54,095 bases of DNA from positions 1 through 54,095 of the forward strand of contig JAKFYD010000023.1 of assembly GCA_021731025.1 (NCBI GenBank), given 5' to 3'. Position numbers and translations under genes: made by a program. The notes below the pieces were generated by a model. It did not search any database. It saw only the letters and a list, made by a program, of their open reading frames with translations, and had not been told where the DNA came from. Positions 1-54,095 of the stretch are shown piece by piece. The DNA is from Pseudobdellovibrionaceae bacterium (lineage in GTDB: Bacteria > Bdellovibrionota > Bdellovibrionia > Bdellovibrionales > Bdellovibrionaceae). Every line of letters begins with the position of its first letter. The stretch's first letter is position 1.

Positions 1-1
1 T

Positions 2-973
2 TCTTCCAGAACACCCTATTCGAGCCCAGAAGATCTTCAATCAAATTCCTGGGTCGAAATTGCTTCGTTGATTTACTTTTTCCCACTGAATTATATGCGT
101 AACCTTAAGGTTTTTCAGGAAGCAGAACGTTTGAGATTTTTGCAGGGGCTAGATAACATCATAGAGTTTGGTTCCGGCTTTGGCCCTTCTTCTTGGGCCC
201 TGAAAAACGTCGAACAAAAGCGAGGCCCGAATTCTTTATCGTCAGCCGTGCAAAATTTTTATTGGATTGAAAGTTCACCTTTAGCTCCTCTATACGCTTC
301 CTTCTACGCCAAAGAGTTTTCATCAACACCAATTGTCGCAGATTCTTATCATGATATTGATTTTTCTAATTCTGATTTCAAAAAAACATTGGCTGTTTTT
401 TCTTACTCATTGACAGAGCTAAAAACTTTTCCCGATTGGGCTGAAAAATGTGAAGCGATTTTAATTCTCGAGCCCTCCACTCAAGATGACGGGCGTCGAT
501 TACAGTCCTTACGGCCCACGCTTACAGAAAAAGGATTCTCGTTGTGGGGACCCTGTATGCACGAAAAAGAATGTCCTTTGCTGAAACATTCTCAAAGAGA
601 CTGGTGTCATGATCGCCTGCTGCTGCAACGACCGGAATGGCTCGAAAGAATCGAAAGTCATTTGGCCTGGGAAAATAAATCTTTAACTTTTAGTTATCTT
701 CTAGCTCGAAAAACTCCTCCAGTTTGGAAGGGAAAATCTTTTTCTCACCAAGCTCGAGTTATCGGCGATACTTTATTTGAAAAAGGAAAGACTCGGCAGT
801 TGTTGTGCAAAGATGATCAACGCCAATTTTTTGCTTGGCTCAATAAGGAAGGGGCAGCTCCTGAACTGCCTCGAGGAAGTTTAGTTCATTGGGGAAAAGA
901 CGAAATTAAATCGAATGAAATTCGTCCCAAAAGTGAAATGCATTTAATCGAGCAACCAGATATTGATGCGTAG
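2..973 (+). CDS. Rsm22-like methyltransferase (5' partial)
   Basis: The frame is open from base 2, so the true start lies upstream of the window; the TTG at 68 is only the first possible start inside it. The product resembles the Rsm22 family of SAM-dependent methyltransferase-like proteins linked to the small ribosomal subunit. Visible hallmarks are a YFPLNYMRN-like stretch, the SAM-binding glycine motif IIEFGSGFGPSSWAL, and a C-terminal cysteine/histidine cluster (CMHEKECPLLKHSQRDWCH) followed by a FSYLLARK beta-strand, as in Rsm22 proteins where these cysteines bind metal. The role in ribosome assembly is known for the family, not shown here. The M14 peptidase gene follows on the same strand. 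Confidence 0.75.
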   Translation, partial: SSRTPYSSPEDLQSNSWVEIASLIYFFPLNYMRNLKVFQEAERLRFLQGLDNIIEFGSGFGPSSWALKNVEQKRGPNSLSSAVQNFYWIESSPLAPLYASFYAKEFSSTPIVADSYHDIDFSNSDFKKTLAVFSYSLTELKTFPDWAEKCEAILILEPSTQDDGRRLQSLRPTLTEKGFSLWGPCMHEKECPLLKHSQRDWCHDRLLLQRPEWLERIESHLAWENKSLTFSYLLARKTPPVWKGKSFSHQARVIGDTLFEKGKTRQLLCKDDQRQFFAWLNKEGAAPELPRGSLVHWGKDEIKSNEIRPKSEMHLIEQPDIDA

Positions 974-1036
974 CGGAAAATGCTTACTTTACCGACATTT
1001 TGTTTTTCCCGGGCGGAATTCTTGTTAGCGTTTGTT

Positions 1037-2194
1037 ATGCAAAAACACAAAAATATCTTATTGGCGTTTTCTTTTATTATTAATGTATTTGGTTTTGGAA
1101 TTTCTGAAGCCGCTCCCGTCAGAAACGGAAGTTTAGCTCAAGAGGGCTACTTCGTTTACGACCGCAGTTTGCAAAAAATGATCGGCAGTACTCCGGGATT
1201 AAGCATTGATCATGTCTCGGCTCAGGGATTCGAAGTCTGGGGACCTCGAGGTTTAGGACAATGGTTGCAGCGAAATAAAATTCGTTCAGCTCCACTTTCT
1301 CCAGTAAATACAAAAGGTGCCGGAGATTATCCCTCTCCGGAAGAAATTTCTCAAGAGCTCAAAGGAATTGCGCAAACGGCGCCACAACTGACTCGTCTTT
1401 TCAGCATTGGAAAATCCGTCAAAGGCCGCGATCTGTGGGTCATGAAAATCGCTTCCAAAGTTGAACAAGATGACAATCGACCTGAATTTAAATTCATCGC
1501 GAACATGCATGGTGATGAAATCGTTGGCCGCGAGCTGATGGTTTTATTGATCAAAGATTTGGTTTCAAATTACGGTAAAGACGAATTCGTTACGAAATTG
1601 CTCGATAGCACGCAAATCTACATTATGCCTTCGATGAATCCCGATGGCGCCGCTGCAGGGACTCGAGGCAATGGAAATTCGGTGGATTTGAATCGTAACT
1701 TTCCCGATTTTTCAACGAACGACAATCAAGATCGCCCCGATGGTCGCGCGGTTGAAACTCAAGCCGTGATGAATTGGCAAGCGACTCGGAAGTTTGCGCT
1801 TTCTGCGAATTTTCATGGCGGCGCGGAAGTGGTGAATTATCTTTGGGACACAACGGGAGAGAAACATCCTCAGTTGCAATGGTTGCAATCTTTATCATTG
1901 GGTTACGCGAAATTAGCTCCTTACATTTTCGCTTCGACCACTTTTAAAAATGGCATCACCAACGGTTACGACTGGTACGAGGTCAACGGAGGCATGCAGG
2001 ATTGGTCCACTTACTACCGTCGTGATGTTCAATTCACCGTGGAACTTTCCAACGAGAAGTGGCCGAGCTACTCGAAGGTTGATTATTACTATAAACAAAA
2101 TCGCTCGGCTTTATTGTATCTGATGTCACAGACTCACAATGTGGCTCAGTTTTGGGCGAAGAATCTTCGCTCAAGCTTTCAGCCTGCTCGATAG
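1037..2194 (+). CDS. Secreted M14-family zinc carboxypeptidase
   Basis: A 385-residue exported metallocarboxypeptidase. The chosen ATG gives a clean signal peptide (MQKHKNILLAFSF... ending near SEAAP); an upstream in-frame ATG at 980 would bury it behind 19 extra residues. The M14 zinc and catalytic set is complete: HxxE zinc ligands in MHGDE (about H158 and E161), the NPDG segment (about 201), the DLNRNF substrate-binding motif, the third zinc ligand in NFHGG (about H260), and the catalytic Glu in TVELSNEKWP (about E336). The spacing is like the carboxypeptidase D/N subfamily. It should trim C-terminal residues from peptides outside the cytoplasm; substrate preference cannot be read here. 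A strong hairpin terminator follows. Confidence 0.9.
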   Translation: MQKHKNILLAFSFIINVFGFGISEAAPVRNGSLAQEGYFVYDRSLQKMIGSTPGLSIDHVSAQGFEVWGPRGLGQWLQRNKIRSAPLSPVNTKGAGDYPSPEEISQELKGIAQTAPQLTRLFSIGKSVKGRDLWVMKIASKVEQDDNRPEFKFIANMHGDEIVGRELMVLLIKDLVSNYGKDEFVTKLLDSTQIYIMPSMNPDGAAAGTRGNGNSVDLNRNFPDFSTNDNQDRPDGRAVETQAVMNWQATRKFALSANFHGGAEVVNYLWDTTGEKHPQLQWLQSLSLGYAKLAPYIFASTTFKNGITNGYDWYEVNGGMQDWSTYYRRDVQFTVELSNEKWPSYSKVDYYYKQNRSALLYLMSQTHNVAQFWAKNLRSSFQPAR

Positions 2195-2210
2195 TTTCAA
2201 AAACTAAAAA

Positions 2211-2240
2211 CCCACAATTTTTCTAAATTGTGGGTCATTT
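2211..2240 (+). terminator. Rho-independent-type hairpin after the carboxypeptidase gene
   Basis: A perfect 10-bp stem (CCCACAATTT / AAATTGTGGG) with a TTCT loop starts 17 bases after the stop codon. The A-rich flank on the left and the partial T-run on the right suggest it could end transcription from both sides, since the gene downstream is convergent. Confidence 0.7.
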
Positions 2241-2273
2241 GCCTTAATGTTGGCTTTTCGTATTTAAAAAGTA

Positions 2274-2828
2274 TTAGTAAAAGAAAGAAAAATTTCCATT
2301 TAACTCTGTCGTGTTCGTTGAGTAAGGTCGATCATCGAGTTTGTAGTTAGTGGATAGAGCAACTCCGAAAGCAACTTCGGGAACAACAAAGTAATTCACC
2401 CCGAGAGAAGTTTCTCCACTGGAATAAGTTCTTGAGTCATCAGAAAACTTACTAAAGATTATTTTTTAGCCAACATAAGTCGCAATCGAGTTCCGTTGAT
2501 AAAAATAATAGCTTAAAGAAGGCCCGATTCCATATCCTGTGTAGGTGGTACTGCCATTTTGCCCAAAAAAGTTGAGTGTTCCACCTAAAGATAAATGATC
2601 AATCACAAAATATTCAACTTGAGGGTAAATCCCATAATTGGAGTTTAATTCACCATTACTTGGTGAACTTTGTCGGTAATTAAAACCGCCTCCAACCTGC
2701 ATGTGACCTTTTAAAATATTTGCACTAACTTCGCTGTCAGAATCCATTTTCAACGACGAAACATTTTCGCTAGCAGCAAATGAAAGTCCTGCAGTTAATA
2801 AAACAATAACCATTAGTATCGATTTCAT
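2274..2828 (-). pseudogene. Outer-membrane beta-barrel protein, interrupted by one in-frame stop
   Basis: The first 120 codons encode a signal peptide (MKSILMVIVLLTAGLSFAAS) and amphipathic beta strands alternating with glycines, as in small OmpW/OmpX-like barrels. A TAA at 2466-2468 ends that reading. The same frame then continues without any other stop for 63 codons to 2274, and those codons still read as barrel strands (SSGETSLGVNYFVVPEVAFG), ending NGNFSFFY with a C-terminal aromatic residue as expected for BAM-dependent barrels. The simplest reading is a single-base nonsense change in a gene of about 184 codons. Programmed readthrough or a sequencing error is possible. Function unknown. 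Confidence 0.7.
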
Positions 2829-2904
2829 GAATTCTCCTAATATAAATTAAAGTTGCGATGATTTAACGAAATTCGGGAATCCAGTCAAAGGGTTAAATGG
2901 CATT

Positions 2905-3402
2905 TCATGGCCTTCGATTTAAAACAAAAAGAAGTCGATCTCGGCCACGTTCATTAACTGCAACCTGTTTCTGTAATTCATAATTTTGTAAATTTGGTAT
3001 CACCACATCTAAAAACCATTGCTCGTCTTTATGAGGACCCAAGATTAAGCGGTCTGCCTGCAAAAGTCCTGCGTCCTCCCAAGCTCGCAGGAAGATTTCA
3101 ATTTTTTGTGCACCAATACCGAGAATACAAACATTTCCCGTCAGTTCAACCTGCAAAGATTCGGCGGGCGTCGAGTAGAAAAAAGCCGGCAACTCTTTCG
3201 AAGCCTCTTTAATTTTCAACTTAATTTTTTCCTGCAACTTCGAAATCAAATGGGGAACCTGATCCACAAAGTGAACTTGCGGAAAATTCTGACTGCGCAA
3301 AGCCTGAATTCCTAAAAGACCATGATCGCAGCAGATATCCCATAAGGGCTGCTGTGGACAGGCGTTTTCGAGAGCCGTAGATAAACGAAGGGATAATTTC
3401 AT
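2905..3402 (-). CDS. TrmK-like tRNA (adenine-N1)-methyltransferase family protein
   Basis: A compact class I SAM methyltransferase domain of about 165 residues. It opens with LSLRLSTALEN, followed by the SAM-binding motif LWDICCDHGLLGIQAL and an acidic strand HFVDQVP, the layout of the TrmK/YqfN family that methylates A22 of tRNA in Gram-positive bacteria. The ATG at 3402 is chosen because GAGG lies a few bases upstream and it starts right at the domain; a TTG at 3456 would add 18 residues. Motif IV is LGIGAQ rather than the more usual acidic/proline type, so the exact substrate is uncertain. It is transcribed divergently from gcvT. Confidence 0.65.
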   Translation of the reverse strand: MKLSLRLSTALENACPQQPLWDICCDHGLLGIQALRSQNFPQVHFVDQVPHLISKLQEKIKLKIKEASKELPAFFYSTPAESLQVELTGNVCILGIGAQKIEIFLRAWEDAGLLQADRLILGPHKDEQWFLDVVIPNLQNYELQKQVAVNERGRDRLLFVLNRRP

Positions 3403-3492
3403 TCCCTCTATTTCCTCGGTAATTCGGCAAAATGCAATTTGACTTTGAGAAGACAATTTTCGATTGTAGCAGCATTAATTGGGAGGATCCCC

Positions 3493-4584
3493 GTGGTTCA
3501 AAAAACCGTCCTTTGCGCTGAGCATGAAAAATTGGGTGCTAAAATGGTCGAATTTGCAGGCTGGTGGATGCCCATCCAATACAGCGCACTTCGAGAAGAG
3601 CATGACAATGTTCGTAAAAATGTTGGGCTCTTCGATGTCTCCCACATGGGTGAAGTTCGCGTTAAGGGTCCCCGCGCTTTAGAAAGTTTGGAATGGCTCA
3701 CCACCAATGAGGTCGCCAAACTGAACGAAGGCGAGGCTCACTACAGCCTATTACCGAATGATCAAGGGGGATTGGTCGATGATATCTTCGTCTATTGCTT
3801 GAAAAAAAATGAAGACTATCTGGTTTGTGTGAATGCTTCGAACAAAGACAAAGATTTTCGCTGGATGTTGGATCACAACAAAGGCGCCGACATCACCGAC
3901 GAGAGCGGGATTTGGTCCCAGGTTGCGATTCAAGGGCCTAAAGCTCCCGCACTGTGCGACGAGGTCTTCGGCCTTAAGGTAAGCGCCATTCCCCGAAATC
4001 GCATTCAACCCGGCGTCTTTCAAGGACATAAAATCATGATCGCGACGACGGGCTATACGGGTGAAAAGGGCTGCGAAGTCTTTATTGAAAATGCGGGAGC
4101 ACCAGCTTTGTGGCAAAGCCTGCTCGAAAAGGGGCAAAAGTATTCCGTAAAACCTATTGGATTAGGAGCTCGGGATACTTTACGCACTGAAATGAAATAC
4201 TCTCTGTATGGAAATGAAATCAATGACACCACTAATCCCTACGCCGCTGGCTTGGGATGGGTGATTAAACCTCAGAACAAAGACTTTATAAACCGATCGG
4301 CGCTAGTGGCTGCTAAAGAAAAAGGCCTTGGGCAAAATTTGATCGGCTTTAAAATGTTGGATCGAGGGATTCCTCGCTCGAACTATCTTCTGTTTTCTTT
4401 TGACAACAAAGAAATCGGCAAGGTAACTAGTGGGACGCACTCACCGACTTTGGATGAACCCATTGGAATCGCTTATATTTCATCGGAATTCGCAAAGGAA
4501 GGCTCAGAATTTTTTGTCGATATTCGTGGACGAAAAGTTAAAGCAAAGGTTTGCAAAACACCTTTTGTCAGTGCAGGATCTTGA
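3493..4584 (+). CDS. gcvT: Glycine cleavage system T protein (aminomethyltransferase)
   Basis: A full-length T protein of 363 residues that transfers the one-carbon unit from aminomethyl-lipoyl-GcvH to tetrahydrofolate and releases ammonia. The N-terminus has the family signature (EFAGWWMPIQY...EEHDNVRKNVGLFDVSHMGE), and GARDTLRTE and NPYAAGLGW mark the folate-binding core. The start is the GTG at 3493, with a GGAGG ribosome-binding site a few bases before it; a reading from 3439 would add 18 residues unlike the family. gcvH follows after 32 bases, clearly one operon. No gcvP is found in the window. Confidence 0.95.
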   Translation: MVQKTVLCAEHEKLGAKMVEFAGWWMPIQYSALREEHDNVRKNVGLFDVSHMGEVRVKGPRALESLEWLTTNEVAKLNEGEAHYSLLPNDQGGLVDDIFVYCLKKNEDYLVCVNASNKDKDFRWMLDHNKGADITDESGIWSQVAIQGPKAPALCDEVFGLKVSAIPRNRIQPGVFQGHKIMIATTGYTGEKGCEVFIENAGAPALWQSLLEKGQKYSVKPIGLGARDTLRTEMKYSLYGNEINDTTNPYAAGLGWVIKPQNKDFINRSALVAAKEKGLGQNLIGFKMLDRGIPRSNYLLFSFDNKEIGKVTSGTHSPTLDEPIGIAYISSEFAKEGSEFFVDIRGRKVKAKVCKTPFVSAGS

Positions 4585-4616
4585 ACTGAATTTTGAGTGA
4601 ATTTTAAGGAGCAAGT

Positions 4617-5006
4617 ATGGCCTTTCACGTCCCCGAAGAATATTATTACAGCAAAGATCACGAGTGGGCTCAAGTCGACGAAAACATCGTGACTGTTGGG
4701 ATCACTGAATTTGCTCAAGAACAATTGGGTGAAATTGTTTACGTTGAACTTCCTGAAGAAGGACAAAAGGTAACTCAGAATCAACCCTTCGGCGTTGTTG
4801 AAAGCGTAAAAGCTGCTAGTGATTTATACGCTCCTGTTTCTGGAACCGTGATCGAAGTGAATACTTCCTTAACGGATGACCCCGCAGTACTGAATGATGA
4901 TACAATGAATGAAGGCTGGATGATTCGCATCGAGATGGACACTGAAAAAGAATTAGCAAATTTGATGCGCGCTCCAGACTACAAAAAATTGATCGCTGAA
5001 AAATAA
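4617..5006 (+). CDS. gcvH: Glycine cleavage system H protein (lipoyl carrier)
   Basis: A 129-residue lipoyl-domain protein that shuttles the aminomethyl group between the P, T and L proteins. The start (YYYSKDHEWAQV), the lipoylation site ESVKAASD with K65 as the acceptor lysine, and the C-terminal GWMIRIEM strand match the family. A clear AAGGAGC ribosome-binding site lies just before the ATG. It is co-transcribed with gcvT. The usual third partner gcvP is not downstream: a tRNA-Leu gene with an accessory block follows directly. Confidence 0.96.
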   Translation: MAFHVPEEYYYSKDHEWAQVDENIVTVGITEFAQEQLGEIVYVELPEEGQKVTQNQPFGVVESVKAASDLYAPVSGTVIEVNTSLTDDPAVLNDDTMNEGWMIRIEMDTEKELANLMRAPDYKKLIAEK

Positions 5007-5015
5007 ATTTAAAAG

Positions 5016-5040
5016 AGAGCAATGGTCTGTTGCTCTTGTC
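5016..5040 (+). terminator. Weak hairpin between gcvH and tRNA-Leu
   Basis: A 7-bp stem (AGAGCAA / TTGCTCT) with a 7-base loop (TGGTCTG), preceded by A-rich sequence and followed by a short TTGT. The position, just after gcvH and a few bases before the tRNA, suggests a modest terminator, but the T-run is poor. Confidence 0.4.
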
Positions 5041-5044
5041 TCGG

Positions 5045-5128
5045 GCCCGAGTGGTGGAATGGCAGACACGCTAGACTTAGGATCTAGTGCCGAAAGGTGT
5101 GCAGGTTCAAGTCCTGTCTCGGGTACCA
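5045..5128 (+). tRNA. tRNA-Leu(UAG)
   Basis: A full cloverleaf can be folded by eye: acceptor stem GCCCGAG paired with CTCGGGT, anticodon stem CTAGA/TCTAG around loop CTTAGGA giving anticodon TAG, a long class II variable arm (TGCCGAAAGGTGTGC), T-loop GTTCAAG, discriminator A and an encoded CCA at 5126-5128. The 3' end is the junction with an accessory block and abuts a decayed recombinase tail, so this gene has served as an integration site. Confidence 0.95.
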
Positions 5129-5230
5129 CTTCTGATACAACACTGCCTTTTCATCTATTGGTGACAGGATGGTTCAGTTCTTCATCACAAATTATAAAAC
5201 TCACATTATAAGTGCCTGTGTCCTAGCAAG
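5129..5230 (-). pseudogene. Relic of a serine recombinase C-terminal tail at tRNA-Leu(UAG)
   Basis: Read on the minus strand, this stretch gives TGTYNVSFIICDEE, then HPVTNR, a TGA stop, and KGSVVSEVV running into the antisense tRNA as PETGLEP. The intact recombinase at 35484-37322 has, at the same place, TGTYKLQFVIGKGE, KPVPNGG, QGSVTRTLV and GKGLEP. The match in order, spacing and position relative to a tRNA-Leu 3' end shows that a related element once integrated here and lost its recombinase. A third copy lies at 12199-12324. Confidence 0.7.
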
Positions 5231-5288
5231 ACCCCCATCCACTTATCTTCTCACATGAATTTACAATCCGTAAGGATCAGTATTCTGG

Positions 5289-5344
5289 CTAAAAAATTGA
5301 CACAAAATTATTTCACGGTCTCTGAATCTCTAAACAAGAAGTAA
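5289..5344 (+). repeat. Direct repeat, left copy, flanking the secreted-protein cluster
   Basis: A 28-base core starting CTAAAAAATTGACACA is repeated at 11668 with 25 of 28 positions identical. Both copies are followed, after a variable spacer, by ACAAGAAGTAA (5334-5344 and 11715-11725). The two copies are in the same orientation and enclose all five genes of the cluster. Each contains TTGACA, but no good -10 sits 17 bases on. They could be regulator sites, promoter elements or ends of a transposed module. Confidence 0.6.
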
Positions 5345-5389
5345 TTGTAAGTAATTGGCAATAACTTCTCAAAATTATTACTCTTCATT

Positions 5390-5424
5390 TCAGAAAATTT
5401 AAAAATTTTGAAAGGTGGTATTTA
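5390..5424 (+). promoter_or_regulatory. Repeated mRNA leader, first copy
   Basis: The 35 bases before the first small secreted protein (ATTTCAGAAAA, then an A/T stretch, then TTTTGAAAGGTGG as ribosome-binding region) reappear in nearly the same form at 5797-5835 before the second one (ATTTCAGAAAA, then TTTTTAAAGGAG). The genes they precede are not similar in protein sequence, so the shared part is the leader, which suggests common post-transcriptional control or a duplicated expression signal. Confidence 0.5.
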
Positions 5425-5781
5425 ATGAGAGTGAATATGAAAAAACTATTTATTTTATGCTTTGGAATGCTTCTCTGTTTGAGCAGCGCCTCCGCAGAAG
5501 ATTATTATTGTGAAGAACTCCCTTCCGACTCTGGAGGGAAGTATCATGAGATAAAGGACATGGTTGGCGAAGCCAGTATTGCGATAGGACTATCAACCAG
5601 AATCAGATGTGGGAGAAGTTTATCTTGTCGAGTGAGCAGTGCAGTCAATGCAGCAAAAAACAGAGCAATGAACAAATGCACAAGCTTGAGTGGCACTTAT
5701 AGATGTATTTATGATGACATTGAGTCCGATTACAATGAGGGGCACGCCTGGGCAAAAGTAAAAATTCAATGTCAGTTTTGA
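5425..5781 (+). CDS. Small secreted cysteine-containing protein, unknown function
   Basis: 118 residues with a signal peptide (MKKLFILCFGMLLCLSSASA) and a mature domain of about 90 residues containing several cysteines (YYCEELP, RCGRSLSCR, NKCTS, YRCIYDD, IQCQF) that could form disulfides in the periplasm or outside the cell. The ATG at 5425 has GAAAGGTGG at good distance; the ATG at 5437 would be too far from it. It is first in a run of five same-strand genes with a similar base composition. I do not recognise a family. Confidence 0.7.
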   Translation: MRVNMKKLFILCFGMLLCLSSASAEDYYCEELPSDSGGKYHEIKDMVGEASIAIGLSTRIRCGRSLSCRVSSAVNAAKNRAMNKCTSLSGTYRCIYDDIESDYNEGHAWAKVKIQCQF

Positions 5782-5796
5782 CTTAATATTATTTTT

Positions 5797-5835
5797 TATT
5801 TCAGAAAAAACTAAAATTTTTAAAGGAGTATTCTT
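5797..5835 (+). promoter_or_regulatory. Repeated mRNA leader, second copy
   Basis: Counterpart of 5390-5424: ATTTCAGAAAA followed by an A/T stretch and AAAGGAG before the ATG at 5836. It sits only 15 bases after the preceding stop codon, so in a polycistronic transcript it would be an intergenic element. Confidence 0.45.
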
Positions 5836-6294
5836 ATGAAAACGTTAAAATTTGTTCTTGCGATCAGCTTTTTATATTGTTGTACAGCCTTCAGCAATGA
5901 TCTTGCTGAGATAACCCTACCTGCTATAAAGAAGGGAAATCTTTTAGATGAATGCCCATTCTCTAAATCAGGATCGGGAAAATCAGATGGGATGATATCT
6001 ACTTCCTCTCCAATAAGTACAGTGTCTTGTCTTGTATCTACAGTCGCTGATGTTCTTGGAAGCACCTCTACGCGTCTAACAGATTTATCAGCTACTGAAA
6101 AAGCTTATATCATGAATCAGGCTCGTGCTGGGTCAGTCGCTTTATTGGATCACAACTTATCTAATGAAGAAAAACTTGAAATCCTACGCGATCAAAATGT
6201 CGCCACTGCGATTTACTTAGTTTCTTTGGACAATCCGGAACTTACGCTTGCTCAAGCAGTTGATAAAATCATTGAAAGCTCTCCTGCGTTTTAA
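5836..6294 (+). CDS. Small secreted protein, unknown function
   Basis: 152 residues with a signal peptide (MKTLKFVLAISFLYCCTAFS). The mature part has two cysteines (DECPF and VSCLV) and a serine-rich stretch (KSGSGKSDGMISTSSP), then a helical C-terminal half (SNEEKLEILRDQNV, LAQAVDKIIESS). An AAAGGAG ribosome-binding site precedes the ATG. No family recognised. A 9-bp hairpin follows before the large HExxH/DUF4105 gene, so it may be expressed at a different level from the downstream genes. Confidence 0.7.
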   Translation: MKTLKFVLAISFLYCCTAFSNDLAEITLPAIKKGNLLDECPFSKSGSGKSDGMISTSSPISTVSCLVSTVADVLGSTSTRLTDLSATEKAYIMNQARAGSVALLDHNLSNEEKLEILRDQNVATAIYLVSLDNPELTLAQAVDKIIESSPAF

Positions 6295-6303
6295 TTTTTA
6301 GAG

Positions 6304-6327
6304 GCTCGTTCAACAAAATGAACGAGC
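6304..6327 (+). terminator. Intergenic hairpin in the secreted-protein cluster
   Basis: A perfect 9-bp stem (GCTCGTTCA / TGAACGAGC) with an ACAAAA loop starts 10 bases after the upstream stop. Only a short TCTT follows, so it may act as a leaky terminator or an mRNA-stabilising element rather than a full stop. Confidence 0.5.
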
Positions 6328-6355
6328 TCTTAACTAAGTCCTATGAGGAATAATT

Positions 6356-8425
6356 ATGAGTCGTTTTACAAGTCGTATTTTATTATTGCTTTTGACTTTG
6401 ATTGTAAATCCAGTTTTTGCCAACGACCGGTTTGAATTCACCTTACCGAATTTTCCTGTGAATGACTGGGAGTTTTCTCGACTGAAAACATTTCTTAATG
6501 ATGTTGAATCACTTATTCCTCCCGTCATGAAGCCCTTCTTGAAGAGTGAAATCGATCTCACTTTTGTTGATTGGTCTTCCGAACACTCAACACAAAATTT
6601 CTTCCTTCATCCCATCGATTGCTCTGGCGAAAGCACATTTAAAGACAAGTCTATGAATTGGTACGAAAATCAAAAGGCTGGAAGTTTGAAAATGAGCTCC
6701 TCAGGCAAGTCGCTTATTTCTTTGAATAAACTTTTTTGGCCAGAAATACTGAAGGGTTCAAAAGCGAGCACCACCTATAATTGCGGCCTTAAAAACACTT
6801 ACCGCTTAGCTCTGTCTACTCTGCTTCACGAATTAGCTCATATTTTTGACGAAAAAACCAATTTTTCTTCCGAACGCAGATTTTTACACTTAACCACTTT
6901 CAATAAGAAATACCTTTTTTTCATGTCACAAAAAAATAAAATTACCAACGGCAGCCCAGACCCTTATGACCTGTCGTCACCGGCAGAAGCGTTTGCTGTA
7001 AATTTAAGTTATTTCCTTTTAGACCCAGAGTTTCAATGCCGTCGTCCAGCACTTAATAATTACTTTGTTGAAAAACTCGAGTTTAGACCTTTTAAAAAAA
7101 ATGCCTGCAAACCCAATCGTTTTGTGACTGTTGATGGATTTTCCAAAGAAACTAGGCCTCTAGATCTAGAGAGATTTTACCGCGCTGATTATTTCCTTGC
7201 AGCTAGAGGCTCATCCGCAGTCAGCGCATTCGGTCACAGTATGCTTCGCTTAGTGTTTTGCCCTCCCGGCGTAGCTCTGGGTGAAAATTGCGTGAGTGAT
7301 TCACGCAATCACATTATCGTTAGCTTTCGTGCCAATTTGGTCGATAAATCTAAAGAAAAAACAGACGGCATTTTTAGTTTTCTAAATGGGTTATATGGTA
7401 AAATTGAATACTTTTTGAAAGGCTTAGGATTAAAGGGATCCTACCCTTCAAAAATGTTTTTGATGACCCAATCCGTGATCTTAAACGAATATAACAACTA
7501 TGATTTCCGCGACGTGATAAGTACTCCACTCAAACTTTCCGAAGTTGAAAAACGAGATCTCTTGGACCGTGTGCTCGAAATTCAAGCTGGCTACGAAGGA
7601 TCATATCAGTTCTTCACCAACAATTGTAAATCCGAAACAGAAGATTTACTGAAGTCTGTTCTTCGTGGAGAAGCTATTGAACAATTAAATGACTTCACTC
7701 CTGTAGGAATGAGAGAGGGACTTCAAAAAGCAGGTCTTACTTACGGAAAAGAAACTACGCACAAGGCTCTTTATCATGTTCTTTTTACAGCTTCAGAAGG
7801 ATTGAAGAGGAAACTTCAAACAGAAAAATGGCAACCTTTGTTAGCTTCAGATTTTTGGAAATTTATGGCATTTACGGACTTTACAAAAGCAAGCACTATG
7901 CAGGAATACACAAAAAAATTCACATCGAAGGAACGCCGGGATTTCATTCTTTCTTTAAAGAATAGCTATGAAAAATACCCTGTTGATTTTTACAAATCTG
8001 TTCTGCGGGATTTTTTAACTTTAGAATCAGGAGCCTTTTTGTTTATCACCATGGACCATTTCATCGAGAACTATTTTCTAGCTGCCATGCTTATTGAAAG
8101 AGTTGAAGACTTTGAAAAATACCTTTCAGTCGAGGAGATGACAGAAATTAAGCATGACTTGGATAGAATAACAGCGGCAAAGCAAATTAAAAAAGTAAGC
8201 ATCCAAGGCTATGGAGTTGAACCCATGGTTGAGCAGACGCAAGTTTTTCCTGGTCTAGAACATTTTAATATTCTACGCCCCGAGATAGCCAAAAAGATTG
8301 AAAATGTTGTGGCTTTGACAAATGCAACTCAAGCTGAAGAGTTAAAGTTTGCTTATGAGAACATACAAATCCTTTCGGAACTCCATAAGAAGCAATTACA
8401 AGCTAATGGTTTGACTGCTCCTTAA
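6356..8425 (+). CDS. Secreted protein with HExxH metallopeptidase-like and DUF4105 (Lnb N-terminal-like) domains
   Basis: 689 residues with a signal peptide (MSRFTSRILLLLLTLIVNPVFA). The N-terminal part contains a zinc-protease HExxH motif, LLHELAHIFDE, at about 158-162. The middle carries the DUF4105 hallmarks: FGHSMLRL (His about 294) and FFTNNCKSE (Cys about 424), the likely His/Cys pair of an NlpC/P60-like fold, a family whose Lnb members act in the periplasm. The C-terminal 200 residues are helical and not recognised. Two potential catalytic centres in one exported protein is unusual. The next gene encodes a second HExxH protein and then a TPR regulator. Catalysis is inferred from motifs only. 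Confidence 0.75.
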   Translation: MSRFTSRILLLLLTLIVNPVFANDRFEFTLPNFPVNDWEFSRLKTFLNDVESLIPPVMKPFLKSEIDLTFVDWSSEHSTQNFFLHPIDCSGESTFKDKSMNWYENQKAGSLKMSSSGKSLISLNKLFWPEILKGSKASTTYNCGLKNTYRLALSTLLHELAHIFDEKTNFSSERRFLHLTTFNKKYLFFMSQKNKITNGSPDPYDLSSPAEAFAVNLSYFLLDPEFQCRRPALNNYFVEKLEFRPFKKNACKPNRFVTVDGFSKETRPLDLERFYRADYFLAARGSSAVSAFGHSMLRLVFCPPGVALGENCVSDSRNHIIVSFRANLVDKSKEKTDGIFSFLNGLYGKIEYFLKGLGLKGSYPSKMFLMTQSVILNEYNNYDFRDVISTPLKLSEVEKRDLLDRVLEIQAGYEGSYQFFTNNCKSETEDLLKSVLRGEAIEQLNDFTPVGMREGLQKAGLTYGKETTHKALYHVLFTASEGLKRKLQTEKWQPLLASDFWKFMAFTDFTKASTMQEYTKKFTSKERRDFILSLKNSYEKYPVDFYKSVLRDFLTLESGAFLFITMDHFIENYFLAAMLIERVEDFEKYLSVEEMTEIKHDLDRITAAKQIKKVSIQGYGVEPMVEQTQVFPGLEHFNILRPEIAKKIENVVALTNATQAEELKFAYENIQILSELHKKQLQANGLTAP

Positions 8426-8528
8426 ACGACAAAAAGCGCTAAAGTGTCAAAAGTTTGATCACCTTTAATCTTCAATAAGTGCTTCATAGCGTAGCCTGAC
8501 GGCATATTAATCGCACTCTGTGAACTCT

Positions 8529-9755
8529 ATGAAGTTATTGAAAAAGTACATCTTTCCATTGTTTATAATCTTCTATTTCAACAGCAATAGCCTAGCCGAT
8601 GATTTTAACTTTAAAGATATCGTAGGCTCTTCAGGATTGTCTCATTTTGAGCTCGAGATGCGAGAAACTTTTCTATTACAGTTTTGTCGCAATGATAAAG
8701 AAACAGATGGCCAAGATATTTTTCAATGTCTGATGAACAGCGGCCGGCCACTTAAACCTGATCAAAAAGAAATCATGCTGGCCATCCCCGGAAATAATTT
8801 AAGGAATGGATTTTTCTCAAAATTTGAAAAGTCCGCTCTAGCGGAAATTGACTTTGAAAAAGAGCTTTCAAAAACCCCAACTGGTCAACAACTGATCCAA
8901 CTTTATTCTAAAAATAAAAACGATATCAGAATTAAAATATTTTATCATCTCGAACGATCTGAAAACTTATTTTCTAATATGCTCACTCTAGAGAGGCTTG
9001 AACCTCAAGCACACACGCACTTTGGTTTTACAGTTTCGGAGAATAACAAAGCGACTATTGGATTAAACGCCTTTCAAAAAAAAGATGAGATTTTTTATAC
9101 GCTTTTGCATGAACTCTATCATCTGTTTGATCCTAATTTTAAAAAAAATCCTACGCCAATAGACCTCTTTTTACAAGAAGCACGTGCTCTTGCTTTTGAA
9201 TTAAGAGTGTATATCGAACGTCAAAAGATGGTCCCTAAGGACAACTATTCATTCTCAAAATTCCATGAAGAATTTCTCATCCGAACTGCAGGACAAGATA
9301 TAGCTATCGATTGGTCTAAGTTAGGGTATTACTCCCGTGTTCGTTTTTTTACTCAACCAGATAAAAACAAATTTCTCTTCAATAGCGCAAAAGACACCGA
9401 TTTTTTAAATATTGATTCCTCGGGAAGAATGAACATTAAAACTGTTATGGGCGGAATACCCTTCGATGAAGTTCTACTTGATCTTTTTAAAGATGAATTG
9501 CAGAAACCACAAAATGAGCAGGATCAAAGTACGATTGTTGCTCGATTATTATATTCGTTACCTAAAAATATAGACATGAAACAAATTGAATACAATTACG
9601 ACGTGGCTCAAAGAATAATTAAAGCCGTTGCTACATCGCTTTCTCAAGATTACGGTTACTTGCTCGATTTTAGCCAACACGTCCCTTTACGAATGAACGG
9701 AATTAACGAACTTTCCACGGGTAGCCCACGACCTCGGAATGAAGGTGGCCCATGA
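8529..9755 (+). CDS. Secreted HExxH putative metallopeptidase
   Basis: About 408 residues with a signal peptide (KYIFPLFIIFYFNSNSLADD). A zinc-protease motif LLHELYHLFDP lies at about residue 194. It shares a similar context (leucine pair, HELxH, then a phenylalanine-aspartate) with the HExxH of the preceding gene, so the two peptidase-like domains are probably related. The start is uncertain: a GTG at 8520 is in frame 9 bases earlier and neither has a clear ribosome-binding site. The end overlaps the next gene by 4 bases (ATGA), so regulator and peptidase are translationally coupled. Substrate unknown. Confidence 0.7.
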   Translation: MKLLKKYIFPLFIIFYFNSNSLADDFNFKDIVGSSGLSHFELEMRETFLLQFCRNDKETDGQDIFQCLMNSGRPLKPDQKEIMLAIPGNNLRNGFFSKFEKSALAEIDFEKELSKTPTGQQLIQLYSKNKNDIRIKIFYHLERSENLFSNMLTLERLEPQAHTHFGFTVSENNKATIGLNAFQKKDEIFYTLLHELYHLFDPNFKKNPTPIDLFLQEARALAFELRVYIERQKMVPKDNYSFSKFHEEFLIRTAGQDIAIDWSKLGYYSRVRFFTQPDKNKFLFNSAKDTDFLNIDSSGRMNIKTVMGGIPFDEVLLDLFKDELQKPQNEQDQSTIVARLLYSLPKNIDMKQIEYNYDVAQRIIKAVATSLSQDYGYLLDFSQHVPLRMNGINELSTGSPRPRNEGGP

Positions 9756-11641
9756 GTAAAGCTGTTTCAAATATTCTAACTGCCGAAGAAGCGTTAAGTG
9801 AAAACTTAGTTCTTTTTGAAGCTCTTAATGGAAATGCGAACCTTGGAAAAGTTTTATATGATAAAATGAGCCTCGACGATATTACTCTTTCAGCACGTTT
9901 AAGCTATTTAACAGGAGACTATGAGAAAGCGACTGAGCTTGCAAAGCAAGCTCATGATACTTATTTGCTTTGCGAAATACTGATCGTTACAAATAAACTG
10001 AGTGAAGCCTTATCAGTTCTTAAAAATGAATCTATTGGACCTGTGTACTATTATTACAGTGGGGTCATTTATTCTCACCTGCGCGATTACGAAAAAGCGA
10101 TTGCTTGTTTAGAAAAGGCTTATGAATCATTTAAAGTTGATACAAATTCTATTAGAAAACTGATGACTTTGTCCCATCTTGCCGTGTGCTACAATTCCAA
10201 AGGAGAAATTCATAAATCCAACCGTATTTATACTATTGCGGTAAAATTAATTAGTAAGATTGATGAAAAACGGTATCCAAGATTTTGCACCAAATTTTTC
10301 GTTAACTATGGTTTTCAGCTCATGCAAAATGGGAAACTTCACCTAGCTTATAAATATTTAAAAATGGCTGAAAAATTGATTAACTCTAACCGCTCTGAAG
10401 AATACTTTAGATGTAAAGTTTTTTTAGGCTACGTCATGAAGCAGCTTGGTTATTATCGCAAAGCCATTTCGGTGCTGGAAAATGTTAAACCCACATCACA
10501 GTATTTAAATCTTGATCGTCTTCGCTATCTGGCCGAGTGCCATATGAGCATGGGAAATTTAGAAAAATCAAAATCCATTGTCGATCAAGCGATGTTATTG
10601 GCTACTCAAGACAAATTTGCACAGATATTCTTAAATTTAGTGAGTTATCAAATTTTAAATTTTGAAGGCTCTTTACAGCAAGCCGAAGAAAAATTTAGCC
10701 ACATCCAGTCCCTGTGTATTGAGGTAAAGGACGAAATTAGCCTTAGTTTTGTTTTGGGAAAAAAATCCTGCATTACGAATGATCCCGAGTTGGCAAAAAT
10801 AGAAATGAGCAAACTGAATGATTTTGGATTTGAATTTGAGGCTCTCGAATGCTCTTTAGTTATCGCTACGAAACATGTGAGTGTAAATTCACATCACGAA
10901 GCTTTAACTCTAATTAATAAAATGGATTATAGCTTGTATCCTATTCAGCATATCGAGGCCTTACTGCTGAAGGCACTCTGCTTTAATTTTTTAGAGCAAA
11001 AATTTAATTCCTATACTTCTTTTAACTCGGCATTACTTCTGGCAAAAATCCGTAAAGATGATTTACTTACTGCTAAATGCTTACTGACACAAATGCACAT
11101 CTGTAACAGATTTCCAGAGGTCATCAGTTTACAAAAAAAATATACCGACATTTTTAGCCGCTTTGAACCATGGCAAAAAAATCGGTTAGATGCTTTTTCA
11201 AAAGCACTTAATTTCAACGTTAAAATTAACTTACTTAAAGAAAATAAAGTCGAACAGATCTCTTTAATGGAATTTATTGCTCAAACACTTTCCGATGACA
11301 ATCTATTTATAGATTTAGAAAGTCAGTCACTTATTTATCGCAATCAGGTTCATAGCGAATTACAAGATTTCCCTATGCAATGGAATTTATTGAACATACT
11401 GGCTAAATGTTCCAGCAGTCAGCCGCTAACTAAAGAAATGATAGTTACTCAGGTCTTAGAGAGATCAAATTACAACCCCATCTCTGACGCCAACAATGTC
11501 AACGTCACAGTCCATAGATTAAGAAAAAATCTTAAAAAAATATTAGGTTTTGACCCCATCATTTCTAAACAAGGAACATTTTTTCTAAGTTCGGAATATA
11601 GAATAATCATCCTATATAGTTTCTCACAAACTCTTTTATAG
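9752..11641 (+). CDS. TPR-repeat protein with C-terminal winged-helix DNA-binding domain
   Basis: 629 residues without signal peptide. Residues of roughly 30-480 are TPR-like helical pairs (for example YYYYSGVIYSHLRDYEKAIACL and AGYVMKQ-type helices around 225). The last 100 residues look like an OmpR/SARP-type winged helix: QWNLLNILAKCSSSQPLTKEM, then VNVTVHRLRKNLKKILG as recognition helix and GTFFLSS as wing. It is likely a cytoplasmic transcription regulator sensing protein partners through the TPRs and controlling the upstream secreted proteins. It starts inside the stop of the preceding peptidase gene. The flanking direct repeats (5289, 11668) are candidate sites. Confidence 0.75.
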   Translation: MSKAVSNILTAEEALSENLVLFEALNGNANLGKVLYDKMSLDDITLSARLSYLTGDYEKATELAKQAHDTYLLCEILIVTNKLSEALSVLKNESIGPVYYYYSGVIYSHLRDYEKAIACLEKAYESFKVDTNSIRKLMTLSHLAVCYNSKGEIHKSNRIYTIAVKLISKIDEKRYPRFCTKFFVNYGFQLMQNGKLHLAYKYLKMAEKLINSNRSEEYFRCKVFLGYVMKQLGYYRKAISVLENVKPTSQYLNLDRLRYLAECHMSMGNLEKSKSIVDQAMLLATQDKFAQIFLNLVSYQILNFEGSLQQAEEKFSHIQSLCIEVKDEISLSFVLGKKSCITNDPELAKIEMSKLNDFGFEFEALECSLVIATKHVSVNSHHEALTLINKMDYSLYPIQHIEALLLKALCFNFLEQKFNSYTSFNSALLLAKIRKDDLLTAKCLLTQMHICNRFPEVISLQKKYTDIFSRFEPWQKNRLDAFSKALNFNVKINLLKENKVEQISLMEFIAQTLSDDNLFIDLESQSLIYRNQVHSELQDFPMQWNLLNILAKCSSSQPLTKEMIVTQVLERSNYNPISDANNVNVTVHRLRKNLKKILGFDPIISKQGTFFLSSEYRIIILYSFSQTLL

Positions 11642-11667
11642 AACATATTTTTTAACACACAATACGA

Positions 11668-11725
11668 CTAAAAAATTGACACAGAACTAGTTCACAACCC
11701 ATGCGTCTTTAAAGACAAGAAGTAA
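11668..11725 (+). repeat. Direct repeat, right copy, flanking the secreted-protein cluster
   Basis: Second copy of the element at 5289-5344: CTAAAAAATTGACACA core followed by a spacer and ACAAGAAGTAA. It starts 27 bases after the TPR regulator stop and is not upstream of any same-strand gene, which argues against a simple promoter role for this copy. Confidence 0.6.
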
Positions 11726-11749
11726 CGTATGTCCTCGGCGTAAAAGAAT

Positions 11750-12322
11750 TTAACTTTGCTTAAAAGAGCGCTTTAAAATTTTATGAATAATCCCTCGTGA
11801 CCATTTACCTCCGTTTTTTGTCGGCAGATCTAACCCTTGTAAAACATCTGCAATCTGCTGGAAGTTAAGTCCCTGGTTCTTTAACATCTTAATTTTACTT
11901 AAAAGCTCGAGCTCTTTTTGATTAGCAACAAAGCGTCCGTTAAGCTTTCTTAAGCCGTAACCGGCCCTACCCAGGCGATGTTCCTCTGCCCGAATCGGAA
12001 TTTTTGCCTTATCTAAATACTTAATAACGGTTGATCTGGAGGACAAAGTCAGAGCCGCAATTTGATTGATCGTGAGCTTTTCCGTGCAGTATTTTTGGTG
12101 GAGGAAACTCGGCACCTTAAGGAGTGAAATTCTCTTAATATGCGTAATCACTCTAATTTCACCTGGAGGACAAAAAACAGTGTTACAGGTGGATTGGTGT
12201 ACCACTTCTGATATAATACTACCTTTTCCTCCATTGGAGACAGATTTAACTTCTTCCGAAAATTTCCGTCGATTTATTTTCATTACACATTTGCAAATAT
12301 TTTGCATCATTTTGCTTGGCAA
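11750..12322 (-). CDS. Recombinase-like helix-turn-helix protein (chimeric N-terminus)
   Basis: The reliable part is the C-terminal 130 residues: LTINQIAALTLSSRSTVIKYL is a helix-turn-helix, and LNFQQIADVLQGLDLPTK with KWSRGIIHKIL is the second helical unit seen in the 'Recombinase' region of serine recombinases. There is no catalytic resolvase domain, so it can bind DNA but not cut it. The first 40 codons coincide with the decayed recombinase tail (NGGKGSIISEVV matches the tail of the recombinase at 35.5 kb), so the ATG at 12322 may be an artefact; a GTG near 12180 (VFCPPGEIRV) is an alternative start. A deleted copy of the same gene lies at 13987-14140. Confidence 0.55.
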   Translation of the reverse strand: MPSKMMQNICKCVMKINRRKFSEEVKSVSNGGKGSIISEVVHQSTCNTVFCPPGEIRVITHIKRISLLKVPSFLHQKYCTEKLTINQIAALTLSSRSTVIKYLDKAKIPIRAEEHRLGRAGYGLRKLNGRFVANQKELELLSKIKMLKNQGLNFQQIADVLQGLDLPTKNGGKWSRGIIHKILKRSFKQS

Positions 12323-12324
12323 GG
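12199..12324 (-). repeat. Second recombinase-tail/tRNA-end copy (candidate attachment site)
   Basis: Starting GTACCACTTCTGATA, this stretch repeats the sequence at the tRNA-Leu(UAG) 3' end (5123 onward) with most positions identical for about 45 bases (CTACCTTTTCCTCCATTGG here), and it continues as a more diverged version of the recombinase tail to GCTTGGCAAGG. The copied GTACCA corresponds to the tRNA terminus. It marks the right border of the block 5129-12199 and is the signature of tandem integrations at the same tRNA. Confidence 0.6.
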
Positions 12325-12467
12325 CCCTTTACCTCGATCGCATTCTAATGTAATGCAGTCGCCATCAAAGAGTGAATAGAAGGATGCGTCTTTTTATTCG
12401 TTTTTTCGGATTTAATTTTTCTATTTATTTTTCGCACAATGATTTCTTTCGATTTTAAATAGATGGT

Positions 12468-13316
12468 TCAGTCGAACTCCTTCTCCATCTCCGCTATGTA
12501 CCGAGTAAGCAAGGCAAATGCCTCTTTAAAAGAAGACGCATTGGGAACCGAGGATATGGCGTTCGCCCAACCTTGTTCAAGTCTGATTGTATTGATATCA
12601 GCAATTGTCTTTGAAAAATTCTTTGGTAATTCCGTTCCTCTGAATTTAAAACTGCGCTTCAATGCTTTACTTAAAATCGCGGCATTGGCTTTGGGAAGAA
12701 ATACCGCGAGATCGTGAACATCCTTTGATCGAGAATTAGCATCGCCAAGACTGATCAAAGCTTGGAGTTTTTCCGCGATGATGGTTTCAACTGGATAAAC
12801 TGACCAACTGATATCTTCATTCTGCGAAAAATAAGACGGCGTTTCCGTTTTTTGCGGCGCAGGTGTGACTGGATCACCAATTCCCATATCAAAATTAATA
12901 ATCTGCGCTTTTTTGATGTTCGATAGAACTTGACCGATCCCGGCACGATAAATTTGTCGGACTCCACCATACTCACCTTGAGTCGCAAGATCGACTTGGC
13001 TTTCAAAGCGGATCCAAATACCGTCATCGACATCTGATTCTGCTCTTTGCTTCGCAAGTTCCAGTGTGGAATCAGCATCGGTTTTTACAAGGAGAGCATC
13101 AAGATCGATTGTGTATCGAGGTGATCCATAAACTCTGAGACCGACGAAGCCTCCCTTAAAAACTAAGCTGCTGCAGAGGTTTTTATCTGAGACCAATCGA
13201 GCGACCAACCTTTCAATTAGAAAAACTGTTTCGAGACTTCGATGGGGAACACCAAGCTTGTTGGCAAGAGCAATCAATTTCGCCCGAACTGGCTCATCTT
13301 TAGATCTTGTCGTCAT
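12468..13316 (-). CDS. abiEii: AbiEii/AbiGii-family nucleotidyltransferase toxin
   Basis: 282 residues of the type IV toxin-antitoxin toxin AbiEii, a DNA-polymerase-beta-type nucleotidyltransferase. The active-site pattern is visible: SLVFKGGFVGLRVYG, then RYTIDLDALL with the paired catalytic aspartates. Further on, VYPVETIIAEKLQAL and SRSKDVHDLAVFL are the conserved KLxAL and RxKDxxDL-type blocks. Family members modify tRNA or bind GTP and give abortive phage resistance. The antitoxin gene overlaps its start by 4 bases. The pair is flanked by an intact and a deleted copy of the HTH gene. Confidence 0.88.
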   Translation of the reverse strand: MTTRSKDEPVRAKLIALANKLGVPHRSLETVFLIERLVARLVSDKNLCSSLVFKGGFVGLRVYGSPRYTIDLDALLVKTDADSTLELAKQRAESDVDDGIWIRFESQVDLATQGEYGGVRQIYRAGIGQVLSNIKKAQIINFDMGIGDPVTPAPQKTETPSYFSQNEDISWSVYPVETIIAEKLQALISLGDANSRSKDVHDLAVFLPKANAAILSKALKRSFKFRGTELPKNFSKTIADINTIRLEQGWANAISSVPNASSFKEAFALLTRYIAEMEKEFD

Positions 13317-13885
13317 GTCGTGATCACCTCAAAATATTTCGTTAGTACAGATTCAAGACCAAGCTCTTTTGCGGTTCTACTAAGTTTTTCTTCTGTTGTT
13401 TGTCGAGTAGAGAGCGCAGCTCGGGCCGCTTGCACCGCCGTTCTTTCACCAATTTTAGTGGCCATTTTCAGTCCCTCAAGAACAGCTCGCTCAATGGTGA
13501 CGATACGATAACCGTTTTCGCTGATGATCCCACGATTCAATTTTATCTTTGAGCGAATCAGTCGGTAAAGCTGAGCATGTGTCGTTTGCGCAGGTAGAAC
13601 GAGGACCCAAACTTGTCCTGGGATTTGTTCAATAAGATTGTAGTGAAACAGGGCTGTGAGACCTCCAATAACGGATTTAGGTCCAAACTTCTTACAGGCC
13701 ACTTGATAGTCGATGTTTCGGCTCAGCCCGCTCTCGGGATGAACATATAAGCCGCGACCGACACGGATCAGTTTTTCTTCTTGCACCAGACGGGAAAGCC
13801 TTTGGTGACTAAATCCAATTACTTTAGCCTGAGTGAGCGTGAAGATGCCCAGTTTTTTGAGTTTTGATTCCTGTTGTTTGTTCAC
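13313..13885 (-). CDS. abiEi: AbiEi-family antitoxin / autorepressor
   Basis: 190 residues. The N-terminal winged helix (LGIFTLTQAKVIGFSHQRLSRL, then IRVGRGLYVHPE) and the C-terminal block (IVTIERAVLEGLKMAT) fit the AbiEi antitoxin family, which neutralises AbiEii and represses its own operon by binding inverted repeats. The start is a GTG with AAGAA just upstream. A perfect 18-bp inverted repeat sits 14 bases before the start, where such an operator would be expected. Confidence 0.88.
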   Translation of the reverse strand: MNKQQESKLKKLGIFTLTQAKVIGFSHQRLSRLVQEEKLIRVGRGLYVHPESGLSRNIDYQVACKKFGPKSVIGGLTALFHYNLIEQIPGQVWVLVLPAQTTHAQLYRLIRSKIKLNRGIISENGYRIVTIERAVLEGLKMATKIGERTAVQAARAALSTRQTTEEKLSRTAKELGLESVLTKYFEVITT

Positions 13886-13898
13886 TTCTTTATGGTAC

Positions 13899-13940
13899 GG
13901 CAGAACCTCACATTTTTACACTAAAATGTGAGGTTCTGCC
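13899..13940. promoter_or_regulatory. 18-bp inverted repeat, probable AbiEi operator
   Basis: Arms GGCAGAACCTCACATTTT (13899-13916) and its exact complement (13923-13940) separated by TACACT. It lies directly upstream of abiEi. AbiEi antitoxins are known to bind inverted repeats upstream of their operon for negative autoregulation, so this is the likely binding site. It could also fold as a hairpin in RNA. Confidence 0.65.
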
Positions 13941-13986
13941 AAAAATAAATTAGAAGCTTTGGTGCAAAATGGTTTGAATTCGGCGG

Positions 13987-14140
13987 AAAGAGCGCTTTAA
14001 AATTTTAGGAATAATCCCTTGTGACCATGCTTCTCTGCGCAGTATTTTTGCTGGAGGAAACTCGGCACTCAAAGGAGTGAAATTCTCTTAATATGTGTAA
14101 TTACTTGAATTTCACATGGAGGACAAAAAACGGTGTTACA
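13987..14140 (-). pseudogene. Internally deleted copy of the 11750-12322 HTH gene
   Basis: AAAGAGCGCTTTAAAATTTT and the following 20 bases match 11763-11803; the sequence then jumps to a match of 12075-12190 (CAGTATTTTTGCTGGAGGAA, then GTGAAATTCTCTTAATATG). About 270 bases encoding the HTH are missing and the frame is broken. Same orientation as the parent, so the AbiE module lies between direct repeats. Confidence 0.7.
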
Positions 14141-14214
14141 TGACTCACGGACATTCTACCGTGGAAGCCTTAGAAAGGGCTCATGAAGCGGTCGAGGGAC
14201 ATATAAAAGTTTAA
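14140..14214 (+). pseudogene. Short relic resembling a HicB-type antitoxin end
   Basis: The 24-codon reading HGHSTVEALERAHEAVEGHI looks like the G-x-T-xEEAL-xxAxEAI segment of HicB-like antitoxins, but no N-terminal part or HicA partner is present. The 180 bases that follow, up to jetA, hold another short open stretch (14276-14363) that I cannot assign. The whole stretch 14140-14394 looks like decayed coding DNA. Confidence 0.3.
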
Positions 14215-14394
14215 ATAAGTTTGTCGTAGATAAGCTCGAAGAGATTGTTGAAAAATAGATTTTGTAATGGTTACTTGACGAAGGGCTGCCAAACAGTCGG
14301 GCTAAAGCTTATACAATTGAATCTGAGCCTCGCCTGCTTCTTGCATTCGCAAAAACTGCTTGAGATCGGTCTTGAGACTGCGTAGGAATACGAC

Positions 14395-15915
14395 GTGCCA
14401 AAAAGAACAGAATTATTTACCACTGAAAGACTGGAGGGAATTACCTCTCACCATCCTTACCTTTTTCTTTTTCAAAAAGAAGACTGGCGAGAATATCTAG
14501 TCCTATTTGCCGAAATTTACGATCTTCTGGAAGATGATAATATCCGACTTCCGTTTGAAGCTGTGCGCACTATAGTTCTTAAGTTTTATGCCCCTCGACA
14601 GCTTTCAAGCGTGGAAGGAAAAATTGGACAATTTTTTTCAATGGCAATTGCCGAACTCCGTGTTTTGCAAGATTCTCACGATCAATTTGGCAATAGATTC
14701 ATTGAAACGACACGCTGGGGACGTCACCTCATGCAGTTGATCGAATCCCTGCTCTCTCAGCGAACTCGCTACTCAGGTACAGGGGCCGAAGCCTTACTAG
14801 GATCGCTCAATGATATCCTTACCAGTCGTCAACAAATCACCAAGGAAGAAGCACTCTCGCATCATCGCGAAAAAATTAAGTCTTACCAAAAGGACATCCA
14901 GAGAATTCAGGAAAAAGGCTTAGATCACGCAGAATTACTTCCCATTCCTCATTCTAATGAAGCTCTCTTTAGCCAAGCAGAAGAAGCTGCCATACATATT
15001 CTTTCATCCATAGAAGACGTTAAAACAGCTATAGAAAAACAGCGGCAAGAGCTTGCCGCGCACTACTTTGAGGGCCATAAATCAGCAGGACAAAGCCTTC
15101 ATGCTGTCGCTGAATTTTACGAATTACTTTTTCTTTCTCCCGAGTACGCCAGCTACATCCAGGCAAAAAGACTACTTTCTTATCTTGAAGGTTATACCGC
15201 CAGGTTTTCAATTAAAAACGTGGGTCATCTTTTACATAAAATTCGTGAAGGGGAACTGATATCTGAGCAGGAGATTAACAGATCACAACTCCGCGGCTTC
15301 ATGAATCAGTTTTCATATGCAGATCACAGCATACAAGAAAAAATAAAATCACAAATTAAACTTTTACAGCAGCAAGTCTTATATGCCATCAACACTGACA
15401 TTCGTGGCCTACAAAAATTACTTCACGACAGCGTTTCAAGTCTGTTATCGAACAAATCTCATGTCATAGACTTTTTTGAAAAACATCCCATTGAAATCTC
15501 GGTAGCTGCAGAGTTTGATATTGGCCAAGTGCAACTTTTTGAATTTGATATTCCTGTTGAACCAGATTCCGTTCAACTTTCTAATCATACTTTAGAATTT
15601 GAGGAACAAAAGGCCTTATTTCTTGCTCTTATGCAAGCTGAAGAAACAACTTTACAGCAAATTCTTAAGCGACTTTTAGAGCATATTTACCAACACACAT
15701 CGATTGAACTGGAAAATTACAGAATTGAGCACGGTCTCGCGGAATATTATGTTCTTTGCGAAGCAGATTTGTTCGAAAAAAGAATTATCAAAACGCCGAC
15801 AGGTCAAAAGGACCTTCCCATTTCAACAAAGTATGGCGAATTTATACTTCGGCAAGTTCCGGTATTTAAATTTTCACTGACTGACGGGGGTTTCCATGAC
15901 GATGCCATCGAATAA
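14395..15915 (+). CDS. jetA: Wadjet anti-plasmid system protein JetA (MksF-like kleisin)
   Basis: 506 residues, mostly helical, in first place of a four-gene overlapping operon with the exact jetA-B-C-D order and size pattern of Wadjet systems (about 500, 210, 1150 and 360 residues). JetA/MksF is the kleisin that bridges the SMC-like heads. The N-terminal part looks like winged helices (DWREYLVLFAEIYDLLEDDN, RRTIVLKF-like region) followed by long helices. The GTG at 14395 is used because a TAG lies 12 bases upstream in frame and AGGA precedes it. The end overlaps jetB by 20 bases. I do not assign the Wadjet subtype. Confidence 0.82.
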   Translation: MPKRTELFTTERLEGITSHHPYLFLFQKEDWREYLVLFAEIYDLLEDDNIRLPFEAVRTIVLKFYAPRQLSSVEGKIGQFFSMAIAELRVLQDSHDQFGNRFIETTRWGRHLMQLIESLLSQRTRYSGTGAEALLGSLNDILTSRQQITKEEALSHHREKIKSYQKDIQRIQEKGLDHAELLPIPHSNEALFSQAEEAAIHILSSIEDVKTAIEKQRQELAAHYFEGHKSAGQSLHAVAEFYELLFLSPEYASYIQAKRLLSYLEGYTARFSIKNVGHLLHKIREGELISEQEINRSQLRGFMNQFSYADHSIQEKIKSQIKLLQQQVLYAINTDIRGLQKLLHDSVSSLLSNKSHVIDFFEKHPIEISVAAEFDIGQVQLFEFDIPVEPDSVQLSNHTLEFEEQKALFLALMQAEETTLQQILKRLLEHIYQHTSIELENYRIEHGLAEYYVLCEADLFEKRIIKTPTGQKDLPISTKYGEFILRQVPVFKFSLTDGGFHDDAIE

Positions 15916-16537
15916 TGAAAAACCATTTGAATTTAATAAATCTGATCTCGAGCTGGCGGGTTGCATCCGACGACTACTTAAATCAAGATTTATTCTGCGC
16001 TCACAAAATGAAAAATGGTTTGAACTGATACTTGATCGCAGAAAAGAACTGCAAAAAATATTTGATACCATGGCGGCTCGACTTGAAATCAATGAATCGT
16101 TAAGAGTTGCTTATCTTCGACCTAGCACTGCGGAAGTAGAAGAGGCCTTAGATTACCAATTGGGTCGAAAAAAACAATTAAGTTCATTGGCATCGGCACT
16201 CATCATTTATCTTCGCCATCAAAGATTACAGTATTTTCTTCACCCCACCTCTGACCCAATGCCATTGATTGAACTCATGAACTTGCGAGAGTATCTAGAA
16301 AAGTTCAATACGAACACCCTAGACAGTCAATTTGAAAGAAGTTTTCGCAAAGCCCTCTCAGAACTCGTAGACCTGCAGATACTTATCGAGACAAAAAATG
16401 ATTCTGGAATTTACGAAATTACACCCTTGTGCGAACTCCTTTTATCACAGGATAATATTTCTAATATTTACGATAAAATGACCGAATACTTTAAGTCCTT
16501 TTCAACTCATTCCGAAGAAGGGGCTCCTCATGCTTGA
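15896..16537 (+). CDS. jetB: Wadjet protein JetB (DUF4194/MksE-like)
   Basis: 213 residues, double winged-helix type protein like MksE/DUF4194, the KITE subunit that binds the kleisin JetA. Visible blocks are LAGCIRRLLKSRFIL at the start and a C-terminal FRKALSELVDLQILIE with YEITPLCELLL, which is typical of these proteins. It overlaps jetA by 20 bases and jetC by 8, so the subunits are made in coupled fashion. Confidence 0.83.
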   Translation: MTMPSNNEKPFEFNKSDLELAGCIRRLLKSRFILRSQNEKWFELILDRRKELQKIFDTMAARLEINESLRVAYLRPSTAEVEEALDYQLGRKKQLSSLASALIIYLRHQRLQYFLHPTSDPMPLIELMNLREYLEKFNTNTLDSQFERSFRKALSELVDLQILIETKNDSGIYEITPLCELLLSQDNISNIYDKMTEYFKSFSTHSEEGAPHA

Positions 16538-19500
16538 GCAAGGTTATAGCTTACTTCGCGTCGAAGTTTTGAATTGGGGCAATTTTCATGGTTATCAAAA
16601 ATTTGATCTTCGATCTGAAGATGCGTTGCCCGGCATGTTGGCACCACCTTCTGCAAGCGCCATTCTTGGCGTCAATGGTTCTGGAAAATCAACACTGATT
16701 GATGCTCTGATGATCACTCTACTTCCCTTTGAAAACTCACTAAAACTTGGAGTAACAAACGATGTCGAATCCGGCTCATCAGGGGGAAGAACAATTAGAG
16801 ATTATGTTTTGGGAAAACATTCAGCCACAAACAGTCAAAATGAAAAAATAGTTTCAAGTGCCTATGGACGCAATCAAGGATGCTCTATGGTCTGCTTACA
16901 GTTCAAACACAATCGAAGCCCTAATAAATTTTTAAGTCTTGGAAGATTGTGGTGGTATCAGAATCAAACGGTCAGTGACACTCAGATCGCATTTATATCT
17001 TATGATAAAGCCAATATCTCACAGCTCTGTCATGATTCTAAAACACCGCGCACAGCAAAAGACTTTCGACAACATATGAAGATGAACCAGCCCCATGTTC
17101 AACTTTTTGAAACTATGCAGTCTTACTTCACTGCACTGAGTGGCAGCCTGGGGCAAATTTCGCGTGATGATTTAAAAATTTTAAATAGAGCCTTTTATGT
17201 TAAATCAATATCGAATATAGATCAGTTTATCAGGGACAATATGCTGATTGAGCAAGACAGTCCCCACCTTTCTCGGATGCTAGAAAATGTCAAAAACGGA
17301 CGAGAAATTGCAACCGCCATCAATACTTGCGAAACAAAAATTGCTTATATTCGAAAAATTGTTAAAGATCTCGAGCAACTCAATCAATTATCCCTACAAA
17401 AAGCTGAAAAAGAACTGAAACTGAGGGTTTTGACTCTTCATAAAGATTGGCACGAGCTCCAAGAATTCAAAGTGGACTTGGAAAAAAAATCAGCAGAGCT
17501 CTCCGCGCTTCTCGGCCAACTTCCAGGCCTTCAGCACATAAGGAAAGAATTCGAAATTGAGCAGGACCAAATTCAATCCCAACTTGCTCATCATGATTTG
17601 AATCATCAGCTGCAAAACCTAAGCCTGCAGATCGAATTTTTAGAAAAGGAAGTCCTTCGTCTGCAAACAAATTGGGATGACCTGTACGCCAAGGCTAAAA
17701 ACTATGGCATTAAGATCTCCTATGAAAAAATAAATATTTCAGACTTAATTCAGACGATAGATGCGAAAAATACTGATTACGAACACCGGCTTAGCATTCT
17801 CGATGCTGAAAGTGAAAGGTTAAGATCCGAATCTTTTGAGGTGGAACGTCAAACCAAAGAACGTCGAGAAGAATTTGAGCATTTAACAAAATCAAAAACC
17901 GTTATATCAAAAGACCTTTACTCGATAAAAGAAGAGGCCATTGCAGATCTTGAAATTCCGCCCAGTTCACTGGTATTTGTCGGCGAGCTCATTAAAGTCA
18001 AAGATTCTGAACGAGAGAATCGAAAGGCAATTGAGTCGGTTTTATTTCCTATATCCCGAAATATCTTATGCCATCCTGACTATTTGAATGATTTCACCAA
18101 GTGGCTAGATGCTCGCGGCCTAAAATCCGATGTCACAGCTAAACGAATTTCCATCGAAGAATTAGATGGTAAAAATGGAATTGACAGTTTTACTCCAGCT
18201 GGCGGCGATAAGAGGTTTAGCGCTAAACAACAAATTCTCTCAATGATTGAATTACTTCCAGAAAGTCAAAACCCCTTTTTTAGATACCTATGGGCTTGGC
18301 TCCACGATACGTTTGATTATCAACTGGTTGAATTAAAAGAATTTCGCACTCAGCATGGAAAATTGGTTACACGCGAAGGGCTTGTAAAGACTGACACACG
18401 AACGATGCGTAAATTAAAGAATAATTTCCCATCCAGCTTAGGTTGGGATAACCGTGAAACCATCGAGCTGATTGCCCGGCAATTGCAACAGCTGAACACA
18501 TTACATCTTCAGCTGAAAGAGTCTCTTCAAACAGCAGTTAGCAGTCATACCGAAATTTTAGAAAGAAAACGATTTTGCACAGAACTTTCAAGCCGCATTT
18601 GCGAATTTTCCGATTTTACTGAAAAAAAGAAAAGCTTAGATGACTTAAAGATGAAATTGAAACTGATTCACTCTAATAATCCGGATTATTTAAAGTTAAA
18701 AGAATCCTTCGAAGCTATAACAATACAACTGAAACAATCTCAAAAACGAGAAAGCCAGTTAGAGGCGGAAGCAAGCCAACTTGAAAAATCAATTAAAGTC
18801 ATTTCAGCATTAATTCCAAGCAAAGAGGCTGAAATTAAAAACTCGAGTTTATATATGCGGCTGGTCTTCGAGATGAAAAGTGAAGCCATGCTTATTGAAG
18901 CTTTGCAAGCGGTTGAAATCGATTTGCAAAAGAAAAAAACAACTCGTCTGAATTTTGAGTCTTACTTGCAAGAAGAAGTATTTAAAATATCAACCCAGAT
19001 GGACAAGACACGAAATACGGCTGCTTCCGCATTGGAAAATTATAAACAAACGTATGATGACACTAATATGCCATTTCTACTTCCTGAAAATAAAAATTTA
19101 TCACAATTTGTTGAGGAGTGGTCTCAGCTTTCTGACCGTCTGCAGAATACCGAATTGCCTCAGGCTCAAGAAAAATGGAAAAAATTCTTTGATCAAATCC
19201 TCGTGGATTCAGTTAAGGACACGATTAATGAGATAAAATCAAAACTTCACGAGATTCAAAATAATATTTCGTCAATTAACGAAGTTCTAAGATTGACTAA
19301 TTTTGAGGATTTACCTGATGAGAAGAGATATCTCAAAATCCACATTCAGTCTTCACATGATGACCGTGTCCGTAAATTTAGAAAAAAAATGACAGACATT
19401 GAAAAGATCTTGGGTCCTACTGTCAGATCACAGGTCGAAACCCAAAGTCAGCAAGTTATGGAAGTTCTAGTTCCCTTCGTTGACGAGTTACAAAATGATA

Positions 19501-20003
19501 CGCTTTATCGGAATTTTGTAACGGATGTTCGTCAGCATTTTTCTTTTGAAGTACACTCTTTAAGTCGCAGTAAAAATGGCGAACAAGATCAAATTGTTGA
19601 GATCTTTTCAGGAGCCCGTCGTGATGCGAAGAGCTCTGCTCAGACTACCCAACTTGCGTATACACTGCTAGCCTCATGCTTAGCCTATCGGTTTAAATTT
19701 CATGACCCTGTGGCTGGACAAGAGACTCCACGCCTGTTGATCTTAGATGAATTCGGCGGAAAGTTTGACAATGAAAAGCCGCGGGAAATACTGAAACTTC
19801 TTGATCAGATGGGCTTTCAATCCGTTCTTGTTAGCCCTATGTCGAAAGCCGATTTGCTCGCTGAAAGCATCAGTCATTTAGTATTGGTTCACAAAGTTTC
19901 AGCAACACAATCAAAAGTTCATTCCTATCAATTGACTTCCAAACGTGACTACGAGGAACTGCTTAAATCAGGCTTGAATCATGAGCAAAATTTTAAACAT
20001 TAA
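16530..20003 (+). CDS. jetC: Wadjet protein JetC (SMC-like ATPase, MksB-like)
   Basis: 1157 residues, the motor of the complex that recognises and extrudes circular plasmid DNA. The head starts with NWGNFHGYQ and Walker A ILGVNGSGKSTLIDAL (about residues 45-57). Two long coiled-coil arms flank a hinge-like region around residues 470-680. The C-terminal head has a signature-like FSGARRDAKSSAQT, TQLAYTLLAS and Walker B LLILDEFGGKFDN (about 1069-1080), where the Glu next to the Walker B Asp is present, so ATP hydrolysis should be intact. Overlaps jetD by 23 bases. Confidence 0.93.
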   Translation: MLEQGYSLLRVEVLNWGNFHGYQKFDLRSEDALPGMLAPPSASAILGVNGSGKSTLIDALMITLLPFENSLKLGVTNDVESGSSGGRTIRDYVLGKHSATNSQNEKIVSSAYGRNQGCSMVCLQFKHNRSPNKFLSLGRLWWYQNQTVSDTQIAFISYDKANISQLCHDSKTPRTAKDFRQHMKMNQPHVQLFETMQSYFTALSGSLGQISRDDLKILNRAFYVKSISNIDQFIRDNMLIEQDSPHLSRMLENVKNGREIATAINTCETKIAYIRKIVKDLEQLNQLSLQKAEKELKLRVLTLHKDWHELQEFKVDLEKKSAELSALLGQLPGLQHIRKEFEIEQDQIQSQLAHHDLNHQLQNLSLQIEFLEKEVLRLQTNWDDLYAKAKNYGIKISYEKINISDLIQTIDAKNTDYEHRLSILDAESERLRSESFEVERQTKERREEFEHLTKSKTVISKDLYSIKEEAIADLEIPPSSLVFVGELIKVKDSERENRKAIESVLFPISRNILCHPDYLNDFTKWLDARGLKSDVTAKRISIEELDGKNGIDSFTPAGGDKRFSAKQQILSMIELLPESQNPFFRYLWAWLHDTFDYQLVELKEFRTQHGKLVTREGLVKTDTRTMRKLKNNFPSSLGWDNRETIELIARQLQQLNTLHLQLKESLQTAVSSHTEILERKRFCTELSSRICEFSDFTEKKKSLDDLKMKLKLIHSNNPDYLKLKESFEAITIQLKQSQKRESQLEAEASQLEKSIKVISALIPSKEAEIKNSSLYMRLVFEMKSEAMLIEALQAVEIDLQKKKTTRLNFESYLQEEVFKISTQMDKTRNTAASALENYKQTYDDTNMPFLLPENKNLSQFVEEWSQLSDRLQNTELPQAQEKWKKFFDQILVDSVKDTINEIKSKLHEIQNNISSINEVLRLTNFEDLPDEKRYLKIHIQSSHDDRVRKFRKKMTDIEKILGPTVRSQVETQSQQVMEVLVPFVDELQNDTLYRNFVTDVRQHFSFEVHSLSRSKNGEQDQIVEIFSGARRDAKSSAQTTQLAYTLLASCLAYRFKFHDPVAGQETPRLLILDEFGGKFDNEKPREILKLLDQMGFQSVLVSPMSKADLLAESISHLVLVHKVSATQSKVHSYQLTSKRDYEELLKSGLNHEQNFKH

Positions 20004-21069
20004 TGAATTTTTGGATCGCGCCGAAAGAGAATATCTTTTTGAAAACAAAGTTCATTTTGTTTTTACGATCCGACGAAAAGCCCACGATGATGACTTTTAT
20101 TCTCGATTGGAATCAGAACTTCAAAAGCAAAATATTTTAAAAATACATGATCTCAGGTTAGTTAAAGAAAAGTACGCCAAAATTTCTCGTCCATCAGCGG
20201 TCAGTATTGATCTTGACACTCTACTTACCCAAAGAAGCCATCTTAAACTCTTAAAATCTGAAATGGGCTTCTGGGGCGAACGATACCCAAAGATCAATTT
20301 ATTATTATTTGCTAAAACGTATTTTCGCGATTCTATGGAAAACCTGGCGCTGACGTACAGTTGTGCAGAGGTGCTGAATTACTTAATTTCTCATCCTGAA
20401 ATCTGCATCGGCCTTCTGCCACGCGAAATTTCTCACGGCCAATCGACCAAACTGATAGGAAAGGAGCCCCTCCTTCTTAAGATGTTTTCATGTTGGCGGG
20501 ATCAATCGTCCCGCTGGAGCGATTTTTATAACTATTTCGGCTTGCTGGATAAACCTGCAGAATTTCGCATTTTTGCCCCTGAATGTTTGTTGCAAAATCA
20601 AAATTTAAAAAATTATCACGGATTGCTGTCTCGTGATTTTTTTAAAGATTATAATTTTTCAAATCTTAACGGAACACTCATTATTGAAAATTACGAGTCC
20701 TTTTATGTGGCTGCCCGACATTCGAAAAAGACTTTAATATTATGGGGCGCAGGTTGGAAGGCGGCAAGTCTACGGAGCATTTCAAAGAGTTTACCAGGTC
20801 CTGTTTTTTATTGGGGTGATATCGATAAAGAAGGCTATGAAATCTTTGCTTATCTTTGTAATTTTATGCCTGACCTAGAGCCTTTGTATATGAGCTTCAA
20901 AACCATTCACGACAACCCAGATCTCCAGCAAAAGCGGGATAAATATTTAGGACCGTATAAACAAATTCCCAAACTTCAAGACGAATACATTTGGATCTGT
21001 TCGAGGGGTTTGCAAATTGAACAAGAACAACTCCAACCCCAGTGGCCATATTGTGACAGCCTTTCCTAA
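19981..21069 (+). CDS. jetD: Wadjet protein JetD (Toprim nuclease, DUF3322/DUF2220)
   Basis: 362 residues, the nuclease of the Wadjet complex that cleaves the extruded plasmid. The C-terminal Toprim fold is evident: LIIENYESF with the catalytic Glu, TLILWGAGWKA, and VFYWGDIDKEGYEIFAYL with the acidic DxD pair. The N-terminal half matches the DUF3322 arm region (WGERYPKINLL). All catalytic acidic residues that I can place are intact, so the system looks functional. Confidence 0.92.
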   Translation: MSKILNINEFLDRAEREYLFENKVHFVFTIRRKAHDDDFYSRLESELQKQNILKIHDLRLVKEKYAKISRPSAVSIDLDTLLTQRSHLKLLKSEMGFWGERYPKINLLLFAKTYFRDSMENLALTYSCAEVLNYLISHPEICIGLLPREISHGQSTKLIGKEPLLLKMFSCWRDQSSRWSDFYNYFGLLDKPAEFRIFAPECLLQNQNLKNYHGLLSRDFFKDYNFSNLNGTLIIENYESFYVAARHSKKTLILWGAGWKAASLRSISKSLPGPVFYWGDIDKEGYEIFAYLCNFMPDLEPLYMSFKTIHDNPDLQQKRDKYLGPYKQIPKLQDEYIWICSRGLQIEQEQLQPQWPYCDSLS

Positions 21070-21092
21070 AGAGAGAAAAGAAGTGTAGATGT

Positions 21093-21359
21093 TTAACTTT
21101 GTTGTCTAAGAAAATCTCTTAAAGCCTGAACAATCATTGATTGATACTTTTTACCATCAGCCTTAGCTTTGACTTTAAATGCGCGAATGATATTCGCGGG
21201 TACTCTAAGACTGATGAGTTGGGTGGACTCATCCTGATGACCAATAATTTTCCGAAAGGATTCTAGGAAATCCATGGCCTCTTCGGGCGTCAGATCACGA
21301 GTTTTTTCCATTGGCTTTTTACGGACTAAAGTTTTCTTTTTAGCTGTTCTTTTTTTCAT
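21093..21359 (-). CDS. Ribbon-helix-helix-type antitoxin candidate
   Basis: 88 residues. A basic N-terminus (MKKRTAKKKTLVRKK) precedes a C-terminal half with the ribbon-helix-helix pattern: QLISLRVPANIIRAFKVKAK is beta strand plus helix A, and KKYQSMIVQALRDFLRQ is helix B, as in CopG/BrnA-like proteins. It overlaps the upstream nucleotidyltransferase gene by 20 bases and probably represses the operon through the 30-bp palindrome. It ends 24 bases after the convergent jetD. Confidence 0.75.
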   Translation of the reverse strand: MKKRTAKKKTLVRKKPMEKTRDLTPEEAMDFLESFRKIIGHQDESTQLISLRVPANIIRAFKVKAKADGKKYQSMIVQALRDFLRQQS

Positions 21360-21819
21360 TTAACTTTTCTTTAATTTTAACAATATCAATTTGATCTTGA
21401 GGACGATTCGCTTCTTCTTTTAACAATAACAAATCTTCTAGCGAGGCCACATTAATTTTGTGTCCATGAAGACTTATTTTCTTTATTCTTATTTCTTTCA
21501 GGTCGTGATTAATAAGAATATCAACGGCTCTTGAAGGATTTTTATAATCAACGAAAGACCAAGCTATTAAATTCCTATTTTCGATATACTCTTTTCTGAA
21601 TTTAAAAATATCTTTGGCCTTAACCGGAATTCGAGAGGTTAACCCCAACTTGTTGAGAACCATTTCACACTTTTCAAAATCTTCTATTTTAAGTCGAATA
21701 ATGAGATCAACATCGACTGTGGCACGAACGATATTGTGAAAGGCTAAAGCATACCCCCCAACAACAACGTAGGGCACCTGATTATCATGAAATGCCTGAG
21801 TCACTTCCAGGATGAACAT
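21340..21819 (-). CDS. Nucleotidyltransferase-fold protein, probable toxin
   Basis: 159 residues with the minimal nucleotidyltransferase signature: VPYVVVGGYALAFH, then RATVDVDLII with the DxD active-site pair, and later NPSRAVDILI with a third acidic residue. This class includes AbiEii-like and MenA/MNT proteins acting on RNA or proteins. The operon order is toxin first, antitoxin second. The ATG abuts the 30-bp operator with no room for a ribosome-binding site, so it is probably translated from a leaderless transcript. Confidence 0.7.
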   Translation of the reverse strand: MFILEVTQAFHDNQVPYVVVGGYALAFHNIVRATVDVDLIIRLKIEDFEKCEMVLNKLGLTSRIPVKAKDIFKFRKEYIENRNLIAWSFVDYKNPSRAVDILINHDLKEIRIKKISLHGHKINVASLEDLLLLKEEANRPQDQIDIVKIKEKLNEKKNS

Positions 21820-21822
21820 AAC

Positions 21823-21854
21823 GACATTGTATATACATGTATATACAATGTCAA
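21823..21854 (-). promoter_or_regulatory. Consensus promoter inside a 30-bp perfect palindrome
   Basis: Bases 21823-21852 form an uninterrupted 30-bp palindrome with half-site GACATTGTATATACA. On the minus strand TTGACA (21854-21849) is followed by exactly 17 bases and TACAAT (21831-21826); the expected transcription start falls on the A of the ATG at 21819. A bound ribbon-helix-helix antitoxin would cover the whole promoter. Predicted result: tight autoregulation and leaderless mRNA. Confidence 0.8.
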
Positions 21855-22086
21855 CTAAAGGAATATGAAGTTATTTTTATGGACTTAGTGCGAACGAGGG
21901 CGGGTCATTTCTCCGATGCATTACTTTTATTTTGCGAAGCCCCATTCAAATTTTTGCGGGCTCATTGGGATCAATCGATTTCATGTCGAAGTAAAGATTA
22001 TTGCCATTCGTTACATGCATTGAATCCGGCATCCATAAGGACCCATTAACAATGCAATCAGTATCGTAACCCAAACGTCGCCGTGA

Positions 22087-22485
22087 TCGATATCACGTGG
22101 AAAATCTGAAATTGTTGTCGATACTCTTAAATATACAAGAAGTTTACCCTGCGCCACTTTGTCTAATAACGAAGCCTTGAATATTGCTGACCTCGTACTT
22201 TCAGGCCGTACATCATACGACAATTTTAAATATGCGTATAAAGTAACCTGTGATTATAACGATTCAATTAAAGCGGCTTCTTATCCAGGTCAAACACAGA
22301 TCTTTACCGGGCTTCTTCTCTACACAAGATCTTTGTCTTGCGCTACTTTATCACGCAATGAAGCTTTTCGAATTACAAACCTTGTTCAAAGCGGGGAGAT
22401 CGATTTAGAAGATTTTAAATTGAGTTACAAAACATCGTGCAATCTTCAGAGTTCTATTGAAGCTTCTCGTTGTATAGACCGATAA
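22087..22485 (+). pseudogene. Remnant of a repeat protein of unknown function
   Basis: An open stretch with no ATG start contains two tandem units of about 56 codons: YTRSLPCATLSNNEALNIAD...SYDNFKYAYKVTC and YTRSLSCATLSRNEAFRITN...LEDFKLSYKTSC. A still earlier unit may precede it but is cut by TGA at 22084. The paired cysteines at both ends of each unit suggest an exported disulfide-bonded repeat. The lack of a start and the stops upstream (22040-22086) suggest the 3' end of a decayed gene. The stretch 21860-22086 holds no other gene that I can support. Confidence 0.45.
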
Positions 22486-22501
22486 ATTCTCAATTAAAAG
22501 A

Positions 22502-22526
22502 AAAAGCCTCGTCACTAGGGGCTTTT
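22502..22526. terminator. Bidirectional terminator hairpin
   Basis: AAAAGCCTC and GAGG-like GGGGCTTTT arms around TCACTA lie between convergent ends (22485 and 22544). The A-run on one side and T-run on the other allow termination in both directions. Confidence 0.65.
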
Positions 22527-22543
22527 CCTTTTCTAATTTCATA

Positions 22544-22975
22544 TCAAAAATTATCATTAATCTGTGACCACCCGTAAAAGTGTCCAGCAATGACTAAGCT
22601 AACACCAATCAGAATAGCTTCAGGCACATGCAGCCATAAACCATAAATCAGGGGAAGCATTCCTAAAATTTGTAGACCTAAATTAAAGGGATGGAAGTGG
22701 ATCAAGGCTAATTTGCCCAATGTGGTCTGCGCGATAAAATGTGGATCAACCTTGCGAACCATAAATAAACCGAAACCCGAGAAGATCACTACAGAAAGAA
22801 GCGCCGCGACCCCGTTGTTCATCCACAAAAAATAACATCCCCAAATTGTTCCAACGAGATCGAAAACGATTTTACGCGCGTGAAAACGCAGCATGATGTA
22901 CCTTTTCGCAAAGGTGTAGCGAATCAGCTCGTAATGAACGTTAACATCGCTATCTTGATAGAGTTGAGTTCCCAT
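22544..22975 (-). CDS. Small integral membrane protein, unknown function
   Basis: 143 residues. After about 35 polar residues there are four likely membrane segments (FDLVGTIWGCYFLWM, VAALLSVVIFSGFGLFMV, LGLQILGMLPLIYGLWL, AILIGVSLVIAGHFYGW). No family recognised. The ATG at 22975 has AAGGAGG just upstream, a strong ribosome-binding site. Confidence 0.7.
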   Translation of the reverse strand: MGTQLYQDSDVNVHYELIRYTFAKRYIMLRFHARKIVFDLVGTIWGCYFLWMNNGVAALLSVVIFSGFGLFMVRKVDPHFIAQTTLGKLALIHFHPFNLGLQILGMLPLIYGLWLHVPEAILIGVSLVIAGHFYGWSQINDNF

Positions 22976-23092
22976 ATATCCTCCTTGATATTTGTTTAAA
23001 CTTAATTAGAAATGTAGCAACAGCTGTGCCCATAAATGAATTGAGGCAATTTTACCCTTGCCATTCTTTCTATTCTATTAAAAGATGTCTCC

Positions 23093-23557
23093 ATGAATCC
23101 TGCTCATGCGCACTTAATCTTAAATCACATCCCAGTCTTGGGTGCCTTTTCCTCGCTGCTTTTTTTGATTTATGCCCTTTGGAAAAAGGATGAAAGCTTT
23201 GTGAAGTTTACTTTTCAATGGCTCATCCTAGTTGGCCTTCTAACTATTCCTGCTTTTCTAACGGGAGAACCCGCTGAAGAACATATTGAACACATGGCTG
23301 GAGTGAGTGAAGCTCTGATCGAAGCCCACGAGGATGCCGCGCTCTATGGTTTGATTCTCACGGAGGCCATGGCGGCTCTGAGTTTACTGGGAATTTTCTT
23401 ATTCAACAAAAAACCAAGTCATGCCTTGAAGCTCATTAAAGTTCTTTTGCTAGTAGCGCTTTTTAATGTGACCGCAATGATTCGCATCGCAAATTTGGGT
23501 GGAGAAATTCGCCATCCTGAAATTCGTAAAGAACAACCACCCCCGGAAAAAACCTAA
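23093..23557 (+). CDS. DUF2231-like membrane protein
   Basis: 154 residues with four membrane segments. The start AHLILNHIPVLGAFSSLLF and the middle FLTGEPAEEHIEHMAGV with a following EAHEDAALYG are the histidine- and glutamate-rich pattern of DUF2231 inner-membrane proteins, some of which are found near haem or metal proteins. The conserved His residues suggest metal or haem contact, but no function is established. Confidence 0.7.
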   Translation: MNPAHAHLILNHIPVLGAFSSLLFLIYALWKKDESFVKFTFQWLILVGLLTIPAFLTGEPAEEHIEHMAGVSEALIEAHEDAALYGLILTEAMAALSLLGIFLFNKKPSHALKLIKVLLLVALFNVTAMIRIANLGGEIRHPEIRKEQPPPEKT

Positions 23558-23667
23558 CTGTCTATGTCTTTGACAACTGTCAAAACCACCTTGAGCTTAA
23601 CTCTAATTAAGCCATTGAAATTCAACGTCATTTTTATGGCATATTAATTGGTACGCTTCTATTCACT

Positions 23668-26600
23668 ATGCCTTACACTCATTTAACAACTCGAATGCTT
23701 TTTGCGCTTTTATTCCTTGTGTTCAGTCTTCTGACGAACACCAGCAATGCCAACGAACTAAAGCCACAATTGATTCTTCTAGGTGTTGATGGTTTCAGTT
23801 ATCAAGCCATGATTACGGCTCAAAAGAAGGGACTCTTTAAAAACTTTCAATTTGGAGCTCACGTTGCTCCATTCCCTTCAATGTCTGACGTCTCTTGGAA
23901 CTCTGTCATGAAAACCACCGAGATCTTTGGCGAACAAGGGCGCTTAAAAAGTGCTGAGGCCGTTTACTTTGATGAATCAACGAAGAGTCTTGGCGGAGAT
24001 GTTCGCGATTTTTATCGTCGATTAGCTAATCCAAAATATTACATGGGTGGATTCGATATCTTTTTTAATCCTTATACCGAAGGATTAATGTATTTCCCAA
24101 CAAAAGAAATTCCTAAGTTAGAAATTACCAACGTCATTAATGAAATCTTAGAGTCTCCCGAAAAACCGGTTATCACGGCTTTCATTGCGGGACCTGATTC
24201 GATGGCGCATACCCAACAAGGTAAACTGTATCCAATCTTAACCTTGCTCGATCAAGAATTAAAACGTCTTGAAGAAGGTCTGCGAAAGAAGGGATTAGCT
24301 CCACAAATCCTTATGATCTCTGATCATGGAAATATTGGTCGTTTCGCCGAAGGCAGTAATGAAGTTGAATTAATTAAAATTCCTTTAGCTGCTGCTGTTA
24401 AAAATTATGGTTTCCGCTTTGTCGGCACTTTAGAAAAAGATGAAGATGTCGCTGTTCCTATGCTCGCATTGGGTTCGTGGGCGCCGGTCTATATGAAAAA
24501 TCAAAGTCGACGCCAAGAACTTTTAAAAAAGTTTTCTCAAGAAGCGTGGTTTGATCTTGGAGTTTTTATTGTTAAACATGATCCGTCGAATATCACCCTT
24601 CGTGTGATTGGTAAACAAACCGAGGCCGAGTTAACTTTTAACAAAGTTGAAAATCGCTACACGTGGAAAAATATTTCTGGGAAAACGCTTAATATTGATT
24701 CTTTTACAAACTTGACTGAAGGACAAACCACTCGCCTAGCGGTAAAATCAAATTATCCCGATGCATTTTATCGTCTTGTTCGTTCGGCCCTTAGCAAAGA
24801 TTTTAATTTTCCAGATATTCTTCTTACCTCTAAAGATGGCTACTGCTTTGATCACAGTTTATCCCAATTCACAAAGATGTACCGCACTCATGGTTCACTT
24901 TCTGAAGGATCAACTTTGGGCCTTGTGGCTTCGAACTTTAGGCATGTTCCGGAAAGATTGCGTTCTCAAAATATCCTCGAGTATTTTGGGATTAAGGCCG
25001 AGTCTCTTTACCAAAAAACTTATATGGCTCATATCGCAAAACCAAATGAAACCATAGAGCTTTTGAAAGCCAACGTTAAGACGGGCGTAGCGACAAACGC
25101 CCGCGATCTTTCAACGAAAAATATTTTCCGCCACATCACTCGTTTTATTGCGGATACACGTCCATTCTTTTTGGTGGATGAAATTAATGAGCTCGTGGCA
25201 GCCTTTAAAACATTATTTGGAGAAAACCATAAGCCAAGACATTCTCTCCCAAAATTTGACCCTAGCCGTTTTGATTTTAAAACTCTTCTTAAGCCCGAAG
25301 ATATTGGTGCCTTAACTGATGCCGTACTTAAAAATCCTGACCTTCCGAATTTTAAAAATGATCCTGACGTGAAATCCATTCTTCGACGTGTTCAGAAACA
25401 AACAGGCTACAGTGTTGATACGAACACTTCCAACCCTTACCCTGAAGCCGGTGGAAATGGAGTTCATTCGAAACGTCTCGCAATGAAGGTTTTCCAAATC
25501 CCACCTTTGCTTGAAAAAGCCCTATCACTCCAAGAAAGAACCCACCTGCCCGAAACAAGAGACCTTCAATTTGCCCAGTCTTGGACAAGAAGCCGCTCGC
25601 GTCTTATCGGTTCGCCGGAGAAACTTGCTTTCGCTTCACAAAACAAAACGGTTGTTGAAAGACTTTTTAACGAAACTCTTAAAGAAGCCACTTTAGAAGA
25701 TCGCATTTTCCCAACACCATTGCCGCGAATTTATAATCGTCAACTTAAGAACCTAACCATCGTTTACGTCCCTGGAATCTATAACAGCATCTTTGATAAA
25801 GAAATTTTCAGTTTAGGTTTGAAAAAAATCGAAGAAGACTTTGGCTTACGAGTATTACAAGCGCCCACGGAAAGCACTTGTTCGACAAAATACAATGGCG
25901 AAATTCTAATGAGATTTTTGAATCAGGACTTAATTCAGCGCCGTGAAAAATTAGGAATTAATACAAAATATTTAGTTATTGGTTACTCAAAAGGTGCAGT
26001 GGACAGTCTCGCGGGTTTTGCAACTTATCCTGACTTCGTTTCAAAAAATATTGTTGCGCTTTTATCAGTTGCCGCCCCACTGCATGGATCTTCAATTTTA
26101 ACTCGTACTGACCTTCCTTTTGATTTGGTTGAAGCTCTCTCTTCGAGCAAAGCTCCCGAAGCTTGCCGCAAGGAAGCTGTAGCTGGAAAATCAGTGACTC
26201 CCGCTGCTGTTGCTAGCTTTTGGCGTCAGTATGGACAGTCATTGATTGGGCTTACTCGTTACCTGTCGGTTTCTTTTGTCAGCGAAATGGAAGAAAGCCA
26301 CTTGTTTATGAAAGCAACAAAATTAATTGCTCAATTCGACGAGGACAACGACGGTGTTGTCACCATTTCTTCGTCTCGTTTCCCCGAGAGTTTAGGGGCC
26401 GTTGATCTTGGAAAAATCACCGCTGATCATCTGGCAGGTGTACTTTCTTCACGTTTTGATCAGAAGTCATTTTTTCAGGCTTTGATAACGACGATGGCAG
26501 AACTTGGAATTGATGACGAAAAAGAAAATCTTAAATGGAATCTTCACCAAATGGTTCGACAAGCTAATAAGAAAAGTAACGATGGACGAATTTCCCTGAC

Positions 26601-27567
26601 AGAAACAAATCAGGGCCTGACATTTTACCGGACAAAAAATCTGATACTCAGAAGCAAATTGTTTTCGAACGTCACGAACACTTACGAGGCTAACCGTTTA
26701 ATTTTCCCTCCATCGATTGATCCATCGGCTTCCTATATCCCCAAAGTTAAGCTCCCTGAAAATCAACTGCGCTATGACCCGTACAACACTTTGGTTCTAA
26801 AAAATATGAGCGATATTTTGGGAAAGGCGAAAGTCATCCCATTAAGTCCAAAAGAATTTCCATCGGGAATTAATTTTGATATTAACCATCAAAACATGGT
26901 GCAGTTCCGCATGGACCATCAGTTCAATTATGAAAGCACGGCTCCCTTGGGCGCTGATGACAACGACAAAAATGGTTACGATATCGTTAATCGAAATAAT
27001 AACGACCCTTGGCTGATCATGAATTCGAAAGGAACTTCGGTACGCATGACGACGATGTCCTACCGCTTTCGCCCCGTGGACTTTCCGAAATTTTATACAC
27101 GTCTGATGGTCACTAAACCGGTCGCCGATGCCCAGGTGATTAAAGGCGGAACTGGAAAAGACGATTCTGCATTTCAAGCCTGGTTTGTATTACGTGTTGG
27201 CAACGCAACGAAAGATCGTAGCCTGGTTGATCCTTCAAAAGATAAAACCATTCTCTTTGGCTATTATTGGGGAACTCCGACCTCGGGTTTTGAAAAGCAA
27301 ACCGGCCAGATCTTCGAAAATTACTATTCGAACAAGAATTATGTTGCGGTAACTCTGCCTGAAGCTAAACAAATTTTACTTGAGGACCCCAAAAAAATAA
27401 ATCAAGAAGTGCAGGTCTCCCGAAACTTCGCGGCTGATTTACAAGCCGCTTTCCCACAGTTGAATGTCAATGACCTCGAAGTTATCGCGATCACCTTACA
27501 ACATGATTCAAATGATACAAAAAGTGAATCTGGGGCCCTGTTAAAAACTTTGAAATTATTGCCCTAA
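23668..27567 (+). CDS. Large secreted protein: alkaline-phosphatase-superfamily domain plus alpha/beta-hydrolase domain
   Basis: 1299 residues with a signal peptide (LFALLFLVFSLLTNTSNA). The N-terminal 400 residues look like the alkaline phosphatase/phosphodiesterase fold: LILLGVDGFSYQAM with the metal-binding Asp, APFPSMSDVSW with a candidate nucleophile Ser/Thr, and LMISDHGN with the DH metal pair. From about residue 690, LTIVYVPGIYNSIF opens an alpha/beta-hydrolase with the nucleophile elbow VIGYSKGAVDS (Ser about 774) and SVAAPLHGSS. An acidic FDEDNDGVVTIS loop nearby resembles a calcium-binding EF-hand-like motif. The last 350 residues are unassigned. A lipid or surface-polymer substrate is a guess. 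It ends one base from hflX. Confidence 0.7.
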   Translation: MPYTHLTTRMLFALLFLVFSLLTNTSNANELKPQLILLGVDGFSYQAMITAQKKGLFKNFQFGAHVAPFPSMSDVSWNSVMKTTEIFGEQGRLKSAEAVYFDESTKSLGGDVRDFYRRLANPKYYMGGFDIFFNPYTEGLMYFPTKEIPKLEITNVINEILESPEKPVITAFIAGPDSMAHTQQGKLYPILTLLDQELKRLEEGLRKKGLAPQILMISDHGNIGRFAEGSNEVELIKIPLAAAVKNYGFRFVGTLEKDEDVAVPMLALGSWAPVYMKNQSRRQELLKKFSQEAWFDLGVFIVKHDPSNITLRVIGKQTEAELTFNKVENRYTWKNISGKTLNIDSFTNLTEGQTTRLAVKSNYPDAFYRLVRSALSKDFNFPDILLTSKDGYCFDHSLSQFTKMYRTHGSLSEGSTLGLVASNFRHVPERLRSQNILEYFGIKAESLYQKTYMAHIAKPNETIELLKANVKTGVATNARDLSTKNIFRHITRFIADTRPFFLVDEINELVAAFKTLFGENHKPRHSLPKFDPSRFDFKTLLKPEDIGALTDAVLKNPDLPNFKNDPDVKSILRRVQKQTGYSVDTNTSNPYPEAGGNGVHSKRLAMKVFQIPPLLEKALSLQERTHLPETRDLQFAQSWTRSRSRLIGSPEKLAFASQNKTVVERLFNETLKEATLEDRIFPTPLPRIYNRQLKNLTIVYVPGIYNSIFDKEIFSLGLKKIEEDFGLRVLQAPTESTCSTKYNGEILMRFLNQDLIQRREKLGINTKYLVIGYSKGAVDSLAGFATYPDFVSKNIVALLSVAAPLHGSSILTRTDLPFDLVEALSSSKAPEACRKEAVAGKSVTPAAVASFWRQYGQSLIGLTRYLSVSFVSEMEESHLFMKATKLIAQFDEDNDGVVTISSSRFPESLGAVDLGKITADHLAGVLSSRFDQKSFFQALITTMAELGIDDEKENLKWNLHQMVRQANKKSNDGRISLTETNQGLTFYRTKNLILRSKLFSNVTNTYEANRLIFPPSIDPSASYIPKVKLPENQLRYDPYNTLVLKNMSDILGKAKVIPLSPKEFPSGINFDINHQNMVQFRMDHQFNYESTAPLGADDNDKNGYDIVNRNNNDPWLIMNSKGTSVRMTTMSYRFRPVDFPKFYTRLMVTKPVADAQVIKGGTGKDDSAFQAWFVLRVGNATKDRSLVDPSKDKTILFGYYWGTPTSGFEKQTGQIFENYYSNKNYVAVTLPEAKQILLEDPKKINQEVQVSRNFAADLQAAFPQLNVNDLEVIAITLQHDSNDTKSESGALLKTLKLLP

Positions 27568-27568
27568 G

Positions 27569-28951
27569 CTACAGAGAAAATTTCTTTTTTAAGCGAGCTA
27601 AATTCTCGGCGGAACTGCGCACCTTAAAGCGAGTGCCTTGCTCATTGTAGGTTTCTTCAAGGACTCGCATCTGATGGCGCATTTCCCCAATCGCTCCTTT
27701 TTGCGTAAAGGGAATAAAGATCTCGTCTTCAACCATATCGGACTCGAAAAATGAAATCAGTTTTTCTCTCAGACGTTTTAGATCTTCTTTATTGCGAGTC
27801 GAAAGTAAAAAGCCCTCGGGGAATTCCGCCTTTAAACTTTCAATTTGTTCCGCAGTTAATCTGTCGCTTTTATTGAGAATGAGTAAACGAGGAACTTCCG
27901 TCGCTCCCACCTCACCGAGCACGCTTTGGGTCACTTCCAACTGTTGACGAAAAGTTACATCCGAAGCATCAACAACGAAAAGTAAGAGTGAAGCATGTAA
28001 AGCCTCATCCAAAGTTGATTTGAAAGAGGCCACCAAGTCGTGAGGTAATTTTTTGATAAACCCAACCGTGTCTGACAACAGAATTTTTGGCTGAGTTTCG
28101 GGGAATACAGGCCTGACCGTTGTGTCTAAGGTTGCGAATAATTTATCAGCGACTAAAACTTCACTGCCAGTCATGGCTCTCATCAACGAGGATTTCCCCG
28201 CATTCGTGTAACCAACAAGAGCTACCGTAATTTCTTTGCTTCTTCGGGACCGACGCACTAAGTGTTCATTTTCGATCGAAGACAATTCTTGCTTTAACTC
28301 TTTGATCCGGTCACGAATATGCCGACGATCCAATTCCAAACTAGTTTCACCGGCGCCTTTTCCCCCAACACCACCGCCTTGACGGTCTTCACCGCCACCG
28401 GTTTCACGCAAACGGGGCGCGATGTAGGTCAATCGAGCGATTTCCACTTGCAAGCGTGCGGCTTTTGTTCGCGCATGTCTGCTAAAAATTTCGATGATCA
28501 CACCGGTTCGATCTAAAACTGTTGCTCCTGTTGCACTTTCCAGATTCCGCAGTTGTGAAGGAGATAAATCACAATCAAAGATGATCACTTCAGCAAGTTC
28601 TTTAGGCGCTTGGTCACTGCTTTCTTCTTCAGGATGTTCTGCTTCTTCGCTGTTGGATTCAGACTCTTCTTCGGGCGTTTGGTTTTTTTCAAATTTCAAA
28701 GCGGCTTTGGATTTTTTATGGATGACCGCCGAGGCCACGAGACCTGTGCCTCCTGACCACTCAGCCAAAGTTTTAAGACGGCCTTCTCCTAGAACAGTCG
28801 CGCTGCCCGTCGAGGAGCGCTTTTGGCTCATCTGCCCAATAACTTGGTAACCCAAGGTGTGGACTAAGCGAGAGAGCTCTTGCAGCGAAGCTTCGTTTTC
28901 TTCCTTGGTGACTCTGGGCAGTTGCACACTGACAAGAATGGCTTTTTTCAT
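27569..28951 (-). CDS. hflX: Ribosome-associated GTPase HflX
   Basis: 460 residues. The N-terminal glycine-rich/subdomain (IFDCDLSPSQLRNLE, DRTGVIIEIFSRHARTKAARLQVE) and the G domain (G1 GYTNAGKSS, G3 DTVGFIKKLPH, G4 NKSD) define HflX, which splits stalled or heat-damaged 70S ribosomes. An acidic insert of about 35 residues (ESESNSEEAEHPEEESS) lies before the conserved core and is not usual in E. coli HflX. Convergent with the preceding large gene. Confidence 0.95.
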   Translation of the reverse strand: MKKAILVSVQLPRVTKEENEASLQELSRLVHTLGYQVIGQMSQKRSSTGSATVLGEGRLKTLAEWSGGTGLVASAVIHKKSKAALKFEKNQTPEEESESNSEEAEHPEEESSDQAPKELAEVIIFDCDLSPSQLRNLESATGATVLDRTGVIIEIFSRHARTKAARLQVEIARLTYIAPRLRETGGGEDRQGGGVGGKGAGETSLELDRRHIRDRIKELKQELSSIENEHLVRRSRRSKEITVALVGYTNAGKSSLMRAMTGSEVLVADKLFATLDTTVRPVFPETQPKILLSDTVGFIKKLPHDLVASFKSTLDEALHASLLLFVVDASDVTFRQQLEVTQSVLGEVGATEVPRLLILNKSDRLTAEQIESLKAEFPEGFLLSTRNKEDLKRLREKLISFFESDMVEDEIFIPFTQKGAIGEMRHQMRVLEETYNEQGTRFKVRSSAENLARLKKKFSL

Positions 28952-29049
28952 AATCCTCTTTTACCTTGAACAGAGATGAAATCCTTGCTCTGACAATAGC
29001 CTTGCCAGAGACTTAATTTCAATATTATAAAACTTCGACGGAGCTGCTC

Positions 29050-30237
29050 ATGAGTAAAAAAGATATTTTTGGTGATGAAGTTTTATCCAAAGAAAATGAT
29101 TTTGGTTCGCTTTTAGAACAAAGTCTAAATACCAAAGGCCTTAAACCAGGTGACAGTTTAAAAGGCGAAATTCTGACCATTAATAAAGAGTTTGTCTACG
29201 TTTCAACGGGCACTGCGGCCGACGGTCACCTTCCCGTTCGCGAAATTTGGGATGACCAAAAAAATCCCAAACATAAAGTCGGCGATATCATCGATGTCGT
29301 TGTCTTAAAAGTTCGTGAAGGTGAAGTTTTACTACGAGCAAAAAATGCAAAGGGTTCATCTCAAGATGTTGAAAATCTGGAAGATGCATTTGATATGGAA
29401 CTTCCCGTCGAAGGAAAAGTTTTAGAACTGGTTAAAGGCGGCTACCGCATCGGGATTGGCACTGAAAAAGCCTTTTGTCCCTTGAGCCAAATTGAATTAC
29501 GCACTCCGAGCGAACCGGAAACTTATGTTGGGAAAAAATTAGATTTCATTGTAACCGCTTATGAAAACAAGGGACGAAACATCGTTGTTTCCCGACGGAA
29601 AATTCTTGAACTGAACCAAGCCGAAGTCGAAGGCGAAATGTTGGAAAAAGCCCAAGTGGGCGATCTGTACGATGGAACCATCACCCGTTTGGAAAAATTT
29701 GGCGCCTTTGTGCGCTTGGAAAATGGTTTGGAAGGGCTTATTCCTGTCTCTGAACTTTCTTGGTCTCGGGGAGTAAAAACTGAAGACGTCGTTAATGTCG
29801 GAATGACAGTCAAAGTGAAACTTCTAAAAATTGAAGACGAAGGCAATCGCTTACGTATGTCCTTTTCCCTGAAGCAGGGCGGTGGCGAAAGCGATCCGTG
29901 GACAACGATCATGCAAAAATTTCCCGTAGGCAGCGTCCATCAAGGAACCGTGGAAAAAAAAGAATCCTATGGCCTTTTTGTCAATATTGCTGGTGGAATC
30001 ACAGGCTTATTGCCTAAATCAAAATGGCGGGACGCCGTCGAAGGCAGCCAATATGAAAACAAGAAGCGCGGCGATATCCTGCAAGTTCAGATCGATGAAC
30101 TGAGGCTGGAAGAGCGGCGAATTTCCTTGGGAATTCCTGGGGAAGCCGTTGATGAGTCCTGGAAATCCCACACCCAGGCTGCAAATAAAAGCTTCGGAAC
30201 TTTTGCCGATCTTTTAAACCCAAAAAAATCAAAATAA
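29050..30237 (+). CDS. S1-repeat RNA-binding protein (ribosomal S1-like)
   Basis: 395 residues with four S1/OB-fold repeats: around 35-100 (LKGEILTINKEFVYV), 115-180 (VEGKVLELVKGGYRI), 200-275 (YDGTITRLEKFGAFVRLENGL) and 285-360 (HQGTVEKKESYGLFVNIAGG). The third and fourth repeats are the most canonical. Ribosomal S1 usually has six repeats, so this is a shorter paralogue or functional analogue. It binds single-stranded RNA, most likely in translation or RNA turnover. A GGAG lies before the ATG. Confidence 0.85.
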   Translation: MSKKDIFGDEVLSKENDFGSLLEQSLNTKGLKPGDSLKGEILTINKEFVYVSTGTAADGHLPVREIWDDQKNPKHKVGDIIDVVVLKVREGEVLLRAKNAKGSSQDVENLEDAFDMELPVEGKVLELVKGGYRIGIGTEKAFCPLSQIELRTPSEPETYVGKKLDFIVTAYENKGRNIVVSRRKILELNQAEVEGEMLEKAQVGDLYDGTITRLEKFGAFVRLENGLEGLIPVSELSWSRGVKTEDVVNVGMTVKVKLLKIEDEGNRLRMSFSLKQGGGESDPWTTIMQKFPVGSVHQGTVEKKESYGLFVNIAGGITGLLPKSKWRDAVEGSQYENKKRGDILQVQIDELRLEERRISLGIPGEAVDESWKSHTQAANKSFGTFADLLNPKKSK

Positions 30238-30394
30238 AAAACTTCGCTTGCAATTGCATCGCGGCCAAGGTTAGCCTTGGAAGAAGCATTTCCAAGAGCC
30301 TCCCTAGGAGCGTTCTTCGTGAGATGCGCAACCAACAATTTTTTTCATGAGCTTGCACTGGCAATGTTCCTGAAAGACAAAAGGAGTTACAATT

Positions 30395-32617
30395 ATGCTC
30401 AACAGCGAGCTTGGCACCTCTATGCGCTTTCAAACTCTCAAATCAGCTCTGCACTTCCCCGAAAGAAAAGTTGAAAAGCCAACAGGCATCAACACCCCGG
30501 TCTCTGAATATTTTGGAAATTTAACTTTTGGTCTAGCGCAAATGCGCGAAAAACTTCCTCGGGATGCTTACCAAAATTTATTAAAAACTTTAGAGCAGGG
30601 AAAAAAACTTCCTAAAGAAACAGCCGAAGCCATTGCCTCGGCCGTTAAAGAATGGTCCGTCAATAAAGGCGTTACTCATTTTTGCCACTGGTTTCAACCG
30701 ATGACAGGTCTTACTGCTGAAAAGCACGATGCCTTCATCACAATTCAATCTTCTTATCATTCTGAAATACGAGTCATTGAAAGATTCACTGGCTCACAAT
30801 TAATTCAAGGTGAACCCGACGCTTCAAGCTTCCCCAGCGGAGGCATGCGCTCCACCTTCGAAGCCCGCGGTTACACCACTTGGGATCCATCTTCTCCGAT
30901 GTTTATCATTGAAGACGAAGCGGGAAAAACACTGTGCATTCCCACAGTCTACTTTGGATACCATGGTCAAGCCTTAGACTGCAAAACTCCTCTGCTCCGC
31001 TCGATTGAAGCCATCAACCATCAGGCCTGCGACTTTTTAAAACTGATCGGCGATGTTGATGTAAAACGGGTCAATGTCACTTTGGGTGTCGAGCAAGAAT
31101 ATTTTTTAATTGATCGTAACTTTGTTGCCCTGAGACCTGACTTAATTATGACAGGTCGAACTTTACTGGGATCTTCTTCCCCCCGTGGACAACAATTGGA
31201 AGATCACTATTTCGGAGCCATCCCTAGTCGTGTTAAAAAATTCATGCAAGAAGCTGAATTTGAACTTTTCAAATTGGGCATCCCTGCGAAAACTCGTCAC
31301 AATGAAGTTGCACCTAGCCAATTTGAATTAGCTCCTATCTTTGAAGACGCGAACGTAGCCGCTGACCACAACACTTTAACGATGGAAATCTTAAAGAAAG
31401 TGGCCCTTAAACACAACTTTGTTTGTTTAATGCACGAAAAGCCTTTCGCAGGAATTAACGGAAGCGGCAAACACAACAACTGGAGCATTTCCAACGACAA
31501 AGGTGAAAATCTTCTCGAGCCAGGAACTACTCCCCATCAAAATTTGCGTTTCTTAGCCGTGATGGCTGTGGTTATCAAAGCTGTTTATGATCACTCAGCA
31601 GTTCTCCGCGCCTCCATAGCGAGTCCGGGCAATGATCATCGTTTAGGTGCTAATGAAGCTCCACCAGCTATCATTTCAGTTTTCTTAGGCAGCATGCTTG
31701 AAAAAGTTTTCAATGACATTGAGCAGGGAAAATCTTCACAGGCCACCGATGCGCAAATCATCGACTTGGGCGTGGGAAAAATTCCGAATATTTCAAAAGA
31801 CTACACCGATCGTAACCGCACCAGTCCTTTTGCATTTACCGGCAACAAATTTGAATTCCGCGCTGTTGGTTCTTCGACAATTGTTTCAATTCCCATGACG
31901 TTTTTAAATACGGCGGTTGCAGCCACTTTCCGCGAAGCTTCTGAAAGATTGAAAGGCCTTATTAAACAAAAAGGCACTCGGGACGAAGCCGTTATGGAAT
32001 TGGTTCGCGAATTCGCGATTGAATCGAAAAATGTTCGTTACGATGGCAATGGCTATTCTCAAGAATGGCGGGACGAAGCAGCTCGGCGTGGACTTCCTGT
32101 TTTGAACAGCACGGCCGAAGCTCTTGAAATTTTTAAACAGCCGAAAGCGACCGATTTCTTGACGAAAGAGAACGTTCTTTCCAGTGAAGAAATCACTAGC
32201 CGCTATCACATCATGGTCGAACGTTACATTAAGACCATTGATATCGAAATCGATACTCTTTTAGAACTTGTGCAAACTTACGTGATCCCAACCGTTGAAA
32301 AACAATTGACCAAACTTCATCAATCCCACCAAGCCATGACTTTGCCTTCTTTAAAAACGAAGCATATGGTTCGGATTGCCAACCTTCAGAAAACTTTTGA
32401 AGACATTCTGACTCGCCAAGAAGAGCTCATGAAACTTGTCGACCAAGTACAAGGTCTGCATGACGAAGGTCAACGCATGAAAAAATTAGCTAGTGAGGTT
32501 CAGCCTTTAAGCTACAAATTGCGTGAAGCTTGTGATGCTGCCGAGAAATTGGTTGCAGATGAGCTCTGGCCGTTACCAAAATACAGAGAGATGTTGTTCA
32601 CAAATTCTTTATCATAG
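30395..32617 (+). CDS. glnN: Glutamine synthetase type III
   Basis: 740 residues, the large GSIII class, which makes glutamine from glutamate, ammonia and ATP. Recognisable segments are THFCHWFQPMTGLTAEKHD, GGMRSTFEARGYTTWDP, VEQEYFLID, KTRHNEVAPSQFE, GSGKHNNWS (substrate-binding), and SPFAFTGNKFEFRAVGSS. The length fits GSIII (about 700-750) rather than GSI or GSII. AAAGGAG precedes the ATG. No GlnB or Ntr gene is adjacent, so regulation cannot be read here. Confidence 0.94.
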   Translation: MLNSELGTSMRFQTLKSALHFPERKVEKPTGINTPVSEYFGNLTFGLAQMREKLPRDAYQNLLKTLEQGKKLPKETAEAIASAVKEWSVNKGVTHFCHWFQPMTGLTAEKHDAFITIQSSYHSEIRVIERFTGSQLIQGEPDASSFPSGGMRSTFEARGYTTWDPSSPMFIIEDEAGKTLCIPTVYFGYHGQALDCKTPLLRSIEAINHQACDFLKLIGDVDVKRVNVTLGVEQEYFLIDRNFVALRPDLIMTGRTLLGSSSPRGQQLEDHYFGAIPSRVKKFMQEAEFELFKLGIPAKTRHNEVAPSQFELAPIFEDANVAADHNTLTMEILKKVALKHNFVCLMHEKPFAGINGSGKHNNWSISNDKGENLLEPGTTPHQNLRFLAVMAVVIKAVYDHSAVLRASIASPGNDHRLGANEAPPAIISVFLGSMLEKVFNDIEQGKSSQATDAQIIDLGVGKIPNISKDYTDRNRTSPFAFTGNKFEFRAVGSSTIVSIPMTFLNTAVAATFREASERLKGLIKQKGTRDEAVMELVREFAIESKNVRYDGNGYSQEWRDEAARRGLPVLNSTAEALEIFKQPKATDFLTKENVLSSEEITSRYHIMVERYIKTIDIEIDTLLELVQTYVIPTVEKQLTKLHQSHQAMTLPSLKTKHMVRIANLQKTFEDILTRQEELMKLVDQVQGLHDEGQRMKKLASEVQPLSYKLREACDAAEKLVADELWPLPKYREMLFTNSLS

Positions 32618-32632
32618 ATCACGGAGGATCCT

Positions 32633-33496
32633 ATGCATTCTCGAATTGTGTTAGTCAGTTTGTTCTCGGCTCTTATTTCTTGCACTGGAGTTGCTAAAAG
32701 GACGACGGCAGCGACAAAAGATCGCCCCGTTGTACTTCCTCCGAATCAAAGCGAATTAGCTACCGGCTGTGCTAAAGAGGTCGAGAGCTTACCCAATGAT
32801 CATTTCATTTCCCATCGGGCTTACACCTTGAGCTACAATTTCCACCATCGCGTAGCGAATTGGGTGTATCACCGTTTAAGTCGGGAAAATTTAAAAAACA
32901 GTTGCTCGAAAAGGCAGGATAAATTCAAAGCCGATCCCGAGCTCACAAAAGCTAACCTGCCTGCGGTATCAGAAAAAGATTACCAGGGAAGCGTCACGGG
33001 ATTTGATCGTGGACATATGGCTCCATCAGCTGATTTCGCTTGGGACAATGATATAAACAAAGAAAGTTTTTTCATGACGAATATGGCTCCGCAAACAGTG
33101 AGCCTAAACCAACGTGCATGGAATAACTTAGAGGATCGCTTGCGCCTTTGGGCCTGCGGTCACGGGGAACTGCGTGTTTATACTGGACCGGTGCTGAAGC
33201 CGGGATTGAATCGACTTAAATCCTGTGTTTCGGTCCCTGAACAATTTTACAAAATAGCGGTCTCTTACAAGGATGGTAAATACAAAGGAATCGCCTTTAT
33301 TTACAATCAAACAGATGACAAAGATCCTTATCGCGAAAGGGCTGTAAGTATTAGGGAAGTTGAAAAGGCGACGGGCATTGATTTCTTTAAAGACGAGTTC
33401 TCTCCCGCCGTCCAAGAGACTTTCGAGAAGGAATTTAACTGGGCTGATTGGGACGGAACCGAGCAAAATTGTAAGGCTTGCCCGCAGAATCCTTAA
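32633..33496 (+). CDS. Lipoprotein DNA/RNA non-specific endonuclease
   Basis: 287 residues. The N-terminus SLFSALISCTGV has a lipobox with the acylated Cys at LISC, so the protein is anchored to a membrane and faces out of the cytoplasm. The beta-beta-alpha metal nuclease core is present: TGFDRGHMAPSADF with the catalytic His of DRGH and NMAPQTVSLNQRAWNNLE with the metal-binding Asn and Glu. It is likely to degrade extracellular or prey-derived nucleic acid, which fits a predatory or scavenging life (inference). GGAGG precedes the ATG. Confidence 0.9.
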   Translation: MHSRIVLVSLFSALISCTGVAKRTTAATKDRPVVLPPNQSELATGCAKEVESLPNDHFISHRAYTLSYNFHHRVANWVYHRLSRENLKNSCSKRQDKFKADPELTKANLPAVSEKDYQGSVTGFDRGHMAPSADFAWDNDINKESFFMTNMAPQTVSLNQRAWNNLEDRLRLWACGHGELRVYTGPVLKPGLNRLKSCVSVPEQFYKIAVSYKDGKYKGIAFIYNQTDDKDPYRERAVSIREVEKATGIDFFKDEFSPAVQETFEKEFNWADWDGTEQNCKACPQNP

Positions 33497-33576
33497 AAAA
33501 AGTATAAACTTTATTTTACATTTGCCCATTTTGTCGGATAAAACTAAATCTTCTTACTTTATTTTTTGGAGGAACA

Positions 33577-34095
33577 ATGACTAAACTGTTTGATCGAGTG
33601 ACTAATCCATCCTCGGCTGCAGACTCCTCATTAGGACATTCGCACTTTGATTTAAATATTCAAGGGCTCGAGACATTCCTCCTGTGCCGCCAATTTTCAA
33701 CCGAAATCGGCTCTTCATTGGAATCCCTTTTTTCAAAATACTCTCTGTCCTTCGGAAAGTTTAATATTCTTATGCTCTTATCAAAATCCCAAACAGGCTT
33801 AATGCCGTCAGAGATTGCAAACTTTTGCGGAGTCACCCAAGCCACTATTTCAGGACTATTGAGCGGCTTGGAAAAAAATCAAATTGTTGAACGACAACCT
33901 CACCATCAAGACGGCCGAGCTTTTGTCATTCGCCTGACCGACAAAGGCCAAGAGGTTTTCACTCAATTACAGCCCGAGTTCTGTAAAAAAATCGAGAGAA
34001 TCTTTCTGACCTTAGATCCAGCCGAAGCGACTCTGCTGCAAAAAGTTTTAAATAAGCTGAGAATTGAAATTCAAAAAGACAGTCAACTGAACTAA
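33577..34095 (+). CDS. MarR-family transcription regulator
   Basis: 172 residues with a winged-helix core: KFNILMLLSKSQTGLMPSEI, then VTQATISGLLSGLEKNQIVE as recognition helix, and the wing RQPHHQDGRAFVIRLTDKG, the classical MarR DxR-type wing. The last helix, ATLLQKVLNKLRIEI, dimerises. TTTGGAGGAACA before the ATG is a strong ribosome-binding site. Ligand unknown. The next gene is 70 bases downstream on the same strand. Confidence 0.9.
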   Translation: MTKLFDRVTNPSSAADSSLGHSHFDLNIQGLETFLLCRQFSTEIGSSLESLFSKYSLSFGKFNILMLLSKSQTGLMPSEIANFCGVTQATISGLLSGLEKNQIVERQPHHQDGRAFVIRLTDKGQEVFTQLQPEFCKKIERIFLTLDPAEATLLQKVLNKLRIEIQKDSQLN

Positions 34096-34168
34096 AGGAC
34101 AGAATCCCTCAAGTCATCAGCCCAATATTCCGATGGATAAGCATATCCAGAAAGGTGGGCGATACGAT

Positions 34169-34462
34169 ATGAGTCAATATAATCTTCCCAGTGTTTATCA
34201 GTTTTTACTTCACACTCCAGAACAAGGCTTAAGAAAAATTTTGGTTGATCCTAAAGGTTTAACCGATGTTCATTTCAGTTTAATGATGAAAATAGTCCGC
34301 AACTGTCCAGAAGCTATTTTTTGTGATCATTTTGATAAAGGCACTTTCCCTAAAATCAAAATGAGCCCTAACGAAACAAAACTCAAAGAAAAATTCTGGC
34401 AAGATTTGACTAAGACCCTCGATCAAAGAGGACTTCTGAGCCCTGCCGATAAAGCCGCCTAG
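34169..34462 (+). CDS. Small protein of unknown function
   Basis: 97 residues, soluble, no signal peptide. I recognise no family. It reads YQFLLHTPEQGLRKILVDPKGL, then a helix VHFSLMMKIVRNCPEA, then CDHFDKGTFPKIKMSPNE and a C-terminal helix. The start at 34169 has AAAGGTGG upstream; an earlier ATG at 34133 would add 12 residues. It ends two bases before the RNA methyltransferase gene, so the two are probably co-expressed. Confidence 0.65.
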   Translation: MSQYNLPSVYQFLLHTPEQGLRKILVDPKGLTDVHFSLMMKIVRNCPEAIFCDHFDKGTFPKIKMSPNETKLKEKFWQDLTKTLDQRGLLSPADKAA

Positions 34463-34464
34463 TC

Positions 34465-35415
34465 GTGAGCTTGGCTACCCAAATTCAAAATCTAAAAGGG
34501 CCGCTGATAGCGGCTCTTGCTTTTGAAAAACGAGAAGCTGAACTGGCTGAAGAAATGGGACCAGAAGCTCTGCAATTTGGAAGGCTCTTTGTTGCACCCT
34601 CAGCATCGATTAAACAAAATTTAGTTTGGTGTCAAAATCTATGGCCAGAGACTTTACTCCTTCCCTGCCCTTCCATCACACAGGGGGCCTCTTCTTTAAA
34701 ATCTTTATCACCACGATGGGCTTTGTATTCTTACGAAAATCATCGCCGTGCTCAGCTGATCCAAGAAAAATTAAAAACTTGGGCCCTAGGTGAAATTAAA
34801 TTTTTACAAGATTTTGATAAAAAAACATTTGGAGCTTGGACTCTGTTGGAAAAAGATTGGATTTTAGCTTGCACCAAACCTTTGGGAGTTGCCCCACTGG
34901 GTGAATTTCAATTTATGGAAAATCGCCAATTTCCTCCGACCCGAGCTTATTTGAAGCTTTGGGAAACTTTCACTTTTCATCTGCACCCACCTGAAAAATT
35001 AGCCCAAGTGATGGATTTAGGCAGTTGTCCTGGGGGATGGACCTGGGTATTGCAAACCTTGGGCTGTCAGATTTCAAGCGTCGACAAGGCTCCCTTAGAT
35101 AAAAAAATTGCGTCCCTTCCGCGCATTCAATTTTTAAAAAAAGATGCCTTCGCTTTAAAACCGGATGAGGTTCCCCCACTGGATTGGCTTTTCAGCGATA
35201 TTATCTGCACTCCTGAAAGATTATTCGAGTTGGTTCAGTCTTGGAGAGCCTCGGGCCGAGTGAAAAACTTCGTCTGCACCATTAAGTTCAAAGGCAAAAC
35301 GGATTTTTCGATGATCGAGAAATTCCAGAAAATTCCGGGCTCACGGGTGATTCATTTGCTTCACAATAAACACGAAGCCACTTGGCTGTGCGTGGAAAAG
35401 CCTTATTGGCGTTAA
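34465..35415 (+). CDS. RlmM/FtsJ-type RNA 2'-O-methyltransferase
   Basis: 316 residues with a GTG start two bases after the preceding stop. The C-terminal half is a Rossmann methyltransferase: VMDLGSCPGGWTWVLQ is the SAM motif with the PGG of FtsJ-like enzymes, then SSVDKAPLD, LDWLFSDIICTPE and FVCTIKFKGK supply the K-D-K-E-type tetrad seen in RlmM, which methylates C2498 of 23S rRNA. The N-terminal half is divergent from E. coli RlmM. rRNA as substrate is likely but not proven. Confidence 0.75.
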   Translation: MSLATQIQNLKGPLIAALAFEKREAELAEEMGPEALQFGRLFVAPSASIKQNLVWCQNLWPETLLLPCPSITQGASSLKSLSPRWALYSYENHRRAQLIQEKLKTWALGEIKFLQDFDKKTFGAWTLLEKDWILACTKPLGVAPLGEFQFMENRQFPPTRAYLKLWETFTFHLHPPEKLAQVMDLGSCPGGWTWVLQTLGCQISSVDKAPLDKKIASLPRIQFLKKDAFALKPDEVPPLDWLFSDIICTPERLFELVQSWRASGRVKNFVCTIKFKGKTDFSMIEKFQKIPGSRVIHLLHNKHEATWLCVEKPYWR

Positions 35416-35483
35416 GCATCCAGCAGATTCCTCGATCTTTGTTAACACTGGACGGCCTTCTTTTTTGATGCTAGATTTCGTCC

Positions 35484-37322
35484 TCAGAATATTGAATTCC
35501 AATGATGCGCGGGTGGTGGAATTGGTAGACACGCAGGTCTCAGAAGCCTGTGGGAGCAATCCTGTGAAGGTTCAAGTCCTTTCCCGCGCACCAGTGTTCT
35601 CGTAACACTACCCTGTCCTCCATTAGGTACAGGTTTTTCCGCTTCCCCTTTCCCTATAACAAATTGAAGTTTATATGTTCCAGTTTCTTGGCAAGGTTCC
35701 GCAATTACCGCATTGAAAAGCTTAGCATACGCTCCTTTGATATGGACTGGGTCTGCTTTTTTGGAAATCAGATTTTGAATTTTTTGAGCTATTTCCAATC
35801 TGTCTTTAAATTGGTCGTAAAAATTATCGGTTACGACAGCCTGTTTTCTTTCCAACGTATCAAATTGCGCTTGAAGTTTCGAAGTCTCTGTATTGATTCT
35901 GTCAACTGAAGTTTCAAATTCTTTTGTATACTGGCCGCGCTTTTCACGAGAACCATCCGCTAATAAGGCTTCAAATCGAAGTTCAGCGCGTTTTTTTTCT
36001 GCCTTAAGTCCTTCAATCATATCCAAGAATCTTTGCTTTTCACTTTTAAGCAAGCTTTGGCGAGTTTCTGACTGGGAATGGCGTTTAACAGCCTTAAGCA
36101 GTTTTTCTGAATCTTTGATTATCTGAACGACAGCTTTTGAAGCTCCAAGCTCGGCTTCATCAGCATCAATACGAAGCTTTTTAGCTTTGCTAAAGTAATA
36201 GTTCTTTCTACCACCGTTACCATTAGCACCGGTCCCATGAAAAGTCGAACCGTCAGGCAACTTAATCAGGCCATGAAGAAGATAAACTTTTTTAAGCTTT
36301 GTATTTTTACGAAGATGCTCTGAATTTCTGGTAATGATAGCTTGCGCTTTATTCCACAAATCTACTGAAATCACCGGTTCATAATCAAGTTCTACGACTT
36401 CATATCGTTCATAAGGCAACAAAAAACGATCATCTTTATTCTTATTTTTATGATTCCGCTCAACTTTTCCAGTTAATTTGAGATTAGTTAAATACTTGTG
36501 CAGCGTTTTCGAATTGAATTCATGACCAAATTTATTTTTAACACCTTTGCCTTTAATTTCCCTCAAAGTTACAGCTTCTGATTCGGTAGAAACGAAAGTT
36601 TCAAAAATCCAGTTGGCAGTTTTTGCTTCCGCAGAATTAATCTGATAGGCACCCGTAACAGGATTTCCATGCTCAATCTTCTGATCAAGACCTAGAATTG
36701 GACGAGTTGAGTTCAACCGTTTCGAGATTGTTAGGCGTGTGTGGTTACTTTCCATTTGTCTTTTTGAAGTGACGGATGATTCCAATGAGGCTGCGCCCGC
36801 AAGTTGATTGAGAATGTGCCTTTGAATTGGATCGCGAGGATTGAGTCTCAATCCACGAACAACGAACTCGCAGTCTCGCTCTACACATCTATCCATAAAT
36901 ATGTGCCAGGTGAGATCATCTCTCGTAATTCTCGACAATTCTTTAGCAATAACAAATTTGTAAAGGCTTCGATCGATTCCATCTTTTAATGCATTAAACT
37001 CTGGCCTTTTATCACTTTTTCCAGTGATACCAGGCTCAATAAAAAACCGAATAATCCGGTAATTGATTTTATTCTCTCTCGATTTTATTTCAGCTTCAGA
37101 GGCCGTGATGTGAACTTGCTGTTCTAGAGAACCTTTTTCTACCATAACTTGCTTATCGGTCGACAACCGCAAGTAAGCGCAACCTTCAATGGTTGGCCAT
37201 GTTGGATCTAAAGGCTTCCACTCGTCAATATGCCTTTCGGCAATCTCTTTACACTCGCTGACGATCTTTGCAATGAGCGCTTTTTTTTCTTCTCTAGTTA
37301 ATTTTTTTTCAATGATCCTCAT
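35484..37322 (-). CDS. Large serine recombinase, 3' end antisense through tRNA-Leu
   Basis: 612 residues. The catalytic resolvase domain has YLRLSTDKQ with nucleophile S54 and R52, GITGKSDKRPEFNAL and ELSRITRDD. A recombinase DNA-binding domain follows (NPVTGAYQINSAEAKTANWIFE). The zinc-ribbon position is present but its cysteines are replaced (LLHGLIKLPDGSTFHG, YYFSKAK), and a coiled coil follows around 430-510. The last 37 or so codons (GKGLEPSQDC to the stop) are antisense to the whole tRNA-Leu(CAG). GGAGG before the ATG gives the start. It should integrate and excise the element whose transfer genes lie at 38-49 kb. Confidence 0.88.
   Translation of the reverse strand: MRIIEKKLTREEKKALIAKIVSECKEIAERHIDEWKPLDPTWPTIEGCAYLRLSTDKQVMVEKGSLEQQVHITASEAEIKSRENKINYRIIRFFIEPGITGKSDKRPEFNALKDGIDRSLYKFVIAKELSRITRDDLTWHIFMDRCVERDCEFVVRGLRLNPRDPIQRHILNQLAGAASLESSVTSKRQMESNHTRLTISKRLNSTRPILGLDQKIEHGNPVTGAYQINSAEAKTANWIFETFVSTESEAVTLREIKGKGVKNKFGHEFNSKTLHKYLTNLKLTGKVERNHKNKNKDDRFLLPYERYEVVELDYEPVISVDLWNKAQAIITRNSEHLRKNTKLKKVYLLHGLIKLPDGSTFHGTGANGNGGRKNYYFSKAKKLRIDADEAELGASKAVVQIIKDSEKLLKAVKRHSQSETRQSLLKSEKQRFLDMIEGLKAEKKRAELRFEALLADGSREKRGQYTKEFETSVDRINTETSKLQAQFDTLERKQAVVTDNFYDQFKDRLEIAQKIQNLISKKADPVHIKGAYAKLFNAVIAEPCQETGTYKLQFVIGKGEAEKPVPNGGQGSVTRTLVRGKGLEPSQDCSHRLLRPACLPIPPPAHHWNSIF
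35507..35593 (+). tRNA. tRNA-Leu(CAG)
   Basis: Acceptor GCGCGGG pairs with CCCGCGC, the anticodon loop is CTCAGAA with anticodon CAG, a long class II variable arm (TGGGAGCAATCCTGTGA) follows, then T-loop GTTCAAG, discriminator A and encoded CCA (35591-35593). The recombinase gene ends on the opposite strand across the full tRNA, and the element begins at its 3' end. Confidence 0.95.
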
Positions 37323-37611
37323 TAAAAACCTCCTGAATTAAATTCCCGTAAACACGGCTAAAATTTTCGATAATTTCCGAATCCAAATCTCCAATAATCT
37401 CATATGAGTTCATGACCAGCGTGTGATTCTTGACTCGCTTTCTTTTTTCTCTTTTATTTTTTTCGTCTCTTTTCTTTTTTTTCTTCGCATTGCTGCATGA
37501 CTTACAAAAAGATTCTTTTCTTTCACCCTTACTATAAAAATCAGAGAGATTTTTTTCGGTACTACAACCAGGGCAAAACTTTAAAGCTAGCGCGCATGCA
37601 TCGTTATTCAA
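37309..37611 (-). CDS. Small zinc-ribbon protein coupled to the recombinase
   Basis: 100 residues, TTG start with GGAG upstream. It begins with two CxxC knuckles (FCPGCSTEKN and SFCKSCSNAKK), followed by a strongly basic stretch (KKKKKRDEKNKREKRKR) and a helical tail. This is a zinc-ribbon, nucleic-acid-binding layout. Its end overlaps the recombinase start by 14 bases, so both are made together. It may be a recombination accessory (directionality) factor; the recombinase itself lacks ribbon cysteines. Confidence 0.7.
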   Translation of the reverse strand: MNNDACALALKFCPGCSTEKNLSDFYSKGERKESFCKSCSNAKKKKKRDEKNKREKRKRVKNHTLVMNSYEIIGDLDSEIIENFSRVYGNLIQEVFNEDH

Positions 37612-37662
37612 AACTTAGCTCCACGATTTGCAGAGTCCAGTGCATATTAAAATTTAAAGAAA

Positions 37663-37690
37663 AAACCTATGTGCAGCTGCACATAGGTTT
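37663..37690. promoter_or_regulatory. 28-bp perfect palindrome between divergent genes
   Basis: Half-site AAACCTATGTGCAG is followed at once by its complement, with no loop. It sits 52 bases from each of the divergent starts (37611 minus, 37743 plus), so it is a good candidate operator controlling the recombinase operon and the small gene on the other strand. No dedicated repressor is identified. Confidence 0.65.
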
Positions 37691-37742
37691 CGAGTGGACA
37701 TAACTAAAAATTGGAGCGTTCCTATTGAGATCGGAGGCCTTA

Positions 37743-38036
37743 ATGAGGACAAAAAAGAAAGTAAATGAGACTATCGACACTTTGGGAACTAAGTGGACAC
37801 TTCCTCCTGGCGCAGAAAATTTTGTTAATGAATGCCAAAATTATATCTGGGAAATTCATATAGAAATCGCAGGATACGCAGCCTTATTTCGAAATCTCAA
37901 CAGTTGCGATTTTAGTGCAAGCGAGCTTTATGGCGTGAGCCTTTTACTCATGAGAATTTCAAAACGTCTTGGAAGAATTCATGAATTTCTTGAGCAAACA
38001 ACTCAAGAAGAATCTTCTCCAAAGAAATCAAACTAG
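37743..38036 (+). CDS. Small protein of unknown function, divergent from recombinase operon
   Basis: 97 residues. The start at 37743 has GGAGG 6 bases upstream; an earlier ATG at 37725 lies before that site. A basic start (MRTKKKVNETIDTLG) is followed by helices (NFVNECQNYIWEIHIEIAGYAALFRN, LYGVSLLLMRISKRLGRIHEFLEQ). No family recognised. It is the only rightward gene in the left part of the element and faces the palindrome, so it may be a regulator. Confidence 0.6.
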   Translation: MRTKKKVNETIDTLGTKWTLPPGAENFVNECQNYIWEIHIEIAGYAALFRNLNSCDFSASELYGVSLLLMRISKRLGRIHEFLEQTTQEESSPKKSN

Positions 38037-38039
38037 TTC

Positions 38040-38417
38040 TTAAATAGTTACTCCATCACTTCCAGGCTCTTCTTGAGGTTCACTTTTTTGTCCAGATTTT
38101 TTAGTTTTAACAACAAGATCTAATGTGGGTTCAGTCTGACCATTTTTTTTCGCCTTCTTTACGTCTCGAAGCAGTTGTCGCAAAAAACTCTCTTCATCAT
38201 AAAATCGCTCGATCAGCGTACTTATATCTTTGCTGCTGAGAATGTCCGGATCTTCGTCAAATCGCCAGTTCAAAAAGTCCTTTCGAGTGATACGAACTCC
38301 TTTCTTTTTGGTCTGAATTTGGTCTATCCAATTTGTGATTTTTTTTGAAGACGTTTCAGAAAGCGCGATATGTTCCACTTGTTTCTTTGCTTTCTGCTCA
38401 GTTAATTCTTCAGACAT
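38040..38417 (-). CDS. Small charged protein of unknown function
   Basis: 125 residues, helical and very charged, with a GVRITRKDFLNWRFDEDPDILSS segment and a lysine-rich tail. The middle (TSSKKITNWIDQIQTKKKGVRI) recalls ribbon-helix-helix accessory proteins of relaxosomes, but I cannot assign it. Its start overlaps the end of the methyltransferase gene by 8 bases, so it is in the same operon. Confidence 0.55.
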   Translation of the reverse strand: MSEELTEQKAKKQVEHIALSETSSKKITNWIDQIQTKKKGVRITRKDFLNWRFDEDPDILSSKDISTLIERFYDEESFLRQLLRDVKKAKKNGQTEPTLDLVVKTKKSGQKSEPQEEPGSDGVTI

Positions 38418-39780
38418 TCTCGACTCCTTTTAGTCTTTGGTTTGCGATTTGGAAATACTCTTCAGACTTTTCGATCCCCAGAAATTGGAATCCCTCAAGG
38501 AGTGCTGCCAAGCCGATGCTGCCGGAGCCCATGAAAGGATCGAGAACACTCCCTGAAGGTGGAGTGACTGTTCGAGCTAGATAGCGCATCAGATTGATTG
38601 GCTTGACCGTTGGATGATGGTTGCCAATTCCGCGCTCGGCAGAAGATGGCTTTTTGCAGTACAGAAATGGCGAATCCATTTCGACGTTGAAGAAATATGT
38701 CGACACGTCCGAGGATTTTCTTCCGCTCTGTCGATTGAGCAGTTTAGAAATTTGCTCGTTCTTGCTCAGCAATACATTCGTGGGAAACCGACCTTTGGGA
38801 TGTTGGATGTACGTTGATGCTTCACTGCGTTTTGCGAAGTCCCACATGGCTGAGTCGCCTCCATTGAATTTCAAATTGGATGTCGATGGAATTTTCTCAC
38901 CTTTAACGGGAGTACGAATGCCGTCGATGTTGATGGCTCCTGTTGAGTATTTCTTCACGTTAGCAGCAATGTTGTGTTCTGAAATTGGCTTTTGAATCAG
39001 AATCCAGTGCTCACTTGCAGGCTTGAGCGCCGTCCCCCAGCCGCGCCATTTCAATGAATCCTTATGAGTTGGTTCCGAAATCTCTCGATCCTGACTCTTG
39101 AAGGTCGCACCGTGAAGACCGCCTGCATCTCGAGTGTAGGCTCCAACGACCTGACGGTCCTTCCAGTTTTCACCCAGCTCATGCGATGGGCGAATAAGCG
39201 GCATCATCCATTCAGGTGGAGCACCAAAGATCGGTTCGAGCTTTTCCCATCGTTCTTTTGTCGGAATGTGCGGTTGCTTGTGGTCAGGTCCAGCTGTCCA
39301 ATGAGATGCTCCGCCTTTTACTCCGGTGATTTCATCAATCTCGCGGTTCGTAATACCGAGTTCGTCTCGGCGAGCACGAATCCATCCCGTAACTTTGTAG
39401 ATGAGATCCGTGTCCACGTATTTTGCGCGATCAAGTGCTTTGTCGATGGCTATATTTTTGGGAAATCCGCTTCCAAAGATATGAACAACGACATCTTTGA
39501 CCAAAAACCCTGAATCCTCGATTGCCATTGCGGTCCAATGAGAAGTTCGCGGCAATGCCCAGACGAATCCATGAGCGCCCGGTTTCAAGGTTCGATAGCA
39601 TTCTTTCATGATGCTTGAGAGCCAGCGAATCCATTGATCACGGCCACCTTTGTCTTTGTCCCAATCAAAACCCAGCAGACCGATTCCTGCTGGCGGGTCC
39701 GTGACGATAGAATCGAATGAATTTTCCGGGAAGGTTTGAAGAACTTCGAGCGAGTCGCCGTTGAAGATATGATGATTCAC
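38410..39780 (-). CDS. Orphan site-specific DNA methyltransferase
   Basis: 456 residues, GTG start with AAAGGG upstream. Motif order is beta-class: catalytic motif IV first (IVTDPPAGIGLLGFDWD, a DPPA variant of DPPY), target region in the middle, and SAM-binding motif I last (HPTVKPINLMRYLART, VLDPFMGSGSIGLAAL, FLGIEKSEEY). A helix-turn-helix-like insert (RDELGITNREIDEITGVKGG) follows motif IV, as in phage and plasmid methyltransferases of this group. No restriction enzyme is adjacent; it likely protects the element from host restriction. Recognition sequence unknown. Confidence 0.88.
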   Translation of the reverse strand: MNHHIFNGDSLEVLQTFPENSFDSIVTDPPAGIGLLGFDWDKDKGGRDQWIRWLSSIMKECYRTLKPGAHGFVWALPRTSHWTAMAIEDSGFLVKDVVVHIFGSGFPKNIAIDKALDRAKYVDTDLIYKVTGWIRARRDELGITNREIDEITGVKGGASHWTAGPDHKQPHIPTKERWEKLEPIFGAPPEWMMPLIRPSHELGENWKDRQVVGAYTRDAGGLHGATFKSQDREISEPTHKDSLKWRGWGTALKPASEHWILIQKPISEHNIAANVKKYSTGAINIDGIRTPVKGEKIPSTSNLKFNGGDSAMWDFAKRSEASTYIQHPKGRFPTNVLLSKNEQISKLLNRQSGRKSSDVSTYFFNVEMDSPFLYCKKPSSAERGIGNHHPTVKPINLMRYLARTVTPPSGSVLDPFMGSGSIGLAALLEGFQFLGIEKSEEYFQIANQRLKGVENV

Positions 39781-39843
39781 GATGAACCCTTTAAAAGAGT
39801 TTTTCGTGTCTCTTGAAAGTGGAAGACTACGGGCTCTTAGCGT

Positions 39844-40242
39844 TTAGTCTTTTGACCAAGACCCGGCATCTTCCAAGATAAAGACCTTGTGTGATTTAAT
39901 AAACTTGTTCCCTTCGATCGTGTCGGGAATGATGACCGATCGAATCTTCGGCTTCGTCAGAAACGGAAATTCATCTTCCACTGACTTCGAAATTGGATTT
40001 AATTTGTCGCTGGTCGATTTCTTTTCTTTTTCTTTGAAAGCAAGATAGCTAATTAAGCCTCCAATGCCTGCGCCGATGACCATTCCAAAACCGCCGCCTC
40101 CTTGCAGATTTTGGTTATTTCCCATCGCGTCCCCAGCAATTCCACCAACTGTCGCGCCCAACATGACTGACTTTCCAACTGTTGAGCAGCCATTCAAGAG
40201 CAACAATAAAGAAAGCAAAGCGGCCTTTATTAGTAAATCCAT
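39844..40242 (-). CDS. Glycine-zipper lipoprotein of the transfer element
   Basis: 132 residues. The lipobox LLLLLNGCS predicts a lipidated Cys; a glycine-zipper (GATVGGIAGDAMG, GGGGFGMVIGAGIGGLISYL) follows and suggests membrane insertion or oligomerisation. It could be the VirB7/TraV-type lipoprotein of the secretion system or an entry-exclusion factor; neither is proven. GGAGATGA lies before the ATG. It sits after a terminator, so it has its own promoter. Confidence 0.65.
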   Translation of the reverse strand: MDLLIKAALLSLLLLLNGCSTVGKSVMLGATVGGIAGDAMGNNQNLQGGGGFGMVIGAGIGGLISYLAFKEKEKKSTSDKLNPISKSVEDEFPFLTKPKIRSVIIPDTIEGNKFIKSHKVFILEDAGSWSKD

Positions 40243-40278
40243 ATATTCATCTCCTTTCTATTTTGTAGTGAGTGACTT

Positions 40279-40304
40279 AAAAACCTTCCCCGTTTCGGGG
40301 GAGG
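40279..40304 (-). terminator. Terminator of the transfer operon
   Basis: Stem CCTTCCCC / GGGGGAGG (8 bp, one G-U) with a 5-base loop, followed on the minus strand by five Ts. It lies downstream of the relaxase gene in transcription direction, and so probably ends the T4SS-coupling protein-relaxase transcript. Confidence 0.75.
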
Positions 40305-40439
40305 CGGTAAAGCGAAGTTGACGACGGAGGCGTAAGCCGAAGGAGGAGACTGAAGCGAAGCCGGTGGGGGCCATGCAGACGTAGGCTGCATGGGGGTCTG
40401 TCAGCGGTTTTAGCGTTTTGATGAAATTTGATAAAAGAC
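40305..40439. other. Structured GC-rich intergenic region, candidate oriT or RNA
   Basis: Between the relaxase gene and its terminator, about 130 bases are richer in G than the surroundings and repeat the word GAAGC/GCGAAG. A perfect 8-bp stem CCATGCAG / CTGCATGG with loop ACGTAGG lies at 40371-40393. Conjugative origins often lie beside the relaxase gene and contain inverted repeats, so it is a candidate oriT, or a structured 3' UTR. Inference only. Confidence 0.35.
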
Positions 40440-41300
40440 TTAATCCAGTAGCTTTTTTGAATTTTCAAGAAGCGCTAAAGCCGCTCCGTAGGAAGGCTCT
40501 GGGAAGGGCCTAGGAAGGGGCGAGTGCAAAAGAATATCTGCCGGAGTTTTGCAAGCAAATTTGCCTGATACGAACGGAGCATACCAGCCGCGAGCTTGGA
40601 AGTCTGAGAGTAATATGAAGTGATGTTTCTGCATTTCGCGCACATTGAAATGCTCGAAAGTTCGCTTGATAGAATTCAAAGTTACTTTCGAATTAACCAA
40701 CCAAATGACTAAGTCGATGGATTGTTGGATATCATAAAAAGCCACAAGTGGTTCGTATCGGTTCTTCGACTTCAACCACAACTCTACTTCGAATGCGACA
40801 ACCAGTTTACGATCGCCGCGAAACAAAAGCGAATAACCGTCAGGCCTATGAGTTGTCGATTTAGGAACCCAGTCATCCCAAAGATCAACAGGAATACGGC
40901 GAAGCTGCTGCTCTGTAAAAGTCTGAGTGTACTCTGGTTGATTCGTGAGCCAGTTGCCCAAGTGCAAGGCTGCGACCAACCGATCATGGTGCGGATATTC
41001 CGACTTGAATCCATCAACGCAGAGTTCTCCAAGAAGGTGTCGAATGACTTTGTAACCTTTTACAGTGAGTGTCCATCCTTGACCAGTAGTGTGATCTGTC
41101 TGAACAAACGTGACATAGCCGAATTGAGCAAGAGCTAAGAGCCTTCGATAGGCAGTATGTACGGAAGCTTTCGGAAAAAATCTTAATCCTACGGCAGCAG
41201 TGGAAACTATTTTCCACTTCCAGAGAAATTTCAAAATCTTAAAGTCGCGATCAGTGACATCCAGTCGATTTAATTTTCGTTTTGTTTTCTCGTCCACCAT
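40440..41300 (-). CDS. MOBC-type relaxase candidate (replication-relaxation family)
   Basis: 286 residues. The N-terminal winged helix (DRDFKILKFLWKWKIVSTAAV, TAYRRLLALAQFGYV) and the following nuclease-like core (HPDGYSLLFRGDRKLVVAFEVELWLKS-type RPDG...ExE pattern) match the replication-relaxation/MobC group, a relaxase class with a PD-(D/E)xK-like fold known from plasmid CloDF13. It would nick the element at oriT and start DNA transfer. The FtsK-like coupling protein is encoded just upstream, as expected for such a pair. Confidence 0.7.
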   Translation of the reverse strand: MVDEKTKRKLNRLDVTDRDFKILKFLWKWKIVSTAAVGLRFFPKASVHTAYRRLLALAQFGYVTFVQTDHTTGQGWTLTVKGYKVIRHLLGELCVDGFKSEYPHHDRLVAALHLGNWLTNQPEYTQTFTEQQLRRIPVDLWDDWVPKSTTHRPDGYSLLFRGDRKLVVAFEVELWLKSKNRYEPLVAFYDIQQSIDLVIWLVNSKVTLNSIKRTFEHFNVREMQKHHFILLSDFQARGWYAPFVSGKFACKTPADILLHSPLPRPFPEPSYGAALALLENSKKLLD

Positions 41301-41326
41301 TTAAAACCTTTCAAACTAATCTGCAG

Positions 41327-42787
41327 CTAGTCTTTTTGAACTCTATAATCTTCTTTAGTTTTCGGGATGACCTTCGAGCTTTCCAGTTCACCGACGATTT
41401 CAACAACAGGTTTAACTTTTTCGATATAGTCTGGCGGCCCAAGTAAGATCTCAGCTTCCTCTGCATCCAAAAATGGAGTTTGAACTTCAAGCATATCCAT
41501 TCCGTTTTTCCAGATTGCACGGCCCGGTACTCGCGGAAGATCTGACGCCCTTCCGTTACCGAGAACAGAAATACTGGAGGCATCGTTCATCATTTGAAAG
41601 CAGATGACACCAGTGAGATTAGCTTTAACTTGTGAATCAAGCGCTCGAGTATCTGGACGCTGAGTCGCAACAACCAGATGAACACCAACAGCACGGCCCA
41701 ACCGAGCGACGCGGCTCAAAATACCACGAGCTGCTTGGATTTCCTTTGAGTTCGCGTGATTCCCCGCAAGAAACATCTCCGCAGCTTCATCAACTACAAT
41801 GACATGTCGGTTCAGTGAAGTCCGTCCCGGTAGATTTTTCTTCGTCAAGTAGGCATCAATGTCTTTGCAGTTATGTGTCTTGAGCAAAGTCATTCGTTCA
41901 TCAAGAACGAAACTCACGAGCTTAAGTTCCTCAATTGCTGCGACAACATTAGGAACTACACGGAATTGCCGTCTATTTTCGAAAAGCGAAAACTCAAGAC
42001 CACCTTTCAAGTCGATCAGCAGAAATTTGGTCGCCTTTTGATGAAGATGCATATGCACAATCAACTGACGAAGAAAGGTCGACTTACCACCTCCGGTTTG
42101 ACCGGCGATCAAAAGATGAGGTGTTTGCTTGAATGTGCCAATGAGCTGATGAGCCCGAGTTCGACCGACAAGAAAGCCAAATGAAGGAGTTTTTTGTTCG
42201 GAGTTGTAGACAACATTATCTGCCATCGGTATATGGGAATAGATGAAGTCAACTGCGCGAAGTTCTCGATCTTCTTTGATGACATCAACGTAGATTCCAA
42301 GTTCTGACTCTAAGTACTTTTTCTGCTCATTGAATTTAGAGAGCGGAAAGCCAGCATTCGTGACTCGCAGTTTTCGATTTGTCGAATCAATGGGAAAATC
42401 AGAGATGAGATTCGGTAATCGGCCAATCTTTGATTCAAGTCCAGCGTTTTTGAATGCGGCAGTTAGAGTTGCAAGCTTTTCTCTTTTCTTCTTTACTTGC
42501 AACCAAGCCCAAACCCAAAAACCAAGAGTCGAAAATGAAAAGGCATACAGCCGATACAAAGGTTGATAGTAAGGGTACAGCGCATTTAGCCCCGTCTTAG
42601 AAAGCAAGTAATGATCAATTTTAAAAGTCAGCAGCGCTGTCGCAAAAAGCATCCAGCCAGCGCAATAATGCCAAGGAATGGTTTGAGATTGAAACCCGTG
42701 AATCAATTCTCCAACGGGACTCAAAAGCAAACGAAAATTACGAATAGCTCTATTGAGCCGATCAAATTGAGGAGTCTGTTTGTTCAT
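41327..42787 (-). CDS. FtsK/HerA-type conjugation coupling protein (T4CP)
   Basis: 486 residues. Two N-terminal membrane segments (WMLFATALLTFKIDHYLL, YAFSFSTLGFWVWAWL) anchor a cytoplasmic ATPase with Walker A AGQTGGGKSTFLRQL, LLIDLKGG, Walker B VIVVDEAAEMF, and ARLGRAVGVHLVVATQRP, the FtsK/SpoIIIE-type motor pattern also seen in TcpA coupling proteins. It should link the relaxase-DNA complex to the secretion channel. The ATG at 42787 has GAGG at the right distance; a GTG at 42799 is in frame. Confidence 0.88.
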   Translation of the reverse strand: MNKQTPQFDRLNRAIRNFRLLLSPVGELIHGFQSQTIPWHYCAGWMLFATALLTFKIDHYLLSKTGLNALYPYYQPLYRLYAFSFSTLGFWVWAWLQVKKKREKLATLTAAFKNAGLESKIGRLPNLISDFPIDSTNRKLRVTNAGFPLSKFNEQKKYLESELGIYVDVIKEDRELRAVDFIYSHIPMADNVVYNSEQKTPSFGFLVGRTRAHQLIGTFKQTPHLLIAGQTGGGKSTFLRQLIVHMHLHQKATKFLLIDLKGGLEFSLFENRRQFRVVPNVVAAIEELKLVSFVLDERMTLLKTHNCKDIDAYLTKKNLPGRTSLNRHVIVVDEAAEMFLAGNHANSKEIQAARGILSRVARLGRAVGVHLVVATQRPDTRALDSQVKANLTGVICFQMMNDASSISVLGNGRASDLPRVPGRAIWKNGMDMLEVQTPFLDAEEAEILLGPPDYIEKVKPVVEIVGELESSKVIPKTKEDYRVQKD

Positions 42788-42833
42788 AACAAACCTCACT
42801 AGAATTTCTTTTGTGTCTTGGTGAATGTCGTGA

Positions 42834-43718
42834 CTACTGAGCCGTCTCGAAGATGATCAGGATTTCTTCTCCGGCAGGAATTGAAATTGGTGCTGGTTGG
42901 TTTCTCAGGTTGGACATCTGGTCGTTCGCCATTTCAACAGCAGCTCGGCTTGCACCATTCAGAAGTGCATTTTTAGGATCCGAATTTGTTACAACCTGTT
43001 GTCCGATAATTGTTCGTTCTTGCATACCTTCAGTCATTCCACCGGCAAAGTAGAGACCGACAGCCGTGCCATACCTCAGTGCATATCGCTTGAACTTTGA
43101 ACCTGGTAGACCAGCAGTTTTATCTTCCGTATCAACAGCTTGTCCTTGAACAGCTTTGACCGATCCCTCTTTGTGGACGACATGAGTGAACCGAATAAAA
43201 AGTCGGTCTTCAGTGGATTGCCCATGACCCACAACTGTTTCACCGGCCTTCAAGTAGTTTTCTCCTTGAACTCGAAGAGATTCTAACAGTACAGCACGAA
43301 CAAGACCGTTGGATGCTCCAGTCAATAGTTTCGCACGCACTTCACTCCCAGGTGGAATCTGACTGGCTCGAGTTCGGTCTATCTTCTGAAGCCCAGGCAA
43401 TTTCACGACGATTCGCTTTAAAGACTTCCGGTTCCTCTCGGTTATCCGATCTTTTTCGGCTTGAGCGGAATACGTTTCGAAGGAAACAGCTTGCTGGGCT
43501 CCGACCTGAGATGTCTCCGGAGCATCTACACCCGAAGAAGAGGTCTCGGGCTTTTCTGGCGCACGCATCCACATGATAGAGCCAAGACAAAGAACCGCTC
43601 CAATCATCAAAATCTTAACTGTTTGCTTGGGAAGACCTTTTTCTTTACTCTGAAAGCCAAAGCGACTTTCAATTTTTGGCTCTGATGTGATTTCAACCGA
43701 CTTATTTTCGTCGCCCAT
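42834..43718 (-). CDS. VirB10/TrbI-like T4SS core protein
   Basis: 294 residues. One membrane segment near residue 35-52 (ILMIGAVLCLGSIMWM), a proline/serine-rich linker, then a beta-rich periplasmic domain: IPPGSEVRAKLLTGA, GHGQSTEDRLFIRFTHV, a glycine/alanine-rich antenna-like region (LRYGTAVGLYFAGGMTEGM), and IPAGEEILIIFE at the end. These are VirB10/TraB/TrbI features: the protein spans from inner to outer membrane. It overlaps the VirB9-like gene by 17 bases. Confidence 0.82.
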   Translation of the reverse strand: MGDENKSVEITSEPKIESRFGFQSKEKGLPKQTVKILMIGAVLCLGSIMWMRAPEKPETSSSGVDAPETSQVGAQQAVSFETYSAQAEKDRITERNRKSLKRIVVKLPGLQKIDRTRASQIPPGSEVRAKLLTGASNGLVRAVLLESLRVQGENYLKAGETVVGHGQSTEDRLFIRFTHVVHKEGSVKAVQGQAVDTEDKTAGLPGSKFKRYALRYGTAVGLYFAGGMTEGMQERTIIGQQVVTNSDPKNALLNGASRAAVEMANDQMSNLRNQPAPISIPAGEEILIIFETAQ

Positions 43719-44079
43719 TTTTCGACTCCGGTTTTATTCGATCTGTTTCGCAGTCTTTAATGAAATACAGGCCAGCACCTGCTGGCGATGTCACAAGATC
43801 CAAAACAAATCGTCGACCTTGAAGATAAACGAACAGATTGGATCTCGCATTCACCGTGGCCGGAGAAATAGTCAGATCATTTTTGATGTACGCAATTCCG
43901 AAAGTGCTTCGAGTTCCAAGAACTACTTTTTCTGGCTCCATCGGAAACTCAAGTGCCGTTCCCCTTGTCGAGATGGAGACCGTAGCAACATTGTTCTCGC
44001 AAAGTTTAATCGTTTTTCCGACTTCTGCTCGAACTACTGGGGCAAAAGAGAGAAACAGCAGAATCAAATTTGTCATCAT
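43702..44079 (-). CDS. VirB9/TraK-like T4SS outer-membrane complex protein
   Basis: 125 residues with a signal peptide (MMTNLILLFLSFAPVVRA). The beta-strand segments ALEFPMEPEKVVLG, FGIAYIKNDLTISP and NLFVYLQGRRFVLDL match the N-terminal domain of VirB9/TraK, which builds the outer-membrane ring with VirB10 and VirB7. The protein is shorter than VirB9 (about 250-290) and lacks the C-terminal domain, an IncF-TraK-like or reduced version. Overlaps the VirB8-like gene by 4 bases. Confidence 0.7.
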   Translation of the reverse strand: MMTNLILLFLSFAPVVRAEVGKTIKLCENNVATVSISTRGTALEFPMEPEKVVLGTRSTFGIAYIKNDLTISPATVNARSNLFVYLQGRRFVLDLVTSPAGAGLYFIKDCETDRIKPESKNGRRK

Positions 44080-44615
44080 TCTTTTTTCTCCTTCTCTACA
44101 ATCTGAGCGATTGAGCCAATGATCAGTCCATAGGGATTGGACTCAGTTCGATTCGTTTGCAGAATGGTCACTTTAAGATTTAAAGGAAGAACTGACTTCA
44201 CTTTGCCAATCGAGATCAGGCGATCTGTGAAGACCTGCACCTCATCGCCACTGACTTTCACTTCGGTGATCAAAACCCGCTGCAACATTTGCCGCTGCTT
44301 GAGCGTTGCCATTTCCTTTTCGCGCAAGAGGGTTTCCTCAATAGCGAGAAATCCGTCCTTCAGATTCTGATCTGAGTTAAAGCGCAGCGGAATGGCTTCC
44401 TTCAGAAAAGACGAAATTTCGTCTTCAGTCGGCTTAGAATTTTTCAATGGTAGTGCTTTCGAAAAGCAGGTCCGCTCAATTACAAGGGGATCCTTCATCG
44501 AAAGACCCGCTATGACGGAAAGCTGAAACAAGCAAACAAAGGCAAGAAGAGCCGCCGCCGTTTTAAGCGTGACATTTTGGGCGGCTGTTTTTGCCCACGC
44601 AGTTGAAAATCGCAT
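44076..44615 (-). CDS. VirB8/TraE-like T4SS protein
   Basis: 179 residues. One N-terminal membrane helix (AAALLAFVCLFQLSVIAG) and a periplasmic domain with RVLITEVKVSGDEVQVFTDR and LNLKVTILQTNRTESNPYGL, including the NPYG motif characteristic of VirB8/TraE. It bridges the inner-membrane complex and the outer ring. AAGGAA precedes the ATG. Confidence 0.8.
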   Translation of the reverse strand: MRFSTAWAKTAAQNVTLKTAAALLAFVCLFQLSVIAGLSMKDPLVIERTCFSKALPLKNSKPTEDEISSFLKEAIPLRFNSDQNLKDGFLAIEETLLREKEMATLKQRQMLQRVLITEVKVSGDEVQVFTDRLISIGKVKSVLPLNLKVTILQTNRTESNPYGLIIGSIAQIVEKEKKE

Positions 44616-44618
44616 TTA

Positions 44619-45596
44619 TTATTCCTTTTTCTTGGAATCCGAGTCTCGTTTAGGAAATTGAATAACATTAATAGGTAAAGACGCAGACGATGGGCTTGAG
44701 AAAGTCTTCCGGATCTGAGAGCTCGCGCTCTTAGTGGTGTTCCAAGATTTTGAGATCCCTCTACCTGTGGTCTTCAATGCCCAACCACCAGTTTTCGCCG
44801 TCACCATTTTCGTTTTAGCAGCGACAACCGCTGGAGAAAGAAATCCGGCTGACAATCCCATAGCTGCAAGCCCTGCTGTTTGACCTGCAATTCCCGAAAG
44901 AGCTCCAGAAATTAAATTTTTGACCACCATTGGTGTCAGAAGAATTGAAAGCGCCAACATTAAAGTCAGAGCTAGCAGTGATATGAAATTTCCCTGACCA
45001 GGATTTTTAAAATTATTGAGGGCTGTACTCCATAACAGAGTTCCTAAGACAGACCAAACAATCTTCCAGCTTGCGATCTCAAAAAGAGTTCTAAAAAGGC
45101 CAGCCGTCATGCCAGCCGTTGCTGGGAGAATATAGAAGGTAATCATCAACGGCGAAAAAATGTAGAGCAAAACAAGGCAATAAACGATGGCAGCATCAAA
45201 GAAGAACACTGTCAGATAGAGAATACCATAGACCGCATACGATACGACAGAAAGCAGTGTATCGCCAACAGATGTCCACGACCACGAATGCTCTTTTAGC
45301 GCGGCCCCCGCACTTTCGAGCAAGTGATGAAAGCTATTGAGATCTCCAACCTTATCGGCCACGGCATCTGCGACGGCTGCGACCATATTTGAGATTTCAG
45401 GATAAGCTGCCAGAAGAATTGCGGCGATAAGCGTTCGGCCAACAAGCTGTGGAAATCCTAAAGATCCACCAATCGGCATTTTGAAATACTCGAGCAGTAC
45501 ACCGATCAGAAGTAGAATCGTTGAAAGCGTATAGAAAACTGAAACGAAGAATGTATGCAGCGTTTTTGCTTCTGCCGAAATGAATCCAATATCCAT
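44619..45596 (-). CDS. VirB6/TrbL-like polytopic T4SS protein
   Basis: 325 residues with at least six membrane segments (for example LSTILLLIGVLLEYF, VFFFDAAIVYCLVLLYIF, LTLMLALSILLTPMVV) and a basic, serine-rich C-terminal tail. The size, topology and place between VirB5-like and VirB8-like genes mark it as the inner-membrane channel component. Its ATG overlaps the previous stop (TAATG). Confidence 0.8.
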   Translation of the reverse strand: MDIGFISAEAKTLHTFFVSVFYTLSTILLLIGVLLEYFKMPIGGSLGFPQLVGRTLIAAILLAAYPEISNMVAAVADAVADKVGDLNSFHHLLESAGAALKEHSWSWTSVGDTLLSVVSYAVYGILYLTVFFFDAAIVYCLVLLYIFSPLMITFYILPATAGMTAGLFRTLFEIASWKIVWSVLGTLLWSTALNNFKNPGQGNFISLLALTLMLALSILLTPMVVKNLISGALSGIAGQTAGLAAMGLSAGFLSPAVVAAKTKMVTAKTGGWALKTTGRGISKSWNTTKSASSQIRKTFSSPSSASLPINVIQFPKRDSDSKKKE

Positions 45597-46282
45597 TATT
45601 CAAACCTTGGAAGTTGAAACTTCGGCGATTGCGATGCCAGTGCCGCGTTAAGTTTGTCGGCGCTATCCACCATTTGACGTGTGCGTTCTTTATCTTTTCG
45701 ATTTTGAACCATCATGCTTTGAGCTTGAAGTTTTAGACCTGTCGCCTGGGTTCGAAGCATTTCGTTTTGGAGATTCAACATCACACCCAATGACTGCGCT
45801 GTTAATTTGCTAGCGCCTCCGGGTGATACACGATGACTTTCGTCTTTGATCATTTCACCGATCTCATCAATCGTCTTCGTGTACTTGTAGATTGAGTTAT
45901 TGAGGGCGATCGCCTCGGCAGCAGTTTGATCGGTATCTCTTTGCGCTTTTGAATCCTGCGATTCCACAACAATACCGTAGACGGACTCGATTTGAGCCAA
46001 GGCATCCGTTACTTTTTGCCAGTCGCGATAGAGACCTGGATCAGTATTAGGACTGATGGTGCGAATCAGGCTTAGAGAGTCATTGATGCCGTGATTGATG
46101 TCTCGAATTAGGTTAAGACTATCCTGGCCGTTTTGAAGAATACTTCGAAGCTGCGCCAACTGCTGAAGCGCATTCGCAAGGATTTGCATCAGTACAGCCA
46201 CGTCACCGCCAAAAATATCCGCTCTCGCGGGCTGAGCGAAGAAGAGAGATAATGAAAGGACCAATGCCATTAGCTTTTTCAT
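45596..46282 (-). CDS. VirB5/TrbJ-like T4SS protein
   Basis: 228 residues with a signal peptide (MKKLMALVLSLSLFFAQPARA) and long helices with many Gln/Asn (LQQLAQLRSILQNGQDSLN, LNLQNEMLRTQATGLKLQAQ), typical of VirB5/TrbJ minor pilus-tip proteins. AAGGAGC precedes the ATG. VirB6 follows with a 1-base overlap. Confidence 0.78.
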   Translation of the reverse strand: MKKLMALVLSLSLFFAQPARADIFGGDVAVLMQILANALQQLAQLRSILQNGQDSLNLIRDINHGINDSLSLIRTISPNTDPGLYRDWQKVTDALAQIESVYGIVVESQDSKAQRDTDQTAAEAIALNNSIYKYTKTIDEIGEMIKDESHRVSPGGASKLTAQSLGVMLNLQNEMLRTQATGLKLQAQSMMVQNRKDKERTRQMVDSADKLNAALASQSPKFQLPRFE

Positions 46283-46296
46283 ATTGCTCCTTACTT

Positions 46297-48702
46297 TTAG
46301 GCAGCGATTCCATTTGGGTATTTCTGCGAGAGCAGAGTTAAAATCTCAAACTGTGAAAGCTCGGGGTTTTCTTTTTTGGCTGCTTCAATGGCCGATAAAT
46401 CTCTGGGATCCGTTGTTGCGATCCACAACTCAAGCGGAGTCGATTCAATCACCGCAACAGTTCTTCGCTCTTGGCTTAGAACTAAAAACGCCTCTGAAAA
46501 TTTGCCTTTGTTCTGACGAAGCGAGCTGATCAAGGCGACTTCGTTATCGTTTAGGCCCAACGCTTCTTTCATCTTCGTGAAGTCGCTCTGGTTTTGCATA
46601 AGAACCCATTTGATTGAACAGTTGGGAAGCAGCGCCGACGAAATCCCAGAGTTCAAAAAATCATCCAGCGCTTGGCTTATGGCGATCGCCGAACAAAAAT
46701 ACTTTCTCACTGTTCTAAAAATTTCCTCTATAAACGAGGCACCAAGACCGGTTTTATCTTTCAATAAACGCCAGCACTCGTCGAAAATTATAAACTTCAT
46801 TCTTGAGCGATCACGTTGCACTTCACGCCACACAAGATCGGCAATGATGTAGAGGCAAACAGCCTGAAGGTCAGGATAGGTTTCGAGTCCCTTAAGATCG
46901 AAGGTTACAATGTCCCTTTGAAATTCAATGGTTGTCGGTCGATCAAGAAATTTTCCATAAGGCGTGCTTCCACACCAAGGACCAAGAATCTTTCCGTAAT
47001 TTTTGATTTCGCTTTCCGGGTGTTGAAGAAGAAGTTCCCTTAAATCTGAGAGTCTCGGCGTTGCCGAAGTTTCATAGACTTTTTGAATGGCCGCTTCGAT
47101 TTCAGCACGGGCCAGCTTCGGAATCCGGGTATCACTATCTTCTTTGGTCATAAGCTCAACGAGGCCTACGATGAATTTGATTTTATGAGATGAGGGCTTC
47201 GTCTCGCCCGGCGCTAAGTCGAACGGATTAACCGAAAGAGAGTCATTCACTCCTAGTTCGACGTACTGGCCCGACAAGTTTTCGGTGAGTTTCTTGTAGG
47301 AGCCACCAATGTCAATGAAGAAGACTTTTGGATCTTCCTTTAGCATTTGGAGAAGCAAAATGTTGGTTAGATAAGATTTTCCGGCACCAGATCCACCGCT
47401 GATAAGCTGATTTCCGTTCGTTAGCGAAACATCAAACGGCGAAAAACTAAAAAGACTTCCTTGTCGCGACCGTAGCAGAATGCTTGGGTTATCGTGACCT
47501 GGCCAAGGTCCATACAAGGGAACAAGATCACACAAGTTGGCGGTCTTGATCTTCTTAAGCCGCTCCTTGCAACGAGAATTTGGCAATGCCGTCTGGCTGA
47601 AAATATCAAACGCAGCCAGAGTCTCGACCATGGCTTCAGCTCCGCTTATCTCGCGAAACTTCGAAAGTGTGATGTCGACCTGATTTTCTAGATCTTCCTC
47701 ATTTTCACTTTGAAGAAGAACTGAGATTGAAACGTGAAAGACTTTTTGACCCTGAGCGATCATCTGCTCAAGCAGCGTCTCGAGGTCTTGCAGCTTTGCC
47801 GTACTCTCGATGTCAGAAACTCCTGTTCGTTTTCCAACGGCCATTGAAAACGCAATTCGCCGCTGAGTTTGCAGCGTTTCGATTTCCTTCATCTGTTCAG
47901 GAACGTGGACCGTAACGAACAGCTTCGACTTAAAAGGAAATTCTCGGAGGCTTGCAGCCATACAAGCATAGGTTTGGTCAGGTAAAGTTTTAAGGGACAG
48001 AACTCGAAAGTGAGTTGTTCCAATCACGAAACCCTTGAGGGTCACTCCGACATCGGAATACAGAAGGCTTTGCCGAACTTCTTCAGGATCGTAACTTTGA
48101 AACGGAACTCGTCGTGACGGATTCCACTGATGGTAGAGAGCCTTCGCAACTTGATCCGAGGTCATTGGGCTCACGCGAATATCAAGCACTGAGAGTCCTT
48201 GAGCGATATTTTCTCGAAGCCGCTCTGTAAGCTGAATTTCACGTTCGAGACGCTCTTCTGAAATTGTTGAAAACTGCTTCTCTTTAGAAAAGAGTTTAGG
48301 TTTATCCAGCAATACTTGTGAAAAAGGCCTGCGCACAAAAACCTTCAGACCATGATATGGAAGATGCCCAGATCCATCTTCAGCCATGAGTCTTTCAACC
48401 CTCGCAGAACAAAGCGCTTTTGCGATTGGATTTTTTGAGCCATCGCCAAGACGATGATGGTTTTTAATGACAGTGTAGTTGCCGGAATCAATTTCTTGGA
48501 CGAACTGAATGTCGATCTTGTCAGGCAAGCTGTTGAAAAACTGGCCCACTCGCTCCGAATAGGAATTGATGCGATCATCGCTCCAACAGTTCAAGTCGAC
48601 CGGCACGCACTCAAGTCCGAACCCCAGCGAACCATCAGAGAAGATGATCATGTCGCCTTCAAATCCCCAAATTTGTAACTGATCTGCTAGTGCGTGATTC
48701 AT
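46297..48702 (-). CDS. VirB4/TraC-like T4SS ATPase
   Basis: 801 residues, the main secretion ATPase. Walker A is GGSGAGKSYLTNILLLQM, Walker B MKFIIFDECWRLL, and the ATPase tail has FRTVRKYFCSAIAISQALDDF and LRQNKGKFSEAFLVL. Length and the N-terminal TraC-like region match. It overlaps the VirB3-like gene by 4 bases. No separate VirB11 ATPase is visible, as in F-type systems. Confidence 0.92.
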   Translation of the reverse strand: MNHALADQLQIWGFEGDMIIFSDGSLGFGLECVPVDLNCWSDDRINSYSERVGQFFNSLPDKIDIQFVQEIDSGNYTVIKNHHRLGDGSKNPIAKALCSARVERLMAEDGSGHLPYHGLKVFVRRPFSQVLLDKPKLFSKEKQFSTISEERLEREIQLTERLRENIAQGLSVLDIRVSPMTSDQVAKALYHQWNPSRRVPFQSYDPEEVRQSLLYSDVGVTLKGFVIGTTHFRVLSLKTLPDQTYACMAASLREFPFKSKLFVTVHVPEQMKEIETLQTQRRIAFSMAVGKRTGVSDIESTAKLQDLETLLEQMIAQGQKVFHVSISVLLQSENEEDLENQVDITLSKFREISGAEAMVETLAAFDIFSQTALPNSRCKERLKKIKTANLCDLVPLYGPWPGHDNPSILLRSRQGSLFSFSPFDVSLTNGNQLISGGSGAGKSYLTNILLLQMLKEDPKVFFIDIGGSYKKLTENLSGQYVELGVNDSLSVNPFDLAPGETKPSSHKIKFIVGLVELMTKEDSDTRIPKLARAEIEAAIQKVYETSATPRLSDLRELLLQHPESEIKNYGKILGPWCGSTPYGKFLDRPTTIEFQRDIVTFDLKGLETYPDLQAVCLYIIADLVWREVQRDRSRMKFIIFDECWRLLKDKTGLGASFIEEIFRTVRKYFCSAIAISQALDDFLNSGISSALLPNCSIKWVLMQNQSDFTKMKEALGLNDNEVALISSLRQNKGKFSEAFLVLSQERRTVAVIESTPLELWIATTDPRDLSAIEAAKKENPELSQFEILTLLSQKYPNGIAA

Positions 48703-49016
48703 AAAGACTTCTTTCGTCGCGGAGGTGCGACATCATTGGTTGGCGATTGAAAAGCGGAAAAGTATTTTGGTCGCAGGTGAAATTTGGCGAGATGCACGAG
48801 GTAGTTGTCGGGTTTCCCGCGCTTACCAATTCTAAGAACAAGCGCGATGACAATAACTGGCAGCCAAACAAGCAGAAGCTTCTGGTTGGTTTGCCCGAAC
48901 AAGAAATTCAGAATTGAAAGTAGCAGGAAAATCGCGAGAACATCAGGAACTTCATATCCAAAAATCAGAAGTTTCTTTTCCAAACTTTGACTGGTTGGTT
49001 CAGATTTGAGTGGCAT
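48699..49016 (-). CDS. VirB3/TraL-like T4SS protein
   Basis: 105 residues from the ATG at 49016. Two adjacent membrane helices (VPDVLAIFLLLSILNFLFG, LLLVWLPVIVIALVLRI) followed by a short basic cytoplasmic tail (GKRGKPDNYLVHLAKFHLRP) match VirB3/TraL, which attaches to VirB4. It sits between the pilin and VirB4 genes as usual. Confidence 0.75.
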   Translation of the reverse strand: MPLKSEPTSQSLEKKLLIFGYEVPDVLAIFLLLSILNFLFGQTNQKLLLVWLPVIVIALVLRIGKRGKPDNYLVHLAKFHLRPKYFSAFQSPTNDVAPPRRKKSL

Positions 49017-49065
49017 CGTCACATCCAACGGAAGTGATGACGTGTCTTATGAAAAGAGCGATCCT

Positions 49066-49350
49066 CTAATTTACGAGGCCGCGGATGAATGCAACTATAC
49101 TGGATGAACCGAATCCGATACATGCCCCGATGATCGCGAGCCACAAGTGGCTGCGCGCATTCGGGTTTCCGGTAAAAAAACTGAATGCTGAAAAGATCAA
49201 TCCCAACACCGCTGCTAAAGGCAAAATGACGTTCATTAACTTAGATTGAATCGCACCAAGTGTGGATTCAACACTGCAATAGCCCACGGCTGGGACCAAC
49301 AGCATTGAAATGAGAAAAACAGAAAACATCGCCGTCTTTGACAACTTCAT
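49066..49350 (-). CDS. VirB2/TrbC-like prepilin
   Basis: 94 residues: a signal sequence (SKTAMFSVFLISMLLVPAVG) and two hydrophobic helices (LPLAAVLGLIFSAFSFFTG, LWLAIIGACIGFGSSSIVAF) with a short polar loop, the layout of VirB2/TrbC major pilins. AAGGAAG precedes the ATG. It is the first gene of the transfer operon. Confidence 0.8.
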   Translation of the reverse strand: MKLSKTAMFSVFLISMLLVPAVGYCSVESTLGAIQSKLMNVILPLAAVLGLIFSAFSFFTGNPNARSHLWLAIIGACIGFGSSSIVAFIRGLVN

Positions 49351-49481
49351 AGAGTACTTCCTTTCGAAATAGTTTTGAGGGTCTTAATAAAGCGAAATTT
49401 TGCCGCGCATAGGTCTGTGTGCATGGGCAGTTGATCGCTTGGTAGTCTTTCGACTAAAATTGTATAGAGCGAGGGGCTAGT

Positions 49482-50132
49482 ATGATAAGTGATGATGAGT
49501 GGAATCGAAATTTCCGAAATTCGATGAAAAATAAACGGCCTAAGACGACGGACGAAGAACTTGATCTATTAGGTTCGAGTTCGTCATATTGGGAATCTGA
49601 AAATTATCGTTCAGCTGCAGCTTGGTGTGCGACTTCGTGGGATCTAATCGCGGATTCGACCCAATCATCGAATTCAATCATCTTTGTGAATCTTCATGGC
49701 CTATTAGATGAGATACCGAAGTTTCTAAAAGATAAGGCGAAGATATTCTCAAGGTTCGACATTACGGACGATGACGCCGCAAATGCTTTCATTGCGACAA
49801 GTACCGATGATATAATTAAAAATCGCTTTCAGTTACTGTGGGATTCGAACCGAACTTCTGCAAAAATTCGAGAGCTGTGTTCTGATGATGACTTGTTCGT
49901 ACTTGGCTTTCTTAGACATCGTTACAGTCACCCAATTTTAAGTGGTTATTCTGTTAAAATCGAAGGTCCTCTGGGCGACAGTAAATTCAAAGTTGCGAAT
50001 TGGAAAAAATTGAAAAATCTCGGTTCCAACACAAAAGAAGAAGAATTTAAATTAAGGATGATTAAGAAATTACTGCCAGTTAAACCAGATATCAAAACTC
50101 TGGTTCTTCAGTTGCAGAAGCTGGCAAATTAA
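49482..50132 (+). CDS. Unknown protein with HEPN-like RxxxxH motif
   Basis: 216 residues, soluble, divergent from the transfer operon. A conserved-looking helix LGFLRHRYSHPIL contains R-x4-H, the catalytic signature of HEPN RNases, and an N-terminal helical segment NYRSAAAWCATSWDLIADS would fit the HEPN fold. No nucleotidyltransferase or antitoxin partner is adjacent. GAGGGG precedes the ATG. Assignment is tentative; it may be defence or stabilisation cargo. Confidence 0.5.
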   Translation: MISDDEWNRNFRNSMKNKRPKTTDEELDLLGSSSSYWESENYRSAAAWCATSWDLIADSTQSSNSIIFVNLHGLLDEIPKFLKDKAKIFSRFDITDDDAANAFIATSTDDIIKNRFQLLWDSNRTSAKIRELCSDDDLFVLGFLRHRYSHPILSGYSVKIEGPLGDSKFKVANWKKLKNLGSNTKEEEFKLRMIKKLLPVKPDIKTLVLQLQKLAN

Positions 50133-50143
50133 TTTTGAAGCAC

Positions 50144-50479
50144 TCATTCAATTTTCTGCGTTGGGCGAGCAATTCCGTTTAATGCTAAAACAGCTTTGCA
50201 TTCGTCTTCACCCCATCCCCAAGATGAAAGTGGATCCACCACAATCCTCTCAAGTTGGTCCATGTTCAGATGAGGGTGGATAGAAACAATCGGCTGGCGT
50301 TTTTCTTTAAGCCATTTATTCACAACCGTAATGTAGTCCAGTGTTTTACAGTCTAGTTCGCCAGTATAGGCGATAACTCCGATTGGAATTTGTTTCTGTA
50401 CCAATCCAACCAAAATTGCCGTATCACGAAGATCAGCTTGATAAAGCACCGTTACTGGCGCATGTGTTTTCACGCTCAC
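50144..50479 (-). CDS. Cargo protein of unknown function
   Basis: 111 residues. It reads VTVLYQADLRDTAILVGLVQKQ, then PIGVIAYTGELDCKTLDYIT and RQPIVSIHPHLN. This recalls the N-type ATP-pyrophosphatase/PAPS-reductase fold, where a PP-loop would sit at the first strand, but the SGGxDS loop is not present. Its GTG start overlaps the stop of the next gene upstream (TAGTG). Convergent with 49482-50132. Confidence 0.55.
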   Translation of the reverse strand: MSVKTHAPVTVLYQADLRDTAILVGLVQKQIPIGVIAYTGELDCKTLDYITVVNKWLKEKRQPIVSIHPHLNMDQLERIVVDPLSSWGWGEDECKAVLALNGIARPTQKIE

Positions 50480-50874
50480 TACGCCACCCCACCGTCAGCG
50501 CCGAACAGGCTGTCGAAAGTCACCTTGTCTGGAAATAAGCTCATGAATACGCGCTGGCGCGGAAATGTGAACTGGATTTCCAGATGTTGCTTCAGATCTT
50601 TCGATACGAAACCAAAACCCACTGGACGGCGGAATGTCGGATCAACTTCTTCACCAATTTTCTTCGCGAATAGCGTGAAGCTTCCATCGTCGTTCTTGTT
50701 GGGGCATAAAAAGAAAACCTCTTTAGGGAAAGCCCACATCTTGATGACGTAGTACGATCGCTTAGAACCTTCTACTCCGTAGGCTTCGCCAGCTTGGAGC
50801 TCGTTCAAAATTTTTCCGCCTTCTCGGTATCCAGTATAAATATGAAATCGCGCATTGATTTGCGATTTGTTCAT
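50479..50874 (-). CDS. Cargo protein of unknown function, coupled to 50144-50479
   Basis: 131 residues, beta-rich, soluble. It contains ARFHIYTGYREGGKILNEL, KMWAFPKEVFFLCPNKNDDG and PVGFGFVSKDLKQHLEIQF. No family recognised. AAAAGGGGG precedes the ATG. Coupled by a 1-base overlap to the downstream gene, so the two products probably act together. Confidence 0.6.
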   Translation of the reverse strand: MNKSQINARFHIYTGYREGGKILNELQAGEAYGVEGSKRSYYVIKMWAFPKEVFFLCPNKNDDGSFTLFAKKIGEEVDPTFRRPVGFGFVSKDLKQHLEIQFTFPRQRVFMSLFPDKVTFDSLFGADGGVA

Positions 50875-50917
50875 CTTGTCCCCCTTTTGCTGTTAGACAT
50901 CGAAAATAAAGCGGCTC

Positions 50918-51016
50918 TTAATAGATTCGATAGTTAAAAGCCTTGGCCTTTGCTTCGTACAAAAATCTCTCGGCCCGGTCGGCTTTCGCACTGTCTTCGC
51001 GCATGAAAACCATCAT
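50918..51016 (-). CDS. Possible 32-residue ORF
   Basis: The C-terminal 32 codons of a longer shadow frame read FMREDSAKADRAERFLYEAK, a plausible basic helix. It starts just after the upstream gene ends (overlap region 51016-51033 is none), but no good ribosome-binding site is visible. It could be a tiny protein or the frameshifted tail of the upstream gene. Confidence 0.25.
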   Translation of the reverse strand: MMVFMREDSAKADRAERFLYEAKAKAFNYRIY

Positions 51017-51032
51017 ACGAAAGATTGCAGTC

Positions 51033-51326
51033 CTAACGATCGAAATGCCTCTTGAGATTAGGTTTGCTTTCTTCGCCTTTGAATTTGATACCACCATCGA
51101 CAGTTGCGAATGGTGCTGATCCAAAAACTGATTTTTTTGCGACGAATTTTTCGAGATCATTTGCAGTTCCAACATACATTTCCTCCTTTGATTGCGGATT
51201 TTCAAATTGTTTAAGATAAAGTTCCCATTGATTTCTGTTCCAGAATTTCGAGATGATTCTGATCAAATCGTCAGAAGGTGAACTCTCTTGGATCCCAGCC
51301 GATGTGTTAAGTAACTTTAAGCCCAT
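51033..51326 (-). CDS. Small protein of unknown function
   Basis: 97 residues with a very good ribosome-binding site (GGAGGTGA). It reads DDLIRIISKFWNRNQWELYLKQ, then YVGTANDLEKFVAKKS. No family recognised. It belongs to the minus-strand run of small cargo genes (51607 to 50144). Confidence 0.55.
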   Translation of the reverse strand: MGLKLLNTSAGIQESSPSDDLIRIISKFWNRNQWELYLKQFENPQSKEEMYVGTANDLEKFVAKKSVFGSAPFATVDGGIKFKGEESKPNLKRHFDR

Positions 51327-51340
51327 CATTCACCTCCGTT

Positions 51341-51607
51341 CTAAATAGCAATTTCCTGGCACACTTCTTCTCGTGAATCCTGAATATGGCTTTTGCTTTG
51401 CTTGCGCTTGCGGTTCATAATAGCAATCCGTTTTTCAAAATTACCGCAGTCAACATCCATAAGAATTGAATTCCAATCACAGTCCACGCAGAAAGTATCG
51501 ACATCAACTTTGAAAAGATTTTTGCTTCCGCAGCCTTTACACTTAGTAAAGTGTAAGTCCTGAATTTCTTCCCTGCCCCTCGTTTCCCGATTAGATTTGC
51601 TGTCCAT
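51341..51607 (-). CDS. Small zinc-ribbon protein
   Basis: 88 residues from the ATG at 51607, which has AGGGGG upstream; an earlier start at 51637 adds 10 residues. Two CxxC knuckles (TKCKGCGSKN and TFCVDCDWN) form a zinc ribbon, and the C-terminal half is basic and helical (IAIMNRKRKQSKSHI). It is the first gene in the cargo run and may be a small regulator. It resembles the layout, not the sequence, of the zinc-ribbon protein next to the recombinase. Confidence 0.6.
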   Translation of the reverse strand: MDSKSNRETRGREEIQDLHFTKCKGCGSKNLFKVDVDTFCVDCDWNSILMDVDCGNFEKRIAIMNRKRKQSKSHIQDSREEVCQEIAI

Positions 51608-51787
51608 TCTTTTGCCCCCTAATTGATTGGCCGTCATTTGTAGCGACTCACAAAAAGGTTAAATAGACAAATTTCATGCCAAGCAGTTTGTTAATCCCAC
51701 TTGAAATATCCTACATATTTGATTTTATTTATTTAAATGATCAATTTTGGTTTTAACTGGACACTAAAAAAAATGATTTTACCACCG

Positions 51788-51853
51788 CAAAACTTGAAGT
51801 TTTGAATTCAAAGTCTGCAGTGGAATATTTTCAAAACTTGAAAATTTGAATTT
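51788..51853 (+). promoter_or_regulatory. Two 22-bp direct repeats with dyad symmetry upstream of the response regulator
   Basis: CAAAACTTGAAGTTTTGAAT at 51788 and CAAAACTTGAAAATTTGAAT at 51832 differ at only a few positions and are 44 bp apart, about four helical turns. The first includes the inverted repeat CAAAACT-TGA-AGTTTTG. They lie 54-120 bp before the ATG at 51907, the place expected for an activator's tandem binding sites. The rest of 51608-51906 holds no gene that I can support. Confidence 0.5.
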
Positions 51854-51906
51854 CTTTATTTAAAGCAATCCAATAGGTTCACGTTTACTAATTGGGGCGG
51901 TTTTAA

Positions 51907-53442
51907 ATGAAAATGAATTCAGCGAAAATCCAAATTCTCATCTTAGATGATGAGAAAATGTGGCAAACCACAACTCAAAAAATGTGTATCGACGTTTTAA
52001 ATTCGATCATTCCAAACGGAAAAGATATCCAAAAAATTTCTCCAAAATTTTTTATTGCTTCTACACTTGAAGAGGCAAAAGAAATTCTAATGGACAATCA
52101 GATTCATTTATTTCTCCTTGATAAAGATCTTGGCAAAAAAGAGTCTTGTGAAAAAATCAATGGCGTTGACTACATTTCAGAGTTTAAGTCCATCCAACCT
52201 TTATGTCAGATCATTATGTTGACTGCAGACATTTCCGTAAAAGATGTAACGCGCGCCATGAGAAGCGGCGCTTTTGATTACTTATTTAAAAGTCATGAAA
52301 CCGAGCATCAGCAAACACGCATTGAAGTTATTCAAAGATCATTTGAGCATTACGCTGAACAACTAACAAAAGCTAAAATGACTGCACCATTAAAACATGG
52401 ATTGTACTCGAATTACATTTTTATATCGCCAGCAATGCAGCGTCTTGAAAATAAACTTGTGGCTTTTAGCGAAAGCCCAAGACCTGTTTTGCTTCTCGGA
52501 CCAACAGGTCTTGGAAAAGGAGCCGTCGCTCGAAGAATTAATGAACTTCGCCGTATTGAACAAAAACAAACTCATCGCGAGTTTGTACAAATTAATATCG
52601 CCGCTACAGAGAAAAATTTAGTTGAGTCAATACTTTTTGGGACAGAGCCAGGTGCATTCACTGATGCCTCAAAGCATACAAAACCAGGGCTGTTTGATGT
52701 TGCCCGTGATGGGGATATATTTTTAGATGAAATCGGAGATGCCTCACTTGATCTTCAACTCAAATTGCTAAAAGTGATTGAAGAAAAAGAATACTATCGA
52801 GTTGGCGGAAATAAATCTATTAAAACAAATGCACGTTTTATTTTTGCCACCAATAGAGATTTGGGCTCACTCATTATAGAAGGCAAATTCCGTGAAGATT
52901 TTTACATGCGTATTTCCGTGTTTGAAGAAACACTTCCCTCTCTTACGGATCGTAAAGAAGATATTCCTTCGATCATTCAAGGTTTCTTAGATGCAGCTTG
53001 CTCAGCTTCAAAAAAGAAAAGAATTTGCGTAGATGATTTCCCTGATGACCTTATTAACTATTTTCTGCGGGACGAGATTCCTGGCAACATTCGCGGTATT
53101 GAAAATGATATCGAGCGGCTTGTCGCTCACATTCCCTACGATGAATTTTTTAATCCTCAACTTAAATTTTGGAAACGGGCGCTAGGCCATGGACTGCAAA
53201 GTTCGACACGTAAACCGTCAATACTTAATATTGAACAATTGATGAATGCAAAAACCAATTTTCTTGATAAAAATTTTCCTGGCTTGTGGGAGTTAAACCA
53301 AATCCTAGAGAGAAGAGTTTTGGAAGAGGTCCATGCAAAGGGGTTAAGTCTTGATCAAGCTGCAAAGGTGCTAAAGGTTTCTCCGAATACAGTTCTCTCA
53401 CGCAAAAAGCAGTACATTTCATCGAAGGAACAAATTTTATGA
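51907..53442 (+). CDS. Sigma54-type response regulator (receiver, AAA+, Fis HTH)
   Basis: 511 residues, NtrC-like. The receiver has acidic pocket D14-D15, phosphoacceptor candidate D72 in FLLDKDLG, and the conserved Thr and Lys (MLTAD, YLFKSH). The AAA+ domain has Walker A GPTGLGKG (about 198), Walker B DGDIFLDEIGDA, and the sigma54-contact loop as GAFTDA (about 249) instead of GAFTGA. The C-terminal LSLDQAAKVLKVSPNTVLSRKK is a Fis-type helix-turn-helix. The receiver is a little longer than usual between beta 1 and beta 3. It overlaps the H-box gene by 4 bases. Confidence 0.9.
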   Translation: MKMNSAKIQILILDDEKMWQTTTQKMCIDVLNSIIPNGKDIQKISPKFFIASTLEEAKEILMDNQIHLFLLDKDLGKKESCEKINGVDYISEFKSIQPLCQIIMLTADISVKDVTRAMRSGAFDYLFKSHETEHQQTRIEVIQRSFEHYAEQLTKAKMTAPLKHGLYSNYIFISPAMQRLENKLVAFSESPRPVLLLGPTGLGKGAVARRINELRRIEQKQTHREFVQINIAATEKNLVESILFGTEPGAFTDASKHTKPGLFDVARDGDIFLDEIGDASLDLQLKLLKVIEEKEYYRVGGNKSIKTNARFIFATNRDLGSLIIEGKFREDFYMRISVFEETLPSLTDRKEDIPSIIQGFLDAACSASKKKRICVDDFPDDLINYFLRDEIPGNIRGIENDIERLVAHIPYDEFFNPQLKFWKRALGHGLQSSTRKPSILNIEQLMNAKTNFLDKNFPGLWELNQILERRVLEEVHAKGLSLDQAAKVLKVSPNTVLSRKKQYISSKEQIL

Positions 53443-53660
53443 GTGATTCTTCTGTTGATAGTACGACTTTCGATATTCGATTACTCAGACATGATTTACG
53501 GGGACTAATTATGCCTCTGGCAATAGCTCTTGAATGCATGAAATCTGGGGAGCAAACAGACGGGTTAATGCTTCAAGAAGAAGTTTTAAAAAAATTAAAA
53601 AGTATTGTTGAACAACTGGATACTATGGTGGTCTCGCAAAAAGAATCGAGCACACCGTGA
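53439..53660 (+). CDS. 73-residue stand-alone H-box (DHp-like) protein
   Basis: 73 residues, cytoplasmic. Its core LLRHDLRGLIMPLAIALECM is a very good match to the H-box of HisKA-type dimerisation/phosphotransfer domains, with H18 as the likely phosphohistidine; a second helix (EEVLKKLKSIVEQLDTMV) would complete the two-helix hairpin. No ATP-binding domain is present here or in the flanking genes. ATGA overlaps on both sides couple it to the response regulator and the radical SAM gene. A phospho-carrier or phosphatase role is inferred. Confidence 0.7.
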   Translation: MSDSSVDSTTFDIRLLRHDLRGLIMPLAIALECMKSGEQTDGLMLQEEVLKKLKSIVEQLDTMVVSQKESSTP

Positions 53661-53969
53661 AAGCGGCATTAGCAGCAATTGAATCTTTTTTACTGAAAAC
53701 AATCAACGTTGATCGGTATTTACCAATCCAACTTGATATAACCAATGCTTGTAATCTTAAATGCATTCACTGCTATCATCCTCATCACAATAATAATGGC
53801 GCTTCTTCCTTAGACCAATGGAAAGAAATTCTTATTCAGTATAAAGCATTGATTCAAAAAATGCGATATCGCCCATGGGTAATCCTTTGCGGAGGCGAGC
53901 CCCTAGCAAGCCCACATCTTTTACCTTTGCTAAGTTTTATCAAGCAAGAATTACCGCTCTCCTCTCTTA
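53657..53969 (+). pseudogene. Radical SAM protein, truncated by an IS5-family element
   Basis: The GTG start overlaps the preceding stop. The Fe-S-binding motif CNLKCIHCYH (C32, C36, C39) and the SAM motif WVILCGGEPLASPHLLPLL are intact. After about 104 codons, at LPLSSL, the sequence crosses into the IS end; the reading continues to 54040 in IS sequence and is not radical SAM. Most of the beta/alpha barrel and any C-terminal domain are lost, so the enzyme is inactive unless the fragment is repaired. The substrate was probably a peptide or protein (SPASM/PqqE-like style), which is a guess. Confidence 0.8.
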
Positions 53970-54095
53970 GAGCCTATCCGAAAACACCGGCTGCTTTAAA
54001 AGCAATGACTGCAGACACAAGGTGGAGGCAGGCCTCGTAATTGGCTGCCTTCTTTTCCCATCGCACCAACAGTCTACGGAACTTGTTGAACCAAG
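53970..54095 (-). mobile_element. End of an IS5-family insertion sequence
   Basis: GAGCCTATCC at 53970 is the terminal repeat type of IS5-family elements, next to a TTA target. Read on the minus strand, the sequence gives FNKFRRLLVRWEKKAANYE and then CLHLVSAVIAFKAAGVFG followed by a stop at 53974-53976, the typical C-terminus of IS5-family (IS427-like) DDE transposases. The element runs out of the window. Confidence 0.85.
53974..54095 (-). CDS. IS5-family transposase, C-terminal fragment (5' part outside window)
   Basis: 40 codons of the transposase C-terminus are inside the window, with the pattern FNKFRRLLVRWEKK typical of IS5-family DDE transposases. The catalytic DDE residues are outside. 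The gene reads towards the radical SAM gene that the element interrupts. Confidence 0.8.
   Translation of the reverse strand, partial: WFNKFRRLLVRWEKKAANYEACLHLVSAVIAFKAAGVFG

Follow-up and report, generated by a model that had tools for sequence, protein, structure and literature searches.

Serine recombinases of Bdellovibrionota whose genes appear to be split by their own integration into tRNA and tmRNA genes

Introduction

The window analysed here, a stretch of 54,095 nucleotides from a Pseudobdellovibrionaceae bacterium, contains a serine recombinase gene whose reading frame runs on through a tRNA gene of the opposite strand. This locus raises the question of what happens to the recombinase when its element integrates. 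The answer that we consider very probable is that attP lies inside the recombinase gene, that integration exchanges a C-terminal domain of about 150 residues for a tail derived from the tRNA, and that the loss of this domain would make integration self-limiting.

Results and discussion

The recombinase gene and its target

The recombinase is encoded by an ORF of 612 amino acids at 35484-37322 on the minus strand. Pfam identified a Resolvase domain (PF00239) at residues 49-191 (E 4e-15) and a Recombinase domain (PF07508) at residues 231-333 (E 4e-13); only serine recombinase domains were found, and no tyrosine recombinase catalytic domain. The Zinc beta ribbon (PF13408), which is present in unsplit relatives, gave no Pfam match in this protein. 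The ssrA integrases of DsiB type are marked by homology to CcrB and by a small partner recombinase, DsiA; here the match to CcrB was weak (38 bits, with a cut-off of 900), and no DsiA-like gene was seen adjoining the recombinase. The features of the overlap are as follows.

35595..37322, minus strand: element-encoded part of the recombinase gene, residues 1-576, with the catalytic and recombinase domains and a coiled-coil-like region (ORF, Pfam)
35588..35594, minus strand: predicted attL core CTGGTGC (GCACCAG on the plus strand), the tRNA 3' end plus one base; codons 577-578 (CTG GTG)
35484..35587, minus strand: 3' part of the ORF contributed by the host, residues 579-612 (34 residues), from antisense tRNA-Leu and about 20 bases of flank, with the stop codon
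35507..35593, plus strand: tRNA-Leu(CAG), the integration target (ARAGORN)

The whole tRNA gene thus lies on the opposite strand within the ORF's 3' end. An earlier note on this DNA had claimed that the frame crosses the entire tRNA-Leu(CAG) in antisense, and on this the ORF and ARAGORN coordinates agree. The same note had attributed about the last 37 residues to the target; the tRNA-derived tail is real, but it counts 34 residues. The position of the predicted core is consistent with the cores of other elements. In another genome (L006, contig C203 of G021, 1567-3084) a distinct serine recombinase that carries a zinc-ribbon-like CGECG motif also lies at this tRNA-Leu(CAG), next to RlmM, and its stop codon falls inside the tRNA.

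A lone overlap of this kind proves little, because chance alone leaves about 30-50% of the antisense frames of tRNAs open: among 80 tRNAs, 25, 25 and 41 were fully open in the three respective frames.

Where the frames of related recombinases stop

Among 369 Bdellovibrionota genomes, 62 contain a relative of the window recombinase at E 1e-20 or better, and the 3' ends of nearly all loci from these 62 genomes were inspected. Relative to the adjoining called tRNA or tmRNA gene, the recombinase stop codon lies inside it in 40 of 57 cases, beyond it in 17 and before it in none. Unlike the single overlap, this pattern across relatives exceeds chance. The earlier note had proposed to record whether the 3' ends of such recombinases lie in tRNA-Leu; all 57 end inside or beyond a tRNA or tmRNA gene, and the targets are broader, including the tRNAs for Leu, Asn, Asp, His, Glu, Gln, Arg, Ala, Val, Pro and Met as well as tmRNA. 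Its statement that large serine recombinases rarely use tRNA genes fails for the Bdellovibrionota, where a tRNA or tmRNA gene is the usual target of this recombinase family.

Between them, different recombinases use all three frames of the tRNA-Asn gene, giving the tails MAQEEGLEPP..., NGSGGGIRTPD... and KKWLRWQDSNLRPSD. Since one tRNA is read in three frames, the tail sequence is not selected, and a specific function for the tRNA-derived tail appears unlikely. Many annotated serine recombinases adjoining tRNA genes in Bdellovibrionota would then be truncated forms with nonsense tails, which is relevant to genome mining for integration tools.

The domain at the far end of the elements

At the opposite end of the elements, on the same strand as the recombinase, we found a conserved domain of about 150 residues with two helix-turn-helix (HTH) motifs and no conserved start codon. 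Far ends that bear a short repeat of the tRNA 3' end carry an ORF for a related protein of this size on the recombinase strand. The second half of the domain matches part of the Pfam Recombinase domain and the first half is HTH-like; its profile matches 156 of the 369 genomes.

Recombinases were paired with a far-end domain on the same contig and strand, and the two ends were joined at the short match that scored best close to the tRNA 3' base, with the frame ignored. The shared cores measure 6-17 bp and correspond to the 3' end of the RNA gene. Of the 22 pairs scored automatically, 18 gave a single open frame of 655-735 amino acids (with random frames, P would be about 4e-6). The four failures comprised a wrong pairing with another domain (G019), a wrong core (G086) and two cases with no RNA gene in reach (G122 and G060). 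After correction, 22 of 22 resolvable pairs were in frame, each giving one uninterrupted recombinase of 655-743 amino acids; this count leaves out G122 and G060 and includes G086, whose core was chosen after inspection of the frame. Among the in-frame pairs the distance from core to HTH is nearly constant, at 82-97 nt. An early circle prediction for G171 had contained a stop codon, and with the core TTGGCGT the frame is open over 684 amino acids.

Tandem arrays provide an internal comparison. In G019 and G200 the recombinases are in frame with the domain at their own far end in four of four cases (743, 687, 678 and 718 amino acids) and out of frame with the domain of the neighbouring element in two of two. 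In each of these arrays (contig C13 of G019 and C3 of G200) the tandem elements occupy a single tRNA-Asn, and their recombinases, which belong to different subfamilies, read through the same core in different frames.

Empty sites were found for two elements and confirm the boundaries. In G180 both attL and attR contain CCCCGCCATTTT, and in eight genomes of the genus tRNA-Asp is uninterrupted, with the right flank of G180 after it. The joined site of G173 matches uninterrupted sites in G189, G185, G172 and G169. Synteny gave no empty site for tRNA-Leu(CAG); some relatives keep RlmM and the tRNA in this order, but the downstream genes differ between genera. Sequence comparison shows where attP lies, that the frame is kept, that the gene is split and that empty sites exist.

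The joined ends and the cores bear out the proposal that the crossover lies at the tRNA 3' end and that the integrated and circular forms would differ in their C-terminus, the circular form being a predicted one. The earlier note had pictured two alternative C-terminal tails; the tails do differ, but the circle side is the conserved double-HTH domain of about 150 residues, lost on integration, and not a short tail.

Tandem junctions and unsplit genes apart, the circle forms are predictions. A second recombinase in tandem in the complete genome G181, with the same core (CATCCATTT), reads into an HTH protein of about 185 residues and not into tRNA-Gln. Natural ORFs in which recombinase and domain are unsplit measure 793, 767, 738 and 784 amino acids (G309 and G006). 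The 793-residue one, with the C-terminal domain (L154, contig C277 of G309), stands in a chromosome-like context with no tRNA nearby. Contigs C277, C159 and C42 of G309 were considered as free circles and ruled out, having no terminal repeat.

No plasmid record covered 80% of the window recombinase, and no plasmid or phage record covered 80% of an unsplit form. Viral contigs searched with the domain gave two weak matches. Against contigs of other genomes the window recombinase gave no match, and the domain matched members of the Bdellovibrionota and, weakly, 36 residues of a Bacillus sequence. The sequence search of solved structures returned none for the recombinase at E 1e-5, and a single-sequence structure model of the domain had a pLDDT of 47, too low for it to be used.

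A second, decayed element in the window

The window also holds the remains of another element of the same kind, at a different tRNA-Leu gene.

5045..5128, plus strand: tRNA-Leu(TAG), target of the decayed element (ARAGORN)
5122..5195, minus strand: left end, remnant of the recombinase C-terminus (KGSVVSEVV, preceded by a stop codon) reading into antisense tRNA-Leu(TAG)
11750..12322, minus strand: ORF of 190 amino acids, a recombinase C-terminal remnant (KSVSNGGKGSIISEVV) in frame with the double-HTH domain
about 12198-12212, plus strand: copy of the 15-bp core GTACCACTTCTGATA; second copy at about 5124-5138, at the 3' end of tRNA-Leu(TAG)

The HMM match to the domain within the 190-residue ORF lies at 11756-12193 (E 2e-31), and the junction in this ORF is, judging from its sequence, a preserved attP-like or tandem junction. 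At the tRNA the remnant KGSVVSEVV continues into PETGLEPAH, whereas near 12196 GGKGSIISEVV continues into HQSTCNTVF of the domain. With one end that reads into the tRNA and one junction that reads into the domain, both forms are thus present in one window.

Proposed mechanism and alternatives

In the excised circle the gene would be whole and would encode a large serine recombinase of about 655-745 amino acids, inclusive of the C-terminal domain of about 150 residues. This extra domain would consist of two HTH units, the second of which is related to one half of Pfam's Recombinase domain. When the circle recombines at the 3' end of a tRNA or tmRNA gene, its recombinase gene would be cut at the core. 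The attL side would keep the catalytic part, reading antisense into the RNA gene and ending in a short tail of no fixed sequence, and the attR side would keep the last 150 or so codons, often with no start codon. The full-length enzyme would be the integrating form, and the truncated enzyme is presumably altered in activity; the C-terminal change may plausibly switch the activity or the stability of the recombinase. The loss of a DNA-binding-like domain would make integration self-limiting, and excision would call either for the truncated enzyme plus a partner protein or for another copy that provides the full-length enzyme in trans.

More tentatively, though as a serious possibility, self-splitting serine integrases may be widespread in bacteria, with the crossover itself as the directionality switch. 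The element would be locked until it is released by the full-length enzyme of a tandem or incoming copy, or by the severed domain in trans.

Of the alternatives, the one that survives best supposes that both forms matter, the severed domain being translated at attR through host read-through or from an internal start and influencing the truncated recombinase in trans, for instance by permitting excision. Possible starts exist in some domains, and an artificial fusion of a directionality factor to the C-terminus of a serine integrase changes its direction (PMC5737554). We nevertheless regard this as unlikely, with no start codon conserved and with the sequence upstream of the domain at attR belonging to the host and different for every target.

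It is rather improbable that the overlap is passive, attP having come to lie by chance in a dispensable 3' end whose loss leaves the enzyme unaffected. The integrated tail is indeed free in length and frame, as such a passive overlap would have it, but the elements share a conserved domain (among four copies, 32-47% identity to the first; among 13, invariant residues), and its frame is kept. The conserved domain together with the kept frame therefore argues for selection on the full-length protein.

The domain might also be a separate small gene, a directionality factor or a regulator, placed at the far end, with the recombinase stopping wherever its target allows and no fusion protein ever made. 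Directionality factors in general are commonly small HTH proteins, recombinase and domain lie far apart in integrated elements, and an ATG precedes the HTH in a few domains. Against this, 11 of 22 domains have no ATG, GTG or TTG between core and HTH, so that half would have no start codon; unsplit fusion genes occur; and the frame is kept in all 22 pairs and, in tandem arrays, only with the element's own domain. We consider a separate gene very improbable.

That two short tails alternate and the tRNA-derived one is the active part of a switch, as the earlier note would have it, is hardly credible, for although the tails do differ between forms, this tail occurs in all three frames and in varied length, and the circle-side end is an entire conserved domain.

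Comparison with known systems

Like the integrases of phiC31, Bxb1 and A118 type, the recombinases described here have Resolvase and Recombinase domains, a short core and one integration site. The C-terminus of those large serine integrases survives integration, and a separate directionality factor acts with them.

The closest likeness to a gene split by its own integration is found in the 'suicidal' integrases of SSV type in archaea, to which a 2021 review called the phenomenon exclusive (PMC8371274). Both there and in Bdellovibrionota, attP lies in the integrase gene and the N- and C-terminal parts end up at the two ends of the element. The SSV-type enzymes are tyrosine recombinases with the catalytic domain in the C-terminal fragment, whereas here a bacterial serine recombinase keeps its catalytic part intact and loses an accessory, DNA-binding-like domain. 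A common bacterial serine version would mean that the principle of self-disruption arose again in an unrelated enzyme.

The nearest bacterial precedent is DsiB of the Dehalococcoides ssrA islands. The part of the 2011 account covered here (PMC3146451) describes a serine recombinase encoded next to the tmRNA gene. The 3' end of the recombinase gene overlaps attL in every case and its stop codon is reached only beyond the island; the authors suggest that the enzyme may attain full function only in the circle, or when it lies behind an island in tandem that holds the 3' gene fragment. A 3' end that overlaps attL and a stop codon outside the element are likewise seen in 57 of 57 cases here. In the same part of that account no C-terminal domain was identified and no frame test was made, and a single target (ssrA) in a single genus was concerned. 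In our literature search, mostly outside subscription journals, neither the domain nor a split serine recombinase was found described. The overlap of recombinase and attL was thus already noted for dsiB in 2011, and the self-splitting serine integrase of bacteria is new.

An effect of the domain on direction is plausible because laboratory fusions of integrase and directionality factor, in which a C-terminal addition changes the direction of a serine integrase, behave in this way (PMC5737554). Those fusions are synthetic, whereas the addition described here is natural, present in the circle and lost on integration. As nature would make both versions of the enzyme, the control of serine integrase direction by the C-terminus could be tested directly.

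The element in the window and its probable partner end

The remaining features of the element are listed below.

37309..51637, minus strand: element body, integrative and conjugative element (gene content)
38410-39780: methyltransferase
40440-41300: MobC-like relaxation protein (weak, 29 bits, below cut-off)
41327-42799: FtsK-like ATPase (E 1e-19)
46297-48702: VirB4/TraC (E 3e-82)
within the element body: type IV secretion genes, VirB10-like and VirB9-like (both weak) and TraL-like

By its gene content, with a type IV secretion ATPase and a coupling ATPase, this is an integrative and conjugative element. Among the type IV secretion genes at 40440-49350, an FtsK/EssC-like ATPase was observed as the probable coupling protein. 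The right limit of the element is absent from the window, and the element probably runs past the contig end. No long duplication of the tRNA 3' end was found at a far end within the window, and CCCGCGCACCA occurs once in the genome. The repeat ATTGAATTCCAAT, near 35491 and 51467, was compared by eye as a candidate att repeat and taken as chance.

The genome contains four copies of the domain, one of which, at 79816-80259 of contig C12, lies near the contig end and has the core CTGGTGC. This core, a match of 7 bp only, is in frame in both the window recombinase and the candidate partner end, and joining the two gives a predicted circle form of 724 amino acids. By subfamily and elimination, and with a core of 7 bp, the C12 domain is probably the partner of the window recombinase. 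No overlap was found between the contig ends C25 and C12.

A sigma-54 response regulator, either a host gene or cargo of the element, is encoded at 51907-53442 of the window, near the contig end; the neighbourhood of its homologue in the same genus is not shared. On C12, a small resolvase-type recombinase (L156, contig coordinates 80321-81124) follows right after the severed HTH domain.
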